From Alphaproteobacteria bacterium (lineage in GTDB: Bacteria > Pseudomonadota > Alphaproteobacteria > TMED109), in the NCBI GenBank assembly GCA_022819905.1, contig JAJEGJ010000120.1, positions 1-38,074 on the forward strand: DNA of 38,074 nt. Reading direction: 5' to 3'. Under the pieces are notes generated by a model, which saw nothing but the letters and a program-made list of their open reading frames with translations, did no database searches and had not been told where the DNA came from. This document shows, piece by piece, positions 1 to 38,074 of this stretch (the stretch's first letter is position 1; each line of letters opens with the position of its first letter). Made by a program: the position numbers and the translations under genes.

Positions 1-111
1 CTCTACCCGGACCGCGACGACCTCGCGAACCATCTCCTGATTGCAGCCACGGAACTCACGACCGACGACGACATCGAGCGCCTGGGCGCCGCCTTCGAGG
101 AGACACTGTGA
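1..111 (+). CDS. gcvPA: Glycine dehydrogenase (decarboxylating) subunit 1, C-terminal end
   Basis: Only the last 36 codons are present, ending in TGA at 109-111. The fragment alone is too short to name by motif. The call rests on its one-base TGATG overlap with gcvPB, since in organisms with a split P protein gcvPA lies directly upstream of gcvPB. The visible end is acidic and helical in character, ending in LGAAFEETL, which fits a gcvPA C-terminus. The rest lies outside the window. Confidence 0.75.
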   Translation, partial: LYPDRDDLANHLLIAATELTTDDDIERLGAAFEETL

Positions 112-1607
112 TGAGCGGCACCCAGTCCGGCGCCCCGGACCGCGCCGAACCTCTCCTGTTCGAGCTCGGGTCGCCGGGCCGGAGCGGCATCGATCTGCCG
201 GCGCCCGCAGGTTGCGCGACACGGCTCGGCTCCGCCGAACGGTCGACAGGAATCGGGCTGCCCGATCTCGACGAAGCGACCGTGGTGCGCCACTACACTC
301 GTCTCAGCCGCCTCAACCACGGAATCGATACCGCCTTCTATCCGCTGGGATCGTGCACGATGAAGCACAATCCCCGGCTCCACGAAAAGCTCGCCCGGCT
401 GCCTGGCTTCGCTGACGTGCACCCGCTGCAGCCGGTCTCCACCGTGCAGGGAGCCCTCACGGTGATCGACGAACTGGCGCGCTGGCTGCGGATCCTCACC
501 GGGTTGCCGGCAGTGGCGATGTGGCCCGCTGCCGGAGCCCACGGAGAGCTGTGCGGCCTGATGGCGATCAGGGCGGCGCATGAAGCCAGGGGCGAGGCAC
601 GCCACCGCATCCTGGTGCCGGATTCCGCCCACGGAACGAACCCGGCGACCGCTGCGTTTTGCGGATTCGAGGTGGAAAAGGTCCAGGAAGGCGCTGACGG
701 GCGCGTCGATACCGCAAGCCTCGAAGCGGCCCTCAGCCCCGACGTTGCCGCCATCATGCTGACCAATCCGAACACCTGCGGCGTGTTCGAATCCGACATT
801 CAGGCAATGGCGGAGGCGACCCATGCCGCGGGGGCCTACTTCTACTGCGATGGCGCCAATTTCAATGCCCTGGTGGGCAAGGTGAAGCCGGGTGATCTGG
901 GCGTGGACGCCATGCACATCAACCTGCACAAGACCTTTTCCACTCCGCACGGCGGCGGCGGCCCAGGCGCCGGTCCGACGGTGCTGTCTGCAGCCCTCGC
1001 GCCGTTTGCGCCGCTGCCGTGGGTCCTGCACGAGGACGGCGGACAGCTTCGCCTGCTGGAGCAGGCCACCGGCCCGGCCGGTGCCAGCTTCGGGCGGCTG
1101 CGGGCTTTCCACGGCCAGATGGGAACCTTCGTGCGCGCCCTGGCGTATTGTCTGAGCTACGGCCGGGAGGGTATCCGGCAGGTTGCCGAGGACGCCGTGC
1201 TCAACGCCAACTACCTGCGCTCGGCGTTGGCTGACACCCTGTCTCCGGCCTACCCGGGACCGTGCATGCACGAGTGCCTGTTCGACGACTCGTTTCTTGA
1301 CGGTACCGGGGTAACCACGCTCGACTTTGCCAAGGCCCTGATTGAGCGTGGATTTCATCCTCCCACGGTCTATTTTCCGTTGGTGGTTTCAGGAGCGCTG
1401 CTGGTGGAGCCCACTGAAACGGAAAGCCGGACCACGCTGGATGCTTTCATCGAGGCTGCCCGCGACCTGGCCGCCCGTGCCCACGGCGCCGAGGCGGGCA
1501 ACTTCGCCGATGCACCCGGGAATGCCCCCCGCCGGCGCGCCGATGAGACCCGGGCCGCCCGGAGTCCCGTGCTCAGATGGAAACCTCCGGCGGCGGAACG
1601 CGGATGA
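111..1607 (+). CDS. gcvPB: Glycine dehydrogenase (decarboxylating) subunit 2
   Basis: This is the PLP-binding half of the glycine cleavage P protein. It decarboxylates glycine and passes the aminomethyl group to lipoylated H protein in the cytoplasm. The PLP lysine is about residue 274, in HINLHKTFSTPHGGGGPG, a hallmark of the family. The early segment RLNHGIDTAFYPLGSCTMKHNP is also typical of subunit 2. The length, about 498 residues, is normal. I chose ATG at 111 because it overlaps the gcvPA stop (TGATG); a GTG at 108 is also in frame. Translational coupling with gcvPA is likely. The last ~30 residues are Arg/Ala/Pro-rich and weakly conserved. Confidence 0.96.
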   Translation: MSGTQSGAPDRAEPLLFELGSPGRSGIDLPAPAGCATRLGSAERSTGIGLPDLDEATVVRHYTRLSRLNHGIDTAFYPLGSCTMKHNPRLHEKLARLPGFADVHPLQPVSTVQGALTVIDELARWLRILTGLPAVAMWPAAGAHGELCGLMAIRAAHEARGEARHRILVPDSAHGTNPATAAFCGFEVEKVQEGADGRVDTASLEAALSPDVAAIMLTNPNTCGVFESDIQAMAEATHAAGAYFYCDGANFNALVGKVKPGDLGVDAMHINLHKTFSTPHGGGGPGAGPTVLSAALAPFAPLPWVLHEDGGQLRLLEQATGPAGASFGRLRAFHGQMGTFVRALAYCLSYGREGIRQVAEDAVLNANYLRSALADTLSPAYPGPCMHECLFDDSFLDGTGVTTLDFAKALIERGFHPPTVYFPLVVSGALLVEPTETESRTTLDAFIEAARDLAARAHGAEAGNFADAPGNAPRRRADETRAARSPVLRWKPPAAERG

Positions 1608-1625
1608 GTACGCTCACCTGACGCC

Positions 1626-3821
1626 TTGACATTGGCTGCCCTATGTCTCAAGTGGCCTGCCTCTAGGCGCCACACTGCCAACCCTGTCGCTACCTTGATC
1701 GCCGTCTCCCATTGCACTCGCCGCGTCTGCGGCACGATTTGCCTGGTCCTGGCCCTCGGCCTGCCCGCGCCTGCTGCGGCCGACGCGACGGCCGATGCTG
1801 CCTCCGACTGGAGCGACGGCGAATCCTGGCGGACGCGAATCGTTTCGGCCGTGACGGCGACCGGATCCCGCCCGACGCTCCCGCTCGGTCTGCAGGTGGA
1901 ACTTGACGACGGCTGGCACATCTACTGGCGAAGCCCGGGCGAAGCCGGACTGCCACCCACCCTCAGCATCGGCCCTGATTCGGAAAATGTCGCGTCCGTC
2001 GAATTCGTGTGGCCCGCCCCCGAGCAGTCGGTCGAGCAGGGGCAGCTGGTCACGCGCACCTACGCGGGGAACGTGCTCATCCCAATTCGCCTCCACGTCG
2101 AGGAGCCCGGTCGGCCGACCACGCTCGATGCCGGAATCGACTACCAGGTCTGCGCTCAGATTTGCATCCCCGTGCGAGCCGACGCGTTACTGCACCTGCC
2201 GGCCGGATCCGCTCCCCCCAGTCCCCATGCCCGGATCATCGCCGAGGCGGAAGCGCGCGTCCCGGGCCCGCCGCAGGCGGCCGGTTTCGAGCGACTGAAC
2301 GCCGCCTTCGACGGGGTCCGCACGGTCCACGTCACGGCGGACAGCATGTTCGAACTGGATACGTCGCCGGAGCAGATTGTCGCCCTCCTCGAGGGTCCGG
2401 AGGGAATCTTCTTCCGCAGTGACCGCGCGACCGTCTCGGCCGACGGGAAGACAGTCACGGTCGATGTCGACGTCCTGCCCCCGTTCGATGCCGAGCGACT
2501 CGAAGGAGCCGACCTCGGTGTCACCCTGATCACGGGCGCGGCCAACGCACATCGCGAGCTCGTCCTCGCCGGGGCGCCGGCCGCGACCGGCGGCGACCTG
2601 ACGCTCGGCGTCGCGTTTCTGCTGGCCCTGCTCGGAGGCCTGATCCTGAACCTGATGCCGTGCGTGCTGCCGGTACTCGGAATCAAGATTGCCCGGTTGA
2701 TCGACGCGGCTGGGCGAGACCGGGCGGTCGTCTCCGCAAGTTTTCTTGCAACGGCAGCCGGCATCGTGGCGTCGTTCGGCCTGCTTGCCCTTCTGGTCGC
2801 CGCGATTCGGGCGGCGGGCCTGACTGCCGGTTGGGGGTTCCAGTTCCAGGTACCCGGGTTCATCGCATTCCTTGCGGTGATCGTGCTGCTGTTCGCGGCA
2901 GTTCTGGCTGGTATCTGCGACATCCGGCTGCCCGTCCGGGTGAACCGATGGTTCCTGGCCGCCGGCGGCGACGCAAAGGGGCGCGCCGGCGCGTTCGCGG
3001 AGGGTGCGTTTGCCACCGTTCTGGCCACGCCGTGCACCGCACCCGTGGTCGGCACCGCGGTGGGCTTCGCGCTCACGCGCGGCTTCGGCGACATCCTGCT
3101 CGTGTTCCTGGGCCTCGGACTGGGCATGGCCGTCCCATGGCTGCTGGTCGCCATCCGGCCGGGCCTCCTTGGCACCTTGCCCCGACCCGGCCCCTGGATG
3201 GGACGCCTCAAGCTGGTGCTGGCGCTCATGCTCCTTGGCACGGCCCTCTGGCTGCTGTCCGTATTGCACTCGGCGGCCGGGGTCATCCCGACGGCTGTCG
3301 TCGCAGGACTGAGCGGGCTCGCGGTGCTCGCCTTTGCGGCCAGGACAGCCGAGCGGATCGTCCCGGTCGCGCGGGGCGCGGGCCTGGCGGCGCTGGTGCT
3401 GGCGGTTCTGTACCCGGCCATGGCCGGGTACACGGGGCCTGGCGACCGGATGCCGACCAGCGACCCGCTTTGGCTGCCGCTGAGCCCCGCGGCGGTGCCC
3501 GACTTGGCCGCCAACCAGGTCCTCCTAGTGGACGTGACCGCGGATTGGTGCGTGACCTGCGTCGTGAACAAACGCCTGGTGCTCGACCGACCGCCAGTGC
3601 GCGACCTCCTGGAGGCAGGCGACATCGTCGGGCTGCGAGGTGACTGGACCCTGCCCGATCCGGATATCGCCGCCTACCTGGCGCAACACCAGCGACTGGG
3701 AGTCCCGTTCAACGCCGTGTACGGACCGGCCCTTCCGGAGGGCGAGGTCCTGCCGGAACTGTTGACCGCGGATGCGATCATCGAAGCCGTCCAACGCGCC
3801 AAACGGGCAAAGGTCAGGTAA
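1626..3821 (+). CDS. DsbD/ScsB-type thiol:disulfide interchange protein
   Basis: This protein would move electrons from cytoplasmic thioredoxin across the inner membrane to periplasmic thiol partners. In order it shows a signal peptide, a periplasmic DsbC/ScsB-like domain with a Cys pair in YQVCAQICIPV, and a multi-spanning DsbD core. The core has its two redox cysteines at about 346 (LMPCVLPV) and 470 (TPCTAP). A C-terminal thioredoxin-like domain carries CVTC at 642-645 in DVTADWCVTC. All three redox pairs are intact. The start is uncertain: TTG 1626 gives the longest form, while TTG 1695 would start just before the Arg-containing signal peptide. It sits 18 nt after gcvPB and just before a peroxiredoxin, which suggests a thiol-redox pair. 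The ScsB-like form is distinct from classical DsbD, so I give no symbol. Confidence 0.9.
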   Translation: MTLAALCLKWPASRRHTANPVATLIAVSHCTRRVCGTICLVLALGLPAPAAADATADAASDWSDGESWRTRIVSAVTATGSRPTLPLGLQVELDDGWHIYWRSPGEAGLPPTLSIGPDSENVASVEFVWPAPEQSVEQGQLVTRTYAGNVLIPIRLHVEEPGRPTTLDAGIDYQVCAQICIPVRADALLHLPAGSAPPSPHARIIAEAEARVPGPPQAAGFERLNAAFDGVRTVHVTADSMFELDTSPEQIVALLEGPEGIFFRSDRATVSADGKTVTVDVDVLPPFDAERLEGADLGVTLITGAANAHRELVLAGAPAATGGDLTLGVAFLLALLGGLILNLMPCVLPVLGIKIARLIDAAGRDRAVVSASFLATAAGIVASFGLLALLVAAIRAAGLTAGWGFQFQVPGFIAFLAVIVLLFAAVLAGICDIRLPVRVNRWFLAAGGDAKGRAGAFAEGAFATVLATPCTAPVVGTAVGFALTRGFGDILLVFLGLGLGMAVPWLLVAIRPGLLGTLPRPGPWMGRLKLVLALMLLGTALWLLSVLHSAAGVIPTAVVAGLSGLAVLAFAARTAERIVPVARGAGLAALVLAVLYPAMAGYTGPGDRMPTSDPLWLPLSPAAVPDLAANQVLLVDVTADWCVTCVVNKRLVLDRPPVRDLLEAGDIVGLRGDWTLPDPDIAAYLAQHQRLGVPFNAVYGPALPEGEVLPELLTADAIIEAVQRAKRAKVR

Positions 3822-3897
3822 CCTGCAGTCCGCTGCTCCGGAGCGGCCGCCTGGTCCCTCTCCGGCTCGTGCCACCAATCAAACCCGGGAGGCTCCG

Positions 3898-4380
3898 ATA
3901 CCCATCTCTACTGGTGATTCCATCCCCGCTGCCACGCTCCGCCGCCTCAGCGCGGACGGCATGGAAGAAGTGTCCACGACCGCGTTCTTCGGCGACCGCA
4001 AGGTGGTCCTGTTCTCGGTGCCCGGCGCATTTACGCCCACCTGTTCCGTTCAGCATCTGCCCGGCTTCGTGCAGAACGCCGATGCGATCAAGGCGAAGGG
4101 GGTCGACGAGATCGTCTGCATCGCGGTCAATGACGCGTTCGTGATGGACGCCTGGGGGAAGAGCCAGAACACCGGCGATTCGGTTACGCTGCTGGCCGAC
4201 GGGAACGGCGAATTCACGCAGGCCCTCGGTCTAGGACTGGACGGAACCGGGTTCGGGCTCGGCCAGCGCAGCCAGCGATTCGCGATGGTCGTGGAGAACG
4301 GCACGGTCGCCCACCTTGCCGTCGAGGAGGCCGGCGCATTCGAAGTGTCAAGCGCCGAGCGAATTCTCGCCGTACTTTGA
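3898..4380 (+). CDS. Prx5-type peroxiredoxin, apparent ATA start
   Basis: This is an atypical thiol peroxidase that reduces hydrogen peroxide and alkyl peroxides. The peroxidatic Cys is at residue 49 in PGAFTPTCS, and the supporting Arg is in RSQRFAM (about 127). There is no in-frame ATG, GTG or TTG near the domain start; the nearest ATG (3772) lies 50 codons inside the DsbD-type gene. ATA at 3898 follows a GGGAGG Shine-Dalgarno (3887-3892) by 5 nt. It gives a 160-residue protein beginning MPISTGDSIPAATL, which matches the usual family length and N-terminus. ATC at 3904 is the alternative. A mutated start, a sequencing error or true AUA initiation are all possible. Confidence 0.88.
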   Translation: MPISTGDSIPAATLRRLSADGMEEVSTTAFFGDRKVVLFSVPGAFTPTCSVQHLPGFVQNADAIKAKGVDEIVCIAVNDAFVMDAWGKSQNTGDSVTLLADGNGEFTQALGLGLDGTGFGLGQRSQRFAMVVENGTVAHLAVEEAGAFEVSSAERILAVL

Positions 4381-4422
4381 GGCCCCTGCGCCTCCCCATG
4401 ACCCCCCCGGGGCAAGCCGCCG

Positions 4423-6078
4423 ATGAGTGAGTCTTCTGGCCCGCCTCCCGAGCGGGAAGCCATGGAGTTCGACGTGGTGATCGTGGGCGCCGGGCCAGCC
4501 GGCCTCGCTGCCGCCATCCGACTGCGCCAGCTCGCCGACGAGTCCGGTCGGGATATTTCCGTATGCGTCGTGGAGAAGGCTTCCGAAGTCGGCGCCCACA
4601 CGCTGTCAGGTGCAATCCTCGACCCCCGCGGCCTCGACGAACTCATTCCGGACTGGCGCGCGCTCGACACGCCGGTACAGACCCAGGTCAGCGAGGAACG
4701 GCTCCTGTTCCTGGGCGCCAGAAGCGGCTTCACCTGGCCGCACGCCCTCCTGCCGCCGGCGATGCGGAACGACGGCAACTACATCATCAGTCTCGGCAAC
4801 CTATGCCGCTGGCTGGCGGGTACGGCCGAGAGCATGGGGGCCGCGGTCTTCCCCGGCTTCGCGGCGACCGAACTACTCACGGATGGGGACCGGGTTTCGG
4901 GGGTTGCGACCGGGGACATGGGGCTCGCAGCGGACGGTTCGCGCGGCCCGGCGTGGCAGCCCGGTGTCGAGCTCCGGGGCACTTTTACGCTCCTTGCCGA
5001 AGGTTGCCGCGGCAGTCTCGGCAAGCAGGTCATCGGGCGGTTCGGGCTTGATCGGGACTGCGAACACCAGACATACGGCCTCGGACTGAAGGAGCTCTGG
5101 CAGGTCGCTCCGGAGCGTCACCAGCCCGGACTCGTCCTCCACAGTGCGGGATGGCCATTGCCCGGTGATACGTACGGCGGGTCGTTCCTGTATCACCTGG
5201 AGGACCGTCAGGTGGCCGTCGGGTTCGTGATCGGGCTCGATTATTCGAATCCGCACCTCAGCCCATTTGGCGAGTTCCAGCGGTTCAAGACACATCCCGC
5301 GATCCGGCCGACGTTCGAAGGCGGCAAGCGCATCGCATACGGCGCGCGTGCCCTCAACGAGGGCGGGCCACAGAGCCTCCCCCGCCTGGTCTTCCCGGGC
5401 GGCGCACTGCTCGGCTGCGACGCGGGCACCCTGAATGTTCCCCGCCTCAAAGGCACGCACACAGCCATCAAGTCCGGCATGTGTGCGGCTGAGGCGGTCG
5501 CCCGGGCCCTGGCCGATGGCACCGGGGACTGTGCGGCCTACGACACCGAATTCCGCGCTTCGTGGGCCTATCGTGAGCTCGTTCGGGGCCGGAACGTGCG
5601 CCCCGGATTTCGCTACGGGCGGTTTTGGGGGACGGTCCTCGCCGGAATCGACCAGATTCTGCTCCGTGGCCGGGCGCCGTGGACTCTCCGCCACGGCAAG
5701 CCCGACCACGCCAGCCTGGAAGATGCCGCTTCGGCACGACCGATCACCTATCCGAAGCCGGACGGCGAGATCACGTTCGACCGCCTGACCAACGTTGCCT
5801 TCTCCGGAACGAACCACGAGGAGGGCCAACCGTGCCACCTGCAGCTCGCGGATTCGGATGTTCCCCTGAGCGTGAACCTGGCCCGGTACGACGGGCCTGA
5901 GCAGCGGTACTGTCCCGCCGGCGTCTACGAGTTCGTGGTCGAACAGGGCGAGCAGCAGCTGCGGATCAATGCGCCCAACTGCCTGCACTGCAAGGCGTGT
6001 GACATCAAGGATCCGACGCAGAACATTACGTGGGTTCCGCCGCAGGGCGGCGAGGGCCCGCGGTATCCCAACATGTGA
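4423..6078 (+). CDS. Electron transfer flavoprotein-ubiquinone oxidoreductase
   Basis: This is a membrane-associated flavoprotein that passes electrons from reduced ETF, fed by acyl-CoA and dimethylglycine-type dehydrogenases, to ubiquinone. An N-terminal FAD dinucleotide fold (FDVVIVGAGPAGLAAAIRL, about 16-34) is followed by the ETF-QO FAD/quinone domain. A C-terminal 4Fe-4S ferredoxin-like domain has cysteines at about 497, 520, 523 and 526 (RYCPAGVYEF and CLHCKACDIKDP). The end TWVPPQGGEGPRYPNM is nearly invariant in the family. The length of 551 residues is full. ATG 4423 is used; ATG 4462 is a shorter option. No ETF alpha/beta genes are next to it here. Confidence 0.97.
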   Translation: MSESSGPPPEREAMEFDVVIVGAGPAGLAAAIRLRQLADESGRDISVCVVEKASEVGAHTLSGAILDPRGLDELIPDWRALDTPVQTQVSEERLLFLGARSGFTWPHALLPPAMRNDGNYIISLGNLCRWLAGTAESMGAAVFPGFAATELLTDGDRVSGVATGDMGLAADGSRGPAWQPGVELRGTFTLLAEGCRGSLGKQVIGRFGLDRDCEHQTYGLGLKELWQVAPERHQPGLVLHSAGWPLPGDTYGGSFLYHLEDRQVAVGFVIGLDYSNPHLSPFGEFQRFKTHPAIRPTFEGGKRIAYGARALNEGGPQSLPRLVFPGGALLGCDAGTLNVPRLKGTHTAIKSGMCAAEAVARALADGTGDCAAYDTEFRASWAYRELVRGRNVRPGFRYGRFWGTVLAGIDQILLRGRAPWTLRHGKPDHASLEDAASARPITYPKPDGEITFDRLTNVAFSGTNHEEGQPCHLQLADSDVPLSVNLARYDGPEQRYCPAGVYEFVVEQGEQQLRINAPNCLHCKACDIKDPTQNITWVPPQGGEGPRYPNM

Positions 6079-6086
6079 ACTCCAAC

Positions 6087-7220
6087 ATGCGCACCTTTGT
6101 TCTCACTTTCCTGCTGGCCGGGCTGGCAGTGTTCGGTACCGCCGACTCGGTTGCAGATGAACGTCTCGCCACCATTCGCCTGCCCGACGGATTCGTCATC
6201 GAGCCGTTTGCAGAAGTCCCCAATGCACGACAGATGGCCTGGGGGGAGCGGGGCACGCTCTTCGTCGGTACCCGCCGGGACGGGCGTGTGTTTGCGGTGA
6301 CCGATGATGACGGCGACGGCCGGGGGGAACGCGTTCGCGAGATCGCGTCAGGCCTGCAAATGCCGAGCGGCGTCGCGTTCCGCGACGGCGCTCTCTACGT
6401 GGGTGCCGTGAGCACCATCCTGCGCTTCGATGACATCGAGGCCAGGTTGGACAATCCGCCGGCTCCTGTCGTCGTGACAGATCGGCTCCCGTCGGACCAA
6501 CACCACGGCTGGAAGGTTCTGGGCTTCGGGCCGGACGGTTATCTCTACGCCCCGGTCGGCGCACCCTGCAATGTCTGCCGGGTCGACGGCTACTACGGCA
6601 GTGTGCTCCGGATGCGCCCCGACGGTTCGGAGATCGAGGTCTATGCGCGGGGCGTGCGCAATTCGGTCGGGCTGGCGTGGCATCCGGTCACCGGTGAGCT
6701 GTGGTTCACCGACAACGGGCGGGACCATCTCGGCGATGATCTTCCGCCATGTGAACTCAATCGGGCTCGGGAAAGCGGCCTCCATTACGGGTTCCCCTTC
6801 TGTCACGCCGGCACTCTCATGGACCCGAACCTGGGAGGCGACGGGGAATGCACCGCTTCAGAACCCCCCGCGCAGGCCCTGGGTCCGCACGTGGCGCCGC
6901 TCGGCCTCGCCATCCACTCCGGAACCAACGTGCCGGACAGCTATCGTGGCGCGGTATTCATCGCGGAACATGGATCCTGGAACCGCACCCGGAAGATCGG
7001 CTACCGGATCACCGTCGTGCGGCTCGCTGATGATCACCGAACCGCGCTGGGCTACGAGACATTTGCCGATGGGTGGCTCAAGAACGAGCGGGCCTGGGGC
7101 AGGCCGGCCGATGTCCTCGAGGCGCCTGACGGTTCCCTCATGGTGTCCGATGACACGGCGGGGAAGGTCTACCGAATCCGCTACGTGGGCGACATGACAA
7201 CGGCCGCCGACCGAAGCTGA
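6087..7220 (+). CDS. Sorbosone/glucose dehydrogenase-like periplasmic beta-propeller protein
   Basis: This is a soluble six-bladed propeller of the glucose/sorbosone dehydrogenase family, whose members oxidise sugars using PQQ. A signal peptide (MRTFVLTFLLAGLAVFG) implies periplasmic location. Propeller motifs include LPSDQHHGWKVLGFGPDGYLY, YARGVRNSVGLAWHPVTGELWFTDNGRD and IAEHGSWNRTRKIGYR. The ATG at 6087 is preferred because it starts the signal peptide and lies 8 nt after the ETF-QO stop; an in-frame upstream start would overlap that gene. The substrate is unknown, and PQQ synthesis genes are not in this window. The length of 377 residues is normal. Confidence 0.9.
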   Translation: MRTFVLTFLLAGLAVFGTADSVADERLATIRLPDGFVIEPFAEVPNARQMAWGERGTLFVGTRRDGRVFAVTDDDGDGRGERVREIASGLQMPSGVAFRDGALYVGAVSTILRFDDIEARLDNPPAPVVVTDRLPSDQHHGWKVLGFGPDGYLYAPVGAPCNVCRVDGYYGSVLRMRPDGSEIEVYARGVRNSVGLAWHPVTGELWFTDNGRDHLGDDLPPCELNRARESGLHYGFPFCHAGTLMDPNLGGDGECTASEPPAQALGPHVAPLGLAIHSGTNVPDSYRGAVFIAEHGSWNRTRKIGYRITVVRLADDHRTALGYETFADGWLKNERAWGRPADVLEAPDGSLMVSDDTAGKVYRIRYVGDMTTAADRS

Positions 7221-7226
7221 CCGCCC

Positions 7227-8666
7227 CTACTCGCTTTCGACCTGCGTCCCGTCAGGATAGGTGGTGACGGTCCGGCCCGTCGCCGCGCCGCTTTCGAAGG
7301 TCGCCTCGAGCTTCACCCCGTTGGCGTACGTCAGAATCCCGGGGCCGTGGAAGTTGCCGTTCTGGAAGCCGCCCTCGTACCGGGTCCCGTCCGCGTAGAC
7401 GAGCACGCCCTCCCCTGTTTGCTGACCGCCTGAGATCGCGCCTTCGTACCGCGTCCCGTCCGAATAGACGAGCGTGGCCTGCCCTTCCAGCTGTTTCCCG
7501 TTTTCGTACGTCCCGGCGAACGTATTTCCGTCCGGATGCGCGTACCTGCCCTCGCCGTGAAACTGGTTGTTCAGGAAGGCACCGTCGTAGGTCGCTCCAC
7601 TCGCGAACCGGAATGTGCCCTGGCCTTCGCGCTGGCCGTTGACGAACCCGCCTTCGTAGGTCGACCCGTCGGCGAACTGAAACACGCCGTGCCCTTCGCG
7701 CTGGCCGTCGACGAACTCGCCCTCGTACGTGGCACCGTCGGCGAGTGTCAGTTTGCCGCTACCGGACATGGTTCCAGCGGCAAAGCTCCCTACGTAGGTT
7801 CCGCCATTGGCGAACGTCAGCGTGCCGGTGCCGGCCATGACGTCGTCCGCAAATGTCCCGGCGTAGACGTTACCGTTAGCAAACGTTAACGTGCCGGTGC
7901 CGTGCCGGCGGCCGTTCTCATAGGTCCCCGAGTACGTCGCCTCTCCGGGGTGCGTGTACGTGCCTTCACCGTGAAACTGGTTGTCGCGAAACGAGCCCTC
8001 GTAGCTCCTGCCGTCGGCGAACCGGTACTCCCCCTGGCCGGTGCGGCGTCCGGCCACAAAGTCGCCTTCGTACACGTCGCCGCCCTGAAGCGTGAGCTTG
8101 CCGAATCCGTTCGGCTGGCCTTCCGTGAACCCCCCCTCATACCGGCTTCCGTCCGCGTACACCCGTGTCCCGCTGCGGCGTTCGCCGTGCTCGTAGGTGC
8201 CGGCGAACGTGCTGCCGTCCGGATGCCGATACGTACCCTCGCCGTGAAACTGGTCGTTCTCGAATGCACCCTCGTACTGGGCTCCGTCCGCGAACTCCTG
8301 CAGGCCCTGGCCCGACCGGACGCCGTCCCGGAAGTCCCCCTCGTACCGGGAACCGTCCGCGTACCGGAAGATCCCTCGCCCGTCTTGCCTGCCCTCTACG
8401 AAATCGCCCTCGTAGCTGTTTCCGTTCGTGTACGTGAGGGTCCCAGTGCCGTGCATGACGCCACCGCGTATCTGGCCAATGTAGTGGCTCCCGTCCGCAA
8501 AGCGGATTTCACCTTGGCGCTCGGCCGTGGCGGGGACCGGCGGGGGGGGCGGAGGGGCTGGCGCCTCGACTCCTTCGGTTGCTTCCTGAGCGTGCGCAGG
8601 CGATGCGCTCCAGGCACCGAGGACAACGCATAGCGCGCCAAGGATCTGTGCAGCTAGCAGAGGCAT
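7227..8666 (-). CDS. Exported MORN-repeat protein, about 18 repeats
   Basis: A signal peptide (MPLLAAQILGALCVVLGAW...SPAHA) is followed by a short Pro-rich linker containing a run of six prolines. About 18 tandem MORN repeats of 23 residues then run to the C-terminus, each with the YEGxFxxGxxxGxGxxxxADG pattern. There is no catalytic domain. MORN repeats in bacteria are thought to form elongated beta-sheet scaffolds and sometimes bind lipid or protein partners; no specific role can be assigned. The ATG at 8666 was chosen because it starts the signal peptide; an upstream in-frame start would extend into lpxC. It lies 43 nt downstream of lpxC on the same strand, so co-transcription is likely and suggests an envelope role. 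Confidence 0.93.
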   Translation of the reverse strand: MPLLAAQILGALCVVLGAWSASPAHAQEATEGVEAPAPPPPPPVPATAERQGEIRFADGSHYIGQIRGGVMHGTGTLTYTNGNSYEGDFVEGRQDGRGIFRYADGSRYEGDFRDGVRSGQGLQEFADGAQYEGAFENDQFHGEGTYRHPDGSTFAGTYEHGERRSGTRVYADGSRYEGGFTEGQPNGFGKLTLQGGDVYEGDFVAGRRTGQGEYRFADGRSYEGSFRDNQFHGEGTYTHPGEATYSGTYENGRRHGTGTLTFANGNVYAGTFADDVMAGTGTLTFANGGTYVGSFAAGTMSGSGKLTLADGATYEGEFVDGQREGHGVFQFADGSTYEGGFVNGQREGQGTFRFASGATYDGAFLNNQFHGEGRYAHPDGNTFAGTYENGKQLEGQATLVYSDGTRYEGAISGGQQTGEGVLVYADGTRYEGGFQNGNFHGPGILTYANGVKLEATFESGAATGRTVTTYPDGTQVESE

Positions 8667-8709
8667 GCGGCGGAGTGTAACCGATGCGAAGCCTTGGCGA
8701 GAACTTGAT

Positions 8710-9624
8710 TCAGGCCACAGCAACGCGGGCAGCAGTTCCGGCCCACGTCCCCGACGCGGGCGGGCAAGTACTCCGCTCCCAGTTCGCCGGCTCGGAAAAG
8801 ATCGCCGACAGCAACCGGCGGTTCAATTCGTGACCACCTCGTACGAACGTCACCCGACCGAGCAGCGGCGCGCCCGCGAGGTAGAGGTCACCGACGCAAT
8901 CCAACACCTTGTGGCGAATGAACTCGTCGGCAAAGCGAAGCCCGCCCTTGGCCTGGACCCGCATGCCATCCACCTGGATGACGTTGTCCGGATTCCCGCC
9001 CAGGCCCAGTCCCTGGCTCCGCAGCTTCTCCGCATCGGCGGGAGTACAGAAGGTGCGGGCCGAGGCGATCTCATCCCTGAACCGGGAACTCTCGAGCGCA
9101 AATTCGTAGCTCTGCCGGCCAATCGCGGTATCGGGGTAGTCGATGGTGCCGTGGACCACGAACCCCTCAGCTGGCTCCATCACCACCGTACCGATGCCAT
9201 TTTCGACCCGCACCGGGCGGCGGACCCGAATCCAGGACCTGAGCCGATCCTGCGCGACCACCCCGGCTTCCTCGAGGGGAGCCACGAGGCCGGCGGCCGA
9301 ACCGTCAAGGATCGGAACTTCGCGGCCGTTCAGTTCCACCCGGGCATTGTCGATGCCCAATCCGGCAAACGTGGCGAGCAGGTGCTCCACCGTCCAGATC
9401 GTCGCACCATTCCCGGCACCGAGCATCATGGTCCGGCGCTCGGCATCCGCGACGCGCCCCCATTGCGCGGGGACTTCCGGCGACCCCGGTAAGTCCGTGC
9501 GCACCAGAACGATGCCGGATCCGGCAGCCGCGGGATGGACCGTCATCACGACCGGTTCGCCCGTAAACAGCCCGAGGTCACGGTATGTAACCGGTCGGGC
9601 AACGGTGTGCTCTACTGCGCGCAT
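8710..9624 (-). CDS. lpxC: UDP-3-O-acyl-N-acetylglucosamine deacetylase
   Basis: LpxC carries out the committed, zinc-dependent step of lipid A synthesis in the cytoplasm. The catalytic and zinc residues are visible: E80-H81 in WTVEHLLA, H238 and D242 with D246 in RHKVLDCVGDLYLAG, and H265 in GGHELN. The last four fall on the same numbers as in E. coli LpxC. The N-terminal GLHTG motif reads GLFTG here (F20), so the usual histidine is replaced. The length of 304 residues is normal. ATG 9624 gives the family-like start; a longer in-frame form has no family similarity. It is followed by the MORN gene. Confidence 0.96.
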   Translation of the reverse strand: MRAVEHTVARPVTYRDLGLFTGEPVVMTVHPAAAGSGIVLVRTDLPGSPEVPAQWGRVADAERRTMMLGAGNGATIWTVEHLLATFAGLGIDNARVELNGREVPILDGSAAGLVAPLEEAGVVAQDRLRSWIRVRRPVRVENGIGTVVMEPAEGFVVHGTIDYPDTAIGRQSYEFALESSRFRDEIASARTFCTPADAEKLRSQGLGLGGNPDNVIQVDGMRVQAKGGLRFADEFIRHKVLDCVGDLYLAGAPLLGRVTFVRGGHELNRRLLSAIFSEPANWERSTCPPASGTWAGTAARVAVA

Positions 9625-10071
9625 TGGCGATCCCGGCACGTCCACAATACGGGCACCGCCCCGAGGGGAGCGGAGCCGAGCCGACCAGGGAGCGCCCCGC
9701 CCCGCTGGCAAAGCGGTTCCACGGACCCTAGACGCGACGCGGCCGGAGCCAATGTATCGCCGGGACGCCGGGACGGCCAATCAACAATCGTTTCAATTGT
9801 TGCAGCGGTGTGAAACCTCCGGTCGGGTCGGGCCGACCGGATTCGTCCGTGACCGGGTGTGAGCCGAACCACGGGCCCATCTGCCGCGGGGGCGCCGCGC
9901 CGTCCCGGAGGCGATCGTGCCTACACGGGGTGCCATCGCGCCGGGGAACCGCTAGAACACGTGTCTGCTGCGGCAGCGGCGGACCGCCACCGGCAGCCGC
10001 GACGCGGGCGCCGGCGAATTTCGGAACCTGCAGACCAGGAACTGCGCCACGTATTGGCGCCGGGAGGGTTC
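9625..10071 (+). other. Divergent intergenic region between lpxC and the esterase gene
   Basis: This 447-bp stretch separates two divergently transcribed genes and shows no convincing gene. It holds a 7-bp stem-loop (CAACAAT 9782-9788, ATTGTTG 9796-9802, 7-nt loop) in a locally AT-rich patch, and a possible lpxC promoter. The open frame upstream of the esterase has no family similarity. I see no tRNA or other RNA gene. Confidence 0.5.
9751..9780 (-). promoter_or_regulatory. Possible lpxC promoter
   Basis: On the minus strand a TTGGCC -35-like hexamer (9775-9780) is followed by an 18-bp spacer and a TACATT -10-like hexamer (9751-9756). It lies about 125 nt upstream of the lpxC start. The CAACAAT/ATTGTTG hairpin sits just upstream. 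The match is moderate only. Confidence 0.3.
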
Positions 10072-11031
10072 ATGAGCGACATCGACACCATTGATCCTGC
10101 TCTCGTCGCCGCCAGCCGCCGCGCTGCGGAAGACGAGCCGCCCGTCGATTTCAGGGAGCTCGTCGATGCGCCCGTTGCCGAGATTCGGGCGGCCTACGAA
10201 GCCACGTCCGCATACTGGAATGCGACACCGCCGGCCGTTGCGTCCGTCACCGACACCACGCTTGACGGCCCGCACGGTGCGCTGCCGGCGCGCGTCTATC
10301 GACCGTCCGACACCGTCCTTCCCGGGCTACTCTATTTTCACGGCGGCGGCTTCATGCTCGGGAGCGTCGACACGCACGACACCATGTGTCGCCTCCTGGC
10401 CCGCGAGGCCGACGCTGCGGTGATCTCCGTGGACTACCGTCTGGCCCCGGAGTACCGATTTCCGGTGGCGGTCGAAGAGTGCCTGTTTGCATGCGACTGG
10501 CTGGTCGAACATGCAGCAGAATTCGATGTCGACGCGACCCGGTTGGCGGTCGGCGGGGACAGCGCCGGGGCCAACCTTGCCCTCTCCGTGCTCAACGAGA
10601 AACGGGATTCCCTCAGCGCCGGCGTCCTGCTCTACGGCTGCTACGGCCATCTGCCGGAGTTCGGCTACCCGCTTGGCGCAGCGGCCAAGGCGTACGGGGA
10701 TGGGCGTTATGGTCTTGGACTCGACATCATGCGGCGGTTCTACGTCGACTACCTGAGTGATGACGCCGACGGGCTCGATCCGCGGTTCTGTTCACTCCGC
10801 GGCGACTATCACGGCCTGCCTCCGGTCCTGCTGACGGCGGCAGCGCTGGATCCGCTGCGCGACGACGCCGAGGCCTTCCGGTCGCACCTGGAGGCGGCCA
10901 AGGTGCCGCACAGCTACATCCTTTATCCCGGCATGCCGCACGGCTTCCTCAAGTTCGCGCCCGAAGTCGACGCCGCACTGCAGGGGCTGCGCGATGCGGC
11001 AAACTTCCTGCAGGAGCACTGGCGGCACTGA
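10072..11031 (+). CDS. Alpha/beta-hydrolase, hormone-sensitive-lipase-like esterase
   Basis: This is a cytoplasmic carboxylester hydrolase of the HSL (family IV) type. The oxyanion-hole motif HGGG is at 90-93. The nucleophile Ser164 is in GDSAG. The likely acid is D260 in AALDPLRDD, and the histidine is H290 in MPHGF. No signal peptide is seen. The length of 319 residues is typical. ATG 10072 follows CGGGAGG with a short spacer. The physiological ester substrate cannot be told from sequence. It stands alone, divergent from lpxC and 141 nt upstream of the YfgM-like gene. Confidence 0.92.
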   Translation: MSDIDTIDPALVAASRRAAEDEPPVDFRELVDAPVAEIRAAYEATSAYWNATPPAVASVTDTTLDGPHGALPARVYRPSDTVLPGLLYFHGGGFMLGSVDTHDTMCRLLAREADAAVISVDYRLAPEYRFPVAVEECLFACDWLVEHAAEFDVDATRLAVGGDSAGANLALSVLNEKRDSLSAGVLLYGCYGHLPEFGYPLGAAAKAYGDGRYGLGLDIMRRFYVDYLSDDADGLDPRFCSLRGDYHGLPPVLLTAAALDPLRDDAEAFRSHLEAAKVPHSYILYPGMPHGFLKFAPEVDAALQGLRDAANFLQEHWRH

Positions 11032-11172
11032 AGCGACGCCCGGGGAGTGACATCGCGGCTCCCGCCAGGGCGCGCCGGGGTGGTAATGTGAGGCCTCCGC
11101 GCCCAATCAGGCAGGTCCCGCCGCGGGAAGATGCCCGCCAGTGTGGCTGCCGACCCGACCAAGGAGAAATCG

Positions 11173-11829
11173 TTGAGCGATCTGCTACGCGAAATCGATG
11201 AAGATATTCGCATCGAACGGTTGCGCCGACTGGGACGGCGCTACGGTCCGGCCGCGGCAGGCGCCGCGGTGCTGCTCGCCGTCGCGATCGGCGGCTGGTA
11301 CCTGTGGCAGAACCATCTCGAGGAACGGCGGGCAGAAGACGCGGATCGCTACGCCGCGGCGATGGCTGCCCTTGAGAGCGGCAACACCGGCCTGGGCATT
11401 TCCGACCTCGCCGACCTGACGCGCGAGGCCGAACCCGGGTACGCTCTCCTCGCCAAGCTCTCGGAAGCCGCAGCCCTGACCGCCTCGGGCGACCCCGCGG
11501 CAGCCATCACCCTCTACGACGCAATCGCCAGCGATGACGCCGTGCCGCCGCACTTCCGGGCGGTAGCCGATCTCCACGCCTCGTACCTCCTGCTTGATCA
11601 GGGCGCGGCCGCCGTCATCCGCGACCGCACCGCCTGGCTGCTCGAGGATCCCGGCGGGCCCTGGTATGCGCTCGCGCGCGAACTCAACGCGCATCTGGCG
11701 TACCGGGAGTCGGAAACGGAAACGGCAAGATCCGAATTTCAGGCTCTTGCCGACGATGCCAGCGTCCCGCGGGGAATACGAACACGTGCTCACCGCATGC
11801 TACTGCTGTGGCCAAACCCGGAGGACTAG
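11173..11829 (+). CDS. YfgM-like TPR membrane protein
   Basis: This is a single-pass inner-membrane protein with a periplasmic TPR-like domain. The N-terminus SDLLREIDEDIRIERLRRLGRRYGP is followed by a membrane segment (about 26-45: AAAGAAVLLAVAIGGWYLW) and an Ala-rich helical domain. This matches the YfgM/TPR_21 family, which in E. coli associates with the SecYEG translocon and chaperones. TTG at 11173 is preferred because AAGGAG (11161-11166) lies 6 nt before it and it yields the family N-terminus; an in-frame ATG at 11131 adds 14 residues. It directly abuts bamB (TAG then ATG), and the yfgM-bamB-der order is a known gammaproteobacterial arrangement, which supports the call. Confidence 0.82.
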   Translation: MSDLLREIDEDIRIERLRRLGRRYGPAAAGAAVLLAVAIGGWYLWQNHLEERRAEDADRYAAAMAALESGNTGLGISDLADLTREAEPGYALLAKLSEAAALTASGDPAAAITLYDAIASDDAVPPHFRAVADLHASYLLLDQGAAAVIRDRTAWLLEDPGGPWYALARELNAHLAYRESETETARSEFQALADDASVPRGIRTRAHRMLLLWPNPED

Positions 11830-13134
11830 ATGAACATCGTCGCCCTCTCGGTCGTCACATTCCTCCTCGCGGGGTGTACCTCCTGGTTCGGCGTCGACGA
11901 CGAGGTGCCGCTCCCTGGCGAGCGGGTCTCGATCCTTACCCTCGAAGAGCGTCTCGCGCCGACTGACGATATGAGCGACCCCGTCGTGCTGTCGGAACCG
12001 GTAGCGGCCACCTGGTCCCAGCAAGACGCGAACGCCGACAACCGACCGCCCCATGCGGTCTATTCCGGCGGGCTCGTCGTCGACTGGAGCCTGAACGTCG
12101 GGAGCGCCGAGACTCGAACCTCACGCATCCTGGGCCAACCGGTGGTCGGGGACGGACACCTCTATTTCCTGGATGCCGACGGCCGCGTGATCGCGCTGTC
12201 GCTGCAAGACCGGCGGTCAGCCTGGACCCGATCCGTCCGCCCTGACGGAGAGGATGGGGGCCGCGGTGTCGGAGGCGGCGTCGCCCTGGATGGCGGCACC
12301 CTGTTCGTGAGCACCGGGTACGGCGAAGTACTGGCGCTCAACGCCCTGGACGGGGACGTGCAGTGGCGGCGTCGGTACGGGATTCCGTTCCGTGCGGCGC
12401 CAACCGTGCATGGAGCCCGCGTGTACGCCGGACTGATTACCGACCAGACCGTCGCGCTTCAGCGCGGCGACGGCAGCGAGATCTGGTTGCATGAGGGCGC
12501 ACTCAAGCACGGTCCATCGCTGCTGAACGCCCTGCCTGCCGCTGCCAACGACGACGTCGTGATCGCACCCTATTCCACGGGTGAAATCGTCGCCGTGCGG
12601 GCTGATAACGGACGAGAGGCCTGGCGGATTCCGCTGGCGGAGGTCCTGCAGGGTGCGATCCAGATCGAAATCGAGGATATCGCCGGCGGCCCTGTCATCG
12701 ACGCCGACTCTGTCATCGCCGGCGGCGCCACCGGGCAGCTCGGAAGCTTCGACCTCCAGACCGGGGCACTGCAGTGGCGGGTTCCGCTGACCATCGCGCA
12801 CACGCCGCGCGTGACCGGGGAGTGGATGTACGCCTTGACCGCCGATGGGGAAATCGTATGCCTCCGGCAGAGCACGGGCAACGTGCGCTGGCGTACCAAT
12901 CTGGCGGACGCCCTTGCCATCGACGACGACGACGACCTGTCCTGGGCCGGGCTGATCATCGCCGGCGGGCAGGTGCTGGTAGCCGGATCCCGGCGAATGG
13001 TGAGCCTCGACCCCTCCGACGGCTCGGTGCTGAACACAGCCGCCATCCAGGGGGACCCGGCAAGCGCACCGATCGTGGCCGACGGCACGCTGTACGTGCT
13101 GACTCGCGAGGGCGCGGTCGTCGCGCTGAACTGA
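11830..13134 (+). CDS. bamB: Outer membrane assembly lipoprotein BamB
   Basis: BamB is an eight-bladed propeller lipoprotein of the BAM complex, which inserts beta-barrel proteins into the outer membrane. The lipobox is LLAGC with Cys at residue 16. Repeated propeller strands with the PQQ-like pattern (for example RVIALSLQDRRSAWTRSV, VLALNALDGDVQWRRRYGIPFRAAPTV, IVCLRQSTGNVRWRTNL) run to the end. The segment GDGSEIWLHEGALKHGPS is slightly divergent from model BamB. The length of 434 residues is slightly long for the family. The start codon follows the upstream stop directly, so it is translationally coupled; der follows after 11 nt. Confidence 0.93.
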   Translation: MNIVALSVVTFLLAGCTSWFGVDDEVPLPGERVSILTLEERLAPTDDMSDPVVLSEPVAATWSQQDANADNRPPHAVYSGGLVVDWSLNVGSAETRTSRILGQPVVGDGHLYFLDADGRVIALSLQDRRSAWTRSVRPDGEDGGRGVGGGVALDGGTLFVSTGYGEVLALNALDGDVQWRRRYGIPFRAAPTVHGARVYAGLITDQTVALQRGDGSEIWLHEGALKHGPSLLNALPAAANDDVVIAPYSTGEIVAVRADNGREAWRIPLAEVLQGAIQIEIEDIAGGPVIDADSVIAGGATGQLGSFDLQTGALQWRVPLTIAHTPRVTGEWMYALTADGEIVCLRQSTGNVRWRTNLADALAIDDDDDLSWAGLIIAGGQVLVAGSRRMVSLDPSDGSVLNTAAIQGDPASAPIVADGTLYVLTREGAVVALN

Positions 13135-13145
13135 GGGCGGCGTTC

Positions 13146-14495
13146 ATGCAGTTGCGGGTGGCAATCGTCGGCCGCCCCAACGTCGGCAAGTCCACGCTGT
13201 TCAACCGATTGGCGGGCCGGCGGGCGGCGCTCGTCGACCCCAATCCCGGCATGACGCGGGACCTGAATGTCTCGTCCGGGCAAATCGGGGCTGAGGATTT
13301 CCAGATCGTCGACACGCCCGGTCTCGAGGAGGCCGACGCCGGCACGCTGGCTGCCCGCATGAGCGAAGCAAGTGAACGGGCTCTCGCTGAGGCGGATCTG
13401 GTCCTGTTCATGATCGACGGCCGGCAGGGCGTGACCCCGGTCGATCGCGAGTACGCACGTCTAGCGCGAACGCACGCCCGCGAAGTCACCCTGCTGGTCA
13501 ACAAGTGCGACAGCCCCGCCTTGGCGGCCCAGGCGGTCGAAGGGTTCGAACTCGGGCTCGGTGAGCCGATCCCGATCTCCGCCGAACATGGCCTCGGGAT
13601 CGGCGATGTCGAAGCGGTGATCGCCGCGCGGAACGTCCCCGCGGCGCTGGCTGATGCGGACGCCCCGGACCAGGCGCGGCCCATCCCCATCGCCATCGTC
13701 GGCCGCCCCAACAGCGGCAAGTCCACGCTTACCAATCGCCTGCTGGGCGAAGACCGGATGCTGACGGGGCCGGAACCCGGGATTACACGCGATTCGGTCG
13801 GCCACGCCTGGACCTGGCGCGGTCGCCGGATCGAACTCGTCGACACCGCCGGACTGAGACGGACCAGCCGGGTTGATTCCCGGCCGGAAGCGGTTTCCGC
13901 CGAGTCCACGAGACGGGCGCTCCGCTTTGCGGAAGCGGCCGTGCTCATGCTCGACTGCAGTGAGGCGCTGGTGGACCAGGACCTCGCCATCGCGGCAGAA
14001 GTGGTACAGGAAGGCCGCGCGCTGGTGGTCGCCGCCAACAAATGGGACCTCGTCCGGCAACCCGCCGCCATGCGGCGGGCACTGGTCGAGCGGCTCGACG
14101 ACACGTTGCCGCAGGCGCGCGGCGTCCCCTGTGTCGCGCTCTCCGCCTTGACCGGCCACGGGACCAGTCGTCTCATGCAAGCGGTCTTCACCGTCCATCA
14201 GCGATGGAACCGGCGCGTGCCGACGCCTGCGCTGAACCGCTGGCTACGCGCCCAGACCGACGCGCACCAACCACCCCGCGCCGGCGGGCGGGCCCAGCGC
14301 CTGCGTTTCATGACGCAGGTCAACGTGCGCCCTCCGACGTTCGCCCTGTTCGCCAATCATCCGGGGGGGCTGCCACGGAGCTATGTCCGCTACCTGGCCA
14401 ACGGCCTCCGCGAGACCTTCGACCTTGACGGCGTGCCCCTCCGGATCATGGTCCGCAAAGGCGACAACCCCTACGCGGGCAAGGCCGGCAACTGA
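13146..14495 (+). CDS. der: Ribosome biogenesis GTPase Der (EngA)
   Basis: Der is a double-GTPase needed for 50S ribosome maturation. G domain 1 has GRPNVGKS (9-16), DTPG and NKCD. G domain 2 has GRPNSGKS, DTAG and NKWD. A C-terminal KH-like domain includes RLRFMTQVNVRPPTFALFANHP and FDLDGVPLRIMVRKGDNPY. At 449 residues it is on the short side for the family. ATG 13146 starts exactly at the first G domain. It is the last gene of the YfgM-like/bamB/der set, followed by convergent genes. Confidence 0.97.
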   Translation: MQLRVAIVGRPNVGKSTLFNRLAGRRAALVDPNPGMTRDLNVSSGQIGAEDFQIVDTPGLEEADAGTLAARMSEASERALAEADLVLFMIDGRQGVTPVDREYARLARTHAREVTLLVNKCDSPALAAQAVEGFELGLGEPIPISAEHGLGIGDVEAVIAARNVPAALADADAPDQARPIPIAIVGRPNSGKSTLTNRLLGEDRMLTGPEPGITRDSVGHAWTWRGRRIELVDTAGLRRTSRVDSRPEAVSAESTRRALRFAEAAVLMLDCSEALVDQDLAIAAEVVQEGRALVVAANKWDLVRQPAAMRRALVERLDDTLPQARGVPCVALSALTGHGTSRLMQAVFTVHQRWNRRVPTPALNRWLRAQTDAHQPPRAGGRAQRLRFMTQVNVRPPTFALFANHPGGLPRSYVRYLANGLRETFDLDGVPLRIMVRKGDNPYAGKAGN

Positions 14496-14513
14496 AGCAG
14501 GCGAGGATGCTTC

Positions 14514-14535
14514 CACAGGCTGCCAGACGCCTGTG
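14514..14535 (+). terminator. Possible stem-loop terminator after der
   Basis: A 7-bp perfect stem (14514-14520 with 14529-14535, CACAGGC/GCCTGTG, 8-nt loop) begins 18 nt after the der stop, in the convergent gap before the minus-strand aldolase. There is no T-run, so an intrinsic terminator is only possible. Confidence 0.3.
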
Positions 14536-14687
14536 CCGGCGTGCCCGAACCGACGTACCCGCGCGGCCGCAACGACCGCGACGACGTCCCGGGCTGGTCC
14601 TGCCCGGCACCGTTGCGCGGCTGCCCGGGGCCGCGTTCGTCCGACATCGGACAAGGCTCTCCGGAGCAGCAGCGAGACGCTGGCGAT

Positions 14688-15563
14688 TCAGCTTGCGGTC
14701 CCCGCCTTGCGGCGGCTGTGCCGACGGCCCAATGCGGCGACCTCGCGGGTAGTGGCACCGATCTTCACTCCGGCATCGATGAGCGCGACCACGTTGTCGC
14801 GCTGCATGATGTCGAGGAAAGCGATTCCCGACCGGTCGCAGGCTGCCTTGACCTGTTCCCTTGCCGCCAGCATGTCAGGCGGATAGGGCGGATCGTGCGC
14901 CTCCCGGTACCCGTAGGACATGCCCATATCACCGGGTCCCCATTCAGCGAAGGCGATTCCCGGTACGGCGACGCTGGCCTCCGCCTGAACCAGTGCCCGC
15001 CGGTTTTCGATCTTCAGGCCCAGCATCAGCTCACCGCTTGGGTTCAGCGGCCAGACGTCGGCGCACTCCAGATAGTCCGCCACCGGCAGACCCCAGATTT
15101 CGGCGGCGGTGTGCTGGCCACCTGATCCACGCCGGCCCGCTTCCAGGTGACTGCCGACGCCAAGATCCTGAAAGGAATACCGTGCCCCCTCGACAAACGC
15201 CTTCACGGCCGCAGGGGCTTCCGCATGACACAGGATCAGGCCATGCACCCCCGTGGCCAGGGCTTGCTGGACCATCCAGCGATTGGTGCGCACGGTTCGG
15301 GCGTCACTACCGTCGGTCGGCAGCGTGACGATCACGGCCGGAGTACGGTGACCGGTGTCGGTGGGACCGCCGGCCACCAGCCCGCGCATGAAGTCGCCCA
15401 GGCGCGTCGTGTCGAAGGGTTGGTGCTCGAGGTCCACGATCAGGCAGTCGGCCCAGGTGCCGGCCTGCCGGACGCCGCTCCCGTGGGTCAGCTCGACGAC
15501 CGTATCGCTGTACACCGGCTGACCTGCTGCCAGCAGCTCAATCGCGCGGTTGATTCTGGGCAC
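14688..15563 (-). CDS. HpcH/HpaI-family aldolase/citrate-lyase-like protein
   Basis: This is a TIM-barrel, divalent-metal-dependent C-C lyase of the HpcH/HpaI family, which cleaves or condenses 2-keto acids. Recognisable parts are the first-strand segment WADCLIVDLEHQPFD, the GVHGLILCHAEAPAAVKAFVE region and AFAEWGPGDMGMSYGY, where family members bind metal or substrate. GTG at 15563 was chosen because AGCAGGA lies just upstream and it gives 291 residues, near family size; a longer form to 15707 has no family similarity. The substrate is unknown. It lies downstream of an aminotransferase on the same strand, which could supply or use a keto acid. Confidence 0.85.
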   Translation of the reverse strand: MPRINRAIELLAAGQPVYSDTVVELTHGSGVRQAGTWADCLIVDLEHQPFDTTRLGDFMRGLVAGGPTDTGHRTPAVIVTLPTDGSDARTVRTNRWMVQQALATGVHGLILCHAEAPAAVKAFVEGARYSFQDLGVGSHLEAGRRGSGGQHTAAEIWGLPVADYLECADVWPLNPSGELMLGLKIENRRALVQAEASVAVPGIAFAEWGPGDMGMSYGYREAHDPPYPPDMLAAREQVKAACDRSGIAFLDIMQRDNVVALIDAGVKIGATTREVAALGRRHSRRKAGTAS

Positions 15564-15737
15564 TGACGTATCCTGCTGAACGGATGGGAAGTTCAAGGGG
15601 TTCCGGACCCGCAGGAACGAGCCCCGGGGCACGGCGCTGATATCAGGCAACCGGTCTCTGCAGCAGTCCCCGCGACCAATCGCACCTCCTGCGGACAGGC
15701 ACGGCAAAGGGGGCTGGGCGCTCGTTCCGCCGTGTCT

Positions 15738-17144
15738 CTACGGATTCCAGGCGCCAGTCCTGACCAGCTCGTCGGCGACACGGTGCAGTGCCCGCTCGAA
15801 CAGCTCCAGCGCCTCGTCCACCTCGGCCGTGGTGATGACCAGGGGCGGCGAAAACGACACCGCATCGCAAAGCGGCAGCGAGCGGGTGATAAGTCCCTCT
15901 TCCATCGCGTACTTGCTGAGCATGGGCCCAACGAGCAGGTCAGGGTCGAACGCCTCCTTGGTCTCCCTGTCCTTGACCAATTCGACGGCCGCCAGCAGGG
16001 CATCGCCACGCACCTCGCCGACCAGCGGATGGTCGGCGGCGACCTCGCGCAGCCGCCGCTGGAAATAGGCGCCGACCTCGGCGCATTTCTGCGGTAGGTC
16101 CAGCCGCTCCATGATGTCAAGGTTGGCCATGGCCGCTGCGGCCGCGACGGGATGCGCGCTGTAGGTGTAGCCATGCGCGAAGGCGGCGACGCCAGGGGGG
16201 CCTTCCTTGATGACTTCCCAGATCTCCTCGGAGATGATGCTGCCCGACATCGGCACGTAACCGCTCGTCAGCCCCTTGGCGATGGTCATCATGTCGGGTT
16301 CAATGGCGTAGGTCTCGGACCCGAACCAGTTGCCGGTCCTGCCGAAACCGGTGATCACTTCATCGGCGATCATCAACACGTCGTACTTGCGCAATACGCG
16401 CTGAATTTCCGGAAAGTAGCCCTCCGGCGGGATGATCACGCCGCCGGCGCCCATCACCGGTTCCGCAATGAACGCCGCCACCGTCTCGGGGCCCTCTGCG
16501 AGAATCATTTCCTCGAGCTTCCGCGCGCACGCTTGCGAGAAGTCGCGCTCGCTCATCCCCGGCTCCGCGTGCCGCCAGTAGTGCGGGGTCTCGGTATGAA
16601 GGACCATCGGCAACGGCAGGTTGAACGCCGTGTGCACGTTCGACAGCCCGGTGAGGCTTGCCGTCGCTACGGTGACGCCGTGATAGGCGCGCTTGCGGGA
16701 GATGATCTTCCGCTTTTCGGGCTTGCCGCGCAGATTGTTGTAGTACCAGACCAGCTTGACGTTGGTGTCGTTGGCATCCGAGCCCGAGTTGCCGAAACTT
16801 ACCTTGCTCATGTTGTCGGGCACGAGGCGCAGGAGCCGGTCCGCGAGCCGAATGGGCGCCTCCGTCCCCATCGAGAAGAAGCTGTGGTAGTAGGCCAGCT
16901 CATCCGCCTGCGCCGCGATCGCGTCGACCACTTCCTTGTGTCCCCACCCGATGTTGACGCACCAAAGCCCGGCTACGGCATCGATGTATTCCTTGCCCGC
17001 TGAATTGGTGAGCCGCACGCCGCTTCCCGACACGATGATCTCGGGACCGGTCTCAAGATGCGACTTGAGCGCCGTGTAGCCGTGCAGAAAGCTCTGCTTG
17101 TCCATTTCCTCGAGAGAGAGGTTGTGGTCCTGCCTGATTTCCAT
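15738..17144 (-). CDS. Class III (omega) aminotransferase
   Basis: This PLP-dependent transaminase is related to putrescine/beta-alanine/taurine:pyruvate aminotransferases. The PLP lysine is K290 in DMMTIAKGLTSGY. D261 in LMIADEVITGFGRTG binds the pyridine nitrogen, and GNSGSDAND binds the phosphate. The segment AAVAGLWCVNIGWGH-like (residues 56-69) is typical of omega-aminotransferases acting on terminal amines. The length of 468 residues is full. The exact amino donor cannot be told. It lies 174 nt upstream of the aldolase on the same strand and is divergent from the Old Yellow Enzyme gene. Confidence 0.92.
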   Translation of the reverse strand: MEIRQDHNLSLEEMDKQSFLHGYTALKSHLETGPEIIVSGSGVRLTNSAGKEYIDAVAGLWCVNIGWGHKEVVDAIAAQADELAYYHSFFSMGTEAPIRLADRLLRLVPDNMSKVSFGNSGSDANDTNVKLVWYYNNLRGKPEKRKIISRKRAYHGVTVATASLTGLSNVHTAFNLPLPMVLHTETPHYWRHAEPGMSERDFSQACARKLEEMILAEGPETVAAFIAEPVMGAGGVIIPPEGYFPEIQRVLRKYDVLMIADEVITGFGRTGNWFGSETYAIEPDMMTIAKGLTSGYVPMSGSIISEEIWEVIKEGPPGVAAFAHGYTYSAHPVAAAAAMANLDIMERLDLPQKCAEVGAYFQRRLREVAADHPLVGEVRGDALLAAVELVKDRETKEAFDPDLLVGPMLSKYAMEEGLITRSLPLCDAVSFSPPLVITTAEVDEALELFERALHRVADELVRTGAWNP

Positions 17145-17363
17145 CTCCGGTCCCCCGCCGCCGTGCCGGTCGATTGGCCGCCGCCTGACCCCTGTTTCTG
17201 CCTGCCTTGACCGGCAGTGGCCCTGCGCGAGACCCGATCATAGACACCGGACCCGCGTTGCAGGTCAGCGCCCGTGGGACGATCCTCGCGCTGCCGCTTG
17301 CGTCGAGCGACCAAATTCGCGAGAACCATCCGTTTCGCAGGAACGCACGGACCGCAGGGACAC

Positions 17364-18476
17364 ATGACCAGCCGCCTCTTCACCCCCATCACGCTCCGCG
17401 ATCTGGAGCTCGCGAACCGGATCGTGGTCTCGCCCATGTGCCAGTACCAGGCCGTGAACGGAGCAGCCCGGGACTGGCACCTGATGAATCTGGGCCAGTA
17501 CGCCATGGGCGCGGCCGGACTGGTGTTCGCCGAGGCCACCCACGTTGCGCCAGAGGCGCGGATTACCCATCGCTGCCTCGGTCTCTGGTCGGACGAAACG
17601 GAAGCCGCGCTCGCCCGGGTCGTGAACTTCTGCCGCGAGCACGGGGTCACCGCGCTCGCGGTCCAGCTGGCCCATGCCGGGCGCAAGGCGTCCTGCAATC
17701 CGCCCCTGGCCGGCGGGAAGCCATTGGGGCAGGAGCAGGAAGCCTGGACCACGGTGGCGCCCTCACCCATTCCCTATGACGAGGGCTGGCACGTGCCGAC
17801 GGCCCTGGACCTCTCGGGGATGGCTCGGGTCAAGCGGCAGTTCGTCCAGGCGGCGAAACGGGCGGCCCGTCTGGGCTTTGATGTCGCCGAGGTGCACGCC
17901 GCCCACGGTTACCTGCTGTCAGAATTCCTTTCGCCGCTGTCCAATCAGCGCAAGGACGCCTACGGCGGCAGCCGGGAGAACCGGATGCGCCTGCTGCTGG
18001 AGATCTTCGAAGCGGTCCGCGCTGTCTGGCCCAAGGCCCGGCCCCTCGGGGTCAGGATCTCGGCCAGCGAGTGGGTGGAAGGCGGTTGGGACATCTCCGA
18101 CAGCGTCGCGCTCGCACACGAGTTGAAGGCCGCGGGCTGCGACTTCCTGGATGTCTCATCGGGCGGGAACCACCCGAAACAGGCAATCTCGCTGGGCCCC
18201 GGTTATCAGGTTCCGTTCGCGGACCGCATCAAGACTGAAACCGGTATCACCACCATGGCCGTCGGCATGATCACCGAGCCACGGCAGGCCGAGGACATCA
18301 TCGCCTCGGGCAAGGCGGACATGGTGGCATTGGCCCGGGGGATGATGTTCGATCCCCGCTGGGCCTGGCACGCCGCGGAAGAACTGGGCGCCGACACGGC
18401 GTACGCCCGGCAGTACGCGCGCTGCCATCCTTCCGGACGCCCGCAGGTGTTCCCGGTCCGGCAAGCCGCCAGCTAG
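17364..18476 (+). CDS. Old Yellow Enzyme-family NADH:flavin oxidoreductase, YqjM-like
   Basis: This is an FMN-dependent ene-reductase TIM barrel that reduces activated C=C bonds. The N-terminus [20 protein letters not shown] and C26 in SPMCQY place it in the YqjM-like thermophilic subclass, where that cysteine tunes FMN. The substrate-binding histidines are in [29 protein letters not shown] near the end is typical of the family. ATG 17364 follows AGGGA by a short spacer; upstream in-frame starts extend past the conserved N-terminus. The length of 370 residues is normal. The physiological substrate is unknown. Confidence 0.93.
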
Positions 18477-18895
18477 CAGTCAGGCATCACGGGAAGCGCG
18501 TGCATCTAGCGATGGCCCCTCGGTGCCTGAGGGGCCGTCGCCAATACTCAGGTATTGCCCTTCACCGCTTCGCTCGATGGCCTCAACCGCGACTTGGAAG
18601 ACGCGGATACCTGCGGTCGTACGTACGCCCTACCCGCGTTGGTGAGCCGATCAATCGTGACCTGTGGACAGGCCCCGCTGTCGGGATAGGCGACGGCTTC
18701 CCCCGCTCTTGGATCATTGCGGGTGCGTCAGCGGACCCGTTGCGTCCCCACGATCTCCGATCCCGCACCGGCGATCGGGTAATGCCCGCTGTAGCCGATG
18801 CACGATCCGAAAAGGTATTGTCGAGAGGTCCATCAACGGCCTTGCTGATATGGTTCAGCCGGTTAACTGAAAGGCCACCGCCGAAAGAGGAAGTG
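18477..18895 (+). other. Intergenic region between OYE and dxs
   Basis: This 419-bp stretch holds no gene I can support, although the dxs frame stays open through it. Near its left end are two short hairpins (18514-18536 and an AATAC/GTATT pair just after). The dxs Shine-Dalgarno (AAAGAGG, 18884-18890) is at its right end. Confidence 0.5.
18514..18536 (+). terminator. Stem-loop after the OYE gene
   Basis: An 8-bp perfect stem GGCCCCTC/GAGGGGCC with a 7-nt loop starts 37 nt after the stop codon. It lacks a following T-run. It may be a terminator or simply a processed 3' end structure. Confidence 0.4.
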
Positions 18896-20794
18896 ATGCC
18901 TGAGACACCCCTGCTGGATACCGTCGGGGATCCGAGCGAACTCAGAGCCTTGCGGCCGGAACAGCTGCGACAGGTCGCGGACGAACTGCGTGCAGAAACG
19001 ATCGACGCGGTGTCGGTGACGGGTGGCCACCTCGGCGCCGGCCTGGGCGTGGTCGAACTCACCGTTGCGCTCCACTACCTGTTTGACACGCCTTCCGATC
19101 GCATCATCTGGGATGTCGGTCATCAGGTTTACCCCCACAAGATCCTGACCGGTCGACGCGACCGTATCCGCACCCTTCGCCAGGGCGGTGGATTGTCAGG
19201 CTTCACCAAGCGATCCGAAAGCGAGTACGACCCGTTCGGCGCAGCACACGCATCGACCTCAATCTCGTCAGCCCTCGGGTTTTCGGTCGCCCGCGACCTC
19301 CAGGGAAGAGACAACAAGGTCGTCGCCGTCATCGGGGACGGCGCGATGACCGGCGGCATGGCCTTCGAGGGGCTCAACAACGCCGGCGCAATGGCCAACA
19401 AGCTGATCCTGGTCCTCAATGACAACGAGATGTCGATCGCACCCCCGGTGGGGGCGCTTTCCGCGTACCTGTCGCGTCTGATTTCGTCCAAGTCGTATCG
19501 GTCTCTGCGTGATATCGGATTGCAGATGTCAAGGCGGTTTCCAGACTCGTTGCAACGGTCGGCGCGGCGCGCCGAGAGCTATGCACGGAGCCTGCTGACC
19601 GGCGGTACGCTGTTCGAACAGTTGGGCATGTTCTACGTAGGTCCGATCGACGGCCACAACATCGACCATCTGGTTCCGGTGCTGCGCAACGTGCGCGATG
19701 ACCAGGCCGAAGGACCCATTCTCGTCCACGTGGTGACGGAGAAGGGAAAGGGATATGCCCCGGCGGAAGGTTCAGAGGACAAGGGTCACGGCGTCGGCAA
19801 GTTCGACGTGGCCAGTGGCGCGCCGAAGGGCGGCGGCGGTGCCAACACTCCTCCGAGCTACACGCGCGTCTTCGCGGACGCCCTAATCGAGGAAGCACGC
19901 CGCGACGAGAAGATCGTGGCCATCACGGCGGCGATGCCCTCGGGGACCGGCGTCGACCGCTTCGGAAAGATCTTCCCGGACCGAACCTTCGATGTCGGGC
20001 TGGCCGAGCAGCACGCAGTGACGTTCGCGGCCGGTCTGGCTGCCGAAGGGATGCGACCCTTTGCGGCCATCTATTCGACCTTCCTGCAGCGGGCGTTCGA
20101 CCAGATCGTCCACGACGTGGCCATCCAAAGCCTGCCCGTTCGATTCGCCATCGATCGGGCCGGCTTCGTCGGGGCAGACGGACAAACGCATTGTGGCGCG
20201 TTCGATATCACCTACCTTGGCTGCCTTCCCGGCACAGTGCTCATGGCGGCCGCAGACGAAGCTGAATTGGTCCACATGGTGACCACCGCGGTTAGCATCG
20301 ATGACCGCCCGTGCGCGTTCCGTTATCCCCGTGGCAGCGGCGTTGGGGTCACCCTTCCGGACATCCCGGAAGTGCTGCCGATCGGTCGAGGCCGGATCAT
20401 CCAGGAGGGGACGACGGTCGCCCTGCTCTCGTATGGCTCACGGCTGCAGGACTGCCTCAAGGCCGCTGAAGAACTCGGTGCAAACGGCCTCTCGACGACT
20501 GTGGCGGATGCCCGCTTCGCGAAACCGCTTGACGAGGACCTGGTCAGGCGCCTCGCAGCCAACCATCAGGTGCTGGTCACGGTGGAAGAGGGTTCGATCG
20601 GCGGATTTGCCTCCCAGGTGATGCACCTGCTTGCGCGGGATGGCGTGTTCGACTCCGGGCTGGCGTACCGCGCGATGGTCATGCCTGACATGTTCCTTGA
20701 CCACGATACGCCTGCCGCGCAAGTTGAACGCGCCGGATTGGACTGCGCCCGCATCGTCACAACTGTGCACGGTGCGCTTGGAAAAACTGCGTAG
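18896..20794 (+). CDS. dxs: 1-deoxy-D-xylulose-5-phosphate synthase
   Basis: Dxs condenses pyruvate and glyceraldehyde 3-phosphate using thiamine diphosphate, the first step of the MEP isoprenoid pathway. Visible motifs are [35 protein letters not shown], the ThDP motif [10 protein letters not shown]...NNAG, and in the second half [29 protein letters not shown] and [21 protein letters not shown]. The length of 632 residues is normal. ATG 18896 has an AAGAGG Shine-Dalgarno and starts at the conserved N-terminus; an in-frame GTG lies one codon upstream. It is the last clearly core gene before the accessory island. Confidence 0.97.
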
Positions 20795-21351
20795 CCAGGC
20801 CGCGGGGCCGCCACGGCTTTCCCGACGCCGCTCCCGACCGCCTTGCCGCATGCTTGGGCGAACAATCGTGCGAGGCACAGGGCATCGGACAGGACCGCCA
20901 TCGAGCAATGCCGGCGTTCAGGCCCACCGGCGTCCCGGCGTGGGTCGCGGCGTTACGCTTCCGGACGCGGTTGAAAGGCAGCCGGTGAGGGCCGCGCTGG
21001 ACGGTTCCCGGAACGATCACGCCGATGATTGACGTGCTCCCCCCGGCGCGATCTCCCGTAGCATCGTGGCAAACAGCCCGCCATTCCCGGAGCCGATACC
21101 AGTCCGTTCCGCCGCCATCCTCGGATTGAACTTCCGTTCGAATCAGCGCGATTCTTGACACCAACGAAGAGCCGACGCCCGTCTTCGGTGGTTTTGCCAG
21201 CGGCCGGGTTGCTGCGCCACCAATTCGTCCCGTCGCCTTGATGCAGGTCAGCTCGGACCGCCAAGACCTGCACAAGTTCATACGGATGTCAGCAAACGCC
21301 TCCGACTCAAGGTGAGCCGCAATACGGAAAGTTAGGACGCGGATAGCAATA
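20795..21351 (+). other. Intergenic region after dxs, start of the accessory island
   Basis: I find no supported gene in this stretch. Open frames on both strands are compositionally odd and match no family I recognise. It leads into a Fur-box-like promoter, and the gene that promoter should drive is missing. Confidence 0.45.
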
Positions 21352-21390
21352 TGCGAATGATTTGCAGTCGCAGTGGTTTTCTTGTAGAGT
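21352..21390 (+). promoter_or_regulatory. Promoter with Fur-box-like operator, gene lost
   Basis: A -35 TTGCAG (21362-21367), a 17-bp spacer and a -10 TAGAGT (21385-21390) form a good sigma-70 promoter. Overlapping the -35 is TGCGAATgATTTGCA (21352-21366), a 7-1-7 palindrome with one mismatch that resembles a Fur box. The only downstream frame is a 24-codon ORF from ATG 21422 to TAG 21496, which runs into the 3' end of the opposing recombinase gene. Confidence 0.45.
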
Positions 21391-21482
21391 GTCCTGCGTT
21401 GTGACCGAGAAGTCGGCAGCTATGGAGGGATGCACACCGCCAGTTGCCCATGGGATATCTCGAGCCCGCTCCCGAAGCAGCA

Positions 21483-22076
21483 CTACGTGGCCGTAGGCTC
21501 CCGTTGCAACGTGCGGTACACGGTCGGCCGGGACACCGAGAACACGGCCGCAAGGTCGCCGATGCTGTAGTCGCCACTCTCGTGCATGCGCCGCAGCTCG
21601 CTGGCCTGGCGGCCGGAGAGCTTTGGCCGCCGGCCGCGGAGTTTCCCCTTCGCCCGAGCGATCGCCATGCCCTCGCGGGTGCGCATTCGGATCAGGTCGC
21701 TCTCGAACTCGGCGAAGGTCGCGAGGATGTTGAAGAACATCTTCCCCATCGGATCCGCCGGGTCGTAGACCGTCGTGCCCAGGGCCAGCCCGACCCCGCG
21801 CTCGAGCAGCCGGTCGGCGATGTCGCGCGCATCCGGCACCGAGCGCGCGAGGCGATCGAGCTTCGTGACGACGAGCGTGTCGTCGGCGCGTACCGCAGCC
21901 AGCGCCTGGTCGAGGCCGGGACGGGCGCGCGTGCGGCCGGTCAAGCCGCGGTCAGTGTAGATCCGTTGAGGGTCCACACCGAGGTCGACGAGTCCCGAGC
22001 GCTGCGCCTCGAGGTCCTGCCGGTCGGTCGAGCACCGGGCATAGCCGATGCGCACGCCTTCCGAGTTCGGTGTCAC
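21483..22076 (-). CDS. Serine recombinase (resolvase/invertase family)
   Basis: This small serine recombinase cuts and rejoins DNA through a covalent phosphoserine. The catalytic Ser is in IGYARCSTDRQ near the N-terminus. VVTKLDRLARS holds the conserved arginines, and the long E helix is FNILATFAEFESDLIRMRTREGM. A C-terminal helix-turn-helix (YSIGDLAAVFSVSRPTVYRTL) binds DNA. GTG 22076 was chosen because GAGGGG lies 9-10 nt upstream; a GTG at 22055 would give MRIGYARCST. The length of 197 residues is normal and the gene looks intact. An 11-bp inverted repeat lies just upstream. It may act as a resolvase or invertase of this island. Confidence 0.93.
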   Translation of the reverse strand: MTPNSEGVRIGYARCSTDRQDLEAQRSGLVDLGVDPQRIYTDRGLTGRTRARPGLDQALAAVRADDTLVVTKLDRLARSVPDARDIADRLLERGVGLALGTTVYDPADPMGKMFFNILATFAEFESDLIRMRTREGMAIARAKGKLRGRRPKLSGRQASELRRMHESGDYSIGDLAAVFSVSRPTVYRTLQREPTAT

Positions 22077-22112
22077 GTATAGGGCCCCCTCACTGAGATT
22101 CTTATCGTACCA

Positions 22113-22180
22113 GCTATCCGGACACTTTGGGGCAAGGGTTTTCGTGGGGTGCGCATCACGCGCCAGGGCGTCCGGATAGC
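22113..22180. repeat. 11-bp inverted repeat upstream of the serine recombinase
   Basis: GCTATCCGGAC (22113-22123) and GTCCGGATAGC (22170-22180) are perfect inverted copies 46 nt apart, 36-104 nt upstream of the recombinase start. A related CGGACACCCTTG lies at about 22191-22202, echoing CGGACACTTTG at 22119. Small serine recombinases usually bind such repeats at their res or inversion sites next to their own gene. Confidence 0.5.
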
Positions 22181-22263
22181 GATCCCCCATCGGACACCCT
22201 TGCAGCGTGCGCACCTGAAGGCCAGTCGCAAAACATTTTGCGCCAAGCGACCGGCGGCCCTAC

Positions 22264-23220
22264 TTACTCCGGCCTGATGCCGTACTTGCCTTCGAGCCCG
22301 GTCACGAGGTAAGCGAGCTCCGTTGCGCCCGTCAACGCTCCTGCCAGTCGCTGCCAGCTCAGCTGCCGGAACAGGCCCGGGACGCGGCAGGCGGCCACGG
22401 CGGACACGTACTGACGTTCCGCTGTGCCGCCGGCAGCGAATTCGGGGTTACGCGCGTCGTAGACAATCAGGACATGTCCCGAGTCCTGGTCGCAGCCGTT
22501 GGCCGTCACCGTCGCGGCCAAGGCGTTGCGCGCGAGCTGGTAGGTCCCGGAGAGAGGACATGGCCGCAAGTCATGGTCGGCGTTCCAGTCGAACAGTTGC
22601 GGCAGCCAGGTCCAGTAACGGACACCGATTTCCGTCAGGGCGCAACGGGCACGGCGCCCGAGCTGGACCCGGTAGTTCCCGTCGCAGTGCTGCTCCGCGT
22701 AGGTCGAGTCGCGCGGACCCAACCTCGTGCGCGAGCAGGTACCGAATTCCCGTTCCATGAACTTGCATTCGACCGCGACGCGCCTGGAACACGCCTCGAG
22801 AAACACATCCACGCTGGTGGACCTCGGCTCGCCAAGATTGCGGACGTTGTGTTCGAGGACGAGGGACGCACTGCGCGCATCTTCCAGGAACGCCGGGCGT
22901 CCGCAGTCGGCGATGACGTCGTTCAGCAAGTCGAGCCGTTCAAAGGCAACGACCGCCCCGAACACGCTCTGGGCCAGCGCTTGCGAACTTTTGGAGCTGC
23001 GGAACCACCGATGGCGCTCCCCGTCGGGCACGGCAGAAAGGACGGCAGCAGCCTTGGCCGGGTGCGGTGGAACCAAGACGGACTTGGAGGCAAATTCAGA
23101 CCGTAGGACCGGAGGGCGGCGAGATCCGCCCTTGCCGTCAAGCTCGTTCGCGTGGTACCGGTCGGCCCAGTCCCAGAGATGCCTGAGGACAGCGTCCTCG
23201 TAGCTGGCATAGTCGATCAT
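22264..23220 (-). CDS. PGN_0703-like putative restriction endonuclease, PD-(D/E)XK fold
   Basis: The central segment TSVDVFLEACSRRVAVECKFMEREFGTCS fits a PD-(D/E)XK nuclease core, with D138 and E151-x-K153. Downstream segments (HCDGNYRVQLGRRARCALTEIG, YQLARNALAATV, HVLIVYDARNPEFAAGG, LSWQRLAGALTG) are those I recall from the PGN_0703 family of putative restriction endonucleases. ATG 23220 begins the family-like start MIDYASYEDAVLRHLW; the longer form to 23577 adds Cys-rich sequence with no similarity. No methyltransferase or specificity subunit is adjacent, so it may be an orphan or methylation-directed nuclease. It follows a serine recombinase, consistent with a mobile defence gene. The family assignment is from memory. 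Confidence 0.72.
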   Translation of the reverse strand: MIDYASYEDAVLRHLWDWADRYHANELDGKGGSRRPPVLRSEFASKSVLVPPHPAKAAAVLSAVPDGERHRWFRSSKSSQALAQSVFGAVVAFERLDLLNDVIADCGRPAFLEDARSASLVLEHNVRNLGEPRSTSVDVFLEACSRRVAVECKFMEREFGTCSRTRLGPRDSTYAEQHCDGNYRVQLGRRARCALTEIGVRYWTWLPQLFDWNADHDLRPCPLSGTYQLARNALAATVTANGCDQDSGHVLIVYDARNPEFAAGGTAERQYVSAVAACRVPGLFRQLSWQRLAGALTGATELAYLVTGLEGKYGIRPE

Positions 23221-23660
23221 GGCAGCCAGGCTCCCTGGAGAGTTGCCGGTCGAGCGCACACATACCTTCCAAGGAGACACGGCGCATCGCCGGAGTCTTC
23301 CGCACCCACCGTCCCCGTGCATCCGGCGAGACACTGGGCAGACCGGTCCCAGGGGGAACGCCTCGTAGGGAGCGCGTAGCTGACCCAAGAACGTCTGCCG
23401 GAACGACGCCGAGGTCGGGCCCAACATTCGAGACCCGCCAATAGAAGAAGTGTACAAGCAAGCCGCGTCCCAAGCGCATATTTGCAGCAGCAAGCCGCAT
23501 ACCATCGGCCCGGCGGGCTCGGCGGCTTCACGAATTGAGACCGACCTCAGATAGTGTCTGACAGTGCTGTCCAACACGCGACGTGGACGCCACTCATCTG
23601 TAGGGGCGCAATAGACTTTGAACTACGCTTATCGTTTCCTGAACACGGATACAGCCGTAC
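23221..23660. other. Divergent intergenic region
   Basis: This 440-bp stretch separates the minus-strand nuclease gene and the plus-strand Sel1 gene. The nuclease frame remains open across most of it, but the codons there encode Cys- and Arg-rich sequence with no family match, so I treat it as upstream region. No clear promoter or RNA was found. Confidence 0.4.
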
Positions 23661-24446
23661 ATGAAATGGCTCCGCGACCATCTGCTCAAAGTTGTAACTG
23701 CCGCGATGGTGGGTGCCCTCGCAACGTGGCTAACCGTGTTCCTGACACCGTTGATTCCGTCTCCCGAACAAGTTTGGAACACATTCGAAAGCATTTGGGA
23801 GAAGCGGCCACCAGCCAGCGAAGTTTTCGAGGCGAAGATGGCTGCTAGAGGCTGCAACCTCGACCTGTTCGGCAGCCTGATGTCCAAGATCGCCAACCAA
23901 GCAGGGGACATTCTCGGCGACTTCAACCTACCCAGCAACGCGACGTCCAAGACCGCCAACCAAGTACGCGGCGACGCCATGCACAAGCTCATGGACGACT
24001 GGCTTTCCCAGGCCGGCTGCAGCCACCGCGACCTCAACGAGATGTTCGAATTTCTCGATCTCACGAGAAGCCCGGTGATAGCGTACTTGATCGGACAGAT
24101 GTACGTCTCTGGCAGCAGCTACCTGGTCGCTGACCCAAGGCGCGGTTTTGGCCTGATAAAGGGCGCTGCCGAACAAGGATCTGCGTCGGCGCAAATCACG
24201 CTGGCCGACCTCTACCTGAAAGGGCTCAGCACCCCACCAAGCAAGAGCAGAGCCCTCGCTTGGTGCTGGCTCTACAACACTGCCCGGTTCCACCGGGTCT
24301 ATGAGGAACGGGACTTCCCGATAGATTTTCGGAGGAATTGCGGGAAGTTCGTCGGAGACACGTCCGACGAGGAACACCGCCTAGCCAGCCGCCTGTTCGA
24401 CAAACTGTACCCGACCAGCCGCTCGACCGGGGACGGCTTCCTGTAA
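23661..24446 (+). CDS. Membrane-anchored Sel1-repeat protein
   Basis: The N-terminus has a basic head and one hydrophobic segment (about 10-33: KVVTAAMVGALATWLTVF), so it is either an anchor or an uncleaved signal. A helical region follows (40-135). Sel1-like repeats then occur at about 141-208, with YLIGQMYVSGSS..ADPRRGFGLIKGAAEQGSASAQITLADLYLKGL. Sel1 repeats mediate protein-protein contacts. No catalytic residues are seen. The repeats occur in many signalling and defence proteins, but function here is unknown. It is divergent from the nuclease gene and has a weak ribosome site. Codon use is less GC-biased than in the core genes, which supports transfer. Confidence 0.75.
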   Translation: MKWLRDHLLKVVTAAMVGALATWLTVFLTPLIPSPEQVWNTFESIWEKRPPASEVFEAKMAARGCNLDLFGSLMSKIANQAGDILGDFNLPSNATSKTANQVRGDAMHKLMDDWLSQAGCSHRDLNEMFEFLDLTRSPVIAYLIGQMYVSGSSYLVADPRRGFGLIKGAAEQGSASAQITLADLYLKGLSTPPSKSRALAWCWLYNTARFHRVYEERDFPIDFRRNCGKFVGDTSDEEHRLASRLFDKLYPTSRSTGDGFL

Positions 24447-24490
24447 GACTTCAGCCCACGGGCGGGCCTGCTGATCACCAAGACCGCCGA

Positions 24491-24544
24491 CGACAGAATG
24501 TGAATTCTGTCTCGTCGGGGCTTCGAGTCTCGCCGCGTTTCCCA
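24491..24544 (+). other. tRNA 3'-end-like sequence, possible attachment-site remnant
   Basis: A 10-bp-class stem (GACAGAAT/ATTCTGTC, loop GTGA, 24492-24511) is followed by a T-loop-like TTCGAGT (24522-24528). Exactly 5 + 7 + 1 nt later CCA appears (24542-24544), with C at the discriminator position, which is the tRNA-His pattern. The anticodon-like loop contains GTG. No 5' half or acceptor partner is seen, the T-stem is imperfect and the variable loop is too long, so it is not a functional tRNA. Confidence 0.25.
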
Positions 24545-24744
24545 TGAGTCCCGGACCTGCACGAATTGCGACACTTGACCTGTGCGAATTGTTCACGGTC
24601 GCCTTGTCTCGCGTCGGTACAAGCCCAGAGCCGGCCGGTCGGCGCGGCCTGCAAGCCATGGCTCCACTGGACGCGACACGAAACGAGGAAGGGGCCTCCT
24701 CACCCCCCCTGCCGACGCTTGTCGTGCACCGCACCTCGGAATGG
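24545..24744. other. Non-coding gap in the island
   Basis: Nothing recognisable here. Short open frames on the plus strand have no family similarity and lie opposite or next to the pentapeptide remnant. Confidence 0.3.
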
Positions 24745-25020
24745 TCATCCCCGGGGGAGCCCGGTGTCCTCATGGCCACAAGCTCGATCGAGCTGAGACT
24801 CCACCACAGTAGCGCCCGTCAGGGTCCCACCCGACGGGTTCGCCGCCTTCGAGTCCGCACCCAACAGGTCCGCGCCGGGTAGTTTCGCGCGGGATTGGAT
24901 CGCGCCTGCCAAGGTCACGCCGGTCAAGGTCGCCTCCGACCGGTTCGCGTGCGTCAGGGTCGCAATCCGCAAGACCGCGTTCATCCGGTGCGCGCGCGTC
25001 AGGTTGGGCGTCGCCGGACG
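24745..25020 (-). pseudogene. Pentapeptide-repeat protein remnant
   Basis: The minus-strand frame reads a string of degenerate A(N/D/T)LxX units, for example ATLTHANRSEATLTG and AKLPGADLLGAD, for about 14 units. An in-frame TAA lies just upstream of the first repeat, and no start codon with a ribosome site precedes it. The end lacks any other domain. Pentapeptide repeats fold into a right-handed beta-helix. This looks like the residue of a larger gene. Confidence 0.55.
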
Positions 25021-25246
25021 TTATGAGCAGCGTCGGACTCACCGCCGTCCGGCGGCTCCTCGGACACCGCAATTGCGAGTCCCGCTCTGCGCGAGCCGGG
25101 TACTCCGCGATTTTCCCGAAGCAGGTGGCCCCACCTCGGGGCCAGCGCACTAATCGAGAATTTTCTCGCGCCGAATGGTCCAACGCGGGGGCTGGATCAA
25201 GGCCCGGACTGCCCAAATTGACGGCAAACCAGTTTTTCAGATCCGG

Positions 25247-25570
25247 TCACCGTTGCATTCGGTCAAGCGCATCCCGCATCTCACCAAGTCGATGCTTGAC
25301 ACTGTCCTGGTAGTCTTGAAGGCCCCACAGGTCTTCCTTTATTGCTCTGACGTCCATTTCAATATTTCCCACCAGATACATGAGGCACCACCTGTACTCT
25401 TGAGCGGTCTTCGGCAGATGGGTACCGCGCTCTTTCATCCTGTCTCTACACCACTTGATCTCGTCTTCGCCGCTCTGGGTCCAACAGCTGCACTCCAAGT
25501 CAGGCGTGTGCGAATTCGCATGCGACCCGAACAGAACGGCGGCCAATATGGCCACAAGAAACGCTCGCAT
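25247..25570 (-). CDS. Small secreted protein of unknown function
   Basis: A clear signal peptide (MRAFLVAILAAVLFGSHANS) is followed by an 87-residue mature region with four cysteines (27, 29, 41, 62) and a charged, probably coiled-coil C-terminus (IEMDVRAIKEDLWGLQDYQDSV...). The strong GAGGAGG Shine-Dalgarno just upstream of ATG 25570 decides the start. I do not recognise the family. A good promoter lies about 125 nt upstream. It is divergent from the decayed XRE gene. Confidence 0.75.
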   Translation of the reverse strand: MRAFLVAILAAVLFGSHANSHTPDLECSCWTQSGEDEIKWCRDRMKERGTHLPKTAQEYRWCLMYLVGNIEMDVRAIKEDLWGLQDYQDSVKHRLGEMRDALDRMQR

Positions 25571-25696
25571 ATCGAACCTCCTCACAATTGGTTGCGGTGG
25601 GGAAAGCGATGCAAGTCCCCCGGCTGCCGAACGAGGAAGCGGCAAACGGGCGCTTGCATCGCAACGCGGCCTGCACCTCGGCTGGCTGCACCCAAC

Positions 25697-25725
25697 ACGA
25701 TAGGGGATGTGGGAGGGTTTGTCAA
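25697..25725 (-). promoter_or_regulatory. Sigma-70-like promoter of the small secreted gene
   Basis: On the minus strand a consensus TTGACA (25720-25725) is followed by a 17-bp spacer and TATCGT (25697-25702). Transcription would start near 25690, about 120 nt before ATG 25570. The ACGCGTTAT repeat directly abuts the -35. Confidence 0.55.
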
Positions 25726-25832
25726 CGCGTTATATCTATATCAATTATCTGTCTCACAGCGCATTTTGCTTATCCGAAATTATCACTAGACTATATGCAA
25801 TAGCCGACTATGGTGAACGCGTGATAACGCGT
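25725..25832. repeat. Inverted ACGCGTTAT/ATAACGCGT pair
   Basis: ACGCGTTAT (25725-25733) and ATAACGCGT (25824-25832) are perfect inverted copies flanking an AT-rich 90-bp interval. A third ACGCGT is at 25817-25822. They lie between divergent genes and abut the promoter of the secreted protein, so they may be operators for the XRE-type regulator encoded next door. Confidence 0.4.
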
Positions 25833-25890
25833 CGGATTTCTCGATCTCGATCATCATGGAGCCGGGCTGCACCGAAAGCGGACGATAACC

Positions 25891-26384
25891 ATGCCGAACG
25901 CTTGCACCCAGCTTGGAGCTGTACGGAAGCAAATGGGTTGGAATCAACGCAGCCTTGCGACGGCCCCGGGGAGGACGGGCAGGACGTCGGGAACCTGGAG
26001 CGCAAGGACTGCCCGTGCTGGCGGTCGGCCTCGGCGATGTTCGAACCCAAGAATGGATGCGGAATGTGTTTCGCGGAGAACTTGCCCTCCGTTGCCGGGC
26101 TGCGCCCGACATGTGATGGCTGGTTGGACCTCGATCAGGACGAAAGGGGCGGCGTCATCGCACGCCGAATGCGCACAGTCGGCATGTCGGTTGTTCGGCG
26201 GCTCCATCATGGCCGCAATACGGTGCCAGGTGTCGACGGTCTGGCCGTGCGTGCTGCCGCCGTGGTTCAGCCCTTGTCGCAAACCGCTGGTCCAATATGT
26301 GCATTGGGGCTCTCGCCGGCAGCTGTTTCCTCACAAGGAGCATCCCGCGCCTTGGGCGAACGAGATGCTCCTGACAGCGCGTGA
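25891..26384 (+). pseudogene. Decayed copy of the XRE-type regulator
   Basis: The first frame from ATG 25891 reads QLGAVRKQMGWNQRSLATA, matching VLKEARNLMGWDQRSFATA of the intact gene downstream. The match then shifts frame to QDVGNLERKDCPCWRSASAMF and continues through VIARRMRTVGMSVVRRLHHGRNT, which matches IITRRMQVVGMSVVRRLNQARDT. The start contexts also align (ggacgataaccATG against ggaggatgaccGTG). The frameshift falls within the helix-turn-helix, so no intact regulator is made. Confidence 0.8.
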
Positions 26385-26511
26385 CCACCCGATCACAACG
26401 GACCGGTCTGCCTGGGAGAACAGCAGATGTGGCCACGCGCCCACAGGGTTCTCAATCACCTCTCGGTCTCAATGGAGTGAACCATATAGCGTAATAACTC
26501 TATGTCAATCC

Positions 26512-26521
26512 CTCTATAGAG
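26512..26521. promoter_or_regulatory. CTCTATAGAG palindrome upstream of the XRE gene
   Basis: A perfect 10-bp palindrome lies 111 nt before the XRE start in an AT-rich stretch (26480-26560). It adjoins a minus-strand TTGACA (26503-26508). Autoregulation is usual for such regulators, so this is a candidate operator; the assignment is inference. Confidence 0.35.
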
Positions 26522-26632
26522 TATGGCATGAAACGTCTATGGACGATCTGATTTGCAGATGTTACGCCTTGCGTTCTCTTCCTCACAATGGTTGGCGTGT
26601 AAGCCAGCCAACGTCTGAAACGGAGGATGACC

Positions 26633-27172
26633 GTGAAGAGTTTCGGAGTCGTGCTCAAGGAAGCACGCAATCTAATGGGGTGGGATCAACGGAGTTTTGC
26701 GACAGCACTCAGAATGTCGGACAAGACCATCGCAAACATTGAGAGCCGAGGATCTCCGGAGTGGCCGGCAGCCCAGGACGTGCTGAATCTCATGGATGCC
26801 TATGAGATCAAGTTTGCGCGGGATTTTGCGTCCAGCGAGGCGCCCGGTTTGAAGAGGCGATACTTCCTGACACTGGATTTCCGCTTCGATCCCGATCAGG
26901 AAGACCGGGTCCGCATCATTACGCGGCGGATGCAGGTCGTTGGTATGTCCGTTGTTCGTCGACTCAACCAGGCGCGGGACACCATGTCGAGTTTTGACGG
27001 GGCTGAATTGCACGTTCCGCCGATCAACCGGGTATCGTTCGACACGGTACTCTCCGGTTTCGTCAAGGAGTACGGCCCGATCGACTGCCTCGTTCGAAAT
27101 CGACACGGAATGCGGTTGACGGAGGAGAGTATCCCAGGCCTCTGGGCCTTTGGAACACAGTCCTCTGACTAG
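26633..27172 (+). CDS. XRE-type transcriptional regulator
   Basis: The N-terminal Cro/CI-type helix-turn-helix is FGVVLKEARNLMGWDQRSFATALRMSDKTIANIE (about 3-36). A C-terminal domain of unknown family follows (LTLDFRFDPDQEDRVRIITRRMQVVGMSVVRRL...). GTG 26633 was chosen over ATG 26627 because GGAGG (26622-26626) directly touches that ATG but lies 6 nt from the GTG, and the decayed copy has its ATG at the GTG position. It is 179 residues. It converges on the caspase-like gene with only 2 bp between stop codons. It may control that gene or itself. Confidence 0.85.
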   Translation: MKSFGVVLKEARNLMGWDQRSFATALRMSDKTIANIESRGSPEWPAAQDVLNLMDAYEIKFARDFASSEAPGLKRRYFLTLDFRFDPDQEDRVRIITRRMQVVGMSVVRRLNQARDTMSSFDGAELHVPPINRVSFDTVLSGFVKEYGPIDCLVRNRHGMRLTEESIPGLWAFGTQSSD

Positions 27173-27174
27173 GC

Positions 27175-28536
27175 TCAGTTGGACAATACAGCCTGGGCTC
27201 CTTGCACTATCACCGACGGAAAGTCGGTCAACGCGAACAGCAGGATCGTGCCCATGAGCGTGGGCAGTCCCAGCCCCAGGAACCAGAGAATGCGGCGTTG
27301 AACCCGTTCCAGTTCATCGGCCCGACCCTTGTGGCGCTCGACTTCCGCATTCAGGCCGGACACTGACCCGGTGCTTTCCTCAAGCTCTCCGGCAAGAGCC
27401 TTGTTCGCGTCCTGCAGCTGCCGAATTTCAGCCCCGGCCTCTCCCTTGTATCGCTCGATTTCCGCTGTCAGGCGGGACACTGACTCAGTGCTTTCCTCAA
27501 GTTCTCCGGAAAGCGCCTCGTTCTCCTCCTGCAGTTGCAGATTCTTGGCCTCGGCTTTCTGACGCTCGACTGCCTCTCTGGCCGATTCGAGATACTGTCG
27601 TCGAATCCTGCGAGCGTCTTGGTTGATGAGACGGTTATGTTCATCGTTGTTCGGAAAGATGGGTTCGTCGGAGAGGGGACTGCTCTCAAGCGCGGAATTG
27701 TAATTGCTGACTTGGGAGACGTCGCACACCGGCGCTTCCAGCTCTTCGGACTTTTCCTTGCTGGCTTCGTTGATGAAGTAACTCAAGACGCTGAAAGACA
27801 GGCCAGCTCCGAAGCCCTCGACTCCTTTCCGCAACGTTTCGAGCAAATAAAACGTAAACATCGTTAACTCAGCCCGGTCTGCACCGTAGGCTAATCCGCC
27901 CCCGTTCTCGGAGGTCGGCGCCGAAGTCGCCGTCAGGAACATCGCATCCCTCTTCCTGGCGTCGAAGTGCCCGGCTGCCTCAGAGACCCCCTTGCGTCTT
28001 CCTTCCGCCGGCAAGTTGAGAGATGTGGGTTTCACGATGGGGCGCAACTGCAAATCATGCACCAGGCCGGAATGACAGGCATCCACGATGAAGAATACCC
28101 GCATGCTGCCGCCTCCGAAGGTGGTATCGAACAGCTTCCTGAAGCTAAGGTAACTTCCCACGTCCGGATCGCCGTCTTGATCGTCGAAACTCATGTTCAC
28201 CCGCAACAAGTAATCTGGCGGCGGCAAGAAGCCGTGAGCGGAATCGATTTGTTCGCCGGGAATGCGTCCGTGTGACACAACGTAGACAAACAGATCAGTA
28301 AAGATGGGATTATCTACCAAGAAATCACCGATCATTTCGATCTGTTCTGAAGCGGTGCTGGGAGAATTGAAGAGATCCAGTCGGTTGCTCTGAGGAATGT
28401 CCAGTTCGTCAGCAAAATAGCGCTTTACCTCCCTGTGGGAGTGCTTAAAGGATTTTCGACCATAGGTAATGTTATCGTTATCGAATTCGCTCGCACCAAT
28501 CAGGAGTAGTCCAGTTGTTGAGGGATTGATAATCAT
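27175..28536 (-). CDS. Membrane-anchored caspase-like (peptidase C14) protein
   Basis: A caspase-like protease domain (about 1-260) has the catalytic His89 in VYVVSHG and Cys154 in FFIVDACHSG, with the early strand TGLLLIGASEF. A coiled coil follows (about 305-415). Within it a 39-residue unit is duplicated (338-376 and 377-413, sharing ALxGELEESTxSVSxLxAEhERxKG). A C-terminal membrane segment (about 415-440: ILWFLGLGLPTLMGTILLFAL) ends the protein. The protease would face the cytoplasm if the short tail is outside. ATG 28536 has GGAGAG 5 nt upstream; 11 extra residues are possible. Caspase-like proteases in bacteria take part in signalling, defence and cell death. The substrate is unknown. 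It is convergent with the XRE gene. Confidence 0.9.
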   Translation of the reverse strand: MIINPSTTGLLLIGASEFDNDNITYGRKSFKHSHREVKRYFADELDIPQSNRLDLFNSPSTASEQIEMIGDFLVDNPIFTDLFVYVVSHGRIPGEQIDSAHGFLPPPDYLLRVNMSFDDQDGDPDVGSYLSFRKLFDTTFGGGSMRVFFIVDACHSGLVHDLQLRPIVKPTSLNLPAEGRRKGVSEAAGHFDARKRDAMFLTATSAPTSENGGGLAYGADRAELTMFTFYLLETLRKGVEGFGAGLSFSVLSYFINEASKEKSEELEAPVCDVSQVSNYNSALESSPLSDEPIFPNNDEHNRLINQDARRIRRQYLESAREAVERQKAEAKNLQLQEENEALSGELEESTESVSRLTAEIERYKGEAGAEIRQLQDANKALAGELEESTGSVSGLNAEVERHKGRADELERVQRRILWFLGLGLPTLMGTILLFALTDFPSVIVQGAQAVLSN

Positions 28537-28919
28537 TGACACTCTCCGGTAGTTCGTTCCTGTCGTCATGTTGGTCGATGACGGCCGACTCCTACGGCCA
28601 GCCCCGCAACGTCATTCCCCGACGAGGAATCGCGTCACGCCCTTAGCCCAAGTTTGGAGATCCATCGACGAAACCGCAGAAGGCCGTCCGTTTCCCGGAA
28701 CCAAATGCGAGGAAACTCTGAAACGCGCTCGATAGTTCGGACGACCCACCGGCATTGGCAGGCAAGCGCCATGTCCCCTAATGAAACCCACTTTACGGGT
28801 TTCCGAAATGGTACGCCACCGACCGGACCAACTCTCCCCTGAATCGGTCCACCACTGTGGAAAGCCATCGGAGTTGTTGCACATGCCCCCAAGGCTGGAC
28901 CACCCGGAGCGACAAAATC
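28537..28919. other. Region between the caspase-like gene and the IS remnant
   Basis: This holds the caspase promoter region and a short GGCCG/CGGCC hairpin (28583-28599) just upstream of the gene. The long minus-strand frames through it are read-through of the broken transposase and match nothing. No gene is supported. Confidence 0.4.
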
Positions 28920-29560
28920 GCGGCTGATCCACCTCAGGGGCGGCATGCCCGACCGGTGGATTTGCCAGCCCGATCGGGGTGTTTTCGCCGATCGGGCTGT
29001 GTGGGCGAACGGATTGCAATCCGACTGCCGCACTTCACATGGTGACCGGCCGTCCGCCAGTCCCAGGAACCAGGAGGTGTTCAGGCACTCGGCCCGGAAC
29101 GACCCGTTGCACGATGCGATGAAGGCGTTGTCGGTTGGCTTGCCCGGCCGGGACAAGTCGAGCGTCACCCCATTGAGCCAGGCCCATAGATCCGGCGCCT
29201 GGCTGACGAACTCGGGCCCGTTGTCGAGGCGGATCGTCTGCGGCGTGCGGTGGATCGCGGTGACCCGCACCAGCGTCTCGACCACGTCCGTGCCGCGGTA
29301 CTGCGGCCGGACGTCGATCGCCGGCGAGAGCCGGCTGAAGGCGTCGACGATGGTGAGGATCCGTATGCAGCGTCCATGGAACAGCTGGTTCGACAGGAAG
29401 TCCGTCGCCCACACCTCGTTCGGTGCCGCGGGCGGAGAGCGGTGCTCGCGGAGCCTCGCCGCGACCCGGTGCTTCGGCGTCTCGTAGCGCAATTGCAGGC
29501 CTTCCTCAGCGTAGAGCGGGCAGATCGGCTTGGCGTTTACCCGCCAGCCCTCGCGCCGCA
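28920..29560 (-). mobile_element. IS3-family (IS407/IS51-like) transposase remnant
   Basis: Read on the minus strand, the orfB part is recognisable: REGWRVNAKPICPLYAEEGLQLR, NEVWATDFLSNQLFHGRCIRILTIVDAFSRLSPAIDVRP, and IRLDNGPEFVSQAPDLWAWLNGVTLDLSRPGKPTDN. The first two DDE aspartates are present (ATDF and RLDNGPEF). The glutamate of the usual NAFIESFNG is alanine here (NAFIASCNG). The frame breaks near 29025, where similarity continues as SVRPHSPIGENTPIGLAN in another frame. OrfA and the N-terminus are missing and no terminal repeats were found. It is inactive. Confidence 0.85.
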
Positions 29561-29814
29561 GGCAGCGGGCGCAGGGAACTACGCGGCCGGCCCTTGAGCA
29601 TCCTTGCATCGCATCTACAGCACATTGCCGCGTGTTGGCAATCCCGCCCTCGTCGCATGGGACGCGGCACCCTTCGGCAGGCAAGTATCACGTCGCACCC
29701 TCATCCGTACTAACGTTGTTAACTATTTTAATATCACGTCAAATAGGTCTAGACAATCGCGTCATAACCGTTTATGGTCTCTGCGGGCCGCTCACACGGC
29801 CTATTTTCTCCCTC

Positions 29815-29865
29815 CGGCGCAAGCCGTGCATGCCCGTCTTTCTCGGTACCGCACGGCTTGCGCCG
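29815..29865. repeat. Perfect 15-bp inverted repeat (hairpin)
   Basis: CGGCGCAAGCCGTGC (29815-29829) and its exact reverse complement (29851-29865) enclose a 21-nt loop. It is followed by CATTTTGG. It lies just right of an AT-rich stretch (29700-29780) beyond the IS remnant. It may be a terminator or the end structure of a lost element. Confidence 0.55.
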
Positions 29866-31020
29866 CATTTTGGCGGTAACGACACGGTACGTTTGTGGCA
29901 ATCAGACTCCCGCCGGTCCCGCGGATGCTGCTCACAGCTTCGGCTTCAGGCGGCAGCAGCGATGGCCGGCGCTTCGAGTCGCGCCCGAACCCCGGCGCCT
30001 CAGAATGCTGCGCCCCGATGAATCCGCCGCCATCGCAGCACAAGGTCGAGCGGCCACGGTACGATGGTTGCCCAGCGCCGAAACCGGAGAAGCCGCGCTC
30101 GCTGGTCGGTCTTGGCATCCCCTGCCATCCACTCGTGACGTCTGAAGCCTTTTCGCCCACGAGCGTGGCACACCCCCCTCCTCAGCGCCGCCGCCGACCA
30201 TCGGCCCGGCACAAACAGCCTCCGCATGCATGCGCGCCTCGCAGGCGGGCAGGTCTAGAGCGTTCTGATCTTCGTCGAATCCGTAAACCCTCCGCCGATG
30301 CTGGCGGACGTTCGGAGATCGCAACCATGGCTCCGTCTTTCCCTTCGGAGCTACCGGAGCGCGGCGGAAGCCGCCATGGCCGACGGGCGCGCAAGAAAGC
30401 AGGGATGTGTCGCCCGGTCGTCAGCGCCGGGCGCGTACACCCGCGCATCGTCCAGCTTGCTCGCGGACCGGCCATGCCAAGGCGCTTGACAGATGCCGCG
30501 GGCGCGCAATCGACCCGCCTTGAGGCTGCGTTTCCACATGTTTCCGGCGGCGCGAGCCGCCGCCGAGCCGTTCTTCATCCAGCGGGATCGCGTGAATCCC
30601 ATCCGTTTGCCCAACTTGCGGGGAGCAGACCCTTTGTAGGATCAAGAAGCAGCATGGTCGGGCGAACGGCCTGACCCGGCGGGGGCTCCGGCCCCACCGA
30701 TTGTGCACAATGCCGCAAGCGTTGCGGCGCACGGGGTCGGCGGGCGACCTTGCGGAACAGGGACTCCTCCCGACGTGCTCCGACGACCGCGCAACCCGGC
30801 ACCGGCCCGCGGCGGCAATGCCGCTGCGACGCGGTGCCGCGACCGACGCACCCGCCGTCTCCATCGTCGCGGCCACCGCGAACGTCTGCCCTGCCCCGTC
30901 CTGTCTCTGGGCCACCGCAATCCGCAAGCCGGTGCGGACGTCACGAACCCGGACCGCCCCAGCCCGGTCGGCCGGTACTGCCCGGAACGCCCTGCCGTCG
31001 TCCTGCCCGACGCCCTCCCG
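29866..31020. other. Gene-poor stretch with element debris
   Basis: About 1.2 kb with no gene I can support. Long frames on both strands are Arg/Pro/Ala-rich and look like GC-driven noise. Within it lies the inverted decayed leader copy near 30571-30720; a tyrosine-integrase fragment follows immediately to the right. The segment GCTTCGAGTCGCGCC (about 29970-29984) is nearly identical to the T-arm part of the tRNA-like sequence at 24520. Confidence 0.4.
30571..30720 (-). repeat. Decayed, inverted fourth copy of the lipoprotein leader
   Basis: On the minus strand this reads GTTGGGCAAAcggaTGGGATTCACGC, then a CCCGCTGGATGAAGAA arm, the same order as in copies A and B. The left arm of the long stem is not recognisable. 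No ATG lies at the 63-nt distance; the nearest is at 30539. It looks like an inactive relic. Confidence 0.65.
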
Positions 31021-31122
31021 CGTCTGTTCCTTGGGCCGCGCGCCGCGCTGGTGGTAGAGCGGCGTGGTAGCGATGCCGGCAGGTCCAAGCCATTCTCGGA
31101 CGCGACGGACCCCGGCGTTTCG
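31021..31122 (-). pseudogene. Tyrosine-integrase C-terminal fragment (first)
   Basis: The minus-strand frame reads VRRVREWLGPAGIATTPLYHQRGARPKEQ, close to the VREWLGHAxIATTRLYDRRxxRPED block at the end of tyrosine recombinases. The box-III histidine has become proline and surrounding polar residues are changed, but the tyrosine remains. Nothing upstream matches the rest of an integrase. Confidence 0.65.
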
Positions 31123-31240
31123 TTTCACCGCTCGAGCATCCCGAAGGCGCGAACCGGCAGGAACCGGCCCCGCGTTCGGTTGCGAACCGGTTGGCCCAAG
31201 CCGGTCTTGGACTGACCGGACGCGTCGGCATGCGTTCGGG

Positions 31241-31443
31241 TAATATTGCGCGTTCTTCATCCGGCAGGCCCCGCTGAGTCGGGTCACCCGCCTAGAGCCA
31301 CAGCCTTTTCCTCCTTCAAGGGGTAGCTCCCCGGGGTTGGGCAGATGGGCGGGATTCACGCATTCCTGCTGGATGAGGATCGGCCCGGCGGCCGCCGGTG
31401 CCGACCTCACGATCTGCGGATCGCAGTCCCGAGGAGTGCATCA
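31241..31443 (+). promoter_or_regulatory. Structured leader, copy A, with -10-like element
   Basis: A TAATAT hexamer (31241-31246) precedes the leader, and RNA would start about 31253. Stem P1 pairs 31253-31268 with 31365-31380 (16 positions, two G-U wobbles and one mismatch). Inside are P2 CCCG/CGGG (31270-31273, 31280-31283), P3 CCCGCC/GGCGGG (31287-31292, 31348-31353) and P4 GGGG-tagct-CCCC (31320-31332). P5 CCGGC-ggcc-GCCGG (31385-31398) follows. P1 ends exactly 63 nt before ATG 31444, and GAGGAG is the ribosome site. No good -35 lies at the normal distance. Confidence 0.75.
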
Positions 31444-32244
31444 ATGTCATCGAGTCAATTCAGCAGAATCCGCGGCTGCTACCCACTGGCGCTTGTGGTC
31501 GCCGGTTCCCTTCTTGTCGCGGGATGCCAGCAAACCACTTCGACGTCGGACAGTCCTGGTCAGCCACCATCGAATGCGGGCACCACGGCACACGTCGAGG
31601 CGGTGCATCCCGTTCCCGACGCTCCAGCGGGAACCAGGTATCACAACTACTGTGTGCTTGCCGGCGAGGACTTGCAGCGCGGCGAAGGCTGGAGCGAATG
31701 GAGAGTTGGCGGATTCGTTGCTGATTTCCCTGGATTCCCGCTAGCCCTGTACAGCGATGACGCGGTGCAAGACGCGACCACCGCACACCTGAAGGTCTGC
31801 GCCTACGGCACATGGAAGCAGGACCGCGGCGATGGACGTTCGGAGGCAACCTGGAAAACCACCTTCTACTACGACCCCGCGGCAGGCGGCGACTTCGCAG
31901 ACCTGGACACGTTCTGCGACCTTGAGAACAAGGACGGCGTGCAAGCCGTTGGCGGTGACGTCCCGATCGAGAACGGGTGGCATTTCATTACCGGAGATCT
32001 ATTGCCGCCTGGACCGGAGATGAACTCCGTCACCGAGGCCGTGGTTGACCGGTCGGTCGCGATCATGGGTCCGGATGGCGAGACGTATCACTCGCCTTCG
32101 CCAGAAGGCACGCGCTGGCACGCGAAGAACAAGCTGTCGAGGACCAAGCGGCCTCCTGACCGCACCGGGCGGTACATCGTGGATCAGTACAACGACCGCC
32201 TTACCGAAGTCTGGGTGTACGAATACGATTCGTCCCAGAACTAG
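31444..32244 (+). CDS. Leader-associated lipoprotein, paralogue 1
   Basis: The signal sequence CYPLALVVAGSLLVAGC gives a lipobox (LVAGC), so the mature protein is lipid-anchored, probably in the outer membrane. The 266-residue protein has conserved cysteines (YHNYCVL, LKVCAY, DTFCDL). It shares long similarity with the lipoprotein at 35823: APAGxRYxNxCV, FPLxxxSDxxxQDATTAHL, FYYDPxxxGDFA, VxAxGGD and a WVYxYD end. I do not recognise the family. GAGGAG lies 7 nt before ATG 31444; the upstream in-frame start lies in the leader. Confidence 0.8.
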   Translation: MSSSQFSRIRGCYPLALVVAGSLLVAGCQQTTSTSDSPGQPPSNAGTTAHVEAVHPVPDAPAGTRYHNYCVLAGEDLQRGEGWSEWRVGGFVADFPGFPLALYSDDAVQDATTAHLKVCAYGTWKQDRGDGRSEATWKTTFYYDPAAGGDFADLDTFCDLENKDGVQAVGGDVPIENGWHFITGDLLPPGPEMNSVTEAVVDRSVAIMGPDGETYHSPSPEGTRWHAKNKLSRTKRPPDRTGRYIVDQYNDRLTEVWVYEYDSSQN

Positions 32245-32495
32245 GGGCCCAACCTGGAAGCAGCGGGTCCGTCCCTTGCCTATGGGCCCAAGCCGCCGCG
32301 CGGGCGCCGGGAGCGTCCGGGTGTCTGCATCGTGTTGCCGGGAGACCCGGGGAAAACACGGTCGGACCCTCTTCCCTGCGCTGCGGCAGCGCCGCGGCCG
32401 GCGTCATCGGCCGGATAGCCTCCTCCACCGGCCGGTGGCCCACCCTGTGCCGGGACGTGGCTGAACGGTACGCAACCGCATCGGGAGATCGCACC

Positions 32496-33422
32496 ATGGA
32501 TGTATCACCACGCGCGCACCTACGCCGAGAGGGATTCCTGACGACGCTTGCCAGGCAGTGGCCGCTTGCCATGTCGTTGCTGGTGCTGTGGGGGTGCCAG
32601 TCCGGATCGCTCGGCATCCCCCACGGGCTTCACAACAGCTCGAAAGCGTTCACCGCCGCCGCGGACATGCGTGGATCCGACTGGTCCGATCCGGCAGAAA
32701 TGGAGCGGGCGTGGCAGGCTGCATTGGTTAGAATCCCGGAAGCCGGCGGGGGCACCGTCAGCACGACGGTCGCCAGGCTTGACCAGGACGCCCCCTCTGC
32801 CCGAGGCAGGTGGCCAACCGTGATCTACCTGCACGGCTGCTCGGGGATCTGGCCCGGCACGCTCACGCGAATCAACTTCCTGGCCCGTAACGGCTATGCC
32901 GTGATTGCCCCGGCCAGTTTTGCCCGGCTCAAGTATCCGCGGTCCTGCCGCACGGATACCCACGAGGGCGGCCTGTACCGGCCGATCCTCAGCATGCGCC
33001 AGCACGATGCCGGACACGCCATTGCAAGCGCCAAGGCGCTTCCGTGGGTCGACAGTGAGAACGTCTTCCTGATGGGGCTCAGCGAAGGCGGAATCACGAC
33101 AGCAACCTTCGCCGGATCCGGCCCGGAGTACGCGGTTCGAGCCCGGGTCGTCGAGGGATGGACCTGTCAGTCAGGCTGGCCCGAACAGGCCGGGATCAAC
33201 GCGCCTCCCACCGAGCCCGTCCTGACCCTGGTCGGCGCCAAGGATCCATGGTTTCAGAATCCCTGGAATGCAGGTTCCTGCCGTCCGTTCCTCGACGGCC
33301 TGAACGGCAGCCGTTCGGTAGTGTACGACACCGGCTACCTGCAATCGCGGCATGAACTGCTGGAAGACGCCGAGGTTCAGGAAACGGTTCTCGACTTCCT
33401 GCGTGAGCACACGGCCCGCTGA
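32496..33422 (+). CDS. Dienelactone-hydrolase-like alpha/beta-hydrolase lipoprotein, first
   Basis: A hydrophobic start ending LLVLWGC (Cys34) suggests lipidation, though Trp at -2 is unusual. The hydrolase core shows the oxyanion segment YLHGCSG, nucleophile Ser196 in MGLSEGG, Asp250 in VGAKDPW and His286 in SRHELLED, so the triad is complete. It shares HGCSG and the PWVDSENVFLMGxSxGG block with the hydrolase at 34249. ATG 32496 follows GGGAGA; a longer form to 32457 adds 13 residues before the signal. The substrate is unknown. It lies 251 nt after lipoprotein 1. Confidence 0.85.
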   Translation: MDVSPRAHLRREGFLTTLARQWPLAMSLLVLWGCQSGSLGIPHGLHNSSKAFTAAADMRGSDWSDPAEMERAWQAALVRIPEAGGGTVSTTVARLDQDAPSARGRWPTVIYLHGCSGIWPGTLTRINFLARNGYAVIAPASFARLKYPRSCRTDTHEGGLYRPILSMRQHDAGHAIASAKALPWVDSENVFLMGLSEGGITTATFAGSGPEYAVRARVVEGWTCQSGWPEQAGINAPPTEPVLTLVGAKDPWFQNPWNAGSCRPFLDGLNGSRSVVYDTGYLQSRHELLEDAEVQETVLDFLREHTAR

Positions 33423-34248
33423 GCGAACTCGTGGCAGGCACGGCCGCCCCGCGGCCCAGGCAGCCGGCACCGCTTCTGAGGGAAGCTGTTTGACACTGCC
33501 TGGCGCCGGCGCGGCCGGTCGGGTTCTCCCGTTGCCGTGACCACCGACGAGGGAACGCTCCGCGCGTCCGTGGCGGCGGCCGCGCGGGAGGGCGAGCGAG
33601 CTGGGTCCGCCCGCTGCAACGACCAGGTTCCAGCCACGTTCGGCGTCAGCCGTGGCCGCCGCGGCCGGGACGGTTGTCCTTAGGCGCGGGCAATGACCGC
33701 GGCCACCGGTGCATCCGCATCCTGCGGGGCGGCATCGTCGAGGTGCGCGTGGACCGCGGCAGTTTCGCGCCTGCGGTGTCCAGGCAGCTTGCCGACGGTG
33801 GCGAGGCCCACGCCGTTCATGACGCGCTGCGAGGCACAGGTGTTCCGACAGGCATGGCTGCGGGGCCGGGCAGTCCGGCGTCCGCGCCCGCCCCGCGCCA
33901 GTCCGCGCAGAGCCGCCCCGGCGAGAGGCGCTCGGGCCATGGCCGCGCCGCGCGCCCGCGGCAGCGTGGCGGCCTGCCTGCCCGCCACCGGAGCGGGCCG
34001 GGTCGGACGCGGCCTCGTCTTCGTGCCCGCGACCTGCGCGCTGGCACCCGCGTTGCCCGGTTCCCCGATCTCGTCTGACCTGCTCCCCGGAAGTCGCGCC
34101 GTCTGGCACGCGAGAACCCTCGGACGGGTGTTCTTCGACCCGCCAAGAAGCGGCCATGGAGCGGTCGAAGTTCGGCGAACAACCGCATACCCTGCTCGTT
34201 GCTGACTGGTCGTCGAACCGTTCGCGACTTTTCGTAAAGGAGATCGCA
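33423..34248. other. Gene-poor stretch between the two hydrolases
   Basis: About 0.8 kb with no intact gene. The minus strand carries an integrase fragment (33680-33871). The AAAGGAGA ribosome site of the downstream hydrolase is at its right end (34236-34243). The remaining frames are Arg/Ala/Pro noise. Confidence 0.45.
33680..33871 (-). pseudogene. Tyrosine-integrase C-terminal fragment (second)
   Basis: The minus-strand frame ends with SHACRNTCASQRVMNGVGLATVGKLPGHRRRETAAVHAHLDDAAPQDADAPVAAVIARA, matching the end of phage-type integrases (HDLRHTYAS...GVGLxTVGxLLGHRRxETTxxYAHL). The HxxR box survives as HACR and the box-III His is kept, but the catalytic Tyr is His. It belongs to a different integrase family from the fragment at 31021. 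The upstream part is unrecognisable. Confidence 0.75.
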
Positions 34249-35028
34249 ATGCGCGTGCCGATAATCGCGATCGCCCTCGCCGGCGCAATCTGTTCCAGCG
34301 GTTGTGCGCCGACCGCCGGCGTGAGCATCCCCCATACGCCGGCAGCGGGGTATCTGGCCGTCCCGGAAGGAGACGGGCCCTTCCCTGCGGTCGTGCTGAT
34401 GCACGGGTGCAGCGGTCTGGATCCGGAAGTTCAGAAAGGCAATACCGTGCATGTGCGGAACCTGCATTCCGAAGGCTTCGTCACGCTGATTCTCGACAGC
34501 TTCGGACCCCGTCGACTGGGCGACGTGGTCTGCAATGAAGGCGAAGAGGAGATGGAAGCGTTCCGCTACCGGCAGCGTGACGCCGTGGCCGCAGTACGGT
34601 TTCTCCGGTCGCATCCCTTTGTCGACAGCGAGAACATCTTCGTGATGGGGCAGAGCCACGGCGGCTGGGTCGTGCTGCAACTGGCCATCAGCCGCAACAT
34701 TCCCGTGGGGGACCGGTTTCGCGCGGCGGTCGCCTACTACCCCTGGTGCGGCGATCAACAGTTGCGACAGCAGCTGCACACGCCGGTACTGGTACTGATC
34801 GGGGAAAGCGACGACTGGACCCCGGCAGACCGCTGTCTCGAGGCCAAGCGCTACGCCCGGGGCGCGCCGTTCGAGGTGGTGGTGTACGAGCACGCCCATC
34901 ACAGTTTCGACCTCCCCATGGGCGGACCGTACCGCTACAAGGGCTACACGGTGGCCGGACACGCTGGCGCCGCGGCCGATTCCCGGAAACGGATGGTCGC
35001 GTGGTTTCGGGAACACGGCACCTTCTAG
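34249..35028 (+). CDS. Dienelactone-hydrolase-family lipoprotein, second
   Basis: The lipoprotein signal MRVPIIAIALAGAICSSGC gives Cys19. The hydrolase fold has LMHGCSG, nucleophile Ser136 in MGQSHGG, acid in GESDDWTP (188-189) and His218 in HAHHSF. The substrate-binding C-terminus keeps the YxxxGHAGAAADSRKRMVAWF pattern common in DLH proteins. AAAGGAGA lies 5 nt before ATG 34249, which decides the start. The length of 259 residues is typical. It would act in the periplasm on an ester or lactone of unknown identity. It is a paralogue of the gene at 32496. Confidence 0.88.
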   Translation: MRVPIIAIALAGAICSSGCAPTAGVSIPHTPAAGYLAVPEGDGPFPAVVLMHGCSGLDPEVQKGNTVHVRNLHSEGFVTLILDSFGPRRLGDVVCNEGEEEMEAFRYRQRDAVAAVRFLRSHPFVDSENIFVMGQSHGGWVVLQLAISRNIPVGDRFRAAVAYYPWCGDQQLRQQLHTPVLVLIGESDDWTPADRCLEAKRYARGAPFEVVVYEHAHHSFDLPMGGPYRYKGYTVAGHAGAAADSRKRMVAWFREHGTF

Positions 35029-35618
35029 CGGTGGTGCGCCGGACAGGCCTGGCCGCGCGGTAGCAGACCGCCACCCGAGGACATTGCGTCACGCGGGACG
35101 GGTGCGGCGGCGAACTGGGCAAGGTTCCGCACCCCGCCACACACACGGTGATCCACAATCTATGTTCGGCCTCACTCCGCGCAGAGGGCTGGCCCGCCGC
35201 GACCGAGAATCCTGGCTCCCTCGATCGTGTACGCGCCTCCGCTTCCGCTAGCCTGGGCACTTGCCTCAACGAAACCGCCTCCAATCGCGATTCATGCCGG
35301 CGTTGCCGCACGCACGGGCTCAGGCGGTTTACTCATTACTGCACGGTCAAGCGATCCGCCCGGTAGTACACCCTCCACGGGTTGCGCCCGTCACGTCGCA
35401 GACCGGCCTTGTCGCCTTGACCTGAGCATGGCTTGTTTGGTCACCACTGGGAACGGATCGCGTGCTGCGGCAGGTGCTGCGCCGATGGCGCGGTTCTCAG
35501 GGTACCGCAGGGAGGCCGGCGGATACCCGGTTACCAAAGTCCGACGCACGCGACTGGTTGTGAACCATTTGACCCAGGTCGTGCCTGGATTTGCCGCGCG
35601 CGTTGGCATGCGTTCGGG
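35029..35618. other. Gene-free region before leader B
   Basis: About 590 bp without a supported gene. Short frames on either strand match no family I know. The last ~60 bp resemble the sequence before leader A (GGCATGCGTTCGGG just before the -10-like hexamer in both). Confidence 0.4.
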
Positions 35619-35822
35619 TAGTATTGCGCATTCTTCATCCAGCAGGTCCCGCTGTGTCGGGCCGCCCGCCGAATAGAACAGCCCTTTTTCTCCTTCTAGC
35701 GGTAGCTCCGCGGGGTTGGGCAAATAGGCGGGATTCACGCATTCCTGCTGGATGAAGAACGGCCCGGCGTCCGCCGGTGCCGACCTCACGATCTGCGGGC
35801 CGCGCGCCCAGGGAGTGCGTCG
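35619..35822 (+). promoter_or_regulatory. Structured leader, copy B, with -10-like element
   Basis: TAGTAT (35619-35624) lies 12 nt before P1, which pairs 35631-35646 with 35744-35759 (16 perfect pairs). Inside are P2 (35648-35651 with 35658-35661), P3 (35665-35670 with 35727-35732) and P4 GCGG-tagct-CCGC (35699-35711). P4 has the second pair swapped from G-C to C-G relative to A and C. P5 CCGGC-gtcc-GCCGG is at 35764-35777. P1 ends 63 nt before ATG 35823; GGGAG is the ribosome site. Confidence 0.8.
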
Positions 35823-36605
35823 ATGTCGTTGAATCCGGTCAGAAACACCTTCGCTTGCTACCCGTTGCCGGTTGTGGTCGCCGCCTCATTGCTGGTCGCG
35901 GGATGCCAGCAGACCGCCGCGACTTCGGGTGGGTCGGGTCAATCCGCAACGGCCGCAGCGGAAGATCGCTCGAGCTGGCAGACGCTGAGCACGTTCCGGT
36001 CGCCGCCGGCAGCGCCCGCCGGATCGCGGTACCAGAATACGTGCGTCTCCAGGGGCTACGCGCTGGAAGGTCCCGAAGACGCGCCTGACCGGTTCCTGGT
36101 GGCGCTGTACGTCCATGACATGCCCGACTTTCCGCTGCCCATGTTCAGCGACCCGGTGCGCCAGGACGCCACGACCGCGCACCTGACCGGCTGTGCCGTC
36201 CACTACAAAGTGGGCATGGACGCGAACGGCAAGCCGAAGTACCGGTGGGATGACTTCACGTTCTACTACGACCCGACTCCGGACGGCGACTTTGCGAATC
36301 CGGAGAGCCTGTGCGGGGGCGAGGAGGGCGTCATCGCGCTCGGTGGCGACCGGCTGCTGGACCAGAGCGCGGCCGAATGGGGCTACGACGGGGGCTACGG
36401 CCTGACCGAAGTCGATCGGCAAGTGGAAGTCGCGGGACCGGACGGAAACACGGTCGTGATCTCACCGGCGGGCGCCATCTGGGCCACCGGATGGGAGTGG
36501 ATGCCGCAGGACAATCTGAGCGAGATCTGGGTCTACCAGTACGACGACCCTGCCCTGGCCCCTGAACCCGTCGATCATCGCACCACGGCTGACCCGCTGT
36601 ACTGA
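35823..36605 (+). CDS. Leader-associated lipoprotein, paralogue 2
   Basis: The signal CYPLPVVVAASLLVAGC gives the lipobox, almost the same as in the protein at 31444. The 260-residue protein shares with it the conserved cysteines (YQNTCVS, LTGCAV, ESLCGG), the FPLPMFSDPVRQDATTAHL block, FYYDPTPDGDFA and a WVYQYD end. No family is recognised. It diverges most in the region after the lipobox and near the C-terminus. GGGAG lies before ATG 35823. The two genes are clearly duplicates and both keep the leader. Confidence 0.8.
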   Translation: MSLNPVRNTFACYPLPVVVAASLLVAGCQQTAATSGGSGQSATAAAEDRSSWQTLSTFRSPPAAPAGSRYQNTCVSRGYALEGPEDAPDRFLVALYVHDMPDFPLPMFSDPVRQDATTAHLTGCAVHYKVGMDANGKPKYRWDDFTFYYDPTPDGDFANPESLCGGEEGVIALGGDRLLDQSAAEWGYDGGYGLTEVDRQVEVAGPDGNTVVISPAGAIWATGWEWMPQDNLSEIWVYQYDDPALAPEPVDHRTTADPLY

Positions 36606-37059
36606 ACCGGGCGCAGCATGCCCCGGCCCCTGACCGGGTCGGCGGGGAACCTGAGCCCGTCGAAGCCGATCCGGCCGGTCCCGCTTTGCGCCGGGTCGTC
36701 CCGTGAGGGCGGCCCGCATGCCCGCACGCCGGTCGAAGCCGCAGGGCGGCCCACCAGGAGGCAGCGTTTCCGCGTCGCCTTGCGCGGGCGTCAGGTTGGC
36801 GGTGCCGACGGGGCCCGGTGCACCGACGCCAGGGCCATGACGGCAACTGCCCGGGCGGCCGCATCGTGCAGCGCCGCCGCGCCGAAGGGCGCGCGGATGG
36901 CGGCGTGCGGCGCTGCCGGAGGCTGATCGCGGGTTGCCGCGGGCATTGCGCGGGTGCCGGCGAATACCCGATTCCCCGGGTCCGAGCCATCCGTCCAACT
37001 GCGAGCCCCCTGGGCCGCGCGCTTCCGGGTTTGGCCGGACAACTTGGCCGGCATTCGAT
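36606..37059. other. Gene-free region before leader C
   Basis: About 450 bp with no supported gene. A weak CCCGG/CCGGG stem lies shortly after the lipoprotein stop (36622-36638). Frames on both strands are GC-driven. It ends in the promoter of leader C. Confidence 0.4.
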
Positions 37060-37267
37060 TAGTATTGCGAGTTCTTCATCCAGCAGGCCCCGCCGAGGCG
37101 GGTCGCCCGCCGAATACGCCAGGCGTTGCCTACCTGATAGCGAGGGGTAGCTCCCCGCGCGCAGATGAACAGGCGGGCCTCACACTTTCCTGCTGGATGA
37201 AGAACGGCCCAGCGCCCGCTGGTGCCGTGGGACCCGTGTTGCGGCTGAGCCGCAAGGAGACGGTTTG
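37060..37267 (+). promoter_or_regulatory. Structured leader, copy C, with -10-like element
   Basis: TAGTAT (37060-37065) lies 12 nt before P1, which pairs 37072-37087 with 37189-37204 (16 perfect pairs). P2 is 37089-37092 with 37099-37102, P3 37106-37111 with 37172-37177, P4 GGGG-tagct-CCCC 37144-37156. P5 reads CCAGC-gccc-GCTGG (37209-37222), with an A-T pair where A and B have G-C. P1 ends 63 nt before ATG 37268; AAGGAGA is the ribosome site. The variable part between P3 and P4 differs from A and B. Confidence 0.8.
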
Positions 37268-37990
37268 ATGTTCTTCAACACAGCAGGAAGAAAACTCCTA
37301 TTGGCAGGGATGCTGCCGCTTGCAGCGATTGGATGCAGTCCGCAGCAGCAAGCGGCGACAGACCTCAGCTCGATGCCCGCAGAGGCGGAGGGCCCGGTCG
37401 CAGAGGCGCCGCCGGACTATCCGGTAGGAACCGTGTTTACCGGCAATACCACCATCAACGGCGAGACCGTCCGCGTCAGCGACACGCTGGTGGAAAAGAT
37501 CGAACGCGATGGGCGGATCCTCGACATGGTGGAGCACTCGCAGCCCATTCGTGACCCGGGATCAGCGTGCGACGGCGAGACCCACGCACTGTGGGACGCG
37601 AAGACGTCCAACTGGGTCGGATGCCTGGCCGACGGGGAAATGCTGGCAGGCAACGAGCCGCATGCCGCGCGGTACGCGTGGCCGCTGCAGGTCGGCAACA
37701 AGTGGACGTGGAAGCCCCGCTGGGTCGACCACGTGCTGCATCCGGAGTGGAGCGGATCGTACTGGAGTGAGTACGAAGTGCTGGCCTACGAAGAAGTCAC
37801 CGTTCCCGCAGGCACCTTCATGGCATTCAGGGTCGCGACGACGCGAGTGCAGGATGATGCCTGGTACGAGACCAACTGGTATGCCCCGGAGCCTGCGGTC
37901 AACGTCAAGAGCGTGTGGGGCCGGACAGACAAGAACGGCTACGGCCCGATGGAGGGCATGTGGGAACTGATCAGCATCGAGTACCCGTAG
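37268..37990 (+). CDS. Leader-associated lipoprotein, unrelated to the other two
   Basis: The signal KLLLAGMLPLAAIGC gives a lipobox (AAIGC, Cys23), followed by a Gln/Ala/Pro-rich linker and a roughly 190-residue domain with two cysteines (GSACDGE, VGCLAD). The segment WPLQVGNKWTWKPRW and the later YEVLAYEEVTVPAGTFMAFRV resemble small beta-domains seen in other bacterial lipoproteins, but I do not recognise a named family. It lacks the blocks shared by the other two lipoproteins although it has the same leader. AAGGAGA lies upstream of ATG 37268; an in-frame TTG is one codon earlier. Confidence 0.8.
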   Translation: MFFNTAGRKLLLAGMLPLAAIGCSPQQQAATDLSSMPAEAEGPVAEAPPDYPVGTVFTGNTTINGETVRVSDTLVEKIERDGRILDMVEHSQPIRDPGSACDGETHALWDAKTSNWVGCLADGEMLAGNEPHAARYAWPLQVGNKWTWKPRWVDHVLHPEWSGSYWSEYEVLAYEEVTVPAGTFMAFRVATTRVQDDAWYETNWYAPEPAVNVKSVWGRTDKNGYGPMEGMWELISIEYP

Positions 37991-38054
37991 CCCGGTCGCC
38001 GGTCGCTTGTACTGACGCTTAGCCGGGAGCGCACGACGAACGGCCGGTGGAGGC

Positions 38055-38074
38055 GCGGCCCCGCGCGGGGCCGC
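38055..38074. terminator. 20-bp perfect palindrome at the window end
   Basis: GCGGCCCC, a GCGC centre and GGGGCCGC form a perfect 20-bp palindrome 65 nt after the last stop codon. It can fold to an 8-bp GC stem. The window ends on it, so a T-run cannot be checked. It may be a terminator. Confidence 0.45.

What the first reader, a model, noticed from the sequence alone, without database searches (positions are those of the whole stretch)
31241..37267. Three-copy structured leader RNA before unrelated lipoprotein genes
Seen directly: leaders A (31241-31443), B (35619-35822) and C (37060-37267) share a -10-like TAnTAT exactly 12 nt before a 16-bp long-range stem. That stem ends exactly 63 nt before ATG in all three. 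Inside are hairpin P2, a 6-bp stem P3 and hairpin P4; P5 follows. P4 shows a compensatory swap (GGGG/CCCC in A and C, GCGG/CCGC in B). P5 shows another (G-C in A and B, A-T in C), and P1 in A keeps pairing through wobbles. These are signs of selection on RNA pairing. The leader is shared by a lipoprotein unrelated to the other two, so it was not merely duplicated with the gene. Inference: a new cis-regulatory RNA or a mobile promoter-leader cassette for envelope lipoproteins.
Basis: partly seen in the sequence, partly recalled or inferred. Interest (0 to 1): 0.88.

Follow-up and report, generated by a model that had tools for sequence, protein, structure and literature searches.

The report
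RNA switch before secreted-protein genes
Three gene leaders in this sponge-symbiont genome belong to a previously undescribed RNA family, found in many unrelated sponge bacteria ahead of genes for secreted proteins, whose sequences suggest that it folds in two ways to hide or expose the start signal for protein synthesis.

Summary
Leaders A, B and C belong to a structured RNA family. A covariance model built from 13 same-genus copies, with helix P1 masked, led to 99 matched places, nearly all in marine-sponge symbiont genomes (Alpha- and Gammaproteobacteria, MAGs labelled Gemmatimonadetes and Bryobacterales), 1-11 per genome. Covariation is overwhelming: 42 of 48 pairs change on both sides, including all 16 of P1.

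The family is distantly related to Rfam RF02221 (sRNA-Xcc1), through intermediate leaders scoring below Rfam's cutoff. About 75% of downstream genes encode secreted or lipoproteins (background 16%).

The variable P1 has an explanation: its 3' arm is complementary to the ribosome-binding site (RBS) of its own gene (z -5.3; controls null), so the 5' arm imitates that site. Phage RF02221-type RNAs show the same RBS complementarity, mostly before antirepressor genes. A mutually exclusive helix S2 (95.6% paired) completes a two-state picture: ON = P1+P2+P5; OFF = S2 (or P5) plus anti-RBS pairing. Structure, homology and complementarity are shown by computation; regulation, trigger and default state are inferred. 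A mobile promoter cassette is not supported.

The parts
31241..31246 (+). -10-like box of leader A (TAATAT)
   Evidence: family-wide upstream logo shows weak -35 and -10 signals at fixed distance from P1
31253..31403 (+). Leader A RNA: P1 5' arm 31253-31268, P2 31270-31283, P3 31287-31292 with 31348-31353, P4 31320-31332, P1 3' arm 31365-31380, P5 31381-31403; S2 = 31278-31286 with 31381-31389
   Evidence: 122.9 bits with R1
31444..32244 (+). Lipoprotein gene controlled by leader A
   Evidence: no Pfam hit
35619..35624 (+). -10-like box of leader B (TAGTAT)
35631..35782 (+). Leader B RNA: P1 5' arm 35631-35646, P2 35648-35661, P3 35665-35670 with 35727-35732, core loop GAATAGAACA 35671-35680 with AAATA 35722-35726, P4 35699-35711, P1 3' arm 35744-35759, P5 35760-35782; S2 = 35656-35664 with 35760-35768
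   Evidence: 146.6 bits with R1
35823..36605 (+). Lipoprotein gene controlled by leader B, homologous to that of A
37060..37065 (+). -10-like box of leader C (TAGTAT)
37072..37227 (+). Leader C RNA: P1 5' arm 37072-37087, P2 37089-37102, P3 37106-37111 with 37172-37177, P4 37144-37156, P1 3' arm 37189-37204, P5 37205-37227; S2 = 37097-37105 with 37205-37213
   Evidence: 119.5 bits with R1
37268..37990 (+). Lipoprotein gene controlled by leader C, unrelated to that of B
30548..30700 (-). Decayed fourth copy of the leader; P1 3' arm and part of the core remain
   Evidence: 27 bits, E 0.0064 with R1

Best explanation
A cis-acting, two-state 5'-leader RNA that controls translation of secreted and lipoprotein genes. 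Shown by computation: a promoter-like signal places the start of transcription at about the first P1 base; the RNA has a conserved core (P2, P3 with internal loop GAAUASAACA/GAAUA, usually P4, then P5) closed by a helix P1 of about 16 bp whose sequence differs from locus to locus; the P1 3' arm and the linker before it are complementary to the RBS of their own gene; and an alternative helix S2 joins the 3' strand of P2 to the 5' strand of P5. Inferred: in the ON fold (P1+P2+P5) the 5' arm, an imitation of the RBS, occupies the anti-RBS arm and leaves the RBS free. In the OFF fold (S2, as in sRNA-Xcc1 RNAs, or P5, together with anti-RBS:RBS pairing) the start site is masked. The conserved P3 loop is the likely site where a ligand or protein biases the choice. 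The family probably shares ancestry with the RF02221 leaders of phage antirepressor genes.
For: Structure: 42/48 pairs with changes on both sides, covariation score 0.476 against 0.139 in shuffles and at most 0.061 in slid controls, from a model whose P1 was masked. S2: 95.6% of cells paired, 7 both-side changes against 1.1 expected, 0/500 shuffles; five S2 residues unpaired in the other fold yet conserved; outer pairs swapped in a variant subfamily. RBS: P1 3' arm pairs with its own RBS better than with other genes' (z -5.3; z -7.2 with linker; 5' arm, upstream DNA and inner coding sequence null); the same in the variant subfamily (p 0.0008) and in 65 phage RF02221-type RNAs (-11.87 against -6.68 kcal/mol). 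Removing the 5' arm in silico raises RBS pairing with linker/arm from 4.5% to 34.5%, foreign arms 14.6%. Cis position: start codon a median of 25 nt after P5, 56/75 products secreted-like against 16% background.
Against: P1 is much stronger than the anti-RBS duplex (median -25 against -11 kcal/mol), so the OFF fold needs help and may be rare. Anti-RBS complementarity of the window's own copies is only moderate (-8.1 to -10.7), and in several loci is absent. S2 covariation partly overlaps that of P5. No expression, probing or ligand data. RF02221 was mapped as a separate 88-nt RNA in Xanthomonas (PMC2996969).
Confidence: 0.66

Rival explanations
1. A ligand-binding riboswitch in the strict sense: the P3 internal loop and junction bind a small molecule that drives the P1 against anti-RBS choice. 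This is a special case of the best explanation.
For: Near-invariant unpaired loop letters inside variable helices, many unrelated genes behind one core, two mutually exclusive folds.
Against: No shared metabolic pathway among the downstream genes and no candidate ligand; a protein or kinetic control would leave the same marks.
Confidence: 0.35
2. The leader is the source of a trans-acting small RNA, as sRNA-Xcc1 is annotated, and its position before genes is secondary.
For: Distant homology to RF02221, which was detected as a separate 88-nt RNA (PMC2996969) and is described as trans-acting in the title of the 2011 paper cited in PMC12444791.
Against: RBS complementarity is specific to the gene directly downstream, in both the sponge and the phage sets, and the leader lies at a short, regular distance from the start codon.
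Confidence: 0.12
3. A passive 5'-end stabiliser: the long helix at the transcript's first bases protects the mRNA and the core is a tertiary fold without switching.
For: P1 starts at about the transcription start and is always long and strong.
Against: It does not explain the conserved core loop, helix S2 or the own-RBS complementarity of one arm only.
Confidence: 0.12
4. A mobile promoter-leader cassette or integron-type element that spreads in front of genes.
For: Several copies per genome and presence across phyla; RF02221 members occur in integron cassettes (PMC12444791) and on plasmids and viral contigs.
Against: The ends (promoter, P1 arms) are the variable part and the middle is constant, the reverse of a transposable element. 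A/B/C similarity fits local duplication. attC sites were not searched for.
Confidence: 0.06

Closest known systems
Rfam RF02221, sRNA-Xcc1 (Xanthomonas sRNA; integron cassettes, phages, plasmids)
   Same: Core loop AAUACAAnACC...GGGAAUA in P3; a variable outer helix; a segment complementary to the RBS of the gene downstream.
   Different: Sponge leaders score below its cutoff; they add a 5' P1 arm and the 5' strand of P2, which would compete with RBS masking; hairpin 2 is replaced by linker and P1 3' arm; clients are secreted proteins rather than antirepressors or symE.
Translational riboswitches and RBS-sequestering leaders in general (anti-SD against anti-anti-SD helices)
   Same: Two mutually exclusive folds, one masking the RBS.
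   Different: The switching helix has a different sequence at each locus and imitates the local RBS region; no ligand is known.
C4 antisense RNA of phage antirepressor genes (RF01695)
   Same: Structured RNA controlling phage antirepressor expression (my own knowledge).
   Different: C4 acts as an antisense RNA, is a different Rfam family, and gave no match here.

Membership tests
RF02221 (sRNA-Xcc1) | Score at or above the curated gathering cutoff (53 bits) | tested here: not met
   Best 39.3 bits in variant leaders, 34.9 in a sponge leader, 18 in the window's genome; none in the window at gathering
RF02221 (sRNA-Xcc1) | P3 core loop AAUACAA-A / GAAU | tested here: met
   Aligned residue by residue; conserved in A5. 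In the window it is intact in B, altered in A and C
RF02221 (sRNA-Xcc1) | Outer helix enclosing P3 and a second hairpin | tested here: inconclusive
   S2 occupies the outer-helix place in the Rfam alignment and is conserved, but P1 competes and the second hairpin is missing
RF02221 (sRNA-Xcc1) | Discrete transcript of about 88 nt | not testable with these tools
   No transcriptome data
Translational riboswitch | Conserved aptamer-like core in a 5' leader of many unrelated transcripts | tested here: met
Translational riboswitch | Expression platform with RBS-masking alternative helix | tested here: met
   By sequence complementarity and in-silico folding only:
Translational riboswitch | Specific small-molecule ligand | not testable with these tools
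   Needs binding assays
Mobile promoter-leader cassette | Constant ends, identical promoter in dispersed copies | tested here: not met
   Promoter and P1 differ between non-duplicate copies
Integron cassette (attC) element | Adjacent attC sites and integrase | not tested
   No attC or integrase search was made

The most novel reading that the evidence does not exclude
A single RNA sensor class, so far annotated only as the sRNA-Xcc1 sRNA, controls translation both of phage antirepressors and, in a longer form shared across phyla of sponge symbionts, of their secretomes, reading the same cue through the GAAUA loop. Each long leader carries an imitation of its own gene's RBS region as the competing strand.
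Probability: 0.35. Interest if true: 0.93.

Novelty: new variant of a known kind. Interest (0 to 1): 0.84.

Why it matters
It gives a mechanism-level prediction for a widespread but poorly understood RNA family: RF02221 RNAs would be RBS-masking leaders, with phage lysogeny regulators as main clients. It also exposes a secreted-protein regulon shared by unrelated sponge symbionts, a rare molecular handle on how uncultured symbionts control what they present to their host. The triple relation (the 5' arm imitates the RBS region, the 3' arm can pair with either) explains why the closing helix differs between copies and can be tested directly in E. coli reporters.

Tried and rejected
Mobile cassette or MITE (ends variable, core constant). 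Anti-SD role of the conserved P4 loop GGUAGCUCC: dropped, because P4 is replaced by a UUCG loop in L168 and L173 while the rest is kept. Transcription terminator: no T-run follows P5 in the copies read. Phage and plasmid blastn with the long form: no hits; viral contigs: 0 exact matches for the long-form patterns. The 2011 sRNA-Xcc1 paper is not held. Literature searches found no report of this sponge RNA or of RBS pairing in RF02221 RNAs. Secretion was first scored with start codons chosen partly by signal-peptide score; repeated without that bias.
Full report
Observation. The three leaders exist as described. TAnTAT starts 12 nt before a 16-bp P1, and P1 ends 63 nt before ATG in A, B and C. 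Each folds better than dinucleotide shuffles (z -4.3 for A, -2.7 for B, -3.8 for C). A and B precede homologous lipoproteins (38% identity), while C's product shows no relation to B's. Rfam gives no match at gathering threshold in the window. A fourth, decayed copy lies at 30548-30700 on the minus strand.

Homologues. Blastn in the genome and 60 relatives found further places only in the same genus. In these copies the core is nearly constant, but P1 has a different sequence that still pairs. To avoid circularity I masked P1 with N and built model R1 from 13 copies. R1 found copies in all seven genomes of the genus. A 23-base core pattern matched 82 stretches in a collection of 84,980 species genomes. 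By record title nearly all are MAGs from sponge studies. The jk18x series is from Ircinia (PMC9531527). The RHO, IRC, CAR and COS series I attribute to the reef demosponge set (PMC8163846; the prefixes, and the sponge origin of several other series, are from my own knowledge; a few records, such as Plut_88856 and 277c_14, I could not place). Taxa by record title include Alphaproteobacteria, Gammaproteobacteria with two single-record chromosomes (OY282447, OY282460), and bins labelled Gemmatimonadetes and Bryobacterales. For the last two, binning errors cannot be excluded; one Bryobacterales contig is only 3.3 kb. Counts per genome in 28 such genomes are 1-11 and are lower bounds, because only part of the candidates was scored. 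A phylum-wide sample of 398 genomes gave only this genome and one weaker hit (stricter filters). The family of that weaker hit holds a shorter variant in 6 of 60 genomes. The 21 other genomes of the window's own family, all smaller, have none.

Structure. In the 99-row alignment A5, 92% of cells pair, 42 of 48 pairs show changes on both sides, and the covariation score is 0.476 against 0.139 in shuffles and at most 0.061 in slid controls. All 16 P1 pairs covary. The alignment was fitted to the model, which favours its structure; but P1 letters were masked in R1, and contiguous complementarity of this length at a fixed place is not an alignment artefact. Near-invariant unpaired letters are the P3 loop GAAUASAACA on one side and GAAUA on the other. 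P4 can be cut down to a UUCG loop (L168, L173).

Second fold. The 3' strand of P2 with its flanks (GUCGGGYCG) is complementary to the 5' strand of P5 (CGGCCCGGC). This helix, S2, forms in 95.6% of cells. Seven cells change on both sides, against 1.1 expected and 0 of 500 shuffles; A52-U207 accounts for six of them. Five S2 residues (G40, U41, Y50, C51, G52) are unpaired in the P1/P2/P5 fold yet conserved. In the variant subfamily the outer three S2 pairs change from UCG/CGG to CGG/CCG (read from the sequences). S2 is incompatible with P2 and P5, and crosses P1. Part of the S2 covariation is shared with P5, so this evidence is good but not independent.

Relation to a known family. The variant leaders match RF02221 (sRNA-Xcc1) below its cutoff: up to 39.3 bits against 53, E 5e-4 corrected for all families; sponge locus L159 reaches 34.9 bits. 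The best match in the window's genome is 18 bits. Since R2 joins the variant to the sponge family (up to 72.8 bits), a distant relationship by steps is likely; membership by Rfam's rule is not met, and R2 does not hit four RF02221-type RNAs. sRNA-Xcc1 was mapped as an 88-nt RNA (PMC2996969), lies upstream of symE in Xanthomonas integron cassettes (PMC12444791) and has homologues in Xylella vesicles (PMC12189769). Its core occurs in at least 120 stretches of viral contigs. Of the proteins read directly behind it, six of seven phage products tested carry antirepressor-type domains (AntA, P22_AR, Rha twice, BRO, KilA-N), while the plasmid product of L178 has no Pfam hit. One sponge leader (L048) precedes a T5orf172 protein, a domain I associate with phage genes.

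RBS complementarity. In 65 non-redundant phage and plasmid loci the segment holding the second hairpin is complementary to the RBS of its own gene: -11.87 kcal/mol against -6.68 for other genes' RBS, p<2e-4; early coding sequence as control is nearly flat (-5.54 against -4.99, p 0.014). This predicts the same for the sponge leaders, where the P1 3' arm takes that place. It holds in 42 non-redundant leaders: own -11.86, others -9.71, z -5.3; z -7.2 with the linker; 5' arm, upstream DNA and positions 40-66 after the start show nothing, positions 3-29 show a weak trend (p 0.036, following). The variant subfamily shows it too (p 0.0008 over all 5,040 permutations of 7 loci). So the P1 5' arm imitates the gene's own RBS region, which explains why P1 differs from locus to locus. 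Removing the 5' arm in silico raises RBS pairing with linker/arm from 4.5% to 34.5%, against 14.6% with foreign arms, and lowers RBS accessibility from 0.45 to 0.35. An illustrative fold of leader L006 without the 5' arm and P2 5' strand pairs the linker with the SD. In the window, B behaves this way (0 to 0.50), but direct arm:RBS complementarity of A, B and C is only moderate (-8.1 to -10.7), and some loci show none.

Regulon. With start codons chosen without regard to signal peptides, 56 of 75 non-redundant products look secreted or lipidated, against 75 of 470 background ORFs (p 4e-24) and 6 of 44 divergent ORFs. Exceptions include a recurrent glycosyltransferase family 25 gene. The upstream logo shows weak -35 and -10 signals at fixed distance from P1.

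Mechanism and limits. I conclude that this is a cis-acting two-state leader: P1+P2+P5 leaves the RBS free; S2 or P5 together with anti-RBS pairing masks it. Which state is the default, and what tips it, is unknown. P1 is the stronger helix, so masking needs help from a factor acting on the core, from 5'-end processing, or from folding kinetics. No wet data exist, and start codons, RBS windows and secretion were judged by my own simple scripts, not by trained predictors.

Noticed in passing
L176-L179 and viral loci L180-L259: RF02221-type (sRNA-Xcc1) RNAs lie directly before phage antirepressor genes (AntA, P22_AR, Rha, BRO, KilA-N), and their second hairpin is complementary to the RBS of that gene; this suggests the Rfam family is cis-regulatory rather than a free sRNA.
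   Followed up: yes
window 21483-29684: Likely acquired island just before the leader cluster: serine resolvase (21483-22214 -), REase-ARP protein (22264-23577 -), HTH protein (26627-27169 +), a caspase-like protein with a DACHSG motif and coiled coil but no Pfam hit (27175-28569 -), IS-type integrase (28635-29684 -). No convincing PADLOC match.
   Followed up: partly
G325:C404 6933 and 7168; G338:C125 5082 and 5297; G318:C18 43598 and 43792; G335:C60 6679 and 7482: Pairs of leaders in tandem or divergent, a few hundred bases apart.
   Followed up: no
L070, L078, L079, L110, L115, L119: A subgroup of leaders repeatedly precedes glycosyltransferase-like genes (family 25, LPS biosynthesis; Pfam-confirmed for L110), which lack signal peptides but act on the envelope.
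   Followed up: partly
L006 and L015: Two genomes of the genus share the same promoter and P1 5' arm, but in L015 the leader is truncated inside the core: a natural deletion.
   Followed up: no
window 32457-33422 and 34156-35028: Two dienelactone-hydrolase-type lipoprotein genes between leaders A and B have no such leader, so not every lipoprotein gene here carries one.
   Followed up: partly
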